Part shown: piece after piece, positions 1 through 64,000 of the stretch | How the letters are laid out: each line of letters starts with the position of its first letter | How positions within the stretch are numbered: position 1 is the first letter of the stretch | Source: Arthrobacter endolithicus | GTDB taxonomy: Bacteria; Actinomycetota; Actinomycetes; Actinomycetales; Micrococcaceae | Direction of reading: 5' to 3' | DNA length: 64,000 nt | NCBI RefSeq assembly: GCF_026627425.1 | Contig: NZ_JAPNLH010000015.1 | Location: 1 to 64,000, forward strand | Made by a program: the position numbers and the translations under genes | The notes under the pieces: model-generated | Told to the model about the DNA's origin: nothing | Databases searched by the model: none | The model's input: only the letters and a program-made list of their open reading frames with translations

Positions 1-111
1 CTCAACCAATAAAAATAATCGGTATCGACAAAACTTGGCACACTATTGAGTTCTCAAACAACAGACGCACCCGCACTCAACGACCAAAAACAACCGTCTC
101 GCTCCGGAGCA
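1..111 (-). other. rRNA operon leader (16S gene lies left of window)
   Basis: Read on the minus strand, bases 60 to about 31 give TTTGAGAACTCAATAGTGTG followed by CCAAGTTTT. This is the conserved pre-16S leader element (box A/C-like antitermination and processing region) of Arthrobacter and other Actinobacteria. An A/T-rich stretch follows toward base 1, as is usual just before the leader hairpins. The 16S gene itself is not in the window, so this is a leader seen from its upstream side. Identification rests on remembered similarity of the element. Confidence 0.7.
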
Positions 112-119
112 ACTTGTCT

Positions 120-148
120 AACTTACCGGATCAACGCCCGCCACGCAA
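120..148 (-). promoter_or_regulatory. Probable promoter of the leftward rRNA operon
   Basis: On the minus strand TTGCGT (148-143) is followed after 17 bases by TAAGTT (125-120), a fair sigma-70-type pair. A GCTCCGGAGC palindrome and the conserved leader element lie downstream. The arrangement fits an rrn promoter; the hexamers alone are only moderately good. The rest of 1-411 is C/A-rich and shows no gene. Confidence 0.4.
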
Positions 149-411
149 ATCGGCTAACCGACCCACCCAACAAACCCAAACCCACCCACACACCACAAAA
201 AACAAGCGACACAAAATCACCGGACAAAACATCCGCAGAAAATGTGGGGGTCCGTCCCACCAGAACGGCGGCAACTAGAGAAACACTACCCCCCAACCAC
301 CCAAAACACCAAACCAACACCCCACCACCCCGCACAGCAAACTCCTCCTCCACCGGTCCCGTTGCGGGGCGATATCCTGTTGATACATTGACGTACTTAC
401 TTGGGGGACAA

Positions 412-1539
412 ATGAATAGCGACTCTGCACAGCACGCTCGAGGTCACTTCCGTTCGGGAAACCGGTGGCGGTCCGTAATCTTTGGCTGTGGTGCGCTATT
501 GCTGGTGCTGTCGGGCTGCGGAGGTGTGAGCAGCGCTGCCGCGCCCACCTCGGCAGTTTCCGCGCCCACTAGCGCCAGCTCGACGCCGTCGCCCACGGTT
601 GTTGCCTCAGCTCCTGCCGCAGCTCCGGACGCAACTCCGCTGGACCCGGACGTTGTCCCGGTTGTAGAACTGGCCGCTGCAACAGCCCCCAAGGCCCAGC
701 CCGCCAGTGGCAGTAAAGCCTTAGCGGTCCTGTCCACCCTTGCTGTTAAGGGAAGGGCACCGAAGACCGGCTATGCCCGGACGCAGTTCGGCCCGGCGTG
801 GGCGGATGTGGATCACAACGGATGCGATACCCGCAATGACATTCTCAAACGGGATCTGACCGGCGTCACCGCCAAGGCCGGCACCCGGGATTGCCTGATC
901 CTGACCGGGACCTTGCAGGATCCGTACACCGCAACCGTCATCCCCTTTACACGTGGGGCGGTTACGAGCACCGCCGTCCAGATTGACCACGTCGTGGCGC
1001 TTAGCGACGCATGGCAAAAGGGTGCGCAGCAGCTAACGCTCGCGCAGCGGACCGCGCTGGCCAACGATCCGTTAAACCTGCTGGCCGTTGACGGTCCTAC
1101 AAACCAGAAGAAGAGCGACGGCGACGCGGCCACCTGGCTGCCACCGGCGAAGAGCTACCGCTGCGACTACGTATCGAGGCAGATCTCGGTAAAGGCAACC
1201 TACGGACTGTGGGTTACGCAAGCCGAACATGATGCCATGGCCGGCATCCTCGCCGATTGTGCGCAAATGTTGGTGCCGACGGATCAAGCCGCCCCGGCCC
1301 AGGTGCAGGAAGCCGCGCCGGCACCCGCACAGCCCGCCCCCGCCGCGCCGGCACCAGTCGTCCCGCCGGCACCAGTCGTCCAGCCCGCGCCCGTCCCGCC
1401 CGCGCCCGTCCCGCCGGCACCTGCTTATTATGCGAATTGCGCCGCTGTCCGGGCCGCCGGCGCGGCTCCGATACTCATCGGTCAGCCAGGCTATCGGTCC
1501 GCTTTGGATCGCGACGGCGACGGTGTCGGCTGCGAGTAA
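412..1539 (+). CDS. Secreted HNH-family nuclease lipoprotein with excalibur domain
   Basis: 375 aa from the ATG at 412, which has GGGGGA a few bases upstream. The open frame runs back to 46, but that part reads as low-complexity Thr/Pro/Lys sequence over the rRNA promoter and is not taken as coding. The N-terminus has a basic stretch, a hydrophobic core and a lipobox ending LSGC, so the protein is predicted to be a membrane-anchored lipoprotein. An Ala/Ser/Thr/Pro spacer follows. An HNH/DUF1524-type core includes IDHVVALSDAW (D192, H193), a conserved Asn in NDPLNLLAV, and NQKKSDGD. A Pro/Ala-rich linker (about 297-340) leads to a C-terminal excalibur calcium-binding motif with DRDGDGVGCE. The family is common in Gram-positives as extracellular DNases. 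Whether it acts in nutrition, competence or defence is unknown. Confidence 0.85.
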   Translation: MNSDSAQHARGHFRSGNRWRSVIFGCGALLLVLSGCGGVSSAAAPTSAVSAPTSASSTPSPTVVASAPAAAPDATPLDPDVVPVVELAAATAPKAQPASGSKALAVLSTLAVKGRAPKTGYARTQFGPAWADVDHNGCDTRNDILKRDLTGVTAKAGTRDCLILTGTLQDPYTATVIPFTRGAVTSTAVQIDHVVALSDAWQKGAQQLTLAQRTALANDPLNLLAVDGPTNQKKSDGDAATWLPPAKSYRCDYVSRQISVKATYGLWVTQAEHDAMAGILADCAQMLVPTDQAAPAQVQEAAPAPAQPAPAAPAPVVPPAPVVQPAPVPPAPVPPAPAYYANCAAVRAAGAAPILIGQPGYRSALDRDGDGVGCE

Positions 1540-1574
1540 GACGGCGTCGGGTCTGAGTGTGACGGTATCGGCTG

Positions 1575-1598
1575 ACCCTGCGCTGCGCGCAGCAGGGT
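1575..1598. terminator. Hairpin between convergent genes
   Basis: ACCCTGC (1575-1581) pairs with GCAGGGT (1592-1598) around a 10-base GC-rich loop. It lies between the HNH gene and the convergent aminotransferase gene. There is no T-run, so it is only a terminator-like structure. Confidence 0.35.
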
Positions 1599-1717
1599 TC
1601 AGCTGCGCCGGCTCCGCCGTAGCGTAGGGAACGGTCCACGGTAGCGCCTCTTGGGCAGCCACTCGGGGAGCGTACCCGAGGCCAACGCACGGCACGGCCC
1701 GCACGGCGAATCCGCGC

Positions 1718-3106
1718 TTAGGCGGCAAATCCGTCGGCGATATCCAGCACTTCGTCAACGATAGTCAGACCCAGTCGGGCGTCTTCTGCACTGATATTGC
1801 AGGGAGGCACCACATGGATCCGGTTGAAATTTGAAAACAGCAGCAGGCCGCGGGACTTCGCTTCGGTTATCACCTGGTTCATCTCGGGACTGGAGCCGCC
1901 GTAGGCAGCAAGGGGCTCCCGCGTCCGGCGGTCCTTGACCAGTTCAATGGCCCAGAAGACGCCCCTCCCGCGGACCTCGCCGATCACACGGTGCCGGCTG
2001 GCGAACGCCTGCAGCGCCGGTCCGATCACTGTGTCGCCAATGGCGGCGGCGTTTTCCACGATGTGCTCATCCTCCATTGCGTCGAGGGTGGCGACGGCGG
2101 CGGCGCAGGCAAGCGGGTGACCGGAGTAGGTCAGCCCGCCGGGGTAAACGCGCTTGCCGAAGGTCGCCGCGATCTCCGGGCTGATGGCTACGCCCCCCAA
2201 TGGAACGTAGCCCGAGGTCACACCCTTGGCGAAGGTGAGCAGGTCCGGTGCCACATCGAAATGCTCGACGGCGAACCACTTGCCGCTGCGGCCGAACCCC
2301 GACATTACCTCGTCTGCGATAAAGACAATGCCAAACTGCGTTGCCAGCTCACGAACGCCCTGCAGATAGCCCGGTGGGGGGAGGTAGATTCCCGCCGTGC
2401 CGGGAATGGATTCGACCATGATGGCCGCAATGGTGTCCGGCCCCTCAAGGCGGATCACCTGCTCCAGATGTTCCAGCGCGCGCTGGCCCTCCTCCTCCTC
2501 GGTGCTTGAGTGGAACGCCGACCGGTACAGGTAGGGCGGGAAGAAATGGATGGTCCCTGCGGTGGCGGTGTCGCTGGGCCAGCGGCGCGGATCCCCGGTG
2601 ATGTTCACCGCGAGTTCCGTGCCCCCGTGATAGGACCGGTAGGCGGAGAGCACCTTGTGCCGACCGGTGTGCAGCCTTGCCATTCGCACGGCGTGTTCAT
2701 TGGCATCTGCTCCCCCGTTGGTGAAGAAGATCTTGTCCAGGTTTCCGGGCGTGCGCGCGGCAATCAGCCGGGCAGCCTCGGAACGGGCGTCGTTCACATA
2801 GCTCGGTGCAATGGTGCATAATCTTTTGGCCTGTGCCGCGATGGCCGCCGTAACCCGCGGATGCTGATGACCTATGTTCGTGTAGACCAGCTGGGAGGAA
2901 AAGTCCAATAATTTATTGCCGCGTCCGTCCCAGATATAGGACCCCTGCGCGGCGCTGATCACCATCGGGTTGATCAGATCCTGGGCGGACCACGAGTGGA
3001 AAACGTGCTTGCGGTCCAGATCGTAAGCACGTTGGGCTGCAGCCTGGTCGATGTGAATTGCGCCGGCGTCCGAAACAGCCGTGTCCGGTTCGACGGGGAT
3101 AGTCAT
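1718..3106 (-). CDS. Class-III PLP-dependent aminotransferase
   Basis: 462 aa, normal length for the ornithine/GABA/beta-alanine/taurine-type (class III) aminotransferases. Visible family marks are FFTNGGADANEHAVRMAR in the PLP-phosphate region, the conserved Asp in IADEVMSGFGRSGKW, and the Schiff-base lysine K294 in LLTFAKGVTSGYVPLGG. It moves an amino group from an omega-amino compound to a keto acid in the cytoplasm; the substrate is not readable from sequence. It is the last gene of the operon that starts at the Rieske oxygenase, about 170 bases after the reductase. It probably takes the amine released by the upstream deacylase; that link is inference. Confidence 0.85.
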   Translation of the reverse strand: MTIPVEPDTAVSDAGAIHIDQAAAQRAYDLDRKHVFHSWSAQDLINPMVISAAQGSYIWDGRGNKLLDFSSQLVYTNIGHQHPRVTAAIAAQAKRLCTIAPSYVNDARSEAARLIAARTPGNLDKIFFTNGGADANEHAVRMARLHTGRHKVLSAYRSYHGGTELAVNITGDPRRWPSDTATAGTIHFFPPYLYRSAFHSSTEEEEGQRALEHLEQVIRLEGPDTIAAIMVESIPGTAGIYLPPPGYLQGVRELATQFGIVFIADEVMSGFGRSGKWFAVEHFDVAPDLLTFAKGVTSGYVPLGGVAISPEIAATFGKRVYPGGLTYSGHPLACAAAVATLDAMEDEHIVENAAAIGDTVIGPALQAFASRHRVIGEVRGRGVFWAIELVKDRRTREPLAAYGGSSPEMNQVITEAKSRGLLLFSNFNRIHVVPPCNISAEDARLGLTIVDEVLDIADGFAA

Positions 3107-3122
3107 GGCTTGTTCCTTTTTT

Positions 3123-3275
3123 CAGTCAGTGGCGGGGCCGGACTAATCATTCTGCAAAAAGCCGAGGCTGATCCCGCCGTGGCTGGGATCGAGCCAGCGC
3201 GGGGTGACGACCTTGCCTCGGTGAAGAAGTTCACGCCCTCGGTACAGGCCATAGGCCGCCGCCAGCCGGAAGCAG
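3123..3275 (-). other. Unassigned coding-like frame between reductase and aminotransferase
   Basis: Just after the reductase stop, a different minus-strand frame stays open to a TAG at 3155-3153 and contains GLYRGRELLHRGKVV and WLDPSHGGISLGFLQND. Its third positions are G/C-rich like the real genes here. No ATG/GTG/TTG start was found in frame and no family is recognised. It may be a gene fragment or chance. Confidence 0.2.
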
Positions 3276-4238
3276 TCAGGCCTCCAGGACCAACCGCCGA
3301 CCCCGGCACCGTGAGACACAGATCATCATGGTATCCATGGCTGCCCGCTCGTCCTCGGAGAGCAGGCTGTCCCGGTGGTCGATCTCCCCCGCCAGCACCG
3401 TTGTTTCGCAGGTGCCACAGATCCCCTCGCGACAGGAGCTGAGCACCGGCACGCCGGCGTCCTCCAGGGCCTTCAGGATGCTGGTATCGGCGCCCACCTC
3501 CACCTCGGTCCCATCTGCGAGTTCCACGGTGAAGGCGTGGTCGCCCGCCACCGGAGCGGCCGCGGCGGCATCCGCCGGATCGGGCACAAACTTCTCAAAG
3601 TGGAAGCGTGATTGGTCCGCCCAGGAGTCCGTCATGGACTGGATGACCTTTAGCAGCGGCCCCGGTCCGCAGGTGTAGAGATGGAACCCGGCGTCCGCGG
3701 TATTGAGGAGGTCCGCCAGCGGAAAGAGTCCGTTTTCGTCGTCAGCATGGATGTGCACGTTGGGGCCGTAGGCCTCAAGCTCATCCAGGAACGCCATACT
3801 CTTCCGGCTGCGCCCCAGATACACCAAACGCCAAGGCACCGAGCCTTCCGCCGCCCGGCGGATCATCGGCAAAATCGGCGTGATGCCGATGCCACCGGCA
3901 ATGAAGACATACTCGTTGGCGGCTGCAAGCGCAAAGTTGTTCCGGGGCGCCCTGATCTGGACCTTCGATCCCGGCTGTAGCTCATCGTGGACGTACGCGG
4001 AGCCGCCTCGTCCGTTGGGTTCGCGCAGGACGGCGATACGCCAGTGGGAGTTTCCCGGCTCGGAGCAGAGCGAGTACTGACGCAGTACGCCGTTAGGCAG
4101 CAGCACGTCAACGTGTGCGCCGGGTTCCCATTCCGGCAGGGCCTCCTCCAGCGGGTGCGTCAACACAAGGGAGAGAACACAATCTGATTCGCGGTTGATG
4201 GCGCTGACAGTGACGTCAAAGAACTCTGTTAGTTTCAT
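3276..4238 (-). CDS. Rieske-oxygenase reductase (FMN/NADH domain plus C-terminal plant-type [2Fe-2S])
   Basis: 320 aa, the size and domain order of VanB / phthalate dioxygenase reductases. There is an N-terminal flavin-binding barrel with RQYSLCSEP, an NAD-binding domain with FIAGGIGITPILPMIR and YTCGPGPLL, and a C-terminal ferredoxin with C269, C274, C277 and C307 (SSCREGICGTCETT ... ICVSRC). It passes electrons from NAD(P)H through FMN and the [2Fe-2S] centre to a Rieske oxygenase, almost certainly the one encoded at 8549-9631 in the same operon. Oxygenase and reductase are separated by the transporter and deacylase genes, an unusual order. Confidence 0.9.
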   Translation of the reverse strand: MKLTEFFDVTVSAINRESDCVLSLVLTHPLEEALPEWEPGAHVDVLLPNGVLRQYSLCSEPGNSHWRIAVLREPNGRGGSAYVHDELQPGSKVQIRAPRNNFALAAANEYVFIAGGIGITPILPMIRRAAEGSVPWRLVYLGRSRKSMAFLDELEAYGPNVHIHADDENGLFPLADLLNTADAGFHLYTCGPGPLLKVIQSMTDSWADQSRFHFEKFVPDPADAAAAAPVAGDHAFTVELADGTEVEVGADTSILKALEDAGVPVLSSCREGICGTCETTVLAGEIDHRDSLLSEDERAAMDTMMICVSRCRGRRLVLEA

Positions 4239-4262
4239 GACTCTTACTTTCGGTGTCCGGTC

Positions 4263-5063
4263 TTACAGGACCGAGGCCAGGAAGGCCTTGGTCCTCGGGT
4301 GTTGGGGATTGGTGATGACGTCCCGCGCGGGGCCCTGTTCAACGATCACGCCGTCCGCCATGAACACCACTCGGTCCGCAACGTCGCGGGCGAAATTCAT
4401 CTCATGTGTCACCACCACCATGGTCATTCCGGACTGAGCCAGGTCCTTGATAACTTTCAGGACTTCCCCCACCAACTCCGGGTCAAGGGCGGACGTCGGC
4501 TCGTCAAAGAGCATCAGCTTAGGCTCCATGCACAGGGCCCGGGCGATCGCGACCCGCTGCTGCTGGCCGCCGGAAAGCTGGCGGGGGAAGGCATCGGCCT
4601 TGTCCGCCAGACCCACAGCGTCGAGCAGTTTCAGGGCCCGCTCCCTGACAATGGAGCGTTTCTGTTTGAGCACCAGCCGCGGCGCCTCCATCAGGTTCTC
4701 CAGCACGCTCATATGCGGAAAGAGATTGAAGTGCTGGAATACCATGCCGATTCCCGTCCGGTTCCGGCAGACCTCGCTGTCCTTCTGCTCATGCAACCGC
4801 GTGCCCTTGATGTCATACCCCATCACCTTGCCGTCGACCCACATACGTCCGCCGTCGATACCCTCCAGATGGTTAATACAACGCAGGAACGTGCTTTTGC
4901 CGGATCCTGACGGGCCGATCAGGCAGACTACCTCGCCGGCCTGCACTTCCAAATCGATCCCGTTTAGCACCTGGAGTTTGCCGTAGTTCTTCTCAATTCC
5001 GTCCGCTCTGACCATCGGCGTCGCCGACTGAGAAAGGAGAGGTTGGCTTGCCGTCGCGCTCAC
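4263..5063 (-). CDS. Polar amino-acid ABC transporter, ATP-binding subunit (GlnQ/HisP type)
   Basis: 266 aa. Walker [10 protein letters not shown] starts near residue 50, the signature is [15 protein letters not shown], Walker B is [12 protein letters not shown], and the H-loop sits in [16 protein letters not shown]. The GTG start at 5063 overlaps the TGA of the permease gene by four bases (GTGA), which implies translational coupling; an ATG 16 codons later is the alternative. It works with the permease and binding protein just upstream to import a polar amino acid or similar zwitterion. Confidence 0.9.
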
Positions 5064-6001
5064 AGTTTTCCGCCTTTCCGGGCCAGCCGGTCATGGGTGT
5101 TGAAGAAGAGGGTGATCCTTTGCAGCGGCGTCAGCGGCAGGTTCCGCTGGCCGCCCTTGGCGTAGCGGCGTTCCAGGTAGTACTGCCCCACGCTCAGGAC
5201 GGAGGTCACCACGATGTACCACAAGCTGGCCACGATCAGCAGCGGGATGGTCTGGAACGTGCGCGCGTAGATGATCTGCGAGGAGTAGAGCAGCTCAGGT
5301 ACGGAGATGACGCTGACCAGGGCCGTGGTTTTGAGCATGCCGATGGTTTCATTACCCGTCGGCGGAATAATCACCCGCATGGCCTGCGGTAGGATGATCC
5401 GCCGCAGCGTGTGCAGCCGGTTGATGCCCAGCGCCCCGGCCGCCTCCAGCTGGCCATTGTCAACGGAGAGAATCCCGGCCCGGACAATTTCCGACATGTA
5501 GGCACCCTGGTTGAGCCCCAGGCCCAGTATCGCCGCGAAGATCGGGGTGATGAGCTGGTTGGCGTTCAGCGCCACCCCGGGAATCCCAAAGCTGATCAAG
5601 GGGTACAGTGCGGCCAGATTGTACCAGAACAGCAGCTGCACCAGCACCGGGGTGCCGCGGAAGAAGTTGACATACCCAAAGGCCGCCGTCCGCACCACCG
5701 GGTTCAGCGAGAGCCGCATGACGGCCAGCACCACGCCGATCACCACACCGATGGCCATGCAGACCACCGTGAGCATCAAGGTGACGCCGATGCCGTTGAT
5801 GATCGATACGTCCCGCAGGTACTTCCCCACTGTCCCCCAGCCGAACCTCGGATTAGTGAAGACCGATTGCAGCAGCACCGCAAATACAGCAAGGATGAGG
5901 ACGGCGGACGCCCACCTTCCGGGGTGCTTGGCCTTCACAATGGTGTAGTGGTCCCGTGTCCTCGCGGGCACTTCGTCGGCCACGGTTATCTGGGTACTCA
6001 T
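5060..6001 (-). CDS. Polar amino-acid ABC transporter permease (HisM/GlnP type)
   Basis: 313 aa. A hydrophilic N-terminus of about 30 residues precedes a hydrophobic core with five or six predicted membrane segments. The EAA-type loop reads [22 protein letters not shown], which docks to the ATPase. AGGAAA lies ahead of the ATG at 6001. The gene is 28 bases after the binding-protein gene and overlaps the ATPase gene by four bases. Only one permease is present, so it probably forms a homodimer. Confidence 0.9.
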
Positions 6002-6029
6002 GCGAATTTCCTATCCTGTCTTTTCCACG

Positions 6030-6956
6030 CTACTTAGCGGTGACCTTGTCAACCGTGATGGTGGTGCTGGCCGGAATCGACCACTTGGCGTTGATCTCGC
6101 CGTAGGCCGGGCTGCCGACAATCGCTTTCATGGCCGCCTCGATGGCCGGACGCAGTGCGGAATCCTTGGGCAGCGCAACGCCCACCGGCTCCGGCTGGTA
6201 GTCCTCTCCGGCGGCCAGTTCGAACTTTTTCCCGGCCAACGTTCCCTGGTACGCCAGCGAGACGCTGTCGGCCATCACGCCGTCCACCCGTCCAGAGGTC
6301 AGGGCAAGATTGGCATCCGTCTGCGCGGGGAACAGCTGGGCGTCAATGGCCGGCTTCCCGGCGTCGGTGCATTCCTTGGACAGCGCCGGCATGACGTCCA
6401 GGGACTGGCTCGAGCCCTTCTGCGCCGCGACCTTCTTGCCGCACAACGTCTCCGCCTTCATGGAGAGCTGCTGCGGGTTTCCGGGCGCGACGGCTATTCC
6501 GGATCCGCCGTCCATGTAAGGAACAAAGTCAACCGCCTTCTTCCGCTCCTCCGTGATGGAGAAAGCGGACATGCCTGCGTCGTACTTCTGCGACGTCAAA
6601 CCGGGCAGGATCGTGTCAAAGGTGGCCGCCACGTGCTCGGCCTTCAATCCCAGCGTTTGCGCCAGAGCGTCTCCCATATCGACATCCCAGCCGATCATTG
6701 TCTTGTTGTCTGTGTCGAAGTACTCGAACGGCGGGTAGGTAGGGTCGGAGCCGATGACGAGGGTTCCCTTGTCCCGGACCGCGGCCGGCAGCAGCGCCCG
6801 GGCCTGTTCGTTGACGCTGACTGCGGTTTTTGAAGCAGCCGCGGCCGGCTGGCCGCTCGCGGCGGATTCATCGATCGACGCCGTGGTGCAGCCGCTGGCG
6901 GCCAAGAGAGTGGCTCCTGCGGTGAGGAGCAGTACCGCTTTGTGGGTAAAACGCAT
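6030..6956 (-). CDS. Polar amino-acid ABC transporter substrate-binding lipoprotein
   Basis: 308 aa from the ATG at 6956, which begins a proper lipoprotein signal (MRFTHKAVLLL ... LAASGC). The longer open frame to 7136 runs into the next gene and is not used. The mature part is a family-3 (SBP_bac_3) binding protein: GTLVIGSDPTYPPFEYFD, IGWDVDMGDALAQ, DAGMSAFSITEERKKAVDF and GRVDGVMADS are all typical. It captures the substrate outside the cell for the permease and ATPase. The ligand is unknown; the company of a deacylase and an aminotransferase suggests an acylated amino acid or diamine. Confidence 0.9.
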   Translation of the reverse strand: MRFTHKAVLLLTAGATLLAASGCTTASIDESAASGQPAAAASKTAVSVNEQARALLPAAVRDKGTLVIGSDPTYPPFEYFDTDNKTMIGWDVDMGDALAQTLGLKAEHVAATFDTILPGLTSQKYDAGMSAFSITEERKKAVDFVPYMDGGSGIAVAPGNPQQLSMKAETLCGKKVAAQKGSSQSLDVMPALSKECTDAGKPAIDAQLFPAQTDANLALTSGRVDGVMADSVSLAYQGTLAGKKFELAAGEDYQPEPVGVALPKDSALRPAIEAAMKAIVGSPAYGEINAKWSIPASTTITVDKVTAK

Positions 6957-7005
6957 TGTTTTGCCTTTCGTGGTGCAGCCTGGGAGATCGGATGGTGCGG
7001 AGGAA

Positions 7006-8091
7006 TTAAAGTTCCGGTTCGGCGCAGAGTGGGGCCACCTGAGCCAGATGACAGCCCGGCCGCACCAGAGTGGGTCGGCGGATGATAGCCACCACGCCGT
7101 CGACGGAGGCGTGGAAAACCTTGGGTTGGCGCTCAAGCTCGTCTACAAAATGCACGCGGCCTACCTCGTCCCCGGCCAGCACACGCTGGCCCAGATCAAC
7201 CAGCGGCTCGAACAGACCGCCCGCGGTGGTGGTGACGGCGGACCCGTCCACCAGTTCGATCCAAACGGTCTCCGGCCGTACGGGAGCACTGACCGGCACG
7301 CAGGACTCATCCGTGCCGGCCAGCGGCATGACGCCGGTGCTCGCCAGCAGCGCGGCGAGACCGTCCCGTGCCCGGGCCAGCACCCCGCGATCCACCGTCC
7401 CGCCGCCGCCAAGTTCGGTGGACAGCGTCAGAATGCCGGCGTCGTCGCCTGCGGTGCTCAGGGAACCGGGCTCCAGCCGCGGCGGCACCACCATGGTGTA
7501 GGGCAGTGCCATGCTGCGCGCGGCCGCGACCTTTTGTGCCCACAGCGCCTCATCCGGGCCGCGGTACAAGAACATGCTGGGCACGTAGATGGAGTTGGTG
7601 CCGCCGGAGTGCAGGTCGACGACGACGTCGGCCCTGGGCAGCAGGCCGCGGCTGATCAGGTGGGCCACCTGGCCGGTGGGGGCGCCGCAGGCATCCCCTG
7701 GATAACTGCGGTTCAGATTGCCCTGGTCCACCGGGGAAACCCGGCTGCCGGCCAGCACTGCGGCGTAATTGGCGGAAGGAACCATGATCAGGGTGCCGGT
7801 GAGGCGGTGCGGATCGACGCTGCGGATCAGCTCATGCAGCAGGATCTGGCCCTCGTATTCGTCCCCGTGCGTGCCGGCGACCAGCAGCACCGTGGGGCCG
7901 GCGCCGGAACTGAGCACTGCGACCGGCACTGGGATGACCGAGCCGTCGTAGACATTGTCGGAATGTACCACCTGCCCATATCCGAGCTGCCGGCCGGTGC
8001 GGGAGAAGTCGATGCCCGCCACGCTGACACCCGCGGCCGCGCTGGCTCCCGCGGGCCCATCAGCTGTAGCCATGATTGTGGTGCCTGGCAT
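7006..8091 (-). CDS. AstE/AspA-family zinc deacylase (succinylglutamate desuccinylase / aspartoacylase type)
   Basis: 361 aa. The ATG at 8091 shares its A with the TGA of the preceding gene (TGATG), so this start is preferred over a TTG at 8103. The zinc-carboxypeptidase fold of this family is marked by AGTHGDEYEGQ (H75, E78) and by VVDLHSGG (H161). A C-terminal beta domain (about 265-360) resembles a lipoyl/barrel-sandwich fold, as in N-acetyl-diaminobutyrate deacetylases of ectoine breakdown (DoeB/EutE). It should hydrolyse an N-acyl amino acid or diamine to carboxylate plus amine in the cytoplasm. The exact substrate is not decided by the sequence. Confidence 0.8.
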   Translation of the reverse strand: MPGTTIMATADGPAGASAAAGVSVAGIDFSRTGRQLGYGQVVHSDNVYDGSVIPVPVAVLSSGAGPTVLLVAGTHGDEYEGQILLHELIRSVDPHRLTGTLIMVPSANYAAVLAGSRVSPVDQGNLNRSYPGDACGAPTGQVAHLISRGLLPRADVVVDLHSGGTNSIYVPSMFLYRGPDEALWAQKVAAARSMALPYTMVVPPRLEPGSLSTAGDDAGILTLSTELGGGGTVDRGVLARARDGLAALLASTGVMPLAGTDESCVPVSAPVRPETVWIELVDGSAVTTTAGGLFEPLVDLGQRVLAGDEVGRVHFVDELERQPKVFHASVDGVVAIIRRPTLVRPGCHLAQVAPLCAEPEL

Positions 8092-8540
8092 CAGGGTACC
8101 CAACGCAGGGCGTGCGCGCGCACCGGGGCCAGGGAAACGACGTCCACACGAGCCTCGCCGGCGGGCAGCGAAAGCCGGAGCGTTTCGTCGTCCTCACCCT
8201 CCACGACGAACACATCGCCGGGCCGCAGCCAGCGTTCCCATGGACCTTCGGCCGAAGCCACCAAGGCCTCCCCCGCCAGTGCGGCCACCACCAGTTGCGT
8301 GCCCGCCGGGCGATTCAGGAGTCCCGTGTAACCGTTGCTGTACTGCTGGGTTTCCGGCCGGATGTGGTCCGGGTCGGCGCTGACTTCAACGCCTGGCCGG
8401 GCACCGGTTTCATCCAGGCTGATGGTCCAGCGCCACGGGTCCCCGCGTTCGGCGGTGTCCGGCGAAGCCGCAAGCGTCCTGGTGCCGCGCTCCGGCTGCG
8501 TCTCTATTCCCAGGGCATTGGCCCGCACAAGCATCCACAT
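8091..8540 (-). CDS. Small conserved-looking protein, possible beta-barrel/cupin-like
   Basis: 149 aa with no confident family. The second half (VVAALAGEALV ... WLRPGDVFVVEGEDDETLRLSL) alternates hydrophobic and charged residues around a PGD turn, as in cupin or HutD-like barrels, but the metal-binding His set of cupins is missing. The ATG at 8540 has GGGGA overlapping the stop region of the oxygenase gene 9 bases away, and its own stop overlaps the start of the deacylase. It is therefore firmly inside the operon and probably serves the same pathway, for example as a sensor or accessory enzyme. Confidence 0.6.
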   Translation of the reverse strand: MWMLVRANALGIETQPERGTRTLAASPDTAERGDPWRWTISLDETGARPGVEVSADPDHIRPETQQYSNGYTGLLNRPAGTQLVVAALAGEALVASAEGPWERWLRPGDVFVVEGEDDETLRLSLPAGEARVDVVSLAPVRAHALRWVP

Positions 8541-8548
8541 ATCGTCCC

Positions 8549-9631
8549 CTAAGCCGACCGGGGAGCAGCAGGCTCCCGGGTTGCCACCGGAGCAGCGACG
8601 GTTTGTCCATTCTTCGGTTTTTCTTTCTGCTGCTGTTCTTTCTTCAGGAGTGCGGCCAGAATGCGCCGGGCCTTGGCCACGCCACCGTCCTGGGCAATCA
8701 GGACGTCGAACTCGCCGGCAGGGCGGTCCTGCATGCCAATCTCTTGGGCTTCAAGGGCTGAGGCGTCTTCATCCAGTACGGTGGCCAGACCAACGTGCAG
8801 GTCCGCGGTGGCCTGTGCATCATCGATGGCGAAGTTGCGGCTGAACGCGTAGTAGTACCAGGAATTGTGCTCATCGATCGGCGTGATGCCGTTGAGCACC
8901 TTGATCAGGTAGCCCTCTTCACGCGGGCGCCCCTCGCCGGTGATGCCCGAGTGCAGCACGTGCAGGTTAGGGACGAAGAACTCGGTGCAGTGGAAGCGGT
9001 CAAAAAGGCCGCGCGCGTCCATGGTGTCCGCGTACAGCGGCGGCGCCACCACGGAAGGCATCAGCCGATCGACGCTGACCACGTTATTTTCCACTTCAAC
9101 CGTGATGCCGTGTTCGTAAATGTAGTCATCGCCGACGGTGGTTTTGTGCAGGAAGGACTCGTGGGTGAGGTCCAGCAGATTGTCGTGAATCAGGTCGGCA
9201 CGGCACTTGAAGTGATATGAGTGCGTCACCGTGGCCCATTCCGGATCCACCATCCAGTGCGTGTCCGGCACGTCCGCCGGATCAGCCAGCTCGGCGTCCC
9301 CCGTCCAGACCCAGATCCAGCCGTCCTTCTCCACGATCGGGTACTTACGTACGCGCGCCCGTTCCGGGATTGTGGTCTGCGCGGGCACCTTGGTGCAGAC
9401 GCCGTCGGCCCCGTACGTAAAGCCGTGGTAACCGCACTCCACCGAATCGCCAATGGTGCGGCCCTCGGAAAGGGGAAAAGCGCGGTGGGCGCAACGGTCA
9501 GCGAGCGCAACAGCAGTGTTGTCCTGGGTCCGGAACAGCACAATCGGCTGTTCACAGATGACCCGGCGCACCGGTTTGCGGGTTACGTCGGTGGACCATG
9601 CGGCTACATACCACGTATTCAAAACGTACAT
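8549..9631 (-). CDS. Rieske non-heme iron oxygenase, large subunit (VanA-like)
   Basis: 360 aa from the ATG at 9631, with AGGAGG eight bases upstream. An in-frame extension to 9742 crosses the promoter and is excluded. The Rieske centre is complete: C47, H49, C66, H69 (CAHRA ... CGYHGF). The mononuclear iron site is DNLLDLTHESFLH (H157, H162). Length and N-terminus match the single-subunit vanillate-demethylase/dicamba type rather than alpha-beta dioxygenases. With the reductase at 3276-4238 it would demethylate or hydroxylate the pathway substrate using O2 and NADH. It is the first gene of the operon, under the operator at 9651-9668. Confidence 0.9.
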   Translation of the reverse strand: MYVLNTWYVAAWSTDVTRKPVRRVICEQPIVLFRTQDNTAVALADRCAHRAFPLSEGRTIGDSVECGYHGFTYGADGVCTKVPAQTTIPERARVRKYPIVEKDGWIWVWTGDAELADPADVPDTHWMVDPEWATVTHSYHFKCRADLIHDNLLDLTHESFLHKTTVGDDYIYEHGITVEVENNVVSVDRLMPSVVAPPLYADTMDARGLFDRFHCTEFFVPNLHVLHSGITGEGRPREEGYLIKVLNGITPIDEHNSWYYYAFSRNFAIDDAQATADLHVGLATVLDEDASALEAQEIGMQDRPAGEFDVLIAQDGGVAKARRILAALLKKEQQQKEKPKNGQTVAAPVATREPAAPRSA

Positions 9632-9650
9632 TTCAAGCCTCCTTGCTCGG

Positions 9651-9668
9651 GTGTATACACTGTATACG
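9651..9668. promoter_or_regulatory. Operator for the divergent GntR regulator
   Basis: GTGTATACAC (9651-9660) is a perfect 10-base palindrome, followed at once by TGTATACG (9661-9668). The TGTATACA core is a common site for FadR/FCD-type GntR proteins. The site covers the -10 and start region of the oxygenase promoter, so binding should repress it. The regulator gene begins 150 bases away on the other strand. Confidence 0.6.
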
Positions 9669-9687
9669 GCGAATACAGGAGGGTCAA
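9659..9687 (-). promoter_or_regulatory. Promoter of the Rieske/transport operon
   Basis: On the minus strand TTGACC (9687-9682), 17 bases, then TACAGT (9664-9659). Transcription would start around 9652, inside the operator, about 20 bases before the oxygenase ATG. Confidence 0.5.
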
Positions 9688-9817
9688 GAAATTTTGTGAG
9701 GTTGCTCACCGTCGGGGCAATTCCCGCCAGGGCGGCGCGCACTAGACTTTGACAACCGGCCTACGCTGACGACAGTCCTTAACGGAGCCGACCCTCCACC
9801 ACAATCGGAGAATCCGA

Positions 9818-10516
9818 ATGGCATCAATGCCCAGCACCATCAGGACGAGCGATCCCCGTCCGTTGGCTGTCCGCGTCTATGAGCAGATCAGCTCCGACAT
9901 CATCGACGGTAAGTTTGCCCCCGGCTCGGCGCTGGTCCAGGAGCAGGTCGCCGCGCAGTACGGCGTTTCCCGCACACCCGTCCGCGATGCACTGACCCAG
10001 ATCACCCAGGCTGGCCTGGCTACCCTGGTCCCGGGCCACGGCTACATCGTCAACGAGCTCACCGATCAGGACGTCAAGGATGTTTATGAGGTGCGCTACA
10101 CGCTCGAAGCCCTGGCTGCCCGACAGTCCTGTGGCAAGCACTCCCCGGGCCAGCTGGTCCGGCTGCGCGCCATGATTGATGAATTTGAGACCGTGGAACC
10201 GTCCGACGCCGCCGGGCTGTTCCAGCTGGGGCGCCAGTTCCACACCGCCCTGATCGAACCGTGCCCCAACGAATACCTGCGCAGCACGCTCGCCAGCATG
10301 TGGGAACATCCGGTCCAGCGCCGGATCACCATGACCTACCGGCAGGGCCCGGAGCATCAGGCCAAGGTGGCGCTTGACCACCGGCGCATTCTTGAGGCGC
10401 TGACGACCAATGACCCGGACACCATTACCGAGGTGCTGCGCATCTGCCACGACCCGTCGGACTTCCGGCCCGGCCCGGCGGTTGATCCTACGAGGGGAAC
10501 GCCTTTCCGGGATTGA
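9818..10516 (+). CDS. GntR-family regulator with FCD domain
   Basis: 232 aa. The N-terminal winged helix (about 14-80) has the usual IIDGKFAPGSALVQEQVAAQ and YGVSRTPVRDAL. The C-terminal all-helical FCD ligand domain (about 88-215) has an FHTAL helix and later His residues that usually hold a metal. A GGAGAA site precedes the ATG. It is divergent from the Rieske operon and the obvious candidate to bind the 9651-9668 operator. The inducer is probably the imported compound or an intermediate. Its 3' end overlaps the convergent oxidase gene by 29 bases. Confidence 0.85.
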   Translation: MASMPSTIRTSDPRPLAVRVYEQISSDIIDGKFAPGSALVQEQVAAQYGVSRTPVRDALTQITQAGLATLVPGHGYIVNELTDQDVKDVYEVRYTLEALAARQSCGKHSPGQLVRLRAMIDEFETVEPSDAAGLFQLGRQFHTALIEPCPNEYLRSTLASMWEHPVQRRITMTYRQGPEHQAKVALDHRRILEALTTNDPDTITEVLRICHDPSDFRPGPAVDPTRGTPFRD

Positions 10517-11870
10517 GCAGTCCCGCCGGATCCAGTGCTGCCTTGATGCTGCGGTGCATCCCGATCACGCGCGGTGCAAACTCCGCGAGCATTCCCGGCA
10601 GCTTCAACAGCCCGACGCCGTGTTCACCCGTCGTCGTTCCGCCCAGTTCCAGTGCGTCCGCCACGATCTGGTCGAACGCGCCTTTCGCGCGCGACTTGGC
10701 GCCGTCGTCGTCCACGGGGGCAATGATCAGCGGGTGCAGGTTGCCGTCTCCGGCGTGGGCTATGTTGGCGATCTTGGTATCGAAGCGCCGCGCGGTGTCT
10801 TCGATCCGGCGAAGCATTTCCGGCACAGCGGTCCGCGGCACGCAGACGTCCTCGGTGAGGACGGGGCCAAGCCGCTCCAGTGCCGGGTAGGCGAGCCGGC
10901 GGGCCAGAAACAATTCCTCGGCATGCTCGGCGCTGAGCGACCGCTCCGCCTTGGTTGCTCCCGCAGCGGTAAAGATCGCATGCAGCGCCTCGGTCAATTC
11001 CTCTCCCCTGGTCCCCGGTTCGTCCACCGATGCCAGCAGGAGCACGCCGCCCTCCTGGGAGAGTCCCAGGTGCTGCCAATCGTCCACCGCCTGCAGACAC
11101 GTCCGGTCCACCAGCTCCAACGCGGCGGGAATGATCCCGGCCCGGCTGACGGCCGCCACGGCGCGCCCGGCGTCCACCAAATCGGCGAAGTAGCCCGCGA
11201 CAGCCCGGTTTTCCCGCCCCGCCAGCGGCAAGAGCTTTAGGGTCGCTTCGGTGATGATGCCCAGCGTCCCCTCCGAACCGACCATGAGGGCGGTCAGATC
11301 GTATCCGGCGACGCCCTTGGCGGTCCGCCTGCCAAGGTCCACCACCGATCCGTCGGCAAGCACCACTTTCAGACCCAGTACGTAATCCCGGGTTACGCCG
11401 TACTTGACGCAGCACAACCCGCCGGCGTTGGTGGCAATATTGCCGCCGATGGTGGAAATCTTGTAACTGGCCGGATCCGGCGGGTACCAGAGTCCCTCCA
11501 CAGCGACAGCCGCACGAAGCCGATCATTAATCACCCCGGCCTGCGTCCGGACGAACCGCTCGTCGGCATTGATTTCCAGGATGGCTGTCATGAGCTCCAG
11601 CGAGACCAGCAGGGAGTTCGCGACGGCATTAGCCCCGCCGGATAATCCTGTTCCGGCACCCCGGGTGACCACGCGGACCTTCTCCGTTGCCGCAATCCGA
11701 ACCACGTCCGCGACCTCTTCGGTCGTTGCGACCCGGATCACCGCCAGCGGTGGCACAAAGTCAGCCCACTCGGCGTCGTCGTGACTGTATTCCAGCAGTG
11801 AGGGCCCATCGGTCAGAATCCGGTCGGCCGGAACGACACCGTGCAGGCGCGCCAGAAGATCAGAGCTCAT
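10488..11870 (-). CDS. FAD-linked oxidase, GlcD/lactate-dehydrogenase type
   Basis: 460 aa from the ATG at 11870; an extension to 12020 is open but carries no family sequence. It has the VAO-type FAD-binding domain (TRGAGTGLSGGANA, STIGGNIATNAGG, YGVTRDYVLGL, GSEGTLGIITEATLKLLP) and a C-terminal FAD-oxidase domain (IAHAGDGNLHPLI, GTTTGEHGVGLLK, KAALDPAGLLNPGK). Such enzymes oxidise 2-hydroxy acids such as glycolate or D-lactate to 2-keto acids. GlcE and GlcF partners are absent, so it is probably a single-subunit oxidase or dehydrogenase. It is a lone gene, convergent with gntR. Confidence 0.88.
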   Translation of the reverse strand: MSSDLLARLHGVVPADRILTDGPSLLEYSHDDAEWADFVPPLAVIRVATTEEVADVVRIAATEKVRVVTRGAGTGLSGGANAVANSLLVSLELMTAILEINADERFVRTQAGVINDRLRAAVAVEGLWYPPDPASYKISTIGGNIATNAGGLCCVKYGVTRDYVLGLKVVLADGSVVDLGRRTAKGVAGYDLTALMVGSEGTLGIITEATLKLLPLAGRENRAVAGYFADLVDAGRAVAAVSRAGIIPAALELVDRTCLQAVDDWQHLGLSQEGGVLLLASVDEPGTRGEELTEALHAIFTAAGATKAERSLSAEHAEELFLARRLAYPALERLGPVLTEDVCVPRTAVPEMLRRIEDTARRFDTKIANIAHAGDGNLHPLIIAPVDDDGAKSRAKGAFDQIVADALELGGTTTGEHGVGLLKLPGMLAEFAPRVIGMHRSIKAALDPAGLLNPGKAFPS

Positions 11871-12134
11871 TCTTCGCACGCTACCACGCGCCATCCGTAC
11901 GGGCACCGGTTGAACAGCCCCGGAGAAGCACCGCAATTCCCGGGGTCTTGTATGGCAAGCAATACCACCCGCGCATCGCCCGCCGGCGGTGCTCTTGGTG
12001 CGGGCAAAATGACGCCGCAATGTAGCGGGTGCGGCTCCGTAGGATGAATATATGACCTTCGTAATCTATTCGGAGCACCGGCTGGAGCCGTTACTTTCGG
12101 AGCGTGAGCCGGTCTCCGGTCTGAGCGCTGACTC

Positions 12135-12503
12135 ATGAAGTCCACAGTCGTCCGCTATCTCGACAACCTGCCCGACCCGTGGCCCCGTCAGAGCGCCGAA
12201 GCCGTCATCATGATGATCCGCGGAGCCGGCGTACTGGACGAATTCATCAAGTGGGGCCACCCGTACTTCAGCCTGCGCGGCCACGCGATTGTCAAAATCT
12301 ATACCGCCCGCGACTGGATCAACGTCTTCTTCTACCAGGGCGCTGAACTCCCCGATCCGACCGCACTGCTGGGCGCTGAAGGGCGAAGCAGCATGCGCAG
12401 ACTGCAGATTTTCCGCGGCCAAGGGATGCCGGGCGGTTTACCGGAACTCATCCGTCAAGCGATCATCCACGCGGAGCAGAGCGGACAACCCCGTCCCCGC
12501 TGA
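12135..12503 (+). CDS. DUF1801 (YdhG-like) small protein
   Basis: 122 aa. The pattern MIRGAGVLDEFIKWGHPYFSLRGHAIVKI ... WINVFFYQGAELPDP is that of DUF1801 proteins, which have a frataxin-like fold. It is cytoplasmic, with no signal or membrane segment. A 28-codon frame at 12052-12138 ends in an ATGA overlap with this start, but looks too short to be a gene. There is no functional partner nearby. Confidence 0.7.
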   Translation: MKSTVVRYLDNLPDPWPRQSAEAVIMMIRGAGVLDEFIKWGHPYFSLRGHAIVKIYTARDWINVFFYQGAELPDPTALLGAEGRSSMRRLQIFRGQGMPGGLPELIRQAIIHAEQSGQPRPR

Positions 12504-12646
12504 TGGAAATCAGCTATCCGCTGCCGGCGCTGCTCGAAGATCAGGTTGCAGGTGCATCCGGGCCAAGAAGGAATCCATTTCTCAACAGGCGTTTCTCAAC
12601 AGCGCCAGCTCAACAGCCCCTGTCGCAGCAGCCGGATAGTGCTTAG

Positions 12647-13339
12647 TCAAGAACACGCTCGTTCACTCGGGACCGGGGGCGAAAACCTGTCCATGTAACC
12701 GGTCCTGGACTTGTGCACGTGGCCGCCCATCCGCTGTTCCGCCGCGGAAACGTCGCCGGCGTCGATCGCAGCCATGATGGAACGGTGTTCGCTCCACGCC
12801 TGCCGGCCCCGCGAGCCGACGTCGGCGGCGTACAGCCATTCAATTTTTCCGGCAATCTGACGCAGTAGTGCGGTGAGCGATGCGCTTGCGCTCAACTCGG
12901 CGACGCCGAGGTGAAAGCGGACGTTGAGCTCGGGCAGGAGGTTCAGGGTGTCGTCGAATATGGCGGCGTCACCGGCATCAAGAATTTCCGCGATGTCCTT
13001 GCGCGTTTTCCACCAGTTCCCGTCGGGGACACCTGCGGAAAACTGTGCCGCGGCCTGCTTGGCGGCCCGCCGTGCGATTGCCGCCTCAAGGGCCTCCCGG
13101 ACGGCAAACAGGTCGTCCGCGTCGTCCACCGGAATCGCCGCGACGGTGGAGCCGGCATAGGGTTTGGATTTGACGAAGCCCTCGGCTTCCAGTGCGTGCA
13201 GGGCCTCGCGGACCGGCACCCGGGAGATGCCGTATTTTTCACCAAGCGAGGCCTCGGTGATGCGTGTCCCGGCGGAAAGCGTGCCTGAGATGATATCGCG
13301 GCGAATCTCGTCCTGAACGCGCTGCTTCGGCGCGGGCAT
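12647..13339 (-). CDS. GntR-family regulator with FCD domain (peptide/GGT operon)
   Basis: 230 aa from the ATG at 13339, four bases after the end of the transporter remnant. The winged helix includes QDEIRRDIISGTLSAGTR, SLGEKYGISRVPVREALHAL and ALEAEGFVKSKPY; the FCD domain follows with RFHLGVAEL and a late HVHKSR. A longer frame to 13429 runs into the ABC gene and is rejected. As last gene of the damaged operon it probably controlled that operon; the near-palindrome ATTGCATACAAT at 16546-16557 is a likely site. Confidence 0.82.
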   Translation of the reverse strand: MPAPKQRVQDEIRRDIISGTLSAGTRITEASLGEKYGISRVPVREALHALEAEGFVKSKPYAGSTVAAIPVDDADDLFAVREALEAAIARRAAKQAAAQFSAGVPDGNWWKTRKDIAEILDAGDAAIFDDTLNLLPELNVRFHLGVAELSASASLTALLRQIAGKIEWLYAADVGSRGRQAWSEHRSIMAAIDAGDVSAAEQRMGGHVHKSRTGYMDRFSPPVPSERACS

Positions 13340-13343
13340 GTCC

Positions 13344-14413
13344 TTAGCTGGCGAACGCGGCACCGGGGATCGCTCCAAGTAGCTCCTTCGTGTAATCGTC
13401 TCGGGGCGCGAGGAAGACCTGATCCACATCGCCGTTTTCGATCACTTTACCGGATTTCATCACCACCACATTGTGGGCAATCTGCCGGACGACGGCCAGA
13501 TCGTGGGTGATGAAGAGGTATGTCAACTCCGGCTCCAGTGCCAGCGCCCGGGCAATCGCCACGCGCTGGCGCTGCCCGCCGGAGAGTTCATTGGGGCGGC
13601 GCTGGGCCACGGTGCGCGGCAGTGCCACCTGGTCCAGCAGTTCCGCCACCCGCTGCTGCCGGCTCTCCTTGCCGCCGACCTTGAAGATGCGCAGCGGCTC
13701 ATCGATCAGCCGCTCGATGCTGAACGTCGGGTCCAGGGACCCGTAAGGATCCTGGAAAACCGGCTGTACCTTCCGCAGCAGCCCCCGCCGGTCGCCGGCG
13801 TTGCTGCCGGTGATGCTCTTGCCCTCGATCAGGGCCTCGCCGCCGGTCGGATCCTCCAGCCCCAGAATCATCCTGGCTACCGTGGTCTTGCCGGACCCAG
13901 ACTCCCCAACTACCGCCGTCGTCGTGCCGCGCGCAACGGTGAAGCTGACGTCGTCGACCGCGGTCACCAGGGAGCCGCGTTGACCCCTCAGCCGGAACTC
14001 CTTGCGTAGGTTCCGCACGGAAAGAATCGGTTCGGCGGCACCCGGTTCGGACGTGCCGCCGTCGAGCGCCGCGGTCGGAACGGACGACGACGGCGCCACG
14101 GCCCCCGCTGCCGTCGCGGCGACCGAGGGGGCTGCGGCAACCAGACGCTGTGTGTACTCCTCGCGGGGCGCGAGCAGAATCTGCGCCGGAATGCCGACCT
14201 CCACGATCCGCCCCTCGGACATCACGATGATGCGGTCGGTGCGGTCCGCGGCGAGCCCCAGATCGTGCGTGACGAACAGCAGGGAGGTGCCGCGCGCGTC
14301 CACCAGCGTCTGCAGCTGGTTCAGGATCTGCCGCTGCACGGTGACGTCCAGCGCCGAGGTCGGCTCGTCGACGATCAACAGTTCCGGCTCGCCCGCCAGC
14401 GCGATGGTGCGGT
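13344..14413 (-). pseudogene. Remnant of a fused peptide ABC-transporter ATPase (DppD-DppF type)
   Basis: Peptide/nickel transporters often carry one protein with two ATPase halves. Here the readable sequence starts inside the first half, at TIALAGEPELL just before its Walker B ([13 protein letters not shown]). Walker A and the signature of that half are gone. The second half has Walker A (VGESGSGKTT) and signature ([21 protein letters not shown]), but then jumps directly to LTYLFITHDLAVV. About 30 residues carrying Walker B and the D-loop are missing in frame. Neither half could hydrolyse ATP normally. The remnant is joined about 30 bases after the GGT stop. Confidence 0.75.
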
Positions 14414-14441
14414 CCCGCCGTTTCCGGCGTCCCGTGCTGTT

Positions 14442-16289
14442 TCAGCGTCCTGCTGCATATCCCTGCGCGCCTCTTGGATTGGCGGACGCCTTCAGTACGC
14501 CCGTGTGCGGATCCCGGACGACGGACGAGAGCCTGCCCAGCGCCCAGTCGCCGGCCCGGGTGATCAGATGCCCCCGCCGCTCCAGCTCAGCGATGACGTC
14601 CTCGCCCAACCTGTCCTCCACCACGGCACCGCCGGGGGTCCAGGTGCGGGGGAAGAAAGAGCCTGGAATGCTGGTGGTGTGCAGGGCGGGGGCATCCACT
14701 GCCTGCTGCGGCGTGTACCCGCCGACGATGGTCCGCAGCAGATACAGCAGCTGCCACTGATCCTGCTGATCCCCGCCCGGGGACCCCAGAGCTGCCACCG
14801 GCTGGCCGTCCTTGAGTACCAGGGTGGGTGTCAAAGTGGTCCGCGGCCTCTTACCCGGAGTGAGTGTGGAGGGCGAGCCGTCCTCCAACCAGGTCATCTG
14901 CAGCCGGGACCCGAGCGCAAAGCCCAGCTCGGGGATGGTGGGGGAAGACTGCAGCCAGCCGCCGGAGGGGGTCGCGGAGATCATATTGCCCCAGCGGTCC
15001 ACCACGTCGATGTGGCAGGTGTCACCGCGCGTCTCCCCGGTGTCCAGCACCGTCGGCTCGCCCACGCCGGCGAACGTGGTGTCGCTGCCGTTCGCCCTGC
15101 CCGGGGCTTCTGCGTTGCCGGCCAGCACCGGCGGCAGGTACTCGATACGCAGCGGCGGGGTGAAAACGGTATGTCCGGGAAGGGACCCGGGGCGGAACTC
15201 GTGGGATGCGTGTTCTTCGATCTGGGCGCGGCGGACGGCCGCGTATTCCTTGCTCAGCAAAGAGTCCATGCTGACGTTGGAATCCCCGTAGTAGGACTCC
15301 CGGTCAGCAATGGAGAGCTTCTGTGCCTCCAGAATGGTGTGGGCGCCCAGCGCGGTGGAAGGGTCCAGGTAGTCGTCCGGGAAACCGTCCAAAATGGCCA
15401 GCGTCTGCAGCAGCGCAGGTCCCTGGCCCCAGGGACCGGTCTTGGCGATCGTGTAGCCGCGGAATTCCAGCACGGTGGCAGGCTCGTAACCGGCGGTGAA
15501 ACCCGCAAAGTCCGCTTCCGTCATCACGCCGGCCAGGTCCGCGCCGGAGGAGTGCCGGTGCGGGATCTGCGTGAAGGCGGCCGCGGCCGCCGCCACGAAA
15601 CCCTGACGCCATTCGGTCCGGGCCGCGTCAATGCGCGCTTCACGCGATGTCACTGTGCCCTGCGTTGCCGCCGCGATCAGGCGGTCCAGCACCTGCGCGT
15701 AGGCCTCATTTTTTAGCATCTCCCCTTCCTCGGGGATCCGCCCGTCGGGCATCCATAGTGCCGCCGAGGTGGGCCAGTGCTCGGTGAACAGTTCCGCCAC
15801 CGACGCAATGGTGCTGCCCACTCGGGCCAGGGCCGGGTGCCCGTTGCGCGCGTAGCTAATGGCAAAGGCCAGGATGTCAGCCAATTCCCAGGTGCCGTGG
15901 TCACGCAGCAGCGTCAACCAGCCATCTACCGCTCCCGGCACCGCGGCAGCGAGGCCGCCGGCACCGGGAACCATGTCCAGCCCCAGGGCCCGGTAGTGCT
16001 CCGGCGTCGCCCCCGCCGGAGCCGGCCCCTGCCCCATCAGGACCGTGGGCTCGGCGGGATTCTCCGCGGTGGCGAAGACGGCCGTCATGTCTCCGCCGGG
16101 ACCATTGAGGTGGGGCTCGACCACGTGCAGGACAAATGCGCCCGCTGCCGCCGCGTCGAAGGCGTTCCCGCCGCGCTCCAGCACCGCCTGGGCGGTCGCC
16201 GTCGCCAGCCAGTGTGTTGAGGCGCTCATACCGAAGGTGCCCTGAAGCGTGGGGCGGGTGGTAAACGAATCAGGTGCTGTGAAGGCCAT
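14442..16289 (-). CDS. Gamma-glutamyltransferase family hydrolase (Ntn type)
   Basis: 615 aa from the ATG at 16289, which overlaps the TAA of the permease stub (TAATG). It shows the GGT layout: large-subunit motifs GGNAFDAAAAGAFVLHVVEPHLNGPGGD and GPWGQGPALLQTLAILD, and the self-processing and catalytic threonine T424 in RGDTCHIDVVD. The small subunit has PSGGWLQSSP, TPGKRPRTTLTPTL, and GSPGGDQQDQW. No signal peptide is seen, unlike secreted glutathione GGTs. Actinobacterial forms beside peptide transporters are thought to hydrolyse gamma-glutamyl or cyclic-imide compounds. The gene is intact although its transporter neighbours are not. Confidence 0.85.
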   Translation of the reverse strand: MAFTAPDSFTTRPTLQGTFGMSASTHWLATATAQAVLERGGNAFDAAAAGAFVLHVVEPHLNGPGGDMTAVFATAENPAEPTVLMGQGPAPAGATPEHYRALGLDMVPGAGGLAAAVPGAVDGWLTLLRDHGTWELADILAFAISYARNGHPALARVGSTIASVAELFTEHWPTSAALWMPDGRIPEEGEMLKNEAYAQVLDRLIAAATQGTVTSREARIDAARTEWRQGFVAAAAAAFTQIPHRHSSGADLAGVMTEADFAGFTAGYEPATVLEFRGYTIAKTGPWGQGPALLQTLAILDGFPDDYLDPSTALGAHTILEAQKLSIADRESYYGDSNVSMDSLLSKEYAAVRRAQIEEHASHEFRPGSLPGHTVFTPPLRIEYLPPVLAGNAEAPGRANGSDTTFAGVGEPTVLDTGETRGDTCHIDVVDRWGNMISATPSGGWLQSSPTIPELGFALGSRLQMTWLEDGSPSTLTPGKRPRTTLTPTLVLKDGQPVAALGSPGGDQQDQWQLLYLLRTIVGGYTPQQAVDAPALHTTSIPGSFFPRTWTPGGAVVEDRLGEDVIAELERRGHLITRAGDWALGRLSSVVRDPHTGVLKASANPRGAQGYAAGR

Positions 16290-16519
16290 TAAGGTTTCTT
16301 TCGGCTGGTTTTGGTGGGGTCCAGGGCGTCGCGCAGGGCATCCCCGAAGAGGTTGAAAGCCAGGCAGATCACGGCAATGCCGATACCGGGGAAGATCGCG
16401 GCCGTCGGAGAGCGGAAAATATACTGCTGCGCGTCCGAGAGCATGATTGCCAGGCTTGGCGTGGGCGGCTGGATGCCCAGCCCGGGGAAGGACAAATTGG
16501 TGGTCCGAGCGGCATACGG
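16289..16519 (-). pseudogene. C-terminal stub of a peptide ABC permease (DppC type)
   Basis: The last 60 to 70 residues of a DppC-like permease are readable: LSFPGLGIQPPTPSLAIML, DAQQYIF, FPGIGIAVICLAFNLFGDAL, RDALDP. Upstream of the TTG at 16495 the similarity ends within a few codons and an in-frame TAG lies near 16532. About three quarters of the gene and all other permease and binding-protein genes are missing. Its stop overlaps the GGT start (TAATG), the normal operon junction. Confidence 0.75.
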
Positions 16520-16545
16520 GCCTCGATCGATCTAAGGTTTGTGAC

Positions 16546-16557
16546 ATTGCATACAAT
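16546..16557. promoter_or_regulatory. Candidate GntR operator
   Basis: ATTGCATACAAT, an imperfect palindrome (ATTG..AT..CAAT) of the kind bound by FCD-type GntR proteins. It lies between the permease stub and the divergent DUF1275 gene, where the original operon promoter could have been preserved by the deletion. Confidence 0.4.
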
Positions 16558-16617
16558 CGTTCCTAAGAACCTAAACTTTGTATTCAGTAATTACAAGACC
16601 TGACTGAGGATCCTGCC

Positions 16618-17364
16618 GTGAAATCGAACTTTTCCGTCTCCACAGCGCGTTTGCACCTGTGCTTGATGCTTACCCTGACCTTTTCCACCGGCGTCGTGGA
16701 CGCCGTCGGCTACCTAGGGTTGGACCGGGTCTTCACCGGAAATATGACCGGGAACGTCGTCCTGCTCGGCATGGCCTTCGCTGGCGGCGCCCATCTGCCC
16801 ATCCTTCGCCCGGCGCTGGCGCTGCTCTTCTTCATGCTTGGAGCGGCCCTGGCCGGCCGCGCCCTGCGCAACGCCCCCGAGGGCTGGTCACACCGCACGT
16901 CCGTGGCCCTGTTGATGACGGCGGCTGGCATCACCGCTTTGGCATTTTTCGTCGGCTTCTCCCCGGTGCAGGGGAATGAACTTCTCGGCAGCATCACCAC
17001 TTCGGTGCTCGCCCTGACTATGGGCATCCAGGCCGCCACCGCCAAGCGGCTCAAGGTTGCCGAAATCACCACCGTCGTGGTCACCTCCACCATCACCGGC
17101 CTCGCCTCCGAATCGCGCCTCGCCGGCGGGAAAAGCCCGCACTGGGTCCGGCGCGCGCTGACCATCGGCCTGATCATGCTCGGTGCCATAGCCGGGGCCG
17201 CCGCACTGCACCTGCACTTGTGGATGGGCCTGGCCATCTCCGCCGTACTTGCCTCCGCGGTAACGCTGGTCGGACACCGGCGATGGCTGCAGGAAAACGC
17301 GGCGGCGGGCGCCGGCGACAGCGGCTGGGCCGGCAGCGGGAATGTAGCCTCAGTTTCAGCCTGA
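16618..17364 (+). CDS. DUF1275 (YoaK-like) membrane protein
   Basis: 248 aa with a GTG start at 16618. It has the DUF1275 signature VDAVGYLGLDRVFTGNMTGN and about six hydrophobic segments spread over the length, so it is an inner-membrane protein. The C-terminal tail (about 225-248) is Ala/Gly-rich. Members are widespread; the function is unknown, with occasional annotation as a transporter. It is a single gene divergent from the damaged GGT operon. Confidence 0.82.
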   Translation: MKSNFSVSTARLHLCLMLTLTFSTGVVDAVGYLGLDRVFTGNMTGNVVLLGMAFAGGAHLPILRPALALLFFMLGAALAGRALRNAPEGWSHRTSVALLMTAAGITALAFFVGFSPVQGNELLGSITTSVLALTMGIQAATAKRLKVAEITTVVVTSTITGLASESRLAGGKSPHWVRRALTIGLIMLGAIAGAAALHLHLWMGLAISAVLASAVTLVGHRRWLQENAAAGAGDSGWAGSGNVASVSA

Positions 17365-17487
17365 TGCTCCGACTGGCGGACCGTTCCGCTGGCCCGTCCC
17401 TCGATCGTCGTGAGGGAACCAACCTGCAGGACGACGACGTCATCGCGTTCAGGGCAACGGCCCCCTTAGGCGCGGGGCAAAGATCCG

Positions 17488-17731
17488 CTACAGGTCCACG
17501 ACCCGTGCGAGGGCCTCGTCGACCCGTTGCATCTCCTCGACGGTCAGAAAGCCGGCCCGGCGACGGACACCAGCGGCCAAAAAAACTGGTCACCTGTGCG
17601 CTGGTGCTGGTGGAGGCAACGATCCAGGTACTGAGCGTGAGCCAGTCCGGCTGCAGCACGACGGCGTAGCGCCGGCCCTGCTGTTCGTGGCCCCTTCCGC
17701 GCGCGGGCAGCCGGTAGACCTCACCCCTCAT
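17488..17731 (-). pseudogene. Broken MazF-type toxin gene
   Basis: The ATG at 17731 begins a MazF/PemK-like N-terminus (MRGEVYRLPARGRGHEQQG, RYAVVLQPDWL, STWIVASTSTSAQVTSF). After a run of seven T bases the frame changes, and the other frame carries a normal MazF C-terminus (FLTVEEMQRVDEALARVVDL) ending in TAG at 17490-17488. About 35 central residues are missing as well, and 244 bases is not a multiple of three. MazF enzymes are sequence-specific endoribonucleases; this one must be dead. It is divergent from the Wadjet operon. Confidence 0.75.
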
Positions 17732-17792
17732 GCAACGCGGCCATATCCTGCGCGATCGCCCGAATCTCGGCAAGGTCCCCTACGTCGTCCAT
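17721..17792 (-). pseudogene. Remnant of the cognate antitoxin of the broken mazF
   Basis: The 23-codon frame MDDVGDLAEIRAIAQDMAAL...HEG ends in a TGA that overlaps the mazF ATG by 11 bases, the usual antitoxin-toxin junction. Full antitoxins of this class are about three times longer, so the N-terminal DNA-binding part is missing or lies in a damaged upstream frame. Confidence 0.45.
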
Positions 17793-17949
17793 AATGGCCG
17801 CCCCCGGTTTAGACGGACGCGGCTGCTACAGCAGGTGCGCCGGTCTTTTACGGGTGCGGCACCGAGGACCGCGGCGGCCGCAGCGGGTGTCCATTAGCAT
17901 GGAAGCAGGCACAGAGCCGGGAACCGGGCAGCAGCCGCAGAGGAACAAA

Positions 17950-19392
17950 ATGGACTACTACGCGATAAATGCGCTGCGTGAAAACCACGCCGGGTGGTCC
18001 CTGCTCCGCGCCCAAAACGCCCCGCTGGCGGTATGTCTTTTCATGGCGGCCTTCACCGGGCCGAACCAGCGCAACATCGGCCGCCAGCAGCTGATCGACG
18101 CCCTCGACGACCTGCTGTTCGGCCTCCGTGATTCCTTCGGCGAGGACAGGTTCCCGCGCCCGGCCTCGGAGTACCTGGACGACTGGGCGGCGCCGGAGCG
18201 GGCCTGGCTGCGCAAATACTATCTACCCGGTGCGGATGAGCCCCGCTACGACCTCACCGCCGCCTCAGAAGACGTGGTCCGGTGGGTGGAGAGCCTGCGC
18301 GGCCGGGACTTCGTGGCCACGCAATCCCGCCTCACCAGCATCTTCGCGGTGCTCAAGACCCTGGTCCAGCAGTCCGAGACGGACCCGGAGGTTCGCCTGG
18401 CGGAGCTGGCGCGGCAGCGCGACGGCATCGACGCGGAGATGGAACGGATCCGCAGTGGCAACGTCCGGGTGATGAGCGCCCCGGAGGCTCTGGACCACTT
18501 TCAGCAGTTGACCACGCTGGCCAAGGACCTGCTCTCGGACTTCCGTGAGGTGGAGCAGAACTTCCGCAAGCTGGACCGCCAGGTCCGGGAACAGATAGCC
18601 ACCTGGGACGGCAGCCAGGGCGAGCTGCTGGTTTCCATCTTCGCCAATCAGCAGGACATCACTAGTTCGCTGCAGGGCCGCACCTTCCAGGGTTTCTGGG
18701 ACTACCTCATGTCCCCGCAGCTTCGCACGGAGCTGCGGGACCTATTGGAACGGGCCACGAAAATCGAGGCCCTGGCCGGTGTGGAAAACCTGCAGGCCGT
18801 GACCACGCTGCACCAGGATTGGCTGCCGGCCGTGGAGCAGACCCAGGGTACCGTCCGGCAGCTGTCGGCCCAGATGCGCCGCCTGTTGGATGACAAGGTG
18901 TTCTTGGAAAATAAGCGGATCATGCAGCTGGTCCGGAGCATCGAATCCGGCGCCCTCGCCCTGCGAACGCAGGCGCCGGGCGGCGTGTTCACCGGGATCT
19001 CGGCGCCGTCGGTAGAGGTCGCGTTACCGTTTGAGCGCCCGCTGTATGAGCCGAGCCGACGGACCGTGGTGGACGACGACGTCGTGACCGCCGACGACGC
19101 CGACGTGGATGCGGGAGCGCTGTTCAGCCAGTTCCACGTGGACCCGGACCGGCTCAAGGCCAATATCGACGATGTCCTGGCCGACGCCGGCCAGGCGACC
19201 CTCAAGGAGATCACCTCCGCGCATCCGCTATCCCAGGGCCTTGCCGAGCTGGTGGCCTACTACCAGCTGGCTACGGATTCGGACTGGGCCAGCATCGACC
19301 CCGGAATCGTTGAGCAGTTGTCCTGGACCTTGCCCGATGGCAGCATCCGGGAAGCCACCGTTGACCAGATCGTGTTTGGAAGGCCTGCATGA
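17950..19392 (+). CDS. jetA: Wadjet protein JetA (DUF3375, MukF/kleisin-like)
   Basis: 480 aa from the ATG at 17950 (AGAGGAAC just upstream). The frame is open back to 17794, but that extension is Arg/Pro-rich and non-conserved. MDYYAINALRENHAGWSLLRAQNAPLAVCL-type N-termini and the following winged-helix region are characteristic of DUF3375. A long, largely helical middle (about 120-330) with heptad-like charged sequence follows. JetA is the kleisin subunit that bridges the SMC-like JetC heads. It is the first gene of the four-gene Wadjet operon; the jetB start overlaps its stop by four bases. Wadjet complexes recognise and cleave closed circular plasmid DNA. Confidence 0.92.
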   Translation: MDYYAINALRENHAGWSLLRAQNAPLAVCLFMAAFTGPNQRNIGRQQLIDALDDLLFGLRDSFGEDRFPRPASEYLDDWAAPERAWLRKYYLPGADEPRYDLTAASEDVVRWVESLRGRDFVATQSRLTSIFAVLKTLVQQSETDPEVRLAELARQRDGIDAEMERIRSGNVRVMSAPEALDHFQQLTTLAKDLLSDFREVEQNFRKLDRQVREQIATWDGSQGELLVSIFANQQDITSSLQGRTFQGFWDYLMSPQLRTELRDLLERATKIEALAGVENLQAVTTLHQDWLPAVEQTQGTVRQLSAQMRRLLDDKVFLENKRIMQLVRSIESGALALRTQAPGGVFTGISAPSVEVALPFERPLYEPSRRTVVDDDVVTADDADVDAGALFSQFHVDPDRLKANIDDVLADAGQATLKEITSAHPLSQGLAELVAYYQLATDSDWASIDPGIVEQLSWTLPDGSIREATVDQIVFGRPA

Positions 19393-20051
19393 CCAGCACA
19401 GAGGAACACGCAAGCACCGAACAGGTTACCCGCACGCCGGAGGAACTTCCCGCCGTCGTCACCCGGCTATTCAAGGGAGTGGTCTACGCCGAGGGGGACG
19501 AGAGGCTCTGGCAGTCGCTGCTGGGACTGGTCTCCCAGGTCCGGGATTACGTTGCCGTCCTGGGCCTTGACTTGATCCTGGACGAGCCGGAGGGGTACGC
19601 GTTCCTGAGATCCCGCGAGGACGCCGACGGCACGCTGCCCCGACTGATCCCGCGCCGCCAGCTGACCTTCAATGTCAGCCTGCTGCTGGCACTGCTGCGC
19701 GGGAGGATGCTTGAATTCGACACGAACAGCAGCGAGCTGCGGCTGATTATGACCGAACAGGAGATCGCCGACATGGTCGCGGTGTTCCTCCCGGAATCCA
19801 GCAATGAGGCCCGCATTCTTGACCAGCTCGGCACCAACATCAAAAAAGTGGTGGAGTTGGGCTTCCTGCGGAAACTGCGCGGACAGCTTGGCACCTACGA
19901 GGTAGCCCGCATCCTTAAGGCCTACGTGGATGCGCAGTGGCTTGAAGAATTCGACGCCAGGCTGGCCGACTACAGGGCATCCCTTGGCGGCGGCGCGGGA
20001 GAAACCACCCTTGACACAGCCGCCAAAGAGACCGTGAAGGCGCAGAGCTGA
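19389..20051 (+). CDS. jetB: Wadjet protein JetB (DUF4194, MukE/KITE-like)
   Basis: 220 aa. The ATG overlaps the jetA TGA (ATGA) and its own TGA overlaps the jetC ATG (TGATG). DUF4194 features are the central DLILDEPEGYAFLRSRE, LIPRRQLTFNVSLLLALLRGRMLEFD, and a second winged-helix section with GTNIKKVVELGFLRKL and LGTYEVARILKAYVDAQWL. JetB binds the kleisin JetA as a KITE-type dimer in the motor complex. The acidic, disordered first 25 residues and last 20 residues are unremarkable. Confidence 0.92.
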   Translation: MTSTEEHASTEQVTRTPEELPAVVTRLFKGVVYAEGDERLWQSLLGLVSQVRDYVAVLGLDLILDEPEGYAFLRSREDADGTLPRLIPRRQLTFNVSLLLALLRGRMLEFDTNSSELRLIMTEQEIADMVAVFLPESSNEARILDQLGTNIKKVVELGFLRKLRGQLGTYEVARILKAYVDAQWLEEFDARLADYRASLGGGAGETTLDTAAKETVKAQS

Positions 20052-23000
20052 TGACCACCGAACTGCAGGACAGTCTCTTCACCCTTGAGGAGCCTGAAGA
20101 TACAACAGACGACGGCGGCATGCAGCCGGGCTTCCGGCTGCACCGTTTGGAGCTGCTGAACTGGGGCACGTTCCACGAGGGGGTGCGGGTGTTCCTGCTC
20201 GATGGCGACAACAGTCTACTGACCGGGGACATCGGCTCGGGAAAATCGACGGTGGTGGACGCCATCACCACGCTGCTATTGCCGGCGAACCGGATCGAGT
20301 ACAACAAGGCCGCGGGTGCTCAGAAGAAGGAACGCAGCCTGATGTCGTACGTGCGCGGCTTCCACAAGAGCACACGGGGAGCCGGGGGCGAGCATTCCAA
20401 GCCCGTCGCTCTGCGCGGTACCGGAGCCCTGAGCGTGGTCCTGGGCGTCTTCCACAACGCTGTTCTGGGCAAGTCCGTCACGCTGGCCGTCACGCTGTGG
20501 GCCACCCAGGAGGCCGGACAGCCGAGCCGCTTCTACTCACTCGCCGAAATGGAGCAGTCCATTGCGGGGGACTTCTCCCACTTCGGCAAGGATCCGGCCA
20601 AGCTCAAGAAGAAGCTGCGGGCCCAGGGCGCGTCCGTCCACGATTCCTTCGACCCGTACGCCGCGGCCTTCAAGCGGCAGTTTGGCATTGGCGGGAACCA
20701 GGCCATGGACCTGTTCCACCGCACGGTGTCGATGAAGCAGGTGGAGAACATCACCTCCTTCGTGCGCACCAACATGCTCCAGGATGACGACGTCGACGCC
20801 CGGATCGGCAACCTGATCCACCACTTCGATGACCTCAAGAAGGCCCATGACGCGGTGCTGCGCGCGAAGGACCAGATCAGGCTGTTGACACCGATCCGGG
20901 ACGGCGCTGCAACCTACGCCCGGCTGAGCGCAGAGGATGGGCTGGCCCGTGCACAGCGGGACCAGCTGCACCCTTGGTTCACGGACCGCAGGCTGTCGCT
21001 GAGCCGCGAACACCAGGGCGAGCTGGAACGGACCGGCCACCGGCTGGAAGTGGACAGGAACAAGCTGACCGAAGACATCACGGCGCTGCGGCACGAGCTT
21101 TCCGGCGTCCAGGAGGATATCCGCAGCAACGGCGGTGGCCGGCTGGAGGCCATTGCCGCCGAGGTGGCCCGGCTCGCCGGTGAATCCCGGACGCAGCGGC
21201 AGCGCTTCGAAACCTACGCTCTGGCCGCCGCAGAACTGGGTCTGCAGATGCCCGAAAACCGCGTCAATTTTGATGCCAACCGCGCACGCCTGGACCAGGT
21301 CGAGGCCGGCCTGGGCGGCAAAACGGCAAAACTGCACGGCAGCCGCACGGCTTTGACTATTACCCGGGCTGAGCTGACCGGACGCACCGCGGAGCTCACG
21401 GCGGATCTGACCAGTCTGCAGGCCCGCACCAACCTGCTCCCCCGCGCCCAGCTTGAGCTCCGCCGTCGGCTGTCCGAGGCCACCGGCATCGCCGAAAGCG
21501 ACCTTGCCTACGCCGGCGAACTGCTGCGCGTGCGCGACGGGGAGTCCCTGTGGGAGGGCGCCGCGGAACGCACCCTGCGCGGCTTTGCCCTCTCCCTGCT
21601 GGTTCCGGACCAGCACTACGCGGCCGTCAGCAATTGGGTGGACGGCAACAACCTACGCGGCCGGCTGGTCTATCTGCGGATCCAGGACGCCTACTCGCCC
21701 AAGGCGGCCGCCCCCGGCACGCTCGCCGCCAAAATCGCCATCAAAGCCGGCACCGGCTTCCGCGACTTCCTGCTCGATGAACTCGCCGGCCGCTTCGACC
21801 ACTTCTGTGCCGCCACCATGGAGGATTTCCGCCGCCATCCCAAGGCGCTGACCGCCAACGGCCAGCTCAAGGGAGGCCGGGGCAGGCATGAGAAGGATGA
21901 CCGCAAGGACCTGGCGGACCGCAAAAACTACGTGCTCGGCTGGGACAATCACGACAAGATCAGCCGCTTCCACGCCGAACTTGAGGACGTCACCGGTCAG
22001 CTGGCCGGCACGGATGCGCAGCTGGCCAAGGTGGACGCGTCGCTGGGCAAGCTTGGCCGGGCAAACCAGCAGCTCGGCAGCCTGCGCTCCGTCGCCGATT
22101 TCGCCGAGATCGGCTGGCAGCTCACGGCCCGCCGCATCGAGGAACTCAGGGAGGAAAAACGCCAGCTCGAATCCACCAGTGACGTCCTGGCCCAGCTCAC
22201 GGCCAAGGAAGCGGATACCTTGCTCCGGCTGGGACGGCTGGAAGAGCAGGCGGGGAAAATCCAGCAGCGCCTGGGCGCCAACGAAAAAGACGCTAAGGAC
22301 ATTGCCGAGGCGATCGAAGAGTGCCGCACGGTTCTCGCCGCTGCTCCCCTGACGGGCGACGGCGTCGTGCTGGCCGCCGTCGCCAGGCTTGCCGCCGCTG
22401 AACTCACCGGCAAGCCGCTCACCTACCGGAACACCGCAACGGTGGAGAGCACCGTGCGGACCGGACTGACGGAAACCATCGATGCACTGACCAAACGCAT
22501 TGCCCGGGCAGCGGAGGGCACGGTCCGTCAAATGGCCGATTTCCGAAACAAGTATCCGAACGCAACGACCGAAATCGACGCGTCACTGGACTCTGCCGCC
22601 GAATTCGACAGGCTTCTGGAGGAGCTGGCCAGCAACGGCCTACCCCGTTTCGAGGCGCACTTCAAGGAGTCGCTGAACCAGAACACCATCCACGAGGTGG
22701 TGGCGTTCAATGCCTTCCTGGACAGCCGGCGGCAGGACATTGTGAACCGGATCGGCGAAATCAATCTCTCGCTGGCCGGCATTGAATACAACCCCGGCCG
22801 GCACATCCAGCTGGAGCACCAGAACACTACGGACCTTGACGTGCGCCAGTTCGGCATCGATCTGCGGGCCTGTTCGGAGGGGACCATCGGGGACGACGAC
22901 CAGTACTCCGAACAGAAATACCTGCAGGTAGAACGTCTGATCGAGCGCTTCCGGGGGCGCGACGGCTTCACCACGCTGGATGAGAGGTGGACCGCCAAGG

Positions 23001-23533
23001 TCACGGACGTGCGCAACTGGTTCACCTTCTCCGCCTCGGAAAAATGGACGGAAACCGGCGAGGAATACGAGCACTTCACCGATTCCGGCGGAAAATCCGG
23101 CGGTCAGAAGGAGAAACTGGCCTACACCATCCTCGCCGCCGCCCTGGCCTTCCAGTTCGGGCTCGGCGCGGGCAAGGGCGGCGGTGGCCGTGGCTCCAGT
23201 GGTGGGGCCGGACGGCCCGGTGCCGGCAGGTCTGCGGACAGTGGCCGCAGCTTCCGCTTCGTGGTCATTGATGAAGCCTTTGGCCGCGGATCCGACGAAT
23301 CCGCCAGATACGGCCTGGAGCTCTTCCAGCGGATGAAACTGCAGCTGCTGATCGTCACGCCGCTGCAGAAGATCCACGTGATCGAGCCTTTCGTTTCCCA
23401 TGTGGGCTTCGTGGCCAATCCCAACGGCAATGATTCGCAGCTGCGCAATATGACCATCCAGGAATACCGTGCCGAGCGGGACAGGCGCACCGAACCGGAC
23501 ATCTCTGCCGGGCGGGACATACATGCCGGCTGA
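20051..23533 (+). CDS. jetC: Wadjet protein JetC (SMC/MukB-like ATPase)
   Basis: 1160 aa. The N-terminal head has Walker A GDIGSGKSTVVDAITTLLLP (GDIGSGKST 59-67). Two long coiled-coil stretches (roughly 270-470 and 600-760) flank a compact hinge-like part (about 480-600). The C-terminal head has the ABC signature KSGGQKEKLAYTILAAAL (about 1016) and Walker B FVVIDEAFGRGSDES (about 1070). This is the loop-extruding motor of Wadjet. Between signature and Walker B there is an unusual insert of about 25 residues, almost all Gly, Ser, Arg and Ala. Other parts look normal, so the protein is judged functional. Confidence 0.93.
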   Translation: MTTELQDSLFTLEEPEDTTDDGGMQPGFRLHRLELLNWGTFHEGVRVFLLDGDNSLLTGDIGSGKSTVVDAITTLLLPANRIEYNKAAGAQKKERSLMSYVRGFHKSTRGAGGEHSKPVALRGTGALSVVLGVFHNAVLGKSVTLAVTLWATQEAGQPSRFYSLAEMEQSIAGDFSHFGKDPAKLKKKLRAQGASVHDSFDPYAAAFKRQFGIGGNQAMDLFHRTVSMKQVENITSFVRTNMLQDDDVDARIGNLIHHFDDLKKAHDAVLRAKDQIRLLTPIRDGAATYARLSAEDGLARAQRDQLHPWFTDRRLSLSREHQGELERTGHRLEVDRNKLTEDITALRHELSGVQEDIRSNGGGRLEAIAAEVARLAGESRTQRQRFETYALAAAELGLQMPENRVNFDANRARLDQVEAGLGGKTAKLHGSRTALTITRAELTGRTAELTADLTSLQARTNLLPRAQLELRRRLSEATGIAESDLAYAGELLRVRDGESLWEGAAERTLRGFALSLLVPDQHYAAVSNWVDGNNLRGRLVYLRIQDAYSPKAAAPGTLAAKIAIKAGTGFRDFLLDELAGRFDHFCAATMEDFRRHPKALTANGQLKGGRGRHEKDDRKDLADRKNYVLGWDNHDKISRFHAELEDVTGQLAGTDAQLAKVDASLGKLGRANQQLGSLRSVADFAEIGWQLTARRIEELREEKRQLESTSDVLAQLTAKEADTLLRLGRLEEQAGKIQQRLGANEKDAKDIAEAIEECRTVLAAAPLTGDGVVLAAVARLAAAELTGKPLTYRNTATVESTVRTGLTETIDALTKRIARAAEGTVRQMADFRNKYPNATTEIDASLDSAAEFDRLLEELASNGLPRFEAHFKESLNQNTIHEVVAFNAFLDSRRQDIVNRIGEINLSLAGIEYNPGRHIQLEHQNTTDLDVRQFGIDLRACSEGTIGDDDQYSEQKYLQVERLIERFRGRDGFTTLDERWTAKVTDVRNWFTFSASEKWTETGEEYEHFTDSGGKSGGQKEKLAYTILAAALAFQFGLGAGKGGGGRGSSGGAGRPGAGRSADSGRSFRFVVIDEAFGRGSDESARYGLELFQRMKLQLLIVTPLQKIHVIEPFVSHVGFVANPNGNDSQLRNMTIQEYRAERDRRTEPDISAGRDIHAG

Positions 23534-24824
23534 CCCCCGGCGCTCCTGGACCACCCTGGCCACGCTGCGCGGCCTGTCCAAGGGGTTGTGGGACAGGGGC
23601 CAGCTGCTGCGCGAACTGGTGGAGCCCACCGAAGCCTATCCCCGCCGTCGCGCGCTGAAACGCCCCACGGCCGCCGAACTGCGCAGCGACTACCCTGCTG
23701 CCCGGGCCTGGGCCGCCGAGCTGTTCGCCGCCGCCGGGAAATTCTCGCTGGAAACCACGGAGGCCGGCCGCACCACCATCGGTTCCAACACGCTCCCCTC
23801 CGCCGCCGTCTTCGGCACCGCGGAGGATGAGATCGCCTTTGCCGGCAGGACCCAGGACGCCGCGCGGTTCCGGAAACTGGCCGCGGAGCTCCTCGAGCTC
23901 GACGCCGCGTTGGGCAGCTGGGTTGCCAAGCGACCGCTGCAGCTGCTGGAGCTCGACGGCGCCGCGCTGACTGCCGCCCGCGCCGCCCGCTGGCTGCGGG
24001 ACAACCCCGCGCCCGGCATCTACATCCGCCAGCTCAGCCTCCCCGGCGTTCACACCAAGTTCATCGAAACGCACCGCCGAATCATCGATGAGATGACCGC
24101 TGCGCTGCGGAGCCTGGACGCTGCCGAAGACGACGCAGGGACCACCCTGCGGGAAGACGTGGCCGGCGATAATGCCATCGACGACGATCCGAACGGCGCG
24201 GCGCTGTCCGGCGGACCCGCCGGACACGCTCTCCTCAGCGATCCCGCCGCACGAACCCCGGCAGCACGCTTCGCTGCCCGGCATGGGTTCGCGCACCCGC
24301 CCGAGCAGGTCCGCTTCCGCATTCTGGACCCCGGCCTTCCCGCCCTGGGCAGCGCGCGGGACATTACCGTCACGGCCGAGGCCTTCGCGTCCCTCCACCT
24401 GCCCGTGCGGACCATCATCGCCACCGAAAATCTGGTCAATTTCCTGGCCCTGCCCGAACGCCCGGACACAGTCGCCCTCTTTGGCCGCGGCTACGGCTTC
24501 TCCGCCCTGCGTGAAGCGCACTGGCTGCGGCACTGCGAAATTCTCTACTGGGGAGACCTGGACACGCACGGCTTCCGCATCTTGGATCAGCTGCGCGCGG
24601 TGCATCCGCACGTGGTCAGCCTCCTGATGGACCAGGAGACACTGCTGGCCCACCGTGACGCCTGGGGACACGAGCCCTCCCCCTCGCGGGCCGCCCTGAC
24701 CCGGCTGACCGAGGCGGAATCCGCCGTCTACAAGGAGCTGGGCAGCGATGCTTACGGCCGGGCCGTCCGGCTGGAACAGGAACTCATCCGCTGGGACTGG
24801 GCGCTGGAGCGGCTCCTGCGCTAG
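23523..24824 (+). CDS. jetD: Wadjet nuclease JetD (DUF3322 plus DUF2220 toprim)
   Basis: 433 aa. The ATG at 23523 lies inside the last codons of jetC (11-base overlap); an earlier in-frame ATG would overlap more. The N-terminal half corresponds to DUF3322 (TTLATLRGLSKGLWDRGQLL, AARAARWLRDNPAPGIYIRQ, VHTKFIETH). The C-terminal half is DUF2220, a topoisomerase-VI-A-like toprim fold with the metal residues in place: E302 in IATENLVNFLALP, and D345/D347 in YWGDLDTHGFRIL. JetD cuts the trapped plasmid. An acidic, low-complexity loop (about 198-245) separates the halves. No missing catalytic residue was found. Confidence 0.92.
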   Translation: MPADPRRSWTTLATLRGLSKGLWDRGQLLRELVEPTEAYPRRRALKRPTAAELRSDYPAARAWAAELFAAAGKFSLETTEAGRTTIGSNTLPSAAVFGTAEDEIAFAGRTQDAARFRKLAAELLELDAALGSWVAKRPLQLLELDGAALTAARAARWLRDNPAPGIYIRQLSLPGVHTKFIETHRRIIDEMTAALRSLDAAEDDAGTTLREDVAGDNAIDDDPNGAALSGGPAGHALLSDPAARTPAARFAARHGFAHPPEQVRFRILDPGLPALGSARDITVTAEAFASLHLPVRTIIATENLVNFLALPERPDTVALFGRGYGFSALREAHWLRHCEILYWGDLDTHGFRILDQLRAVHPHVVSLLMDQETLLAHRDAWGHEPSPSRAALTRLTEAESAVYKELGSDAYGRAVRLEQELIRWDWALERLLR

Positions 24825-24885
24825 CTTGCGCACGGGGCGTTCTCTCCCCCAAATGACAAAGCCATGGACCTTCCGAACATCCCCT

Positions 24886-24908
24886 CCTGCCGCGACCTTT
24901 CCGGCAGG
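24886..24908. terminator. Hairpin between jetD and the convergent sugar operon
   Basis: CCTGCCG (24886-24892) pairs with CGGCAGG (24902-24908) around nine bases. It sits in the 92-base gap between two convergent operons. There is no long T-run. Confidence 0.45.
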
Positions 24909-24916
24909 CGCCAGCG

Positions 24917-27010
24917 CTACTTTTGTACCAGCGTCACCCAGGTAAACCCGCCCGGGAACACCTCGACCCGGCCGGAGTGGTCCGCTCCGTTGGCATTCGG
25001 CCCGGCTGGGACAGGGCGGCCGGAGGAGTCAAACGCCTGCTGCTGCAGCTTGAACCCCTTCGGCAGGTCAACGCGGTGAAAGGAGGTGCGTGCCGCGGCA
25101 CTGACGTACAGGCTCGAGTCGCCGCCGGGCCCGCTCACGGATACGGAGGAGATTTCCGGCTGGAGCAGCAGCGCATCGATGGCTGCGGTCCCGTTGGAAC
25201 GCCCGACGACGACCGCCGCGTTTCCGGCCGGCAGCGGCGAACCCAGCGCAAACGGGTAGAGGATCCCCGGTGCCCCGGTCACTCCCTGGGCTCCGGCGCC
25301 GCCGTTAGGCGTTGTTCCGAGCACGGTGCGCCCGGACGTCCACGAAGTATTCCCGGCCGGGGCGATGCTGCGGTTCCCGATCGGGTAGACGTTCCGGGGC
25401 TGGTTGTCGGCGGGAACCGGGATGGCTACTGATCCCCCGGCGGCAAGGGAGACATATGCTCCACCGGATATATTCGCCTCCCCGGTCCAGGCGGCGGCCG
25501 GTTTCACCACGGTTCCGCCGGTAATGCTGCCGGATTCTGCCTCCACCACGCTGAGGCCATGGGAGCTGACCGTCTTATTGATCGCGAGGGCCTTGTCCTT
25601 AAGCGAAGGGTTCGCGTCAAGGGTGAGCATGCTCAGCAGCGTATGGATGGTGGATTCGGCACCGGAGTTGGGGTTGATCCGGCCGTCCGATTCGATCCCG
25701 TCGATGGCGGTGCCGGTGGCCCGGTTGTAGGCGGGGGCACCATTGGGGTTGGCCCCGAAGAACCAGGCCGCGGCAACCGCCGCCACGTCCAGTAGCCCGG
25801 GCGCATTGCTGGCCGTCGCCGTCGCCACCAGGGACTCCACGCGCGAATCCACGCCATAGGCAATTTGCGCCTCGCCCGGCGTCGGGCTCCAGGCGTTGTC
25901 CGGGCCGCCCGCGGCGAGCAGCTGCGGGGTGAACTGTGCGGAGTCCTTAACCGCGGCGGCCAGCAGGTCCGGCCGGTGCAGCACTGGGGCCGCCGTCGCG
26001 ACGGCGGCAGGGGCCATGCCGCCCCATGCATGCCAGAGGGACTGGGAGGTGACGGAGGGCAGGATGGCGCCGAAAGGCCACTGCCGGGTGGAGCCGGAGG
26101 ACATCTTCGCGATGCCCTCGGTCAGCTCGCGCAACGCGGTGTTGGCGCTGTCGTCGCCGGGAGCGGCGGTGACGTACGCGGCGAGGCCAAGCACCGCTTC
26201 CGCAGAGGCATCCGCGCCCCCGGTGATCAGCCACGCCGGCACCTGCACGCCGTCGGCCACGTCGAAGTGCCCGTACCTGGCCAGCGACTGCCGGTTGAGG
26301 GAAGCCAGCGCCAGGTGCAGCCGGTCGGCCAGAAAGGCAGCGAATTGCGGGTCTGCGGATTTGAACGCCGCGTACCCCTCACCAAGGGCCCATACCGTCC
26401 GGGCCAGCCAGTAGGACTCGGCCGAATCCGACGGATCGGGCAGCTCCACCGGCTTGGCGCTCGGGTTCAGCGTGCCGTCGGCCTGCTGCCAGAGCACCAC
26501 ATTGCCGGCGTTGGGGCCGGTTGTGGTCTGCAGGTACGTCAGCGAGCGCAGCGTCTGGAAGGCGTGCTCCCGGCTGGCAGCGTTCCCGGTCTGTTGCCAG
26601 TGCCTCAGGTAGACCACGGCCGTACGGGCAATATCGTCGGCGTTATAGGCCCCTTGGCTCCAGTAGCCGGTGGCATTGTCAAGGGTGCCGCCGCCCAGCC
26701 GCGTGTAGCTGCCATCAACGTTCTTGTTGGCATATGTCCACGGCGCCTGCGCGGATGGCTGCTGCTCCAGCTGGTATGTGGTGTGCCCGCTCACGGGTTT
26801 TAGCGAGACCGCATCCAGCAGAAAGTTCAGATGGGCCAGGTTGGTCAACGGGACGGACGACGGCGGCGCAGGTGCCTGTGGCGCGGCCGTCAGCTGGGGT
26901 GCCGGGGACGCGACGGCGGCCGTTTCCGCCCCGAGCAGCAGCATCGATAAAGCGGCGACGATCGCCACCGGTTTGGTCATTCTTCGTGAAATAGCGGTCA
27001 CGCGAACCAT
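24917..27010 (-). CDS. Large secreted protein, probable six-hairpin (alpha/alpha) glycosidase-like
   Basis: 697 aa; AGGAGG lies just before the ATG at 27010. There is an N-terminal signal peptide (basic start, hydrophobic core to about residue 35, VASPAPQ cleavage region). The next 430 residues are repeated helices with aromatic and Gly turns (TGYWSQGAYNADDIARTAVVYL, SYWLARTVWALGEGYAAF, SLWHAWGGMAPAA). They look like an alpha/alpha-toroid as in several glycoside hydrolase and lyase families. About 510-697 is beta-rich and may bind carbohydrate. No catalytic pair can be named. Its place after the GH130 gene in a LacI-controlled operon suggests it acts outside the cell on the same glycan. Confidence 0.6.
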   Translation of the reverse strand: MVRVTAISRRMTKPVAIVAALSMLLLGAETAAVASPAPQLTAAPQAPAPPSSVPLTNLAHLNFLLDAVSLKPVSGHTTYQLEQQPSAQAPWTYANKNVDGSYTRLGGGTLDNATGYWSQGAYNADDIARTAVVYLRHWQQTGNAASREHAFQTLRSLTYLQTTTGPNAGNVVLWQQADGTLNPSAKPVELPDPSDSAESYWLARTVWALGEGYAAFKSADPQFAAFLADRLHLALASLNRQSLARYGHFDVADGVQVPAWLITGGADASAEAVLGLAAYVTAAPGDDSANTALRELTEGIAKMSSGSTRQWPFGAILPSVTSQSLWHAWGGMAPAAVATAAPVLHRPDLLAAAVKDSAQFTPQLLAAGGPDNAWSPTPGEAQIAYGVDSRVESLVATATASNAPGLLDVAAVAAAWFFGANPNGAPAYNRATGTAIDGIESDGRINPNSGAESTIHTLLSMLTLDANPSLKDKALAINKTVSSHGLSVVEAESGSITGGTVVKPAAAWTGEANISGGAYVSLAAGGSVAIPVPADNQPRNVYPIGNRSIAPAGNTSWTSGRTVLGTTPNGGAGAQGVTGAPGILYPFALGSPLPAGNAAVVVGRSNGTAAIDALLLQPEISSVSVSGPGGDSSLYVSAAARTSFHRVDLPKGFKLQQQAFDSSGRPVPAGPNANGADHSGRVEVFPGGFTWVTLVQK

Positions 27011-27085
27011 ATCTGCCTCCTGAGAAGGTGCTAAGTAATGAATCTCCCTGCGGACGCTGCCGGGCGGACCGGCGCGCGGCGGGGG

Positions 27086-28174
27086 TCAGATCCGATCGAG
27101 CCTGGCGACTCCAATCTTGGAGTCGGCCATGCCGTAGAAAACGAAGAGCTGGCCGGCAACTTCTTCGATGGCGGTCGGAAAGACCACATTGGGCACAATC
27201 CCCGACTTTTCATCCGCCGTTTCCGGCGCCAGCAGCGGTTCAGCACTGCGGGCGATCACCCTGGACGGGTCATGGGCATCCAGGATCATGGCGGCCGCCG
27301 CGTAATTGACCTTCTGCTGGAGGGCGAAGGCGGACTTCGCCATTTCCCCGGAAACGCCGTGGTGGATCAGCAGCCAGCCCTCCTTGACCCGGATGGGCGC
27401 CGGGCCGGCGCCGATCTTCAGTTCCTCGAATGGGAATTCGCTCATCGCCACCAGCCGGTGCTTAGACATGTGCACCAGGTTGCGGAAATCCCGCTGCACC
27501 TCTGCCACCGGGACATAGGAGATCCAGATGCCCGGCCTGTTGTCCGTCAGACCGGCGGGCAGGTGCTCACCTTCGCCGTCGCGGACCCAGCCAAGGTCCC
27601 ACATCGGCCGGTGCAGCATCGCGTAGGAAGGGACGCCGTCGGGGTCATTCACCGGCTCCGGGAAAAAGACGGCATCCTTGTTCGGGAACAGATTCAGATC
27701 CATGGACAGATCCGCCTGGTACTCGAAGAAACATGGACCGAGCCGGTGCCAGGAGCGCAGGTCCTCGGACCAGGCAAAAGCCAGCCGCGGCCCCAGCGGC
27801 CCGTACGCCACGTAGGTCATCAAATGTCTGTCCAGTGCCGGGACCCATGTAACACGCGGATCCTCAATGCCGGCATTCTGCAGGCCACGTTCCCAGCCCT
27901 CATCCGGTGCCAGCACAATACCTTCGCGCTCCACGGAAGCGGGGACGCCGTCGTCGTTCATGACCACTTTGGCCAGCCCCACACGGGAAACGTTGCCGGC
28001 GGCCACCAGCCGGGGCAGCAGATACAGCTCGCCCTCCCGCGTCCATCCGCTGGCAGGGTTAAGCACGCCAGCCGCCTCGAAGTCGTTGCCCTCCTGCGGC
28101 ACCATAATGACGCCGTTGCGGGTCAGTGTGAAGGGGACCGCCGGCAACGCTGAAGGTGAAGAACTCATACTCAT
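27086..28174 (-). CDS. GH130-family glycosidase / phosphorylase
   Basis: 362 aa from the ATG at 28174, which overlaps the TAA of the permease gene (TAATG). Five-bladed propeller GH130 marks are present: QNAGIEDPRVTWVPAL, NKDAVFFPEPV, a WLLIHHGV segment, and IVPNVVFPTAIEEV with FVFYGMAD near the end. The family cleaves beta-mannosides by phosphorolysis or, in some subgroups, hydrolysis. The lack of a signal peptide fits cytoplasmic action on imported oligosaccharide. The subgroup, and so mannose linkage and mechanism, cannot be told by eye. Confidence 0.85.
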   Translation of the reverse strand: MSMSSSPSALPAVPFTLTRNGVIMVPQEGNDFEAAGVLNPASGWTREGELYLLPRLVAAGNVSRVGLAKVVMNDDGVPASVEREGIVLAPDEGWERGLQNAGIEDPRVTWVPALDRHLMTYVAYGPLGPRLAFAWSEDLRSWHRLGPCFFEYQADLSMDLNLFPNKDAVFFPEPVNDPDGVPSYAMLHRPMWDLGWVRDGEGEHLPAGLTDNRPGIWISYVPVAEVQRDFRNLVHMSKHRLVAMSEFPFEELKIGAGPAPIRVKEGWLLIHHGVSGEMAKSAFALQQKVNYAAAAMILDAHDPSRVIARSAEPLLAPETADEKSGIVPNVVFPTAIEEVAGQLFVFYGMADSKIGVARLDRI

Positions 28175-29040
28175 TAGCCCTTTACGCTGGATCCGAGATT
28201 CGTGGAGATGAATTGCCGCTGGAAGAAAATGAAGAGCGCAACGGCGGGTGCCGCGAGGACGCAGGCGCCGGCCAGGATGGCGCCAAACGGGTTGGACGCG
28301 GTGGCGGCAATGTTGGAGATGTAGTTGGCAAGCGAGACCGCCAACGGCTGCAGCGACTGGTCCTTGGTGACCAGGAACGGCCACAGGAACTCGTTCCAGG
28401 GGCCAATGAAGGTCAGCAGGATCGCGGTGACAATGGCCGGGCGGACCAGCGGGATGGCAACCTGCCACAGGATCCGCAGTTCGCTGGCACCGTCGATCCG
28501 TGCCGCTTCGAACAAAGTGGACGGCAGCTGCATGAAATACTGCCGGAACACGAACACCGCGGTGGAATTGATCGCGAACGGCAGGATCATGCCCAGGTAG
28601 TTATCGCCCAGGCCGTAGTCGCGGACGATCATCACGTACAGCGGAATGAGCAGCAGCTGGAAAGGGATCATCTGCACCAGCAGCATCATGGCGAACACCA
28701 CGCCGCGGCCTCGGAACTGCATCTGCGCCAGAGCGTAGCCGACCAGCAGGCCGAAAACCACAGTGGCCAGGATGACCCCGCCGGTGAAAATGCCCGAATT
28801 CACCAGACCCTTGAACAGATTGATGGAGCCGTTAATGTTGACGTAGTTTTCCCCCGTGATGTTGCCCGGCTCCGGGAAGGCCCCGCCCACCGAGGTGTCC
28901 GGGGAGGTCTGCAGCGAGCCGATCAGCATGTAGTAGAAGGGGAAGAGGAACACGAAGGCTCCGAGGGCCAGCAGGATGAAACTGCCTACACTCAGATTCC
29001 GGCGTTTGTCCACCGACGCTCTTTTCGAGGTGATCGACAT
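28174..29040 (-). CDS. Carbohydrate ABC transporter permease (MalG type)
   Basis: 288 aa from the ATG at 29040 (GGGGAGGAA upstream), one base after the stop of the partner permease. There are six predicted membrane segments, with LLALGAFVFLFPFYYMLIGS first. The coupling loop EAARIDGASELRILWQVAIPLVRPA is the MalG/EAA motif. It pairs with the MalF-type protein to move an oligosaccharide. No ATPase gene is in the operon; such CUT1 importers usually borrow a shared MsmK-type ATPase elsewhere. Confidence 0.9.
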   Translation of the reverse strand: MSITSKRASVDKRRNLSVGSFILLALGAFVFLFPFYYMLIGSLQTSPDTSVGGAFPEPGNITGENYVNINGSINLFKGLVNSGIFTGGVILATVVFGLLVGYALAQMQFRGRGVVFAMMLLVQMIPFQLLLIPLYVMIVRDYGLGDNYLGMILPFAINSTAVFVFRQYFMQLPSTLFEAARIDGASELRILWQVAIPLVRPAIVTAILLTFIGPWNEFLWPFLVTKDQSLQPLAVSLANYISNIAATASNPFGAILAGACVLAAPAVALFIFFQRQFISTNLGSSVKG

Positions 29041-29041
29041 G

Positions 29042-30079
29042 TTATTCCTCCCCGCTTCTGCCGCCAACGAGCCGGTTCTGAATCAGCGCAATCACGAGAA
29101 CGCCAAGGACCAACACCACGCCCAGCGCCGCCGCGACGTCCGGATTCCCCTGCAGAATGCCCTTCTGGTACATCAGGAATACCGGAGAGCTCGAGGCACC
29201 ATCGGGCCCTCCTCCGCCGGTGAGCAGATATGGCTCGGTAAAGAGATTGGCGCCGGTAATGGTTGCCAGCAGGGTCACCAGGACGCTGGCGGAGCGGACC
29301 CCGGGCACCGTGATGTTCCAGAACTGCACCCATTTGTTGCCGCCGTCCACGGACGCGGATTCGTACAGCTCCTCCGGAATGTTCTGCAGTGCGGCCAGGT
29401 ACAGCAGAATGAAAAACCCCAGCTGCTTCCACGTCACATACAGCGCCACCGTCGGCATCGCGAGCCAGGAATTCACCAGCCAGGACGGGTTCGGCGCCAG
29501 CACACCCAGGAGCGAGTTGATCAAGCCGTTCTGCTGGAACAGGAAAAGCCAGACGCCGATCACGGCGACGCTGGCCGTGACATAGGGAACGTAGTAGCTG
29601 ACCCGGAAGAAAGTCTTGAGCCTGGTGATGCGGTTCAGCGCATTCGCCAGGATCAGGGACAGGCCCACGGTCAGCGGGACGTTGATCACCATGAACACCA
29701 GAATGTTCAAAAATGACCGCCGCACCACCGGATCGGAAAGCACCGTAATGTAGTTCGCGATTCCCACGAACGGCCGATCCACCTGGACGCCGGGAGCGGT
29801 GAAATAGAACTGATGGAAGGAGATCCACACGGCATAGCCCAGCGGGTACGCCAGCACCCCCAGAATAAAAATCACGTATGGGGCACTGAAGAGAAGGCCT
29901 AGCGGCTGCTTACCCAGAGGCCGGAACTTTTGTTTGATCTCGGGGCGACCGGGCCTGCGCCGCAGTGTCTTCCTGCCTGCCGGCTGCTTACCGGCCGACG
30001 GCGGCGCACCCGCCTCCGGCCCGGTCGGCGGCACTGCGCCGTCCCGGCGGGATGCGCCGCTTGCGGAACGAAGTGACAT
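29042..30079 (-). CDS. Carbohydrate ABC transporter permease (MalF type)
   Basis: 345 aa. A long basic, Pro-rich cytoplasmic N-terminus (about 1-58) precedes six membrane segments. The coupling motif ELYESASVDGGNKWVQFWNITVPG is typical. It forms the transmembrane pore with the following gene. The ATG at 30079 has GGGTGA upstream and lies 13 bases after the binding-protein stop. Confidence 0.9.
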   Translation of the reverse strand: MSLRSASGASRRDGAVPPTGPEAGAPPSAGKQPAGRKTLRRRPGRPEIKQKFRPLGKQPLGLLFSAPYVIFILGVLAYPLGYAVWISFHQFYFTAPGVQVDRPFVGIANYITVLSDPVVRRSFLNILVFMVINVPLTVGLSLILANALNRITRLKTFFRVSYYVPYVTASVAVIGVWLFLFQQNGLINSLLGVLAPNPSWLVNSWLAMPTVALYVTWKQLGFFILLYLAALQNIPEELYESASVDGGNKWVQFWNITVPGVRSASVLVTLLATITGANLFTEPYLLTGGGGPDGASSSPVFLMYQKGILQGNPDVAAALGVVLVLGVLVIALIQNRLVGGRSGEE

Positions 30080-30092
30080 GGCCGATCACCCG

Positions 30093-31391
30093 TTACTTCT
30101 GCGCCGCGAGTTGGTTGATCTTGTCCGCCGCACCCTTGAACGCATCGTCAATGCTTTGGTTGGCGAAAATCACCGACTTGTTCCAGGCGTCCCGGAACGT
30201 CTGCCAGATCTGCACCGAGTTCGTCACATTGGGAACTTCCACGGTCCGGCTGGCCTGGTCCGCGAAGTCCTTGTATAGGGGATTCGCGGTGAAGTAGGCC
30301 GCGTACGTGGCAGGCAGGTCCTTGCGCATCGGCATCTGGCCGGTCTCAGAGAGCAGTTTGCCGTCTTCGTCCTTGCTGGTGGCGAATTTCAGCACCTCCC
30401 AGGCCGTCGCCTGGTTCTTGCAGGATGAGTACAGCCCCACGTTCTTCGCGTCGGAGAAGGTATAGGACTTATCCTGCTTTTCCGTCCCCGGGATCGGCAC
30501 CGACCCCCAGTTCACCTTGTCCTTGTAGGAGGCGATTGCCCACGGACCGGCGAGCGCCATGGCGGATTTGCCTTCCGCAAAGGAATCGCCCTGGTAGACC
30601 TCCTTAGAGGCCAGGTTCTCCTTGTAGAGCGTGGCAAACATGGACGCTACCTGCTTACCCTGATCGTCGTCGAAGGTCGCCTTGCCGTCCTTGATCAGCT
30701 GCGTTCCCTTGGTATTGGCAGCGTAAAACGGGTAGAAGTCGAACCAGGACTGGAAATAATCTCCCGCCGGCGAGGGCCAGATGGCCTTTTGCGCGGCTCC
30801 GGACTTGACTAGCGTACGTGCCGTGTCCAGCAGTTCCGACTCTGTGCCCAGCTTGGGGTTCGCCGGATCCAGTCCGGCCTTGGCGAACAGGTCCTTGTTG
30901 TAGAACAGCACCACAGGATTGGACTTCCACGGCAGCTGGTAGAGCTTTCCGTCCGCTGACTTGTACTGGTCAGCCAGGTCTCCGGTGCGGTCCTTGATGT
31001 ACTGGGCGCCATCCGGGAAGGAATCCAGAGCCACAAGACCGCCCTGCTTCTGGAACTGCGGGACGGCCACCGGTGCCGTATTAAAGACCAGGCACGGCGT
31101 GTTCCCGGCTGTGATCGCTGCCCCAATGGTTTCTTCGGAGCTCTTTCCGGCCGGGATCTCCTGCGCATCGACCTTTTCATCCGGATGGGCCGCGTTCCAG
31201 GCAGCCACCATCTCCTTGCCCCATTTGACCTCAAACTCGTTGTTCGAGTACCAGATCTTGATCGGTCCCTTGGCCGTAAGGGCCGCAGAGGCATTACCGC
31301 CACCGCCGCCGCCGCAGGCTGCCAACCCTGCGCCCAAGACAGCGATTGCCGCCATGGAGATAATCCGGACACTGCTAGTGGTGCGTTTCAT
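30093..31391 (-). CDS. Carbohydrate ABC transporter substrate-binding lipoprotein
   Basis: 432 aa. The signal peptide ends in a GLAACGG lipobox. The mature part is a family-1 (MalE/UgpB-like) binding protein: PIKIWYSNNEFEVKWGKEM, DSFPDGAQYIKD, LPWKSNPVVLFYNKDLFAKAG, FAEGKSAMALAGPWAIASYKD. GGAGACGC precedes the ATG. It picks up the oligosaccharide for the two permeases downstream. Confidence 0.9.
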   Translation of the reverse strand: MKRTTSSVRIISMAAIAVLGAGLAACGGGGGGNASAALTAKGPIKIWYSNNEFEVKWGKEMVAAWNAAHPDEKVDAQEIPAGKSSEETIGAAITAGNTPCLVFNTAPVAVPQFQKQGGLVALDSFPDGAQYIKDRTGDLADQYKSADGKLYQLPWKSNPVVLFYNKDLFAKAGLDPANPKLGTESELLDTARTLVKSGAAQKAIWPSPAGDYFQSWFDFYPFYAANTKGTQLIKDGKATFDDDQGKQVASMFATLYKENLASKEVYQGDSFAEGKSAMALAGPWAIASYKDKVNWGSVPIPGTEKQDKSYTFSDAKNVGLYSSCKNQATAWEVLKFATSKDEDGKLLSETGQMPMRKDLPATYAAYFTANPLYKDFADQASRTVEVPNVTNSVQIWQTFRDAWNKSVIFANQSIDDAFKGAADKINQLAAQK

Positions 31392-31421
31392 TGCGTCTCC
31401 TGACGATGATTTGATTCCTGG

Positions 31422-32489
31422 CTAAATCCCTGCTGTCGAAATTTGCGAGCGGTCCTCGGCGACGGCAGCTACGTGCTTCGGCACCACTGCGGTGGAGCCG
31501 CGCAGCACAAGGCGCGGCGGTCTGAGAACCAGGTCGCCGCCGTCGTGCGTTCCCTTCACCTGGCCCAGCAGCATGGCCGCTGCTTCCCGTCCCCAGGCCA
31601 GCGGATCCGCAGCAATGGTGGTCAGCGGCGGATTCAGATACCGCGCGAACTGCGCATTGTCATATCCGGTGACGGACAGGTCCCCCGGCACATTTAACCC
31701 GTGCGCCTGCGCGTAGGACTGCCCCGCCGTAGCCATCAAATCGTTGGCGTAGACGATCGCCGTCGGCCTGTTCTTGCGCGCCAGCAGCCGTGCCGTGGCC
31801 GCCACGCCGCCCGGTGCCGTAAAGTCCGCCTCCGCGAAAAGGTCCGCGTCCAGTCCGGCTGCTGTCAGCGCATTTCCCCAAGCCCGGCGACGGCTGCGGC
31901 CGTGCAGGTACGCCTGCTCGCCGCCAACGTGCGCGATGCGCGTGTGGCCCAGTGACATGAGATGCTCGACCGCGGCGGTGATGCCGACGGCGTCGTCCAT
32001 GCACACCGCGGGAAACGGCGACGGCGTATCCGGCCGGTTCAGCGTCACTGCCGGCAGCCCCAGCCCGCTTAGCAAGGCGATGCGCGAATCGTCGTGGCGC
32101 ACGTCGCTGAGGATCACGCCGTCCACGCGGCCCCCGTCGGCAAGCTTGCGGTAACTGCGCTCCTCGGCACCCGGCTCGGTGGCGACCGTCAGCACCAGCG
32201 TGTAATCATGCTTTTCCAGCGTCATCTCAACTCCGGCGATGAATGACGGGAAGAACGGATCCGAGCCCAGCAGCTTGGCCTCCCGGGCAATCACCAGACC
32301 CAGGGCGTACGCCTTTGCGGACCGGAGGCTCTTCGCGCGCAGACTGGGCGTCCAGCCCAGCGTCTTCGCGGTATTGAGAATCCGCTGCCGGGTCTGGTTC
32401 CCCACGCCCGCATGGCCGTTGAGCGCAAGGGAGACCGCACCCCTGCTCACCCCCGCCGCCCTGGCGACGTCGCTGATCGTGACTGCCAC
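31422..32489 (-). CDS. LacI-family transcriptional repressor
   Basis: 355 aa from the GTG at 32489, preceded by AGGTGA at good distance. A farther in-frame GTG at 32534 lies inside the promoter/operator and would precede the transcript, so it is not used. The N-terminal LacI helix-turn-helix (VTISDVARAAGVSRGAVSLA, LNGHAGVGNQTRQRIL) and hinge are followed by a periplasmic-binding-protein-like sugar domain (VDGVILSD, YANDLMATAGQS, VTGYDNAQFARYLNPPLTTI). It is the first gene of the operon and should regulate itself plus importer, GH130 and secreted protein, released by the imported sugar. Confidence 0.88.
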   Translation of the reverse strand: MAVTISDVARAAGVSRGAVSLALNGHAGVGNQTRQRILNTAKTLGWTPSLRAKSLRSAKAYALGLVIAREAKLLGSDPFFPSFIAGVEMTLEKHDYTLVLTVATEPGAEERSYRKLADGGRVDGVILSDVRHDDSRIALLSGLGLPAVTLNRPDTPSPFPAVCMDDAVGITAAVEHLMSLGHTRIAHVGGEQAYLHGRSRRRAWGNALTAAGLDADLFAEADFTAPGGVAATARLLARKNRPTAIVYANDLMATAGQSYAQAHGLNVPGDLSVTGYDNAQFARYLNPPLTTIAADPLAWGREAAAMLLGQVKGTHDGGDLVLRPPRLVLRGSTAVVPKHVAAVAEDRSQISTAGI

Positions 32490-32532
32490 TGGTTTATCAC
32501 CTGCCCCGCGTGCTGCCGCCGTGACGTGATTC

Positions 32533-32561
32533 ACTAGATCGATTTAGTAGCCGTCAGTCAA
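32533..32561 (-). promoter_or_regulatory. Promoter and LacI-type operator of the sugar operon
   Basis: On the minus strand TTGACT (32561-32556), 17 bases, then TCTAGT (32538-32533). The near-perfect palindrome ACTAGATCGATTTAGT (32533-32548, one mismatch pair) covers the -10 box. An ATCGAT-centred palindrome of this length is typical for LacI-family repressors. Between here and 32899 no gene could be supported. Confidence 0.6.
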
Positions 32562-32899
32562 CCTGCTTCGGCGGAGGTTGTCAAGGCTCATAACCCGTGC
32601 TCTTCGATTTGGTCATGTAGGCGCTACGTTTCGCGGCCGGGCCAGCGCTAAAGGCCGGAATTCTTATGTTCGGCTTAAAGGTAGCCATGTCGTCCGTTTT
32701 GTTTGTTACGAATGCGAGTTCCGTGCCGATGGTCAGAAGTAAGCAAGCTAGGTTCCGCCGTCTGATTCTCATCGGAAAATGGCGCGAGGAATCATAGCCG
32801 GGGGCTACCCCTCGGAACCGGGCGGGAAGCAGGGGGAACCGTGAATCTTTTGCGCCCGGACCTCTTGCCTCTTCACTCGCCCTTTCTTAGGAACCCACC

Positions 32900-33505
32900 A
32901 TGTCTGAACCAATCGCACCCGTGTACGAACCTTTGCCGGCACCTGCACCCGTAGGCCCTGCCAAAGGCAACGTTTTTGGTACCGTCGCTCTCGTTTTGGG
33001 CATCATTGCAATGGTCTTCTGCTTCATTCCGGTTGCAGGCATAGCTGCCTTCATCCTCGGTCCGCTGGCCATCGTCTTCGCCATCGTCGGTCTAACGCGC
33101 AAACACGCAAAAAAAGGCACATCGATTGCCGGACTCATCCTTGGGGCCATCGCCATTGTTGTGGCCATCATCGTCACAATCGTCATCAGCATTGCAGTCA
33201 GCAGCATCGACAAGTCGGTCAATGCCGAGCACCAGATCGACTACGTCGTCACCTCCGCTGGCCCCGCCCACGTCTCCTACTGGACCGGGGGCGGCACATC
33301 AACGGAAGACATCACGGCAGACTGGAAAAAGTCCGTCACGGCCAAAGGATTCGAAATCAGCTCCCTCACTGTGACCGGCGACTACGCTACGGCCGGACAG
33401 GTCAGCTGCGAAATTCTCGTTGACGGCAAATCGATCTCCAAGAACAGCGGCTCCGGCACCGGCGCGAACGCACTTTGCTCAGGATCTACGTCGAGCTCTA
33501 AGTAG
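32900..33505 (+). CDS. DUF4190 membrane protein with MmpS-like exported domain
   Basis: 201 aa; AGGAA precedes the ATG. A Pro-rich N-terminus is followed by two adjacent hydrophobic segments (about 25-60 and 72-105) with the DUF4190 pattern LVLGIIAMVFCFIPVAGI and KGTSIAGLILGAIAI. The C-terminal 95 residues are polar, with two Cys (GQVSCEIL, ALCSGS) that could form a disulfide, resembling the MmpS fold seen outside the membrane. The function is unknown. It stands alone, with a strong terminator downstream. Confidence 0.75.
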   Translation: MSEPIAPVYEPLPAPAPVGPAKGNVFGTVALVLGIIAMVFCFIPVAGIAAFILGPLAIVFAIVGLTRKHAKKGTSIAGLILGAIAIVVAIIVTIVISIAVSSIDKSVNAEHQIDYVVTSAGPAHVSYWTGGGTSTEDITADWKKSVTAKGFEISSLTVTGDYATAGQVSCEILVDGKSISKNSGSGTGANALCSGSTSSSK

Positions 33506-33539
33506 TAGCTGCCGGCCAGCTTCTCACTGGCCTGCACAA

Positions 33540-33573
33540 TTCGGGGGTGCCGGGATAACCGGGCACCCCCGAA
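33540..33573. terminator. Strong bidirectional-looking terminator hairpin
   Basis: TTCGGGGGTGCC (33540-33551) pairs perfectly over 12 bases with GGCACCCCCGAA (33562-33573), loop of 10. It lies between the DUF4190 gene and the convergent gntR. Both flanks lack a long T/A run, common for actinobacterial terminators. Confidence 0.75.
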
Positions 33574-33620
33574 TCAGCAGCCGCCACGGGCTTCTGCCTT
33601 CGCGCTGTCCTGCAGTGCTG

Positions 33621-34283
33621 CTACTGCGCCCGCTGAAATAACGCGTGCAGGGTCCGGTGCCTGCTGGAGCGCACGTGTTGCTCGGCGACCTTGGCCGCCA
33701 ATTCCGCGTCCCCGGAGGCGATGGCATCCAGCAACTGCTCGTGCTCGCTGCAGAGCAGCTCCAAGTCGTCCGTCTGGCGGAAGAGCCATTGCAGGCGTCC
33801 GTGCAGCGGTTCCAGGATATTGCGGAGCAATTCGTTGTGGGCCAGCCTCGGGATCTCGTCGTGGAATTTGCCGTTGGCTTCGCGGGCGGCGCCGACGTCC
33901 TTGCGCGCGGTGGCGTCTTTCGCGTCGTCCAGGATCTGCTTCAGGGCCGACAGGTCCGCGTCCGTGGCCCGTTGGGCTGCCAGGCGGCAGCTCATCCCTT
34001 CTAAGGCTTCACGGACGTCAAAGAGCTCCTCCACGTCGGCACGGGTCAGTTCCCGTACGACAAGCCCGCGGGTGGGCCGTTCGGTGACCAGGCCTTCCTC
34101 ACGGAGCATGCGCAGTGCTTCCCGGATGGGCAGCCTGGAGACATCGAACTCCGCGGCCAGGTCGCGTTCGATCAGACGGATGCCGGGTGCGTACCGGCCG
34201 TTGTAGATCCGCTGCCGGATCTGGTCCCGGACCGTTTCGCGTAGCGGCTGTTCGCGGAGGGTGCCTTCGCTCAGAGATGGCAA
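33621..34283 (-). CDS. GntR-family regulator with FCD domain (hydantoin-type cluster)
   Basis: 220 aa from a TTG at 34283 with GGACAGGACAG just before it. The open frame extends to 34541 but overlaps the next gene and has no family sequence there; no ATG or GTG fits. Winged helix: VRDQIRQRIYNGRYAPGIR, LAAEFDVSRLPIREALRML; FCD domain with GKFHDEIPRLAHNELL and SEHEQLLDAIASGD. It lies at the end of the cluster 34388-38808 and is the likely ligand of the TTTGGGATCCCAAA-type sites at 38878 and 39058. Confidence 0.8.
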   Translation of the reverse strand: MPSLSEGTLREQPLRETVRDQIRQRIYNGRYAPGIRLIERDLAAEFDVSRLPIREALRMLREEGLVTERPTRGLVVRELTRADVEELFDVREALEGMSCRLAAQRATDADLSALKQILDDAKDATARKDVGAAREANGKFHDEIPRLAHNELLRNILEPLHGRLQWLFRQTDDLELLCSEHEQLLDAIASGDAELAAKVAEQHVRSSRHRTLHALFQRAQ

Positions 34284-34387
34284 AACTGTCCTGTCCTGGC
34301 GTACCGATGTAGTGATGTGTCCTTTGCTCTTTATGTTAGCCAAGTCCAGTGCTGCCGCGTGCGGATGGGTGCGTCGGGAGGGTGTGA

Positions 34388-35116
34388 TCACGACAGCAGG
34401 CGCCCCCACTGCAAATCCAGGCCGGCTGCCCCGGCCAGGGACAGGCACTTCCACAGGGTCACGGCAACCGAATCCAGGACCGGAACACCGTGGTCCCGTT
34501 CCATCTGGGCCACAATGGGCGCGCCGTAAAGATTCGTGCACAGGTAGATCAGCGCCTGAAGTTGGGCGCCGGCGTCGCTGAGAAGTTCCTTCGACGGAGC
34601 CAGCAGCTCGGCCGGATCAACCCGGGCGAAGGATTCGTTGACGCTCAGGCCCAGGTGCCTCTCGCCGACGACGGAAATACCCTCGGTCCGGTAACTGGTG
34701 ATCACGGCATCGTTGACGTCCTGGGTGTAGGGGGTGACCAGCCCTATCCGGGAGATCCCGAAAGCCTGGAAGGCATCAAGGTAGGCCAGCGTGGACGTCG
34801 TTGCCGGTATGCCAGTGGCCGCAGTGATCTGCCGGACCATTTCCCGGTCGTGGTCCGCTCCCAGCCAGGAACCGGCGGTGCCGTTCCAGGCCAGCACGTC
34901 AACCTCGGCGGTTTTGAGCAGCTCGGCCGCGTCCAGCATCGTTTGGAAGTCGAACTGCTGGGCGGAGCCGGCATCCAGGGCGATGCGGGTGACGCCGATC
35001 CGGGTGGAATGGACGGTGACGTCGGTCCGGTCGCCCAGGATCCGGTAGGTCTGCGGTTCCAGACAAGTGTTGGAGGAGGGTACGATCATGCCGATCCGTA
35101 CGGGACGTGTTGACAT
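34388..35116 (-). CDS. Asp/Glu racemase superfamily, arylmalonate-decarboxylase / maleate-isomerase-like
   Basis: 242 aa. The N-terminus RIGMIVPSSNTCLEPQTY and the later segment RIGLVTPYTQDVNDAV are those of the maleate isomerase / arylmalonate decarboxylase branch. These enzymes normally use one or two catalytic Cys. Here the second position is kept (C192 in LIYLCTNLYG). The first reads AWNGTAGSW (78-80) with no Cys, as in arylmalonate decarboxylase, which has Gly-Thr there. A decarboxylase or one-Cys isomerase is therefore more likely than a racemase. The start overlaps the hydantoinase stop (TAATG). Confidence 0.75.
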   Translation of the reverse strand: MSTRPVRIGMIVPSSNTCLEPQTYRILGDRTDVTVHSTRIGVTRIALDAGSAQQFDFQTMLDAAELLKTAEVDVLAWNGTAGSWLGADHDREMVRQITAATGIPATTSTLAYLDAFQAFGISRIGLVTPYTQDVNDAVITSYRTEGISVVGERHLGLSVNESFARVDPAELLAPSKELLSDAGAQLQALIYLCTNLYGAPIVAQMERDHGVPVLDSVAVTLWKCLSLAGAAGLDLQWGRLLS

Positions 35117-36546
35117 TAGAGAGCCTTTCCGGCCAAAGCGGCAGTTTTGTGTGTGTCGTAACGATTCAGGAAGCGGCCGGTGGGTCCCGGATCGGTGAAT
35201 TCGCCGGCGTGCAGCACCACCCGCCCGCCCATCACCACGGTGGCCGGCCAGCCGGCCAGCTCCATGCCGTCAAAGGGTGAAAAATCGGTCCCCATATGCA
35301 GCGCCTTTCCGTCCACCGTTCGCACGTCGTCCGGATCGAAGATGACCAGGTCCGCGTCGTAGCCGGGGGCGATAATGCCTTTGCCTGGCAACTTGTTGAT
35401 CCGCGCCGGCCCGGCGGCGAACAGCTCAACAAACTGCTGGATGGCCATGCCCTGCTCTATGACGAGCGTGGTGAAGGCAACCGGCATCCGGGTCTCGATG
35501 CCCGGCAGCCCGTGCGGCATGAACCGCACATCCTCGCTCCGGGACTGCTTCTGCGCCAGGTCATAGCAGGAGTGGTCCGAGGAAATAGTGTGCACTTCCC
35601 CGGCCTTAACCCGCTCCAGCAGGGCCGCCACCGTTTCGCGGCTGCGCATAGGCGGGCAGCAGGCAAACTTTTCCGGGAATTCGGACGCGTAGACCGCTTC
35701 ATCCAAGGTGAGGTAGTGCGGGCACGTCTCGGAGTAGGCCTCCAGCCCGCGGGACCTGGCGTCCTGGACCAGAGCAACGGCCTCCGGAATGGTCTGGTGC
35801 ACAAAGTAGACGGGCGCCCCGGTGTATTCAGCCATCGAGAGGACTTCGGCTACGGAGGCCGCTTCCGCCAATTCCGGCCGGGTATGGTGCAGGCGTCCGG
35901 CGGGAACAGGCACCGAGGCGCCGTGTTCATCAAAGCTGTGCTGCGCCAGGCAGTCGACAATGATCGGATCGTGCTCGGCATGGATGTAGGTGAGACCATC
36001 CAGCCGCACCATTTCGCGCATCACCTTCACGATAGTGTCGCCGTTGGCCATGGTGGAGCCGCGGTTGGTGGTGTACATCTTGACGGAGCGGATGCCAAGT
36101 TCCGCCAGCCGGTCCAGCTGCGCGGGGACGGTCTCGTCCCAGTCGATCACGGCGCCGTGCAGGGCCACGTCGCAGCGCGAGACTTCGGCGAGCCGCATCT
36201 TGTTTTCCGCGGCCTCAAGGGGGGTTTCGCTCGAGTCCGCCGGAATACCGAAGTCCATGATCGTCGTCGTGCCTCCCCAGAGCGCGGCGATGCTGGCGGT
36301 CTCGTAGGTGTCCAGGGATTTATAGGCGCCGGTCACCTGTTCCACGTGGGCGTGGGAATCCACTCCGCCGGGGATGACGGTACGGCCGGCGGCGTCCAGT
36401 GTCCGGGTGGCCGCCGGCAGGCGCTCCGGGGACGTGGCGGGGTCGTAGAGGGCGGTAATCCGGCCGCCGCTGACGGCAATATGGCCTTCTATGGTGCTGT
36501 CTGCATTGACGATGGTGGCGTTGGTGATGAGGAGATCCACGGTCAT
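35116..36546 (-). CDS. Hydantoinase / dihydropyrimidinase-family amidohydrolase
   Basis: 476 aa from the ATG at 36546. It carries the binuclear-metal amidohydrolase set: HxH in GGVDSHAHVEQ (H65, H67), the carbamylated lysine K156 in IRSVKMYTTNRGS, His in TYIHAEHD (H189), His in YFVHQTIPE, and Asp in ISSDHSCYD. It opens a cyclic amide (hydantoin, dihydropyrimidine, allantoin or similar) to an N-carbamoyl acid in the cytoplasm. It sits between two Asp/Glu-racemase-superfamily genes; no carbamoylase gene is seen in the cluster. Confidence 0.85.
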   Translation of the reverse strand: MTVDLLITNATIVNADSTIEGHIAVSGGRITALYDPATSPERLPAATRTLDAAGRTVIPGGVDSHAHVEQVTGAYKSLDTYETASIAALWGGTTTIMDFGIPADSSETPLEAAENKMRLAEVSRCDVALHGAVIDWDETVPAQLDRLAELGIRSVKMYTTNRGSTMANGDTIVKVMREMVRLDGLTYIHAEHDPIIVDCLAQHSFDEHGASVPVPAGRLHHTRPELAEAASVAEVLSMAEYTGAPVYFVHQTIPEAVALVQDARSRGLEAYSETCPHYLTLDEAVYASEFPEKFACCPPMRSRETVAALLERVKAGEVHTISSDHSCYDLAQKQSRSEDVRFMPHGLPGIETRMPVAFTTLVIEQGMAIQQFVELFAAGPARINKLPGKGIIAPGYDADLVIFDPDDVRTVDGKALHMGTDFSPFDGMELAGWPATVVMGGRVVLHAGEFTDPGPTGRFLNRYDTHKTAALAGKAL

Positions 36547-36550
36547 GGTG

Positions 36551-37318
36551 CTACCGAACTTTCTGGCTGGTCTTCGGGCCCCGGTCAAGGGTGCGGGTGA
36601 TGTCCGCAGAGAGTCCTGCGTTGGTTTTCAGCGGCGGCCGGGCAAAGCTGCCCTTTCGGTGGGTGCCGCCGTTGAGGCTGACGAGCAGCTCGCACTGCTT
36701 CACGCCGGCGGAGATGCCGTCCACGACGGGGACGGGGATTTGGCCGCCGATCTCCCGCGCCAGGCCGGCGAGCGGTGCACCCGCCAGTATGACGACGTCG
36801 GCCCCGTCCTTGTCGACGACGTCGTGGGCCAGCTGCAGCAGCTTGTCCTTGAAATCTTCCTGGACGGAGCCGATGCTGCCGAGTGAATCCTGCAGCGAGC
36901 GGATTGAGGCGAGGCTGCTGCCCATCCCGTTGCGCTCCACGCATTCCCGGTACCAGGCCTGGATCCGTTGGGAAATGGCAACGATGGAGAACCGGCTTCC
37001 CTGCAGGGCCGCCGTGTGGATGGCCGCCTCCGTGATTCCGACGACGGGAATATCGACGAGTTCCTTCAGTGCCGGCATTCCCGGGTCCCCGAAGGCCGCC
37101 ACGACCACGCCGTCTATGTTGCCGTCCTCCTCGGCGATGATCTGCGCCACGGCGGTGCCGGCCAGCAGCGCCTCAACCCGAGTTTCGATGTATTCGACGC
37201 CGAACGCAGCGGTACGGACAATGATCTCGGTACCCGGGGATGCGGCACGCTCCGCCTCGGCTCGAATCAGCGCGGACACGCTCTCGCTGATATTGGGGTT
37301 GATGACCAGAATCTTCAT
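36551..37318 (-). CDS. Hydantoin/allantoin-racemase-like protein lacking both catalytic Cys
   Basis: 255 aa with the family frame MKILVINPNISESVSALI, FGDPGMPALKELVDIPVVG and ITEAAIHTAAL. In hydantoin and allantoin racemases one Cys lies in an ACFGDPG-type motif and one in a GCAGM-type motif. Here they read VVAAFGDPG (A75 region) and ILAGAPLAG (G180 region), so neither Cys is present. It may bind ligand without racemising it, or use another chemistry. It is four bases upstream of the hydantoinase gene, in the same operon. Confidence 0.75.
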   Translation of the reverse strand: MKILVINPNISESVSALIRAEAERAASPGTEIIVRTAAFGVEYIETRVEALLAGTAVAQIIAEEDGNIDGVVVAAFGDPGMPALKELVDIPVVGITEAAIHTAALQGSRFSIVAISQRIQAWYRECVERNGMGSSLASIRSLQDSLGSIGSVQEDFKDKLLQLAHDVVDKDGADVVILAGAPLAGLAREIGGQIPVPVVDGISAGVKQCELLVSLNGGTHRKGSFARPPLKTNAGLSADITRTLDRGPKTSQKVR

Positions 37319-37389
37319 GGCACGTACCTGTCTGCACTAGGGAGGGTTGGTGGGGCGTTGTCAGGGCCGCGAAAATTCGCGTCCCGGCG

Positions 37390-37440
37390 ACGGGGATCCG
37401 GCTGCCGGACGAGCAGGCCCGCGCGCAGGCGGATCCCCGT
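37390..37440. promoter_or_regulatory. Long inverted repeat inside the MFS-racemase gap
   Basis: ACGGGGATCCG (37390-37400) and CGGATCCCCGT (37430-37440) are perfect 11-base inverted repeats around a 29-base G/C-rich loop. They lie between the MFS stop and the racemase start. It could attenuate transcription, separating transporter from enzyme expression, or be a terminator. Confidence 0.5.
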
Positions 37441-37464
37441 GAGGGAGGTGACGCGTCGGTTGGC

Positions 37465-38808
37465 TTAGACCGGGAGGCGGCGGCTGTAGTCCATGGTCAG
37501 GACGGAGACGGCCATGATGACGGCGGAGCCGACGAAGTAGAGCAGCGCCCAGGTGTACCCGCCGGTGGCTCCGACGATCAGTCCCACCGCGATGGGGGTG
37601 ATGAAGCCGTTGATGTTTCCGCTCAGGTTCATTGCTCCGCCCAGGATGCCGGCGTTGGCCCGGCCGCCGAGGAGTGCGGGAATGCTCCAGAACAGGCCCA
37701 CCCAGCGCAGGAAGAACAAGACGGCGGAGAGGAGCAGGACGGCGGTCAGCGGGTCGGATACGACGGTCACGCCCACCAGGCCGAGGACAACGATCAGGCT
37801 GGAGATGCCCAGCAGCGTCCGCATGACCAGGTTGGCGGAGGCGCCCTTGGTCTGCCACCAGTCGGCGATGAAACCACCCAGAAGTTCGCCAACGAAGCCG
37901 GCGCCGAAGATCGCGAAGGTTCCCCAGCCAACCGCCGCCAGGTTGAAGTGCTTTGCCTGCGAGAGGTACAGCGGGCCCCAGGTCAGCAGGCCGTAAAAGA
38001 CGCCGTTGAAGCCGAACCAGCCAAAGCACATGGACCAGAAGGAGCGGTATTTCAGGTACGGCAGCAGGCCACGCCGGCCGGCACCCTTAGCGGCTTCAGC
38101 CTTGGCGTCCTCTTCGGCGTGGCTGGCCTCGATGTAGGCGAGTTCGCCCTCGTTGACGTTCTTGTGCAGCCGGGGATTGTCACGGATGTACCACCAGGCA
38201 AGGAAACCAAAGGCGGCGGTGGCGATGCCGACGGCAATGAATGCTCCCCGCCAGCCACCGGTCAGCGCGATGAGACTGGCAATGATCAGACCGCCGAGGC
38301 CCGCACCCAAGGGGGCTCCAGCGTCCAAAATCGTTGCCCCACGGCCGCGTTCCTTCTGTGGCATCCACGTCGCATTCAGCTTGCCACCGGAGGGCATGAT
38401 GCCGGCCTCCGTGATGCCGATAGCCGCGCGGGCGGTGAAGAGACTGGCGAAGTTCCAGGCCAGCCCGCAGGCTGCGGTGGCCAGGCCCCAGCCAACACAC
38501 GACGCGGTGACCATCTTGCGGGCGCCAAAACGATCGATCAGCCAGCCGGCCGGGACCTGCATGAGCGCATAGGCAAAGAAGAAGGCCGACAGCAGCAGGC
38601 CGATCACTTCGGGGGAAAGGTTGAATTCCTTTTGAATCAGCGGCATGGCAACGGAAATAGAGCCGCGGTCCACATAGTTCAGGGTGACCAGAACAAGGAG
38701 CAGGACGAAGAGCTTCCAGCGCACCTTCGTGGGCCGGCGCTTAATCAGTGGTTCGGTGGTTGGCGGCCTTTCGGCTTCAACCTGAACGGTGGGTTCATTG
38801 ATAGTCAT
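37465..38808 (-). CDS. MFS transporter, anion:cation symporter (ACS) type
   Basis: 447 aa from the ATG at 38808. About twelve membrane segments are visible. The ACS signature region reads LVTLNYVDRGSISVAMPLIQ, then FAYALMQVPAGWLIDRFGAR and TARAAIGITEAGIMPSGGKL. The family imports organic anions such as hexuronates, tartrate or phthalate. The N-terminal 35 residues are polar. It is the first gene of the leftward cluster and has the promoter and operator at 38878-38925. The substrate is probably the compound processed by the hydantoinase and decarboxylase-like genes. Confidence 0.88.
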   Translation of the reverse strand: MTINEPTVQVEAERPPTTEPLIKRRPTKVRWKLFVLLLVLVTLNYVDRGSISVAMPLIQKEFNLSPEVIGLLLSAFFFAYALMQVPAGWLIDRFGARKMVTASCVGWGLATAACGLAWNFASLFTARAAIGITEAGIMPSGGKLNATWMPQKERGRGATILDAGAPLGAGLGGLIIASLIALTGGWRGAFIAVGIATAAFGFLAWWYIRDNPRLHKNVNEGELAYIEASHAEEDAKAEAAKGAGRRGLLPYLKYRSFWSMCFGWFGFNGVFYGLLTWGPLYLSQAKHFNLAAVGWGTFAIFGAGFVGELLGGFIADWWQTKGASANLVMRTLLGISSLIVVLGLVGVTVVSDPLTAVLLLSAVLFFLRWVGLFWSIPALLGGRANAGILGGAMNLSGNINGFITPIAVGLIVGATGGYTWALLYFVGSAVIMAVSVLTMDYSRRLPV

Positions 38809-38877
38809 TGGAGAAATCCTTTGGATGGACTGACAGCTCGGGGTACGGGCGCCGTCGCCTCGACGGTGAGGTAAAGA

Positions 38878-38891
38878 TTTGGGATCCCAAA
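38878..38891. promoter_or_regulatory. GntR-type operator, copy 1
   Basis: TTTGGGATCCCAAA, a perfect 14-base palindrome directly downstream of the MFS -10 box. A close copy, TTTGGTATCCCA, lies at 39058-39069 on the FAH side. Such palindromes are typical for FCD-type GntR repressors. Confidence 0.65.
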
Positions 38892-38895
38892 AATG

Positions 38896-38925
38896 AGAGT
38901 ACGGCGTGGTGTAGATCACTGTCAA
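38896..38925 (-). promoter_or_regulatory. Promoter of the MFS/racemase/hydantoinase cluster
   Basis: On the minus strand a perfect TTGACA (38925-38920), 18 bases, then TACTCT (38901-38896). The predicted start falls in the operator at 38878-38891. Confidence 0.6.
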
Positions 38926-39027
38926 CCAAAATTGAGAAAAGTATTTTGTATCGCGGATTATTTCCTTCACCGATCCATCCCCGACTCCATGAATTGCAGT
39001 CAACGGGCGACACAATAGCCACACGGC

Positions 39028-39069
39028 TTGCGGTACGCCCACCCCTGCGGCATACACTTTGGTATCCCA
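39028..39069 (+). promoter_or_regulatory. Promoter and operator copy 2 for the FAH gene
   Basis: TTGCGG (39028-39033), 17 bases, CATACA (39051-39056), then TTTGGTATCCCA (39058-39069), which matches 11 of 12 bases of the operator at 38878. The placement just after the -10 box mirrors the divergent promoter. Confidence 0.5.
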
Positions 39070-39145
39070 TGAGGAACTGGGCGGGATCGCCAAGCCGCTC
39101 CAGCCGTTGACCATCTCCTGCCGGACAGCAACCAAAGGAAGCCAG

Positions 39146-39988
39146 ATGAAATTCGCCCGAGTCGGACCCCACGGCGCAGAGATCCCCGTCCTGGTCCACG
39201 AGCAGCGGCTGTTTTCGCTCCAATCCTTAACCGCGGACATCGACGGCGCCTTCCTCGCCACAGGGGGGCCCGCCAAGGCGGCCGCCGCGCTGGCGGCCGG
39301 CGAACTGACCGAAGTTCCCGCCGACGGCGTCCGCTACGGCGCCCCCATAGCCCGCCCGTCCGCCGTCATCGGCATCGGCCAGAACTACGCTGCCCATGCC
39401 GCCGAGTCCGGCTCCCTGCCGCCGGAGCAGCCCATCATCTTCCTGAAAACCCCCAATACTGTGTCAGGTCCGAATGATCCGGTCACCATTCCGCACAGAT
39501 CCACCAAGACCGACTGGGAAGTCGAACTCGGGGTGGTCATCGGGAAGACCGCGTCCTACCTGGACTCCAAGGAAGCCGCCCGGGAATACATCGCCGGCTA
39601 TGTCACCGTCAACGACCTTTCCGAACGCGACTTCCAGATCAACATCTCCGGCGGCCAGTGGTCCAAGGGCAAGAACTTCCCCGGTTTCTGCCCCACCGGA
39701 CCCTACCTGGTGACCCCCGATGAAGTGGACGCCGGCAATCTCCGGCTAAGCAGCTGGGTCAACGGCGAACCCCGGCAGAATTCGACGACGTCAGGCATGG
39801 TGTTCGACGTCGAGACGCTGATCCATGACCTCAGCCAGTACCTGGTGCTGGAACCGGGCGATCTGATCTGCACCGGCACACCCGAGGGCGTCGCGCTCTC
39901 CGGCCGCTTCCCCTACCTGAAAGCCGGCGACGTGCTGGAGATCGAGGTCGAAGGGCTGGGCCGCCAGCGCCAGGACTTCCTGAGCTAA
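39146..39988 (+). CDS. Fumarylacetoacetate-hydrolase (FAH) family enzyme
   Basis: 280 aa from the ATG at 39146 (AAAGGAAG upstream); the open frame starts at 39059 within the promoter. FAH-fold metal ligands and motifs are visible: IGIGQNYAAHAAESG, PIIFLKTPNTVSGPNDPV, DWEVELGVVIGK, GYVTVNDLSERDFQ, KNFPGFCPTGPYL, GDLICTGTPEGVAL. Members hydrolyse C-C bonds in acylpyruvates or act as hydratases/decarboxylases on 2-keto acids. It shares a two-operator control region with the hydantoinase cluster, so it probably works late in that pathway. Confidence 0.88.
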   Translation: MKFARVGPHGAEIPVLVHEQRLFSLQSLTADIDGAFLATGGPAKAAAALAAGELTEVPADGVRYGAPIARPSAVIGIGQNYAAHAAESGSLPPEQPIIFLKTPNTVSGPNDPVTIPHRSTKTDWEVELGVVIGKTASYLDSKEAAREYIAGYVTVNDLSERDFQINISGGQWSKGKNFPGFCPTGPYLVTPDEVDAGNLRLSSWVNGEPRQNSTTSGMVFDVETLIHDLSQYLVLEPGDLICTGTPEGVALSGRFPYLKAGDVLEIEVEGLGRQRQDFLS

Positions 39989-40139
39989 CCGGCCAGCCCA
40001 CGCGCGGGTACCCGCCTACCGGGTCGGTGTCGAGTACCGACAGGACGAGTCCTTCCAGGATCATTGTGGGCAGCGTAGGCGCCGCCATGTCCGCCCGGAC
40101 GGGTACCCCCGTTTGCTACGGGCTCCGACACTCCCAAAG

Positions 40140-40487
40140 CTACAGCTGCAAGTGCAGGCGAAGCGCCTCATCTAGACCGTGCATGGTCGCCGCTGAGAGT
40201 TGGCAGAGGACCGGTCCCAGCCGCTCTACTGCGACCGACCGGACCTGCTCCGCCTGCGCCTTGGAATCGACCCGCAACCCGGTCACTTCCACGGGAAGCA
40301 ACACCTGGAAGGGAAATACCCTGCTGACGTTGCTGGTCATGGGCACAACCGTCACCACCCCGCGACCCAGCCGCTCCGCCGTCGAATTGGCGCGATCATT
40401 GCTGACGATGACCGCCGGACGCCGATTGTCCGCTTCGCTACCCCGGACAGGGTTGAGGTCCACCAGCCGGACCTCACCTCGCCGCAT
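40140..40487 (-). CDS. MazF-type endoribonuclease toxin
   Basis: 115 aa from the ATG at 40487. The fold is complete: MRRGEVRLVDLNPVRGSEAD, RRPAVIVSNDRAN, RGVVTVVPMTSNVSRVFPFQ, EQVRSVAVERLG, and a C-terminal helix MHGLDEALRLHLQL. The conserved Arg in the RRPAVIVSND strand and the Thr/Ser in PMTSN, used for RNA cleavage, are present. The frame is open further upstream to 40739, but that part overlaps the antitoxin frame. It looks functional, while its antitoxin appears truncated. Confidence 0.8.
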   Translation of the reverse strand: MRRGEVRLVDLNPVRGSEADNRRPAVIVSNDRANSTAERLGRGVVTVVPMTSNVSRVFPFQVLLPVEVTGLRVDSKAQAEQVRSVAVERLGPVLCQLSAATMHGLDEALRLHLQL

Positions 40488-40659
40488 CCGCCAGCCCGTC
40501 TCCTGTGGGTTCGTCCCAGACAGCCTGCTCGCCAGCTGTCTCCCATTCTTCCCAGGCTGCGGTGTACGCAGCATCCAACCCGACGTGCCGCAGGAGACGG
40601 ACGGCCTGTTGCACTGCCGCAGAGCGGGACGGCAATCCCTGTGTCCGGGCGTAGGTTTG
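40474..40659 (-). pseudogene. Truncated ribbon-helix-helix antitoxin of the mazF pair
   Basis: The frame reads QTYARTQGLPSRSAAVQQAV ... AAYTAAWEEWETAGEQAVW ... GLADAAR and ends in a TGA overlapping mazF by 14 bases. This is the middle and C-terminal part of a MazE-like RHH antitoxin. Directly upstream is an in-frame TAG (40662-40660), where the N-terminal beta-strand and start codon should be. Translation could begin only at an internal GTG or TTG, giving a protein without the DNA-binding strand but perhaps still with the toxin-binding tail. Confidence 0.55.
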
Positions 40660-40760
40660 CTACCGCTCAAGGCGACCATAAATTCTAGAGGTGCGAATCG
40701 CGTAGACGGGCATTCCGTTTCGATGTAGATTTCTTCCATCTTCGTGCGAAGGACTACGTG

Positions 40761-41462
40761 ATGGACAACGACTCGCGCCCTAATGGAAACGCGTCAACCG
40801 CTGAGTTTCGCGGGTGTGATACCAGCGAGATGGTGGTGATCCATCGAATGTTTCGCCAGCAATTTTCCCAGGCTCCCCAGCTCGTTCGAGAAGTCCTGCC
40901 TGGGGATACAGGACGCTCGATGATAGTCGGCTGCCATATCGCAGAATTTGCGTCGGCACTCCGTCATCATCACGCGACTGAGGATGAGCGGCTTTGGGAC
41001 ACGTTGGAATCACGTTCTCCGGCATGCGCCCTACACGTCTCGCAAATGAAGGCCCAACACGCGGATGTGGTGGCGCTCCTCGACAAGCTCGATGCCCAGC
41101 TGTCCCAGTGGCAGGAAAGCGCAGATCCGGCAGCCGGGGAGGTGGTTGCTGGAATTCTCGACGAGGTCAATGCCACGCTTGCCCTGCATCTCGGCCGGGA
41201 AGAGGACAAGATGCTCCCTGTCGCATCAATGACAATGAGCCAACGCGAATGGAACAAGTTCCAGGCCCTCGGACGGGCGAGTGTTCCGAAAAACCGGTTG
41301 ATGGTCCAACTCGGGTATATCCTCAACCCGTTGACGCCCGAGGAACGGACAGCATGGATGAAGGCAGGCCTACCCGGTTTCGTGCGACTGCTTTACCGCT
41401 TGGTTGGCCGCCGCCAACACGAAGCGGACTATCGCCGCGTGTATGGAACGGTTCCAGGCTAG
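40761..41462 (+). CDS. Hemerythrin-like (HHE) domain protein
   Basis: 233 aa from the ATG at 40761; a GTG lies directly before it. The N-terminal 150 residues form the four-helix hemerythrin bundle with the expected His/Glu pattern: MVVIHRMFR, ALRHHHATEDERLW, MKAQHADVVALL, LALHLGREEDKMLPV. Such proteins bind a di-iron centre and sense or buffer O2 or NO. The C-terminal 75 residues are basic and helical, as in other actinobacterial members. It stands alone. Confidence 0.8.
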   Translation: MDNDSRPNGNASTAEFRGCDTSEMVVIHRMFRQQFSQAPQLVREVLPGDTGRSMIVGCHIAEFASALRHHHATEDERLWDTLESRSPACALHVSQMKAQHADVVALLDKLDAQLSQWQESADPAAGEVVAGILDEVNATLALHLGREEDKMLPVASMTMSQREWNKFQALGRASVPKNRLMVQLGYILNPLTPEERTAWMKAGLPGFVRLLYRLVGRRQHEADYRRVYGTVPG

Positions 41463-41892
41463 TGCCTCGTCAGGCAACGTTTGCCTGTGCGATGTTGGTT
41501 CGATGTGAGGATCCAGCACTCGCCGCTGACCTGGCATCTGCCAGCGACGAAACGGACAAGGCGATAGTGCGGTTATTTGGAGTGCTCGAATCCACACCTG
41601 CTAAATGCGTCCGGCTTACAACACTGTCTAAAGTCCTTCACCGGGTTCGCCCGGCGCTGCTCCCGCTCTTCGACGACAACATCAAGCATTGCTATAGCGG
41701 AGTTTCCGGCGCCACTGTGCCCTAGAAAGACGGCAGAAGTCGAGCCAACTATCGCTGAGCGTGGCTCGAAGCGCTGCAGAATGATTTAGCAACCCAGCTG
41801 CCCCATTGGGAGGAAATCGCCGCTATGGCCCCAGGCCCAACGATCACTCCTTTACGTGCTCTGGACATCATTGGCTGGGAACTACGCGTATG
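41463..41892 (+). pseudogene. DUF6308-like pseudogene
   Basis: Two frames carry parts of one small protein. 41463-41724 has RLFGVLESTPAKCVRLTTLS and KVLHRVRPALLPLFDDNI. After a stop, the frame from 41759 has WLEALQNDLATQLPHWEEIA and TPLRALDIIGWELR. The KVLHRxRP..PLFD and LRALDI endings recall the DUF6308 family. The N-terminus is missing and there is at least one frameshift. Family recall is by memory only. Confidence 0.45.
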
Positions 41893-41907
41893 TTCTCGGC
41901 TTCCCAC

Positions 41908-42138
41908 TTACTGCCGGGACAGGGGGCCGTCGGGCGACGCGTGGTTAGCGACCCGCCTAGAATGGTGGGCGAGCTGCTTGGTTTTTCCGCAAACCGGACA
42001 CTGGCCTACGGCCGTCAGATCATCCACGATGACCTCTTTGGCTCGAGTGCCATTGCCAGGGGCCCTACGAATTCGTTCGATGCTTATCCCGGACAGCGCA
42101 CAGTCGTCCAGGTCATTCCCCTGGTCGAGGTAGCACAT
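41908..42138 (-). CDS. Possible small zinc-ribbon protein downstream of the helicase
   Basis: 76 aa frame MCYLDQGNDLDDCAL ... AVGQCPVCGKTKQLAHHSR. One CPVCG knuckle with following His residues suggests a zinc ribbon. Upstream, in a different frame directly after the helicase stop, there is FFNCPICGADFDEKKLANVL with a second CPICG knuckle, ending near 42117. The two frames could be one zinc-finger protein split by a frameshift, or an extension of the helicase. It is on the same strand as the helicase. Confidence 0.3.
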   Translation of the reverse strand: MCYLDQGNDLDDCALSGISIERIRRAPGNGTRAKEVIVDDLTAVGQCPVCGKTKQLAHHSRRVANHASPDGPLSRQ

Positions 42139-42199
42139 TTGCGAGTTTCTTCTCGTCGAAGTCCGCGCCGCAAATGGGACAGTTGAAAAATTGGCTGAG

Positions 42200-45100
42200 T
42201 CACAAAGCCACCGCGCTGGCGACCACAAACACGTCCGAGGGCATCGGGCGCTGTAGCTTCCAGTTGATGGCGATCGGCTTGGTCCCCGAATGCTGCACAT
42301 AGTCGACCTGACCAAGGCAGGTGTAGGGCATGGTCATGCCCGTGTCATCGTTTTCGCGGGCCCGGGTGAAGAGCAGGATCTGTGAGCCGAATGCCTTGTG
42401 GTCCAGGTACCGCTGCCCGACAGGGCTCTCGGGTGAGGTTGAATTCTGCGATTCCCAGTGGAACAGGTCCTCACTGAGCGCGTAGTCCTTGTACATGATG
42501 GACGCGGCGCGGTCCTTGGCGTCCTTCTCCAGGGTCACGAAGAAGGCGTCCGTCTTGGTCTCCGCACTCCACGCTACACCCTCGCGGTGCCGGGCTTTCC
42601 GGCCATGCACGGATAAATATCCGAGGGCGGCGAGGATCTCTTCCCTGCGATAAGTGGCGTGGGAGTAGAGCGGGACGTGTTGAAGACCGAGCCCCAATCC
42701 TTTGGGCGCATACCGCGAGCGCTTGAGGCCCAGCGCTGCCAGTTGCTGGATTTCGGCGCAGGCATGGGGGAACTGCCGGAGATACTCAAGGCCTTCGTCG
42801 TAGGACGTGAAGCCGCCGGCTTCGGGCCAGAGCGCGAAGAAGAGCATGCGGGCGAAGGTCTGTTCGCGCAGTCCAAGGTCGTCGTAGCGTTGAGCGTCGG
42901 GCGAGGTGAGCCGGGTATAAGCGTCCACCCGTTCGGGATCGTCAATGCAGAGCAGTTGGGTCATGCGCTTGAGAATAAGAAGTTCTTCGGCAACGGACCG
43001 TTCGGAATCGACAGTAACCGGCATGGGACGGGCGCCGCCGGCCATCCCGTCGTTATCCAGCTCGCTATCCTCGAGCAGACCGGCGTCGCGCAGCAGCGCG
43101 GTCCAGGAATCGCCGGTCTTGCGGTACACGTCCTGCAGCGAGTTGCCCGATTCACGCAGGAAGTCCTCGAGCAGCAGTTCAGCATGCGAGCGCACGTCGG
43201 TGACCAGCTGGGCCCGGTTGAACCGAAGCTGCGCTTTGAGGTTCGCCAGCACAATCTGTTGAGCCACCCGGTCCAGCACAATCTGAGAGCCGGACGGCAG
43301 GAACGGGAATTCGTCGATGACGGCTTTTTCCAAGGCCTTCCGGCTGAGCCCGGTCAAGGCGCGGTACTTGGCGTCGAAGCGGAACTCGCGGCGCTGCTGG
43401 CCGATGTAGTCCAGCACGGTCAGCACGGACTTGTCTTTGGCCCGGCGCAGCCCGCGGCCAAGTTGCTGCAGAAAGACCGTGGCACTTTGGGTAGGCCGAA
43501 GCAGCATGATCGTGTCCACCTCGGGCAGGTCGAGCCCCTCATTGAAGAGGTCGACGGCGAAGATCACGTTCAGTTCGCAGCTCCTGAGCCGCCGCAGCGC
43601 GTCCGCACGTTCGTCGTCGGGCGTCTGCCCGGAGACGGCGACGGCGGCAATACCGGCGGTGTTGAAGACCTCGGCCATGTAGTGCGCGTGCTGCACGGAC
43701 ACGCAGAAACCGAGCGCACGCACGCCATCGGTGCTGGTGACCTTGTCGCGGAGCTCTTTGATGACCTTGGCCGCGCGGGCATCATTGCCGGTGTAGAGCC
43801 GGTCGAGCTGCCCGGTGTCATAGTTGCCGCGCTTCCACTCCACCTGGCTCAAGTCGACGTCGTCGGCCACACCGAAGTAGTGGAACGGGACCAGCAGATC
43901 CGCCTCCAGCGCATCCCAGAGGCGCAGCTCGCTGGCGGTCCGGCCGCCGAAGAACTGGTCGGCGACGTTGATACCGTCGCCGCGCTCAGGGGTGGCCGTC
44001 AGACCGAGCAGTTCCTGCGGCTGCAGATGGTCCAGGATGGCACGGTAGGTGGGTGCCTGGGCATGGTGAAATTCATCAATCACGACGACGTCGAAATGGC
44101 CCGGTTCGATGGTCCCGATCCCGAGGGCAGCCAGGGACTGGACGCTCGCGAAGACGTGCTTCCAGTCCTTGGGTTTGTGCTCACCCACGTAGAGCTCACC
44201 GAATGAACCGCTCTGCAGGACGTTCCGGTAGGTGGCCAGGGATTGCTTGAGGATTTCCTGCCGGTGTGCGACGAAGAGCAGCGTCAGGTCACGGCCGGCT
44301 GCTGCGCACAGGCGCTGATAATCCAGCGCGGCGACAACTGTCTTGCCGGTCCCGGTCGCGGCGACTAGCAGATTGCGGTGCTGGCCGTGGATTGCGCGCG
44401 CCGATTCAAGGTCCTCGAGCATCTCCTGCTGATGAAGGTACGGCTGCACCTCCAGACCCGTGAAAGTGTCCGGCCGGCTTACTGCCCGCCCGCCGTTGCG
44501 GGCCAGCGCGGCATCCAGCTTGTCGCCGTCGTTCTCCGGATCGTAGGGCTGGAACGCGCGCTGCTCCCAATAGCTGTCAAAGGTGATTTCAAACTTCTGC
44601 AGCAGCTTTGGCGTGCCCACCGAGGACAGCCGGACGTTCCATTCGAGGCCATCCAGCATGGCCGCGGCGCTGAGGTTTGAACTGCCCACGTAGGCCGTAT
44701 CGAAGCCGGTGTTGCGGCGGAAGAGCCATGCTTTGGCGTGCAAACGCGTGGCGTGGGTTTCATAATTGATCCGTACCTCGGCACCGTACTTTGTCACCAG
44801 ATCATCAATGGCCCGGCGTTCAGTGGCACCCATATAGGTGCTGGTCAGGACGCGCAGCTGGATGCCCCTGTCCCGCAGCTCCAGCAGTGCCGGTTCCAGC
44901 AAACGAAGCCCTGTCCAGCGGATGAAGGCGCAGAGCAGATCAACCCGGCTGGCCGACGCCATCTCGGTGCGGATCTCCGCGGCGAGGTTCGGATCGTCCT
45001 TGCCGTTGGTGAGCAGGGCGGCGTCGCTCAGCCTGGTGGTGGGGCGGCGGAGATTACGACGGCGCAGGCCGGCCGGAGCGGCGAGGGATCTCAGTTCCTG

Positions 45101-45376
45101 CGGACCCGGGTGGATGGTGTCCGGATGCTGCAGCGCGTGCAGGAGATTGTTTGCCAGGGCGACCCGCTCTTGCGGCCTGGCCTGCACGAGCGCTGCGCGT
45201 GCCAAGTCGCCGATATGCCGGGCCAGAACCTCAGGGGATGCGTCGTCGTCGACCGCTTCGAACACGGACAACAGCTCCTGCTGGCCGGCCACTCGCTCGC
45301 TCAACCGGCGCGTGCGCAGCGACTCGTATAGACCTTCAGCCAATAGCTCCGGCGGTTCTCCCCCAATGTTGTTCAC
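42200..45376 (-). CDS. PLD-nuclease / superfamily-2 helicase / DUF3427 fusion protein
   Basis: 1058 aa from the GTG at 45376. This start puts GLYESL about 15 residues in, as in the related fragment at 49074-49280, and TACCCT lies where the -10 box of a leaderless transcript would be; an ATG at 45487 is the alternative. Domains in order: N-terminal helical part; phospholipase-D-type nuclease with RLHAKAWLFRR and VGSSNLS (about 210-240); SF2 helicase with VAATGTGKTVVAALD (about 344), VVIDEFHHAQ (about 430), LLGLTATPER and QQLGRGLRRAKD; C-terminal DUF3427 with GLGLGLQHVPLYSHATYRRE. Such proteins are suspected restriction or DNA-repair enzymes. It is divergent from the PEP-synthase regulator gene. 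Confidence 0.85.
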   Translation of the reverse strand: MNNIGGEPPELLAEGLYESLRTRRLSERVAGQQELLSVFEAVDDDASPEVLARHIGDLARAALVQARPQERVALANNLLHALQHPDTIHPGPQELRSLAAPAGLRRRNLRRPTTRLSDAALLTNGKDDPNLAAEIRTEMASASRVDLLCAFIRWTGLRLLEPALLELRDRGIQLRVLTSTYMGATERRAIDDLVTKYGAEVRINYETHATRLHAKAWLFRRNTGFDTAYVGSSNLSAAAMLDGLEWNVRLSSVGTPKLLQKFEITFDSYWEQRAFQPYDPENDGDKLDAALARNGGRAVSRPDTFTGLEVQPYLHQQEMLEDLESARAIHGQHRNLLVAATGTGKTVVAALDYQRLCAAAGRDLTLLFVAHRQEILKQSLATYRNVLQSGSFGELYVGEHKPKDWKHVFASVQSLAALGIGTIEPGHFDVVVIDEFHHAQAPTYRAILDHLQPQELLGLTATPERGDGINVADQFFGGRTASELRLWDALEADLLVPFHYFGVADDVDLSQVEWKRGNYDTGQLDRLYTGNDARAAKVIKELRDKVTSTDGVRALGFCVSVQHAHYMAEVFNTAGIAAVAVSGQTPDDERADALRRLRSCELNVIFAVDLFNEGLDLPEVDTIMLLRPTQSATVFLQQLGRGLRRAKDKSVLTVLDYIGQQRREFRFDAKYRALTGLSRKALEKAVIDEFPFLPSGSQIVLDRVAQQIVLANLKAQLRFNRAQLVTDVRSHAELLLEDFLRESGNSLQDVYRKTGDSWTALLRDAGLLEDSELDNDGMAGGARPMPVTVDSERSVAEELLILKRMTQLLCIDDPERVDAYTRLTSPDAQRYDDLGLREQTFARMLFFALWPEAGGFTSYDEGLEYLRQFPHACAEIQQLAALGLKRSRYAPKGLGLGLQHVPLYSHATYRREEILAALGYLSVHGRKARHREGVAWSAETKTDAFFVTLEKDAKDRAASIMYKDYALSEDLFHWESQNSTSPESPVGQRYLDHKAFGSQILLFTRARENDDTGMTMPYTCLGQVDYVQHSGTKPIAINWKLQRPMPSDVFVVASAVAL

Positions 45377-45591
45377 TTTGCCAGGGTATGTGGTGCCGGA
45401 GACATTCAGGAACCAGGGGCCGCTGGCCAGCCGCTCAGGTTCCGTCGGCACCGGAACCAGCCTGCCGCCGTCGTGCCTCACCCACATCAACGAGTTCCGC
45501 GGCAGGCACCCGGCCCGCACGGACGCCGAGCACCCCACCGGAATTAAACTCCGCCGTCGGCATCGCCGCGACATTGGGGGAGAATGCGTTC

Positions 45592-46410
45592 ATGACTGAT
45601 GACATTCCCCGCCCGGTGTACTTCCTCTCGGACAGTACGGGCATCACCGCAGAAACTCTCGGCAACACCTTGCTGACGCAGTTCCCCGTCAACAATTTTG
45701 ACCGCACGACGGTCCCCTTCATCATGACCGTCGAACAGGCGCAGGCGGTCGTGGACACCATCGATGAACTCGCCGCCCGCGGCCCGGCACCGATCGTCTT
45801 TTCCACCGCCGTCGGCGGCGACATCCGCAGGACCCTGGCCCGATGCAAGGGAACGATGGTGGACCTGATCGGGACGAACGTCGGCCAACTGGAACGGGCC
45901 CTTGGCACCCCTGCCAGCGGCGAACCGGGCCGTGCGCATGGTCTGGGAAACGCCGCCCGCTATCAATCCCGAATGACTGCCGTCGAATACGCCATGGAAC
46001 ATGATGACGGTCAGAGCCTGCGGGCGTTGGAAAAGGCCCAGGTCATTCTGGTGGCCCCCTCCCGCTGCGGCAAGACGCCCACCACCATGTATCTGGCGCT
46101 GCAGCACGGCATCTTCGCCGCGAACTTCCCGCTCGTGGACGAAGATTTTGAACGGGAGGGGCTCCCGAAGCCATTGCGGCCGTTTGTTAAGAAGTGCTTT
46201 GGCCTTACCTCCAATCCCCTCCGCCTGAGCCAGGTCCGCACCGAACGCCGTCGCGGCTCCCCGTACGCCTCGCTGCGCCAGTGCGGCTTTGAGCTGCGCA
46301 GCGCCGAACTTTTGTATGTCTCGCATGGGATTCCCTACCTGAATTCGGCCAGCGTGTCTGTGGAGGAAATGGCTGCCACCATCCTGCAGCGGATGCAGCT
46401 CAAGCATTAG
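45592..46410 (+). CDS. PEP synthase regulatory protein (bifunctional kinase/phosphorylase, DUF299)
   Basis: 272 aa from the ATG at 45592 (GGGGGAGAA upstream). The DUF299 start PRPVYFLSDSTGITAETLGN, FSTAVGGDIRRTL, the P-loop VAPSRCGKTPTTMYLAL (K161) and the tail SVSVEEMAATILQRM are clear. It switches PEP synthase off and on by ADP-dependent phosphorylation of a Thr next to the catalytic His, and Pi-dependent dephosphorylation. Its target gene follows 148 bases later, the common arrangement. Confidence 0.9.
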   Translation: MTDDIPRPVYFLSDSTGITAETLGNTLLTQFPVNNFDRTTVPFIMTVEQAQAVVDTIDELAARGPAPIVFSTAVGGDIRRTLARCKGTMVDLIGTNVGQLERALGTPASGEPGRAHGLGNAARYQSRMTAVEYAMEHDDGQSLRALEKAQVILVAPSRCGKTPTTMYLALQHGIFAANFPLVDEDFEREGLPKPLRPFVKKCFGLTSNPLRLSQVRTERRRGSPYASLRQCGFELRSAELLYVSHGIPYLNSASVSVEEMAATILQRMQLKH

Positions 46411-46472
46411 AGAAAAGTTTCACAAGTCATGCGTGGCACACGTCACATGGAAAACCTGGCGGAAACCTGCCA

Positions 46473-46497
46473 CGGTGGACGGGGACGCTTTCCACCG
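46473..46497 (+). promoter_or_regulatory. Hairpin between regulator and PEP synthase genes
   Basis: CGGTGGA (46473-46479) and TCCACCG (46491-46497) form a 7-base stem with an 11-base loop in the 148-base gap. It may partly terminate or attenuate, giving different levels of regulator and enzyme. Confidence 0.3.
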
Positions 46498-46558
46498 GTG
46501 TTTGCCGAACACCGAGGCAGCGCCGCACATGCCGCCGCTTGCAAAGGAATAATGACCT

Positions 46559-48967
46559 ATGACGACAGACATCCTGTGGTTCTCAGAACTCGGACTCAAG
46601 GACTTGGATCGGGTGGGCGGCAAGAACGCCTCTCTCGGTGAGATGGTGGCGAACCTGACCTCGGCCGGCGTCCAGGTGCCGGACGGGTTCGCCACCACGG
46701 CGGACGCCTATCGCAGCTTCCTGGCCGACTCGGGCCTGGATCGGACAATTGCCGACAGGCTGGTCGGCCTGGACACCGATGACGTGACCGCGTTGGCCGA
46801 GGCGGGCCAGGAAATCCGGACCCTGATGCGGCAGACGCCCTTCCGGCCCGAGTTTGAAGCCCAGATCCGCACCTCCTACCAGAAGCTGGTGGACAAGCAC
46901 GGGGGCTCAACGGACCTTTCCTGGGCTGTCCGTTCCAGCGCGACGGCGGAAGACCTTCCGGATGCTTCCTTCGCCGGGCAGCAGGAAACCTTTTTGAACG
47001 TCCGGGGCATCGACAACATTCTGCTGGCCATCAAGGACGTGTTCGCGTCGCTCTACAACGACCGTGCCATCGCCTACCGGGTGCACCACAAATTCGAGCA
47101 CGCCGAGGTGGCGCTGTCGGCCGGGGTCCAGCGCATGGTGCGTTCCGACATCGGGGCATCCGGCGTCATGTTCACCATGGACACCGAATCCGGGTTCCAG
47201 GACGCCGTCTTCGTCACCTCCTCCTACGGCCTCGGCGAGGCCGTGGTCCAGGGCGCCGTCAACCCGGACGAGTTCTACGTATACAAACCCGCTCTCGAGG
47301 CGGGCCGACCCGCCATCCTCAAGCGCGGACTGGGCGAGAAGGCGCTCCAGATGACGTACACGGCCAACCGTGACATCGGCCGCACCATTGATTTTGTGCC
47401 GGTCGAGGCTGCACTGCGGAACCGCTTCAGCATCACGGACGACGACGTCGAACAGCTCGCGCGTCATGCCCTCGCCATCGAGCGTCATTACGGGCGTCCC
47501 ATGGACATCGAATGGGGCAAAGACGGAATCGACGGTGGCCTCTACATTCTGCAGGCCCGCCCGGAGACCGTGCAGTCCCGCCGGCCCGCGGGCCGGCTCA
47601 GCCGCTTCCTCATGAACGAGACCGGCCGGGTGCTATCTGAGGGCCGTGCCATCGGCCAGCGCATCGGCGCCGGCCGCGTCCGCATCCTCACCGCCATCGA
47701 CCAGATGGCCGGCTTCGAAACCGGTGACGTCCTCGTCGCCGACATGACCGACCCGGACTGGGAACCGATCATGAAGCGCGCGTCCGCCATCGTCACCAAC
47801 CGGGGCGGACGCACCTGCCACGCGGCGATCATCGCCCGCGAACTGGGGATTCCCGCCGTCGTCGGCACCGGAGACGTCACGGACATCCTCGCCGACGGCA
47901 CCGAGGTGACTGTCTCCTGCGCCGAAGGTGAGACCGGGCTGATCTACGAAGGACTTCTGGACTTCAGTGTCCAGGAAACCGAGATCACCCAGCTGCCCGA
48001 GGCCCCGGTCAAGGTCATGATGAATGTCGGCACACCGGAGCAGGCGTTCGCTTTCGCGCAACTGCCCAACCACGGTGTCGGCCTTGCCCGGCTGGAGTTC
48101 ATCATCAACCGCCAGATCGGCATCCACCCCAAGGCACTCCTCAACGTGGACGAACAACCGGCGGACGTGGCAGCGCAAATCCGGGAGCGGATTGCCGCTT
48201 ACGACAGTCCGCGCGACTACTACATCAAGCGCCTGGCCGAAGGGGTGGCAACCATCGCCGCCGCGTTCGCGCCGCAACCGGTGATTGTGCGCATGTCCGA
48301 CTTCAAGTCCAACGAGTACGCCAACCTGCTTGGCGGACCCGCCTACGAACCGCATGAAGAAAACCCGATGCTCGGCTTCCGCGGCGCTTCCCGCTATCTG
48401 GAGCCGTCCTTCCGGGACTGCTTCGACCTCGAGTGCGAGGCCCTGTCCTTTGTGCGCAATGAGATGGGTCTGACCAACGTCAAGCTGATGATCCCCTTTG
48501 TGCGCACCCTGGACGAGGGCCGCGGCGTGATCGACCTGCTCGCGGAGAACGGACTGCGCCGCGGCGAAAACGGGCTGGAGGTCATCATGATGTGCGAGCT
48601 GCCCGCCAACGCACTGCTGGCCGATGAATTCCTGGACCACTTCGACGGGTTCTCCATCGGCTCCAACGATATGACCCAGCTGACCCTGGGTCTGGACCGC
48701 GATTCCGCCATCGTCGCCGGCAGCTTTGATGAACGCAACCCCGCCGTCAAGAAGCTGCTGAGCATGGCCATCACGGCCTGCAAGGCCCGGGGGAAATACG
48801 TGGGGATCTGCGGGCAGGGGCCCAGCGACCACGCGGACTTTGCTCAGTGGCTGGTTGGCGAAGGCATCGATTCCGTGTCGCTGAACCCGGACACCGTGGT
48901 GGACACTTGGCTGCGCCTCGCCAATGCAGCAGCCGGCCCGCAGGAATCGGGCAGCATGACGTCCTAA
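46559..48967 (+). CDS. ppsA: Phosphoenolpyruvate synthase
   Basis: 802 aa, full length. N-terminal pyruvate/ATP-binding domain: [49 protein letters not shown]. The central swivelling domain has the phospho-carrier His H421 in [17 protein letters not shown], with the regulatory Thr two residues before it. The C-terminal PEP-binding barrel has [51 protein letters not shown] and [10 protein letters not shown]. It makes PEP, AMP and phosphate from pyruvate and ATP for gluconeogenesis. AAAGGA lies ahead of the ATG. It is controlled by the gene upstream. Confidence 0.93.
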
Positions 48968-48979
48968 TGGCGTCCTCAA

Positions 48980-49099
48980 GGTCCTGCAGGTTGCGGAGGT
49001 GAGGACAATTCTTGAGTGTCGTGCGGTGGCCGGATGGTCGCTGGCGACGTTGTTCAAGAACCTGTCCAGCATGTCAGGGCTGAATTCGTTCAGCCGCAC
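48980..49099 (-). pseudogene. Integrase-like scrap (tyrosine recombinase N-domain?)
   Basis: One minus-strand frame reads VRLNEFSPDMLDRFLNNVAS then DHPATARHSRIVLT. That pattern resembles the SAM-like core-binding domain of actinobacterial phage integrases, in which a helix ends in TARxxRxVLS. It breaks off toward the ppsA stop. No catalytic domain is present. Confidence 0.3.
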
Positions 49100-49280
49100 T
49101 TTTGCACGAGCAGGTGCGATAACGCGAGTCTAGGTGTCCTCCTGACCGTCGATGGTACGCTGCCCGGACCTCGGGTGAGGTGTCGTCGTCGACCCTTTCG
49201 AATGTGGAGGTAAGGTCCGGTTGAGCGGCCAAACGAGCAGCCAGTACGTCGGGGTAAAGCGACTCGTAGAGGCCCCGCAC
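49074..49280 (-). pseudogene. N-terminal fragment of a second PLD-helicase-DUF3427-type gene
   Basis: The frame from a GTG at 49280 reads RGLYESLYPDVLAARLAAQP then TFERVDDDTSPEV. This parallels GLYESLRTRRLSERVAGQQ and VFEAVDDDASPEVLARHIGD of the intact protein at 42200-45376. After SPEV the similarity stops. A ribosome site (GGGGGG) and ATG at 49311 lie upstream in a frame one base off, so the original start is probably frameshifted. The fragment is on the same strand as the intact gene. 48968-49564 otherwise shows no gene. Confidence 0.55.
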
Positions 49281-49564
49281 AAGCGAATGAGCGATTCAGT
49301 CCTCATTTGTCCCCCCCGCGAAATTGTTCCCTTGACCGGGCTAGCGGAGAGCGACGACATGGACGCGTGATGACGCGGAGGAAAGAGCAGTATTCGCCGT
49401 GCAGCGGCGCTGCGTTCATGGAGGCGCTCCGGCGATGAGCCGTGCGCGCAATAGGGCCACAGTCTGGGAGCCCGCCTCCGCATAGGGCGCGGCAGCTGCC
49501 ACCATAATGTCGGACGCTCTGGATAGCGTGATAGAACGGCAGAGGGGCTATCTATGGGGGATAC

Positions 49565-52207
49565 ATGATTATTGAGTTTGGCTGGTTCCTGGACCGCGCG
49601 CCGTGGGCCTTCGCAGCGCCCGGCCTTAACCGGGTCCGCGTCGGCCGCAAGAACCTGATCGGCCTCCTGCAGACCCGCCTCGGTCTCACGCGGCCTGACA
49701 CGCCGAACGCCGAGCGGGTGAGCCAGTATCTGGAGCGTCTGCAGAGCATCGACTCCCCGGCCGCGTGGTTTCACGCGTCCTTTGGCGTGGATGCCTGGTC
49801 CACGGCGCAGGAACTGCTCGCAGCCCGCGATGACGCGGTCTCCAACGGTTGGGACGGACGGCTCCCGGAGCCTCTGAACGGAGCGGACGACGACGGACCG
49901 TCACCGCTGCTGCACACGCTCGCTGCCGCCGAGCAAGCCGACGGCGGGCTGGCGCCGTCGCTCGCCGACGATCTCGTCGAAATCCTCGACGAACTACAGG
50001 CGTCGCCGCTGCCGCTGGGCATCGATGAGCTAGTGCTACAGCACCCAGAGGTAACCTTTCCCGCCGTTTGGCGGCGGCTCATTGCCGCGCTCCGCAGCCG
50101 AGGTGTCCACGTCAGCGAGGCTGCCCGCCCCGGAACGCAGCCACAGCTGACCATCCTGAACGCGGAGACTGAATGGGAGGCTGCCGAGCATACGGCCCGG
50201 TGGCTGGCAGCGGCTGACAACGGGCGCACCGCCGTCGTCTGTTCCGACTCCACCTCCGTTTTGGACCAGTATCTAACCGGCCACGGGCAGCCTCGTCTTG
50301 GGGTCGGAGCCCAGTCCCCGTGGCAGGCTCAGGATCAGCTGATTCCGCTGTTCTTTGAACTCATCTGGGCCCCCGTCAACGTGCACCTGCTCGTCGAGTT
50401 TCTGACCCTGCCGGACACTCCAGTGCGGCTCAAGGCAGGGCGCTTCCTCCTGCGCGCGCTGCGGGAGGAGCCCGGAACCGGCGGGGAAGCCTGGCAAAAA
50501 GCCGTTGAGGAAATCGCCGGTGACGCGGACCTCGGCCCCGCGCTGGCAGCCACCCTGGACACGGCGTTCAACACTGGACTGCTGCCCGCCAGCGGCACCG
50601 TGGACGGTCGGTCGCTGCTCGCCGCCGCGCAGTGGTTCGCCGCCGTCGTCAACGCACGGGCCGCCGTCGAGCCGCGGCTGCAGGCCACCGCGGCCCAACT
50701 CAAACGCGTGCTGGCGCTGCTGGAACCACTGCCCGACGTTTCGCGGCAGGACCTCCGGCGGATCATTGCCGCCGTCGTGACACCCGCCTCGGAATCCATC
50801 CTGCCCGCCGAAGCGGCACCGTGGCTGCGGCTCAACCACCTCGTTGAGCTCGGCGAGGACGTCGAGGATGCGCTGTGGTGGGGTTTCCAGTCCGCAACGA
50901 CGCCCGCCGTGCAGCGTTGGGAAACGCACGACGTTCAGACCCTCGCCCGCATGGGTGTGCACCTGCCGTCGCCAGAGGAGCTCACTGCCCTCGCCGTCGA
51001 ACAGTCCGTGGCCTGCGCCGGGCACGCCCGCCGGCTGCTCATCGTCCAAATCGCACAGCGCAACGGCGAACGCCTGAATGGCAACCCGCTGCTTGAGGGC
51101 CTGGTGGCCCGGCAGCCCTCGCCCGCCGGCCGCACAATGGAGCAGCGGATTCTTCACCGCAGCGTCGCGGCGATGACTCTCACGGGTGAGGACGGACACT
51201 GGGAACTGATGGGAAGGACCAGCCGACTGACCCCGGCACAGCTGCGCCGGCCGGAAGCCCCGGCCCCGGTGCTGGAAGTCGGCGCCAACCAGACCCTGAT
51301 TCCGCAGACCCTTTCCTTCAGCCAGCTCAACACCCTCCTCGGATGCTCCCTGTCCTGGGTGCTCCAGTACAAGTCGAAATTGCGCATTCCCGACGCAGCC
51401 CAGATCCCGTCGGAAAACCGAATGCTCGGCTCCTTCGCGCACAAGGTCGTCGAGGTGCTGCACGGTCAGCTGAACGCCGAAAACCGCGCCGTGCCGTCCG
51501 CCGAGGAGGTGCGGAACACCATCGGGCAGCTCCTCCCGCACTTCGCCTCGGAGCTGCTGCTGCCCGGCGAAAAAGCGCGCCGGCATGCGGTGCAGAGCAC
51601 GCTGGAGACCGCCGTCGCCACCTTTTTCGAGCAGCTGCAGCGCGGCGGAGTGGTGCTGCAGGGGATGGAAGAAGAGTTCCGCAAGGAACTCCGCCTGACC
51701 GCCGGCGGCACCGAACACCTGATCCCGGTGAGCGGCCGCGCAGACGCCGTAGGCATTGACGAGGCGGGTCACAGGACTGTGGTGGACCTTAAGTGGTCCA
51801 ACTCGGATAAGTACCGCAGGGCGGAAATTCAGGACGGCGAGGCACTGCAGCTTGCCCTCTATCAATGGGCGCTGGGCGAGGGCGACTTTCCTTCTGACAA
51901 CCCGACCGCGTACTACCTGTTCAAGCAGCGCAGCTTCGCCTCCGCCCACGGGCACTTCGGCGCCAAGCTTCCGCGCACCCAGGAACCCTCGGAACTTTGG
52001 CGGAAAACCGTTCGGGCCGCCGAATTCACCCTCGAGGAGGTCCTCGCTGGCCGGGTCACGGCAGCCAAACCCGCCGAGGATGCGCTGCCGGCGGAGGGCT
52101 TGGACGCTCCCGCCCAAGCCGCCGAAGCAGGACGTCTGTACGTCAAGCCGAACTGCCGCTACTGCAACTTCGGCACGCTCTGCGGCCTGAAAGGGGACTT
52201 CTCGTGA
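49565..52207 (+). CDS. AddB/RecB-like PD-(D/E)XK nuclease with Cys cluster
   Basis: 880 aa; GGGGGA precedes the ATG. The C-terminal 290 residues form a RecB-family nuclease: QTLSFSQLNTLLGCSLSWVL, RMLGSFAHKVVEVLHG, then the catalytic set GRADAVG (about 722), VVDLKWSN (about 739) and a QLALYQWAL helix. A Cys in LLGCSLSW (about 594) and three in NCRYCNFGTLCGL (about 861-870) fit the iron-sulfur staple of AddB-type nucleases. The first 500 residues look like an inactivated helicase-like part without Walker A, as in AddB. It overlaps the next gene by four bases (GTGA), so the two form a complex. Confidence 0.82.
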   Translation: MIIEFGWFLDRAPWAFAAPGLNRVRVGRKNLIGLLQTRLGLTRPDTPNAERVSQYLERLQSIDSPAAWFHASFGVDAWSTAQELLAARDDAVSNGWDGRLPEPLNGADDDGPSPLLHTLAAAEQADGGLAPSLADDLVEILDELQASPLPLGIDELVLQHPEVTFPAVWRRLIAALRSRGVHVSEAARPGTQPQLTILNAETEWEAAEHTARWLAAADNGRTAVVCSDSTSVLDQYLTGHGQPRLGVGAQSPWQAQDQLIPLFFELIWAPVNVHLLVEFLTLPDTPVRLKAGRFLLRALREEPGTGGEAWQKAVEEIAGDADLGPALAATLDTAFNTGLLPASGTVDGRSLLAAAQWFAAVVNARAAVEPRLQATAAQLKRVLALLEPLPDVSRQDLRRIIAAVVTPASESILPAEAAPWLRLNHLVELGEDVEDALWWGFQSATTPAVQRWETHDVQTLARMGVHLPSPEELTALAVEQSVACAGHARRLLIVQIAQRNGERLNGNPLLEGLVARQPSPAGRTMEQRILHRSVAAMTLTGEDGHWELMGRTSRLTPAQLRRPEAPAPVLEVGANQTLIPQTLSFSQLNTLLGCSLSWVLQYKSKLRIPDAAQIPSENRMLGSFAHKVVEVLHGQLNAENRAVPSAEEVRNTIGQLLPHFASELLLPGEKARRHAVQSTLETAVATFFEQLQRGGVVLQGMEEEFRKELRLTAGGTEHLIPVSGRADAVGIDEAGHRTVVDLKWSNSDKYRRAEIQDGEALQLALYQWALGEGDFPSDNPTAYYLFKQRSFASAHGHFGAKLPRTQEPSELWRKTVRAAEFTLEEVLAGRVTAAKPAEDALPAEGLDAPAQAAEAGRLYVKPNCRYCNFGTLCGLKGDFS

Positions 52208-55200
52208 GCCGGCTGGATAACGTCACGATGGTTTCGGCGAGCGCCGGAACCGGCAAAACCTACACGCTGACAACTAAGATCGTGGAGCAAATCGAAGCCG
52301 GCGTCCCGGCTGCCTCGATCATGGCCACCACGTTCACCAAGAAGGCGGCCGGTGAGCTCCGTGAGCGGATCGCCGGCCGGCTGCTGGACCGGGCGTCCGA
52401 GGCCGGTGGGGGTACCGGCGCAGGCGGCGGAATGTCGGCACTGGATCTGGCGGCCCAGGAACTTGGCTCAAGCCTGATTGGAACGGTCAACAGCGTCTGC
52501 GGACAGCTGCTCCAGGAGTACGCCATCGACGCCGGCCTGTCCCCGGCCCTCGAGGTGATCGGTGAAGAACAACTGGACTCCATTTTCCGGCTGGCCACGG
52601 ATGAAGTCCTCGCGGCGCATGCCCCGGAGATCCTGCCGGTGGCGCACCGGCTGGGCTTTGACGGAACAGGAGCGCGGGACGCGGCGACCTGGGAGGACAC
52701 CGTCCGCTCCATTGTCGATGCCGCCCGGACAAATCTTTTGACCGCTGCCGACCTGCCGGCGTGCGCCGACCGGTCATGGGCCGGGCTCCGTCAGCTTCTG
52801 GACACACCCGGGGCTGACCGGCGGCCCGAGTGGCTGACCCAGCTGCGCGCTGCGGAATCCGAACTGGAGCAGGTGCTGGCCAGCGGGCTGATGCCCAATG
52901 GGAAAAAGGCCAACGTCACCAGCGCCGGCTTCCTGGACCAGCACCCCAAGCTGCTGGCCAAGCTCGCCACTCTGCGCGACGTCAAGGACGTTCCCTGGGA
53001 GGTGTGGCGGGGCTTTTGCTTAAGCAGCCCGGCGGGCCCGCTCAAGCCGATCTTTCTGAGCCTCCGGCAGGACATCCATGCGGAGCTGCTCGCCAACCCG
53101 GCTCTGCACGAGGACCTCGAAGGCTACATCCGAGGCGTGTTTGTCTGCGCCGCCGAATGCCTTGAGGCATATCAGGAATTCAAGGACGCCCACGGCCTGA
53201 TGGACTTCGTGGACCAGGAAGCCCGAGTCCTCCAGCTGGCCCAGCGCAACGAGGCCTTCCGCCGGGCGTTCGCGGGGCGCATCCGTTTCCTGGTGGTCGA
53301 CGAGTTCCAGGACACCAGTCCGCTGCAGCTTGCCCTCTTCCTCGAACTGAGCTCCCTGGCTGAGCAAGCCGTCTGGGTCGGCGACCCCAAGCAGGCGATC
53401 TACGGATTCCGCGGCGCGGACCCCGAGCTCATGGAAGCCGTTGTCAGGCAGGTGCCCCGCCGGGAACAGCTCTCCTACACCTGGCGGTCCCAGCAACACG
53501 TCATAGACCTGTCCAATACCGTCTTCGAGCAGGTCTTCGCCGAGCACGGGATGAGCCCGGAATCGGTGCACCTGGAACTTCCGCCCGGGCGCAGCGGCAA
53601 CCCCGTCGGGCATCTTGAGGCGTGGACCCGACCCCAAACCAATGACGGCGAACGGCTCCGTGCCACAGCCGCGGGCGTCGCTTCACTTCTCGCGCGGCAC
53701 CGCGACCTGCGCCCGTGCGACGTTGCAGTCCTGGCCCGGTCAAACGCCGACGTCCTCACCATCTCGGCAGCGCTCGATGGCCTTGGGCTCAGGGCAAGCC
53801 GCAGCGCCCGCACCCTGGGCTCCGCCCGGGAGGTGCAACTGGCCCGCGCAGCGATGGCTTACGTCGCCGACGCCTATGACACCGTGGCTCTGACGGAACT
53901 CGTTGCCATCCACCCGGGCCATCCGGACCACGGAACCTGGCAGCAGGAACTGCTCGCAACGCCCGGGCCCGCCGCGGTCCTTGCGTCCTGGAAGACGGCG
54001 CCGGTCCTGGCCACGCTAGGTGCCCTGCGCGCGGACGCTTCCTCAGCCTCTCCGACGGCGGTCTTCGAGGCAGTGGTCGGTGCGCTGGGTCTATCGGAGC
54101 TGATTGCGGGCTGGTCAACACCGGAGACACGACTACGCAATCTGGACGCACTCCGCGGCAGCATCGACCAGTATTACGAACGGTGCCTGGCCCTCCGCTC
54201 CCCTGCCACGCTCCGGGGATTCCTGGATTTCTTCGCCGGCGAGGAGCAGCAGTCCGCCGAAAACTCAGGCCCCGACGTCGTCAATGTCCTCACCTATCAC
54301 AAGGCCAAGGGCCTCGAATGGAAGGCCGTCGTGCTTGAGGCGCTGGACAAGGACCTCCGGTTCTCGTCCTTCGGCCCCGCCGTCGTGCAGGACGTCGCAC
54401 TGAATCTTGCCCAGCCGCTGGCCGGTCGCTGGGTCCGCTTCTGGCCCAGCCCCTTCCCCTATGGCGGTTCACCACTGGACGAACGCGCCAAGACCAGCAG
54501 CGTGGCCCAGGAGGCCGAGGGCCGCGAGCGACGGAACATGGCTCGTCTCATGTACGTCGGGATGAGCCGCGCCAAAGAAATCACCGTGCTGACCGGTAAA
54601 AACGGCACCCCCGCGCTCCTGAACAACCTCGGCGTCCCGGACCTCATGAGTTGGCGGGCCGAAACCGGGGACGATGCCGCCGACGCGGGCACCGGCGCTG
54701 GCGCCAACGGCGTCATTCTGGTCGGCGGCGATACCCGGCTCGCAGCGCGAGTGGAGACCTTGGAACCTGCAGCAGCAGTTCCTCCGGTCCGCACCTGGAC
54801 GCCCCGCTACATCGATTTATCCCAGCCGCCGGCGGCGGTCCGCAAGGCCGCCCGCCTCAAAGCGAGTTCCCTCGGTTCTGCCGGGATCGGGGCTCAGGTT
54901 CACGCCGTCGCCGAGCTCGGACCGCGGCTTGCACAGCACGGCTCGGACGACTGGGGTGCCGTCGGCAGTGCCGTGCACGCCTACCTCGGCACCGAGTTCC
55001 GTTCGCTGAACGAAACCGCCCGGATACGTTCCGCGGAACGCCTGGTTCAGCGTTGGGGCGTGAGCCAAACCGTCCGCGCGGACCTGCTCCTGGCAGCTGG
55101 CGAACGCTTCGAGGCCTACCTCGACGCGGAATTCTCTGGCTGGAAACGCCACCGTGAGGCCGCCATCGGGTGGCGCCCACAGGGCCAGACGATGGAAGGC

Positions 55201-55419
55201 TGGATTGACCTGCTGCTGGAAGGGCCGGACGGGTACGTGCTGGTGGACCACAAAACGTACCCCGGCAGCGATCCTGTAGGCCACATCCGGGCCAAGTACC
55301 TCGGCCAGATGAAGGCCTACGCCGATGCCATCGAGGCCGCTACCGGCAAACCGGTCCAGCGAGTGCTCATGCATCTGCCGGCAGTTGGGAACGTCTACGA
55401 GGTGTCAGGACTAGGCTAA
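52204..55419 (+). CDS. AddA-like UvrD-family helicase-nuclease
   Basis: 1071 aa from the GTG at 52204. SF1 helicase motifs: VSASAGTGKTYTL (GTGKT 15-19), TTFTKKAAGELRERI, FLVVDEFQDTSPLQLAL (about 362), WVGDPKQAIYGFRGADPEL, YTWRSQQHV, TYHKAKGLEWKAVVLEAL and MYVGMSRAKE. The C-terminus is a second PD-(D/E)XK nuclease (EGWIDLLLEG, YVLVDHKTYPG, YLGQMKAYADAI, about 996-1050). AddAB enzymes resect double-strand breaks and degrade foreign linear DNA. The start Val overlaps the AddB-like stop. Mycobacteria and relatives use AdnAB or RecBCD for repair, so this pair may be an extra, accessory copy. Confidence 0.85.
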   Translation: MSRLDNVTMVSASAGTGKTYTLTTKIVEQIEAGVPAASIMATTFTKKAAGELRERIAGRLLDRASEAGGGTGAGGGMSALDLAAQELGSSLIGTVNSVCGQLLQEYAIDAGLSPALEVIGEEQLDSIFRLATDEVLAAHAPEILPVAHRLGFDGTGARDAATWEDTVRSIVDAARTNLLTAADLPACADRSWAGLRQLLDTPGADRRPEWLTQLRAAESELEQVLASGLMPNGKKANVTSAGFLDQHPKLLAKLATLRDVKDVPWEVWRGFCLSSPAGPLKPIFLSLRQDIHAELLANPALHEDLEGYIRGVFVCAAECLEAYQEFKDAHGLMDFVDQEARVLQLAQRNEAFRRAFAGRIRFLVVDEFQDTSPLQLALFLELSSLAEQAVWVGDPKQAIYGFRGADPELMEAVVRQVPRREQLSYTWRSQQHVIDLSNTVFEQVFAEHGMSPESVHLELPPGRSGNPVGHLEAWTRPQTNDGERLRATAAGVASLLARHRDLRPCDVAVLARSNADVLTISAALDGLGLRASRSARTLGSAREVQLARAAMAYVADAYDTVALTELVAIHPGHPDHGTWQQELLATPGPAAVLASWKTAPVLATLGALRADASSASPTAVFEAVVGALGLSELIAGWSTPETRLRNLDALRGSIDQYYERCLALRSPATLRGFLDFFAGEEQQSAENSGPDVVNVLTYHKAKGLEWKAVVLEALDKDLRFSSFGPAVVQDVALNLAQPLAGRWVRFWPSPFPYGGSPLDERAKTSSVAQEAEGRERRNMARLMYVGMSRAKEITVLTGKNGTPALLNNLGVPDLMSWRAETGDDAADAGTGAGANGVILVGGDTRLAARVETLEPAAAVPPVRTWTPRYIDLSQPPAAVRKAARLKASSLGSAGIGAQVHAVAELGPRLAQHGSDDWGAVGSAVHAYLGTEFRSLNETARIRSAERLVQRWGVSQTVRADLLLAAGERFEAYLDAEFSGWKRHREAAIGWRPQGQTMEGWIDLLLEGPDGYVLVDHKTYPGSDPVGHIRAKYLGQMKAYADAIEAATGKPVQRVLMHLPAVGNVYEVSGLG

Positions 55420-55494
55420 CGGGCAATGCCGACGAGGGGGATTCGTGCACACTTCCCCTGCCGGCTGCACGGCTGGAGGTGCCAGAACAAATCC

Positions 55495-55560
55495 TTAGTC
55501 GCCCGTGTTCCCGGCGAGCTGGCGTGCCGCGGGCGGCGCGGTCTGGATGGCATAGCTCAT
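55495..55560 (-). pseudogene. Truncated RelE/ParE-type toxin
   Basis: 21 codons, MSYAIQTAPPAARQLAGNTG, match the first strand and helix of RelE-family toxins (M.Y.I..(T/A)PPAARQL). TAA follows at 55497-55495, and no further toxin sequence is seen to 55420. Its ATG overlaps the antitoxin TGA. Confidence 0.45.
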
Positions 55561-55658
55561 GTGAGGCCGAGTTCGGCCTTAACTTCTTCCCAAGGTATTG
55601 GCGTTTGGCCGCTTTCAGTCATCTTCGTCCGGGCTTGGATGAGGGAACTGGTGCTCAT
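55557..55658 (-). pseudogene. Antitoxin remnant paired with the truncated relE
   Basis: 33 codons, with SLIQARTKM and TPIPWEEVKAELGLT at the end. A (P/T)WEEVKAELGL tail is typical of RelB/Phd-like antitoxins. AGGGAG lies before the ATG. It could be a short complete antitoxin or only the tail of one. Confidence 0.45.
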
Positions 55659-55690
55659 CACACGCTCCCTTGTACGTCCCCAACGCCGGG

Positions 55691-56500
55691 TCAGCCGGCG
55701 GGGCTGTCAGGCAGCAGGCTTCGACGGTCCTCGGCGATCGAGGAGTGGCTGCTCATCCCGCCGTCGACCACCAGGCACTGTCCGGTGACGTAGCGCGACT
55801 CGTCGGACGCCAGATACAACATGGCCTGAGCGATGTCTTCCGCCGCGCCAATGAACGGCAGGGCGTTGTGCGAACGGATGGACTCGATAGCCTCAGCCGA
55901 GAGGTTGTCACGCAGCGCCGGGGTCATGATCGCGCCCGGGGCAATGGCATTGCAGCGCACGTTCTGCGCCCCGTACTGCGTCGCGACGTATTGGGTCAGA
56001 CGGATCACCGCTGCCTTCGCCGTGCCGTAGGAGACCTGGAGGAAGTCCCCGGAAAGCCCGCCCACAGACGCGGTGTTGATGATCGACCCTCCGCCGGCGG
56101 CGATGATGTGCGGCAGCGCCGCACGCGAGCCGACCACGGTGCTGCGCACGTTCAGGCGCATGGTCCGGTCAAATTCGTCCATGTCCAGGCGCAGCAGGTC
56201 CAGGTCCTTGCGCGGGTTGCTGCCGCCGACGTGATTGCACATAATCTGCAGCGCGCCGAACTCCTGAACTGCCGCCTCGACGAGGGCGGTCAGCGACGCC
56301 TCCTCCATCGCGTCAACAGCGATCCCGAGGGCCCTGCCGCCGGCCTCGGTGATCTGCGCCGCAGCCGCTTCGGCCTGCTCCGGCTTTAGGTCGCCGATCA
56401 CGACAGCGGCCCCTTCAGCGGCGAGCAGCTTCGCTGCCGCGAGACCGATCCCGCTTGCACCTCCGGTGATTACAGCGACTTTACCCTGGACTCGATTCAT
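55691..56500 (-). CDS. Short-chain dehydrogenase/reductase
   Basis: 269 aa from the ATG at 56500 (GAGGTG upstream). Classical SDR: VITGGASGIGLAAAKLLA (NAD binding), GDLKPEQ after strand 2 (NAD preference), NHVGG in place of NNAGG, INTASVGG (catalytic Ser region), YGTAK (Tyr and Lys), and a C-terminal SRYVTGQCLVVDGGMS. It oxidises an alcohol or reduces a ketone. It lies downstream of the flavin monooxygenase gene on the same strand, probably in the same catabolic unit. Confidence 0.88.
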   Translation of the reverse strand: MNRVQGKVAVITGGASGIGLAAAKLLAAEGAAVVIGDLKPEQAEAAAAQITEAGGRALGIAVDAMEEASLTALVEAAVQEFGALQIMCNHVGGSNPRKDLDLLRLDMDEFDRTMRLNVRSTVVGSRAALPHIIAAGGGSIINTASVGGLSGDFLQVSYGTAKAAVIRLTQYVATQYGAQNVRCNAIAPGAIMTPALRDNLSAEAIESIRSHNALPFIGAAEDIAQAMLYLASDESRYVTGQCLVVDGGMSSHSSIAEDRRSLLPDSPAG

Positions 56501-56630
56501 GGCTGACACCTCACACTTGGCGGTACTGGTGCATCCACGGTAGTCCCGTTGCGGCGGCCTGCACAGGCCCAGCTGGTCAGCTGGCGCCCCCGGGAAGGTA
56601 CGGCGAGGTTCTGGAAGGGGACTGCCGCAC

Positions 56631-57689
56631 TTATGCCGACGCCGCCGCCGTCCAGCCGAGCGCCGGGGCAATGTACTTCGCCACGTTGGCCAGCAGCTTG
56701 GCGTTGTACGCAACACCCAGCTGGTTCGGCACAGTCAGCAGCAGCGTATCGGCGGCCCGCACGGCTTCGTCGGCGGCCAGCTGTTCGGCCAGCGCGTCCG
56801 GCTCGCCGATGTAGCTCTTGCCGAACCGGGACATGGCGCCGTCAAGCACCCCGACCTGGTCCCGGCTGCCCGCCTGCCCCGACTGTCCGAAGTAGTAGCG
56901 GTCCTCGTCGTCGACCACGGGCAGCACGCTGCGGCTGACCGACGTCAGCGGCCGGCGCCCAGGGCCGGTGCCGGCACCGTTCCCGGTGTGGTTCCAGGTC
57001 TCGTGGAACAGCCGCAGCTGCTCGGCCTGGAGCTGGTCGAACGGTACTCCGGTGTCCTCGGTGAGCAGGGTGGAACTCATCAGGTTCATTCCCTGCTGGG
57101 CCGCCCACACGGCGGTTGCGCGGGTCCCGGCGCCCCACCAGATCCGCTCCCCCAGCCCGGGCGACGACGGCTGGACCGGCAGCAGGGCGGCCGGACCGCC
57201 GCCGTGGTAGCCGGTGCCCGCGCGGGCAATACCGGCACCGGTAAGGGCGTGCCGGAATTCTTCCGTGTGCCGGCGCGCCATTTCCGCCTGCGTCTCATCC
57301 TTCACCGGAATGTGACCAAACGACGCCGGGCCGTCAAGGGCGGGCTCGGGTGAGCCGCGGCTAATGCCCAGCTGCAGCCGCCCGGCGCTGATCAGGTCCG
57401 TGGCCGCGGCTTCCTCCGCCATATAGAGCGGATTTTCATAGCGCATGTCGATCACGGCGGTGCCCATTTCGATCCGGCTGGTCTTCGCGGCGATCGCGGC
57501 CAGCAGCGGGAACGGGGAAGCCAGTTGCCGGGCAAAGTGATGGACCCGGAAGAATGCGCCGTCTATGCCCAGTTCCTCCGCGGCCACGGCCAGATCGATG
57601 CTTTGCAGCAGCGCGTCCGCGGCGGTGCGGGTGCCGGAGCCCTGGAGCGGACCCCAATGGCCAAAGGAAAGGAAACCTATTCGCTTCAT
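56631..57689 (-). CDS. LLM-class (bacterial luciferase-like) flavin oxidoreductase
   Basis: 352 aa from the ATG at 57689. F420/FMN-dependent luciferase-like TIM barrel: GIDGAFFRVHHFARQLASP, RIEMGTAVIDMRYENPLYMAEE, RLQLGISRGSPEPA, IWWGAGTRATAVWAA. Near the C-terminus VRAADTLLLTVPNQLG is typical. It is likely a flavin- or F420-dependent monooxygenase or dehydrogenase. It sits between the SDR and alpha/beta hydrolase genes; the substrate is unknown. Confidence 0.82.
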   Translation of the reverse strand: MKRIGFLSFGHWGPLQGSGTRTAADALLQSIDLAVAAEELGIDGAFFRVHHFARQLASPFPLLAAIAAKTSRIEMGTAVIDMRYENPLYMAEEAAATDLISAGRLQLGISRGSPEPALDGPASFGHIPVKDETQAEMARRHTEEFRHALTGAGIARAGTGYHGGGPAALLPVQPSSPGLGERIWWGAGTRATAVWAAQQGMNLMSSTLLTEDTGVPFDQLQAEQLRLFHETWNHTGNGAGTGPGRRPLTSVSRSVLPVVDDEDRYYFGQSGQAGSRDQVGVLDGAMSRFGKSYIGEPDALAEQLAADEAVRAADTLLLTVPNQLGVAYNAKLLANVAKYIAPALGWTAAASA

Positions 57690-57784
57690 ATGCTCTCCAA
57701 CCCAGCGCACACGGCTGGCATTCCGCTGGATACGTAAAGGATGCTCAATTGGAGTGATCCGACGAACCAGCACCGGCAGCGGGC

Positions 57785-58843
57785 TCAGCCCCAGGCGGCC
57801 AGCCCCAGTGAACCCCCGGAGTCGAGGATCTCCTGGGCCCGGCCGGGGGTGGCCAGGATGGTGTTCCCGCCATCATTGACCACCAGCACACCGCCGAGGT
57901 GTGCCACATCGGCCAGGATCTGGTCCCAGTGCCGGTACTGCACATCATGTCCTTCACCGTCGTAAATCCGCTCCTCAATCACGTTCGGTAAAGCCGAACG
58001 CCACGTCTTCAGATGGGCGAGCGGGACGGTGGAGTCGGCACGGCCCCAATACAGAAAGGCCGGTGCGTGGACAGCGCCGAGTTCGGGCAGCGGAACGGTG
58101 CTATAGAGGTCGAAAGCCTGCACTAGGCCCTCCGGCGCAACGTCCCGCCCGCGGGCGAATACACCGCGGGTGGCCTCCTCGACCACCGAATCATCGAAGC
58201 CTGGAATCCGGTGCACGGGGCTGTCCGCCGGAAATTTCCACCAGGCCACCGGATCCGCGGCAACCGCCGCCACGTCATAGCGTGCGCCGGGTCCGTCCAG
58301 ATACTCGGAGAAGGCGCACGCCAGGTGAAGTGAGCGCACCCGGCCAGGATGGGCAGCGGCCAGCTGGGCGGCGTATGGTCCACCGCCGGAGATCGCGACC
58401 ACAGAGACCTTGTCGATGCCAAGACTGTCCAGCAGCGACCAGACGTCGGCCGAGTATTCGGCAAATCCGACCGTGGGATTGAACGGCGTCTGCCCCAGCC
58501 CGTTGCGTTCGACGGATAGCACCCGTACCTGCAGCTGCTCGCGCAGGGAACGCGCGAACTCCAGCAGGCCAAAGGCGCGCACGGTGGTACCGGCGCCGCC
58601 CAGGAACAGCAGAGGCTGCCACCCGGCATCCCCCTCATCGATGAAGTTCACTTCCCGGCCGGAGGCGACTACTGTGCTGTGCACCGTGGGGCCCAACGAA
58701 TCAAACCCTTGTTGATGCACTGCGGTCACGTGTTCCGCGGTAGCCTGGGCCGCCGGCACCCGTGCCACGGCCCCCTGTGCTGCGGAGGGCTGTGATTCAC
58801 TGCCTGGTGCTTCGGCCTTCAGCGATTCCTGCACCGATCCCAT
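57785..58843 (-). CDS. Alpha/beta-fold hydrolase
   Basis: 352 aa from the ATG at 58843, six bases after AAGGGG; an ATG two codons earlier has no room for that site. Catalytic triad candidates: Ser in VVAISGGGPYAAQLAA, Asp in LYWGRADSTVPLAH, His in YDGEGHDVQYR. The oxyanion region is LFLGGAGTTVRAFG. The first 50 residues are Ala/Gln-rich and extra. It lies 10 bases after the 3-hydroxyacyl-CoA dehydrogenase gene, so it belongs to that operon and may hydrolyse a thioester or lactone product. Confidence 0.82.
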   Translation of the reverse strand: MGSVQESLKAEAPGSESQPSAAQGAVARVPAAQATAEHVTAVHQQGFDSLGPTVHSTVVASGREVNFIDEGDAGWQPLLFLGGAGTTVRAFGLLEFARSLREQLQVRVLSVERNGLGQTPFNPTVGFAEYSADVWSLLDSLGIDKVSVVAISGGGPYAAQLAAAHPGRVRSLHLACAFSEYLDGPGARYDVAAVAADPVAWWKFPADSPVHRIPGFDDSVVEEATRGVFARGRDVAPEGLVQAFDLYSTVPLPELGAVHAPAFLYWGRADSTVPLAHLKTWRSALPNVIEERIYDGEGHDVQYRHWDQILADVAHLGGVLVVNDGGNTILATPGRAQEILDSGGSLGLAAWG

Positions 58844-58853
58844 GGCCATCCCC

Positions 58854-59714
58854 TTATTCGTAGTTGTAAAATCCGTGACCGCTCTTACGCCCCAGCATCC
58901 CGCTTTCCACCATGCGCATCAGCAGCGCAGGCGCTGCATAGTGGGGTTCCTTGAATTCCTCGTACAGTGAGTTGGCCACGTGGAGCACGGTGTCCAGTCC
59001 CACCAGATCGGTCAGCCGCAGCGGTCCCATTGGGTGGGCACAGCCGTTCACCATCCCCGCGTCTATGTCCGCCGCCGAGGCATGGCCGGCTTCGACCATG
59101 CGGATTGCGGAGAGCAGGTACGGCACCAGCAGCGCATTGACGACGAACCCGGCGCGGTCCTTGGCGTAAATAACTTTTTTGCGCAGTGTTCCGGCGGCAT
59201 AGTCGCGGGCGCGTTCGAGTGTTTCTGCGCCGGTGAGCAGCGAGGAGACCAGTTCCACCAGGTTCAGGACCGGTACCGGATTGAAGAAATGCAGGCCCAC
59301 GACTTGGCCGGGGCGCGACGTCACGGCCGCAATTCGGCTGATCGGTATGGAGGACGTGTTGGAGGCCAAAATGGCATCCGGGGCCCGCACCGCCGCGTCT
59401 ATACGGCGGAAGGCAGCCAGTTTGAGTTCCGGGATCTCCGGCACCGCCTCGATCACCAGCTGCCGGTCCGCGAAAGCCTCAATCCCGGTGCTGAAGCTGA
59501 CCCGTGCCAGCGCGGCATCCCGGTCCTCGCCGCCGAGCTTGCCGGCCGCGACGGCCTTATCCAGGGACTGCGTGAGCCGCGTGCGGCCGTTGGCAACGGC
59601 GGAGTCGTCAAATTCAACCACGACGACGGCGCTCCCGGCCCGCGCGCAGACTTCGGCAATACCGGCCCCCATCAGCCCGCAGCCAAGCACTCCCACACGT
59701 TCAATCCCGCTCAC
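58854..59714 (-). CDS. 3-hydroxyacyl-CoA dehydrogenase (3-hydroxybutyryl-CoA type)
   Basis: 286 aa, the single-function length. NAD fold GVLGCGLMGAGIAEVCARAG; catalytic His in GLHFFNPVPVLNLVELV with the partner Glu downstream; substrate region YAKDRAGFVVNALLVPYL, GCAHPMGPLRLTDLVGLDTV, GRKSGHGFYNY. The GTG start overlaps the stop of the enoyl-CoA hydratase gene (GTGA). It oxidises a 3-hydroxyacyl-CoA to the 3-ketoacyl-CoA, the third step of the cluster's beta-oxidation-like route. Confidence 0.9.
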   Translation of the reverse strand: MSGIERVGVLGCGLMGAGIAEVCARAGSAVVVVEFDDSAVANGRTRLTQSLDKAVAAGKLGGEDRDAALARVSFSTGIEAFADRQLVIEAVPEIPELKLAAFRRIDAAVRAPDAILASNTSSIPISRIAAVTSRPGQVVGLHFFNPVPVLNLVELVSSLLTGAETLERARDYAAGTLRKKVIYAKDRAGFVVNALLVPYLLSAIRMVEAGHASAADIDAGMVNGCAHPMGPLRLTDLVGLDTVLHVANSLYEEFKEPHYAAPALLMRMVESGMLGRKSGHGFYNYE

Positions 59715-60463
59715 TTCCCCTCCTCCGCCGATCTGTTCAGCGCCGCGTAGGCCAATTGCTCTATCAGCAGCGAGGATGCGGAGGAGGACTCCGCGGCGGC
59801 ATCGATGGCGGCCTTCGTCCAGGCGACGGCCAGAGCTGGCTGCGCGGCCAGGAAGCCGGCCCGTTCCAGCGCCACCGGCATAACCTCACCGGCGGCCACC
59901 ACCTCACGCACCAGCCCGAGCCGGTACGCCTCGGTGGCCGGAAACCGCTCCCCGAAGAGGATGATTTCCCGCGTCACCGCCGCCCCCACGGCCCGGACCA
60001 GACGGGTCAGGCCCCCTGAACTGGGCAGGATCCCGAGTCCCACCTCGGGCAGGCCGAACTGCGCGGTTTCGTCGGCAATGCGGATGTCGCAGGCCAGTGC
60101 CAGCTCAAAGCCGGCACCCAGACAATAGCCGGAAATAGCGGCGACCGTCGGCTGCGGCAGCCGGGAAACGACGTCGTACACGGACCCGCTGCCCCGGTAA
60201 TAGGCCGCGATCCGCTCCGGTGTCATCTGCGGCAGCTCGGACGTGTCCGCACCGGCGGAGAAAGCCCGGGCAGATCCGGTGAACACGATGGCGGCCGCGG
60301 AACCGACCGCCGGCGAGCGCAGCACCTCCAACAGCTCCTGCTCCAAGGCTGTGGAGAGCGCATTGAGTTTGGCCGGCCGGTTCAGCTGCAGGACCACCAC
60401 CTTGCCGTGGTCCTGCAGCTGAATCAACGGTTCGGTACCACTAGGGTCCGGGATTTCTGTCAC
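59711..60463 (-). CDS. Enoyl-CoA hydratase/isomerase family protein
   Basis: 250 aa. Crotonase marks: NRPAKLNALSTALEQEL, FTGSARAFSAGADTSEL (oxyanion loop), SGYCLGAGFELALACDIRIA, and LPEVGLGILPSSGGLTRL with the catalytic Glu. The first crotonase Glu, usually in ACDI..A-adjacent helix, should be checked. The GTG start overlaps the stop of the acyl-CoA dehydrogenase gene (GTGA), so the three genes are coupled. It hydrates the enoyl-CoA made by that dehydrogenase. Confidence 0.88.
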   Translation of the reverse strand: MTEIPDPSGTEPLIQLQDHGKVVVLQLNRPAKLNALSTALEQELLEVLRSPAVGSAAAIVFTGSARAFSAGADTSELPQMTPERIAAYYRGSGSVYDVVSRLPQPTVAAISGYCLGAGFELALACDIRIADETAQFGLPEVGLGILPSSGGLTRLVRAVGAAVTREIILFGERFPATEAYRLGLVREVVAAGEVMPVALERAGFLAAQPALAVAWTKAAIDAAAESSSASSLLIEQLAYAALNRSAEEGK

Positions 60464-61632
60464 CGCGGCACCGCTCCGGCGTAGCTCAGCAGACCCTCGG
60501 CCCCGCGCTTGTTGATTTCATTGCCGATGATGATGGTCTGGATCTCCGAGGTGCCCTCCCAGATCCGGTCCACGCGCAGTTCGCGCCACAGCCGTTCCAC
60601 CGGGTTCTCCCGCATATAGCCGCGGCCGCCGAAGATCTGCAGGGCGTTGTCCACACAACGGTTGGAGGCCTCCGACGCACCAAGCTTGATCACCGCGGCC
60701 TTAGCATTGAGCAGCTTGCGGTCCATCCCCTGGTCCGCCTCCCATGCCACCTGGTAGGTCAGCACCCGGTTGGTCATGATGTCCACAGTGTTCTTGGCCA
60801 GCATGTTCTGGATCAGCTGGAAGTCCAGGATCGGCTTGCCGAACTGCACCCGCTCCTTGGCCCATTCCGCCGCCAGCAGGGTGGCTCTTTCGGCGGCGCC
60901 GATGGTACGGGCTGCGATCATCAGCCGCTCCTCCACAAACCAGTCCCGGGTCAGCTCGTAGCCTTGGCCGATCTCGCCCAGGATCTTGTCCGCCCCCACC
61001 CGGACGTCTTCGAAAAGGAACTCCGGGTGCTCGTAGACGAAGGTGTGGGTATACCGCGGGACCCGCTTGACCGAGACGCCGGGCAGGTCCTTATCCACTA
61101 GAAACATGGTGGGTGCGCCGTCCACGCTGGCCAGCACCAAAATGAAGTCGGCCACATCCCCAATGGTGACAAAAAGCTTTTCACCGTTTATCAGGTAGGA
61201 ATCCCCGTCCTTGACGGCAGTGGTCTGAATATTCTGCGGGTCTGAGCCCGCCTCCGGCTCCGTAATCGCCACCGCATCGCGCCGCTCGCCGCGGATTTCC
61301 GGGATCAGGTATTCCTCGCGCTGGGCCGGGGTGCAGGCCTTCAGCGCGTTCGCCGGTCGCCACATGGTGTCCCAGAGCGCACCGGTAAGCTTGCCGACCT
61401 CCTCGGAGACGATGGCGTGCTCCAGCACGCCTAGTCCGGCACCGCCCCATTGAGTCGGCATGTTGATGGCGGCCAGGCCGTGGTTGATGATCAGCTGTTT
61501 GACCTTCACATGCTGCTCGGCGCTCAGGCCGTTGTTCATTTCGCAGTCCAGCTCGTACTGCATCATTTCATTGGTCCAGGCGATGGCGCGCTGCTTGAGT
61601 TCGATCTGCTGCGGGGTCATTCGGAAGTCCAT
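60460..61632 (-). CDS. Acyl-CoA dehydrogenase
   Basis: 390 aa, normal length. FAD and substrate motifs: AITEPEAGSDPQNIQT, LFVTIGDVADFILVLA, WAKERVQFGKPILDFQLIQ, LQIFGGRGYMRENPVERLWR, and the catalytic base region RIWEGTSEIQ. It introduces the double bond into an acyl-CoA and passes electrons to ETF (not encoded here). It is first of the tightly coupled acyl-CoA dehydrogenase, hydratase, hydroxyacyl-CoA dehydrogenase genes, 107 bases after the CoA-ligase gene. Confidence 0.9.
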   Translation of the reverse strand: MDFRMTPQQIELKQRAIAWTNEMMQYELDCEMNNGLSAEQHVKVKQLIINHGLAAINMPTQWGGAGLGVLEHAIVSEEVGKLTGALWDTMWRPANALKACTPAQREEYLIPEIRGERRDAVAITEPEAGSDPQNIQTTAVKDGDSYLINGEKLFVTIGDVADFILVLASVDGAPTMFLVDKDLPGVSVKRVPRYTHTFVYEHPEFLFEDVRVGADKILGEIGQGYELTRDWFVEERLMIAARTIGAAERATLLAAEWAKERVQFGKPILDFQLIQNMLAKNTVDIMTNRVLTYQVAWEADQGMDRKLLNAKAAVIKLGASEASNRCVDNALQIFGGRGYMRENPVERLWRELRVDRIWEGTSEIQTIIIGNEINKRGAEGLLSYAGAVPR

Positions 61633-61739
61633 GGGAATCCGCCTTCTGTTCGTATGACTGATTGCTTAGCTTGGTTTTGGGGTGGGCGTACAGGGGGCCG
61701 GCCGGCTCCTGCCCTGCGGGCCGGCCACGGCGGGGACGT

Positions 61740-63821
61740 TCAGTCGAGCACTATGCGTGCGTCCAGGGCGATGGCCCGGTCCGGCGTCGCTGCGACCGGG
61801 TTGCATTCAATTTCGCTGATTTCCGGGTGTGCGGCAGCAAGTTCGGAGAGCCGGGCAACGACGTCGGCCGCGGCATCCACGTCCACCGGAGGCCGGCCGC
61901 GGGCGCCCGTCAACAGGGCAGCGCCGCGCAGCGAGAGCAGCAGATCGCGGGCCTGCGCGGACGAGACGGGGCCGAGCGCGCAGCGGACATCGCGCAGAAT
62001 CTCCGCGAAGACGCCACCGAGGCCCACCAGCACAATCGGACCGAAGCTTCGGTCGCGTCTGACTCCCACCAGCAGTTCGACGGCGCCGGTCAGATCCGCC
62101 ATTTCCTCCAGCGAGCACGACGGCGGCGCAAGCCGGTTCTGTACGTCGTGCCAGGCGGCCAGCAGACTGTTGGCGTCCTGAAGGCCCAGGATCACCCCGC
62201 CACGGTCGCTCTTGTGCTCGTCGCCGAGCGCCTTGAGGACCAGGGGGAACTTCAGCCCGGCGGCCGCGGCCAGCAACTGTTCCTTGCTGCTGACCTCCAC
62301 GGCCGGGACGAAGGGAATTCCGGCCCCGCTCAGCAGCCGGCGCGAGGCGTAGTACCCGGTGTCCGTAAGCGGATCGGCAGGTCGGGGCAGCTCGGGGACC
62401 CCGGTTGCCGGCTCGGTGTGCCGCCGTACCAACCGCCCCAGCGCCCAGGCCGCCTCCTCAATCCCCCGATATACCGGAATGCCGCCGTCCCGGAGGGTAT
62501 CCGCGGCCGCGGACTGCCAGTTCATTGTCTGCACCACCACGGTTCCGCCGCCGGCCCTGGTGGAGCCGGCCATCTCCCGGGCGGCGTCGATCTCGCGGGC
62601 CGCCAGTTCGGGCCCGTAACTGCCGTAGCCGCCGAAGTAGCCGCTCATCAAGGTGGCATCAACATCCGCGCTGCCGGTGAGGTGGTCCAGGACCCGGGCG
62701 AAGCACATGATGTCCTGCTCCCCGCCCCCTGCCACATCCACCGGGTTGCTCACCGCGGCCGTCGGCGGCAGTTCCGCGGCCACCGCGGCCTGCAGCGCAG
62801 GCGGGAATTCGACGACGTCAAGCCCCTGTGCCGCCGCACTGTCGCTGGCAACCGAGGCCTGCCCGCCGCCGTCGGCGAACACGGCCGTCCGGGCTCCCCG
62901 CGGTACCTTGCTGCGCACCAGCGCCTGCAACAGGTGCGCCATCTGCGCCGGAGACGAAACCTGCTCGATCTTCGCGGCGCGGCAGGCGGCCTCCACAACG
63001 ATCCCGGAGGACACCATGGCCCCGGTGTGGGATTTGGCGTTGCGCACCGAGGCATCGGTAGCACCGACCGTCAACAGCACAACGGGTTTGCCCGCCGCTG
63101 CGGCACGGGCCGCGGCGCGGGCGAATCGGCGGCCGTCACGGAAATCCTCGCAGTAAACGGCGATGGCGGCGGTGCCCTCGTGCGTGGCGTAGGCGTCAAC
63201 CAGATCCGCGGCATCCAGATCCGCTTGGTTGCCCAGGCTGGCGAAACGCGAGACGCCCATGCCATGGTCCACCAGCAAAGTGGCCAGTTCGAGAGCAAGA
63301 TTTCCGCTTTGGGAAATCACGCCGATATTACCTACCGGGAATTCGTTGGAGGCAAGGGTCAGTCCGCTGCTGTGGTCCAGCACTCCTAGGCAATTGGGGC
63401 CCAGCATCCTCGCTCCGGCAGCACGGACCTTCGCGGTGATGCGCTGCTCCAGTCTGCGGCCTTCCTCGCCAGCCTCGCCGAGCCCGGCACTGATGCCGAC
63501 GATGGCACGGGCACCGGCGGCGAGCGCGTCGTCAACCGCTTCCTCGAACCCGGACACCGGGACCGCAATGACGGCCAGATCCACCTGGCTGCCGACGGAA
63601 ACCACGCTCGGCGCCGCGGCCCTGCCCAGGACGGTCGCCCGGGTACGGTTGATCAGATGTACCGGTCTGTCACCTTTGAGCGCCTGCACGGCGATCCAGT
63701 TGCCGTATTTGCGGGTGTCGTCACTGGCACCGATGATGGCCACCGCGTTGGGTGCGAAGAGGGCATCCAGATTGCCTACGGTACTGCTTGAGGTGTTGAT
63801 GTTCCCGATGGTGATTGTCAT
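61740..63821 (-). CDS. ADP-forming acyl-CoA synthetase (acetate-CoA ligase family)
   Basis: 693 aa. Single-chain order: N-terminal CoA-binding Rossmann domain (VAIIGASDDTRKYGN), ligase-CoA domain (ARMLGPNCLGVLD, VGNIGVISQSGNLALELATL, KSHTGAM with the phospho-His), and a C-terminal ATP-grasp (FPLVLKALGDEHKSDRGGVI, IVLVGLGGVFAEILRDV, IEFNP-type IECNPV). It activates a carboxylic acid to its CoA thioester using ATP with ADP release. It supplies the beta-oxidation-like genes downstream. Its ATG overlaps the stop of the SDR gene (TGATG). Confidence 0.87.
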   Translation of the reverse strand: MTITIGNINTSSSTVGNLDALFAPNAVAIIGASDDTRKYGNWIAVQALKGDRPVHLINRTRATVLGRAAAPSVVSVGSQVDLAVIAVPVSGFEEAVDDALAAGARAIVGISAGLGEAGEEGRRLEQRITAKVRAAGARMLGPNCLGVLDHSSGLTLASNEFPVGNIGVISQSGNLALELATLLVDHGMGVSRFASLGNQADLDAADLVDAYATHEGTAAIAVYCEDFRDGRRFARAAARAAAAGKPVVLLTVGATDASVRNAKSHTGAMVSSGIVVEAACRAAKIEQVSSPAQMAHLLQALVRSKVPRGARTAVFADGGGQASVASDSAAAQGLDVVEFPPALQAAVAAELPPTAAVSNPVDVAGGGEQDIMCFARVLDHLTGSADVDATLMSGYFGGYGSYGPELAAREIDAAREMAGSTRAGGGTVVVQTMNWQSAAADTLRDGGIPVYRGIEEAAWALGRLVRRHTEPATGVPELPRPADPLTDTGYYASRRLLSGAGIPFVPAVEVSSKEQLLAAAAGLKFPLVLKALGDEHKSDRGGVILGLQDANSLLAAWHDVQNRLAPPSCSLEEMADLTGAVELLVGVRRDRSFGPIVLVGLGGVFAEILRDVRCALGPVSSAQARDLLLSLRGAALLTGARGRPPVDVDAAADVVARLSELAAAHPEISEIECNPVAATPDRAIALDARIVLD

Positions 63822-64000
63822 CAGAGCTCCTTTGCTGGAACGGGACGGCCGGAACCCCAGGCATTGGCTCCGCCGTCAATATCTATGGTGGTCCCGGTGA
63901 TGTAGCGGGCGGCGTCGGTGGCCAGGAACGTAATGACCTCCGCAACGTCGCTGGGTTGGCCGAGCCGGCCCAGCGGGACACCCTGCTCCCACTCGAGCCG
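63821..64000 (-). CDS. Short-chain dehydrogenase, C-terminal 59 residues (runs off window)
   Basis: Partial: the rest lies right of base 64000. The readable end has [36 protein letters not shown] and a short [11 protein letters not shown] tail, the standard SDR C-terminus. The TGA overlaps the ATG of the CoA-ligase gene, so it is the upstream operon member. Confidence 0.85.

Follow-up and report, generated by a model that had tools for sequence, protein, structure and literature searches.

The jetABCD locus of Arthrobacter endolithicus compared with characterised type I Wadjet systems

According to the available text of PMC10482375, Wadjet occurs in 42% of Actinobacteria genomes. Loop extrusion, total extrusion, motor collision and cleavage by JetD have been described for characterised type I systems (available parts of PMC10586767; for the mechanism, see also those of PMC10123090). 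If the locus described here works like the solved systems, its JetABC proteins would form an ATP-driven SMC loop extruder, organized as a dimer of dimers. When the substrate is a small circle, the two motors would extrude all of its DNA and then collide, and this collision is thought to free the Toprim nuclease of JetD from autoinhibition. JetD would then cut the DNA with no sequence preference. Linear DNA and circles larger than about 100 kb would escape cutting. With respect to hosts, the native jetABCD genes of Clostridium cellulovorans were deleted and plasmid uptake by conjugation was tested (PMC12287153), and the plasmid copy number of Corynebacterium glutamicum is increased after loss of MksB (PMC10123090), as stated in the accessible parts of these sources.

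The locus from A. endolithicus is located in a stretch of 64,000 nucleotides, which is referred to as the window (contig NZ_JAPNLH010000015.1, positions 1 to 64,000). Its features are listed in Table 1. MksBEFG from C. glutamicum is, likewise, an actinobacterial type I system. Its nuclease MksG (8b7f) matches JetD of the window by sequence with an E-value of 4.9e-24, and JetD from Pseudomonas aeruginosa and Escherichia coli were matched too. MksG residues E236, Y258, D279, E349 and E351 (described in the available text of PMC10123090, from which the numbering is taken) align with JetD residues E302, Y324, D345, E418 and E420. The two proteins differ in the spacing between their aligned stretches, which are separated by 63 residues in JetD of the window (197 to 261) but by 13 (290 to 304) in the chain of MksG. 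JetABCD from P. aeruginosa PA14 and from E. coli (7til, 8dk2, 8as8, 8q72) have the identical four-subunit set. Their similarity is distant, and alignments cover JetC residues 28-1035 (with 8dk2; 26-1036 with 8as8), JetA residues 9-381 and, for JetD, chiefly the Toprim part. Both of these JetD proteins have a leucine at the position of Y324. JetA, JetC and JetD clearly match solved Jet/Mks proteins by sequence, and JetB matches weakly (E 9e-5). In another system, the JetB motif IFDR is said to contact JetD (available text of PMC10586767). Inspection of JetB from the window by eye revealed no clear counterpart of this motif, the closest conserved stretch being LFKG.

A model of JetD was computed with AlphaFold2, using 31 sequences from the window and from other loci as input. 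It has a mean pLDDT of 86, with values below 50 only in the first five residues and in residues 206-240. Foldseek returned MksG from C. glutamicum (8b7f) and JetD from P. aeruginosa (7til) as top matches, followed by the A subunit of topoisomerase VI (1d3y). The TM-scores with MksG are modest (0.43/0.48, rmsd 10), perhaps because the two domains are arranged at a different angle.

Table 1. Features of the jet locus and its left and right borders (window coordinates)
Feature	Coordinates	Strand	Evidence
jetA (kleisin, DUF3375), 480 aa	17950..19392	+	PF11855 438 bits (cut-off 28.6); PADLOC JetA1 640 bits, residues 1-478; PDB 8dk1, 8q72, 8as8 JetA
jetB (KITE/MukE-like, DUF4194), 220 aa	19389..20051	+	PF13835 139 bits (cut-off 32.7); PADLOC JetB1 303 bits; PDB JetB 8dk1 weak, E 9e-5
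jetC (SMC ATPase), 1160 aa	20051..23533	+	PADLOC JetC1 1371 bits, residues 21-1147; PDB 8dk2, 8as8 JetC; motifs
jetD (CAP + Toprim nuclease), 433 aa	23523..24824	+	PADLOC JetD1 438 bits; Foldseek 8b7f E 6.8e-22, 7til E 8.9e-16
Glycine-rich JetC insert (residues 1041-1067), located after the signature and before Walker B	23171..23251	+	alignment; length variable among relatives
JetD CAP-Toprim linker, residues about 195-249 (55 residues)	24105..24269	+	pLDDT <50 at 206-240
Promoter-like site TCGGCA-17-CATAAT, ~155 bases upstream of jetA	17767..17795	+	consensus match only
mazE-like antitoxin gene, 3' remnant, ~24 codons with stop; left junction	17721..17798	-	congener homology stops at 17798; named by eye
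Broken mazF/pemK-like gene	17488..17728	-	PF02452 27.6 bits, covering positions 2-48 of the 109 in the profile; last part by eye
Right junction: homology with congener G003, which lacks the operon at this site, resumes	24872..24872	.	alignment

The initial annotation had described jetA, jetB, jetC and jetD as complete, in canonical order, and with overlaps of 4, 1 and 11 bases. This was confirmed, and none of the four frames has an internal stop. From their adjacency and overlaps, the genes are taken to form one operon. Among the 39 loci L006-L044, 36 share the 4-base A/B overlap, and the 11-base C/D overlap recurs in 31 of the 38 loci in which both genes are present. For B/C, 26 of the 39 loci overlap by 4 bases, and none has the 1-base form of the window (for these counts, the start codons of the relatives were picked by a script). 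The identical gene order was found again in dozens of Micrococcaceae loci. This recurrence of genes and order shows that the arrangement is not due to chance. A single promoter-like site was found upstream of jetA (mean of 0.0 and sd of 0.2 in shuffled sequences). A search for terminator-like sites 3' of jetD found none.

Comparison with the profiles proposed for a check (DUF3375, DUF4194, JetC, DUF2220) resulted in matches above the cut-offs for all four proteins. JetC is matched by AAA_29 (75 bits) and SbcC_Walker_B (70 bits; cut-off 27 each), with AAA_23 scoring slightly below its cut-off. JetD is matched by JetD_C (183 bits) and DUF3322 (148 bits; cut-off 22 each). We take JetD_C (PF09983) to be the former DUF2220. 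The assignment to type I also held up. JetA1, JetB1, JetC1 and JetD1 are the best PADLOC models (scores in Table 1), they span nearly the full length of all four proteins, and all Jet matches up to E 1e-3 are to type I models. The PADLOC library presumably includes type II and type III Jet models too. We thus have little doubt that the four genes make up a type I Wadjet operon (JetABCD, MksFEBG) and that it is complete. It is an intact example of a well-known, ordinary system.

Motif positions were checked in an alignment. JetC retains Walker A (K65), the signature (S1012-A1029) and Walker B (D1074/E1075), and JetD retains the toprim residues E302, D345 and D347. The initial annotation had listed the same three JetC motifs and the same JetD residues. 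Conservation was assessed in the 36 rows in which a filter rated all four genes as complete, window included, out of 62 rows (61 loci and the window). The 26 excluded rows are 12 short single-gene loci and 14 cases of contig edges, broken genes or a Jet gene that was not recovered whole. K65, S1016, G1017, D1074 and E1075 of JetC are invariant in the 36 operons, and other motif positions deviate in two rows. The three toprim residues of JetD are invariant in all 36, as are E418 and E420, and the position of Y324 is occupied by Y in 34 and by F in 2.

The nearest operon from the Micrococcaceae is that of Arthrobacter terrae Z1-20 (L031), with a sequence identity of 95% (JetA), 92% (JetB), 92% (JetC) and 84% (JetD). 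The dN/dS values (Nei-Gojobori) for JetA, JetB, JetC and JetD are 0.078, 0.199, 0.119 and 0.288 when compared with this relative, and 0.077, 0.124, 0.106 and 0.251 when compared with L006. They indicate that the genes are under purifying selection. JetD has the highest value among the four. In a JetC tree of 38 rows, the window and L031 are sisters, followed by L006 (support 100/100), with the bootstrap not fully settled.

The genome of A. endolithicus contains one JetD copy. JetC was found in four of the five genomes of the genus, including this one, and a JetD_C match in 70 of the 295 genomes of the family. A JetC scan of named genomes resulted in 49 loci, which were assigned by record title to Micrococcaceae (40), Selenomonas (2) and Bacteroidota (7). 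L033, which extends past its contig, was left out of the 40. Among the 39 assessable loci, there are five (L008, L024, L032, L040 and L047) in which a jet gene is missing or is apparently interrupted by frameshifts or a stop. L047 is from Tersicoccus, which we take to be a member of the Micrococcaceae. Some of these breaks may be sequencing errors. Two further apparent defects were discarded. In G003, the single TAG in JetC was read as the gene's own stop (the match extended to query residue 1159), since the frame in L005 is complete at 1126 aa and retains the 11-base overlap with jetD. An apparent truncation of JetC in L044 was read in the same way, with the match extending beyond the stop. 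Two Wadjet operons (L015 and L018) are present in Arthrobacter sp. ISL-72. They are about 20 kb apart on NZ_JAGGPP010000013.1 and belong to different branches of the JetC tree. A JetD with 64% sequence identity is encoded on a 1.35-Mb Arthrobacter replicon that is listed as a plasmid (NZ_AP024648.1, 814013-815257). This replicon is far larger than the sizes that Wadjet is said to restrict.

As an alternative, the locus might code for a chromosome-organising condensin (MukBEF/MksBEF type) and not for plasmid defence. JetB also matches Pfam MksE (67 bits, above the cut-off), and a search of NCBIfam profiles resulted in no match for three of the four Jet proteins but in weak SMC matches, far below the cut-offs, for JetC. 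To our knowledge, however, MukBEF/MksBEF condensin operons have no nuclease subunit. Here, a nuclease gene is present: jetD overlaps jetC and has intact Toprim residues. The best models of all four proteins are those of type I Jet. In addition, neither JetC nor JetD was found in one member of the genus (G001, 99% complete), which indicates that growth in this genus does not depend on the system. A role as condensin is thus highly improbable. A structurally complete operon that is silent or attenuated, representing early turnover of a defence gene set, is not quite so remote but is still unlikely. Decay does occur, as illustrated by the five broken loci from Micrococcaceae, and the promoter is unproven. 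However, all four frames are open, the catalytic residues are invariant, and the low dN/dS values (0.08-0.29 with respect to the nearest relative) argue against inactivity.

We prefer the reading as a plasmid defence system that may well be active, for which the conserved catalytic residues and purifying selection provide indirect support. By analogy, we infer that the genes are expressed in the strain, that the complex assembles and that it would cut plasmids. The initial annotation also predicted a lower transformation by circular plasmids. This would be expected from other hosts, as far as covered by the available text of PMC10123090, PMC10586767 and PMC12287153. The operon may thus be a practical reason for a possible resistance of the strain to small circular vectors. 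It also provides a native system for studying Wadjet in the genus and is one further example of a defence system found in many Actinobacteria.

The linker that joins the CAP domain of JetD to its Toprim domain has 35-118 residues in 27 of the 36 operons and 11-12 in the other 9. In the JetC tree, the 27 operons with a long linker all belong to a single clade (28 rows, support 100/100; the additional row, L044, is outside the length count). The 9 operons with a short linker are outside that clade, along with L045, for which no JetD was found. A single gain of the long linker would be the simplest reading. The long linkers have a net negative charge in 26 of 27 cases, and acidic residues average 19%, compared to 13% for the whole protein. 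For the protein from the window, the linker is predicted to be disordered. The linker diverges faster than both flanking domains when the window is compared with L006 (19/57 identical residues, compared to 149/193 and 142/182). An origin from tandem repeats was considered but is unsupported, because Tandem Repeats Finder reported only short arrays of about two units (L006 6400-7100, window 17300-24900).

A somewhat flexible linker has been described, as has a switch between autoinhibited and active forms (available text of PMC10586767). The insert is thus found at a sensitive place. One may speculate that one clade of Micrococcaceae has gained, at the presumed autoinhibition hinge, a long tether of mostly acidic and probably disordered character that adds a level of control, so that activation would be unlike that in E. 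coli and P. aeruginosa. It might, for example, cover the DNA groove or loosen the coupling to JetABC. We consider this a long shot, and it would be simpler to read the insert as a neutral spacer. Among the matches listed for literature on the JetD linker or the CAP domain, no title concerns such an insert. JetD proteins with long and short tethers within one bacterial family are natural material for asking how JetD is switched on.

The operon is absent from this site in the congener G003, where the DNA matching the window flanks (to 17798 and from 24872) is only 361 bases apart, compared to 7073 in the window. The site is instead occupied by an intact mazEF-like pair (L078 6203-6734, minus strand; PemK/MazF toxin 65.6 bits), followed by the 3' end of a gene that reads as relE-type. 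The antitoxin gene from G003 was read from the sequence by eye, and a Pfam search of its frame resulted in no match. In the window, the antitoxin gene is cut where the operon segment begins on the left, and the first and last parts of mazF are in different frames, with an internal deletion compared to the copy from G003. A different Wadjet is encoded elsewhere in G003 (JetC 65%; L085).

A. terrae (G004) has the same left junction as the window (17651-20004 is contiguous in L080, 91%), so that the junction event seems to be older than the split between the two. In the congener G002, similarity to the window stops at 17928, 22 bases upstream of jetA, and the left junction is thus a different one. 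Extra genes are found between jetD and the conserved flank, 9.2 kb in A. terrae (L079 5060-14222) and 14 kb in G002 (L081 4480-18650). By eye, these read as metabolic genes. The region beside jetD is thus a variable site. The flanking gene (24917-27010) is closer to G003 (91.5%) than to A. terrae (86.5%). In contrast, A. terrae is closer for gyrB (88.5% versus 81.2%, a clear contrast) and for part of rpoB (93.1% versus 91.5%, a small contrast). This suggests, from few genomes, that Wadjet and mazEF may alternate at one site through recombination. No direct repeat of 8-10 bases is shared between 17761-17840 and 24831-24910, and no tRNA was found within the 64-kb window.

A gene located 17 kb from the operon (42200-45574, minus strand) is predicted to encode a type IV methyl-directed restriction enzyme (PADLOC mREase_IV, 1121 bits). 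The enzyme has PLD, helicase and DUF3427 domains and may be a second barrier to foreign DNA. It could also lower transformation and would thus confound a simple comparison. A defence island is unsupported, as this is the one strong PADLOC defence match among 10 other proteins chosen from the larger set encoded in the window, and as the extra genes beside the operon in A. terrae and G002 look metabolic by eye. The protein encoded at 46-1539 (plus strand) has a GmrSD restriction-endonuclease C-terminal domain and an Excalibur domain, with no PADLOC match at E 1e-10. GajB matches of the protein encoded at 51997-55419 were discarded as generic UvrD matches in an apparent AdnAB-type pair. This pair consists of two adjoining genes (49565-55419, plus strand) with PD-(D/E)XK nuclease and UvrD helicase domains, which we take to be, probably, an AdnAB repair pair.
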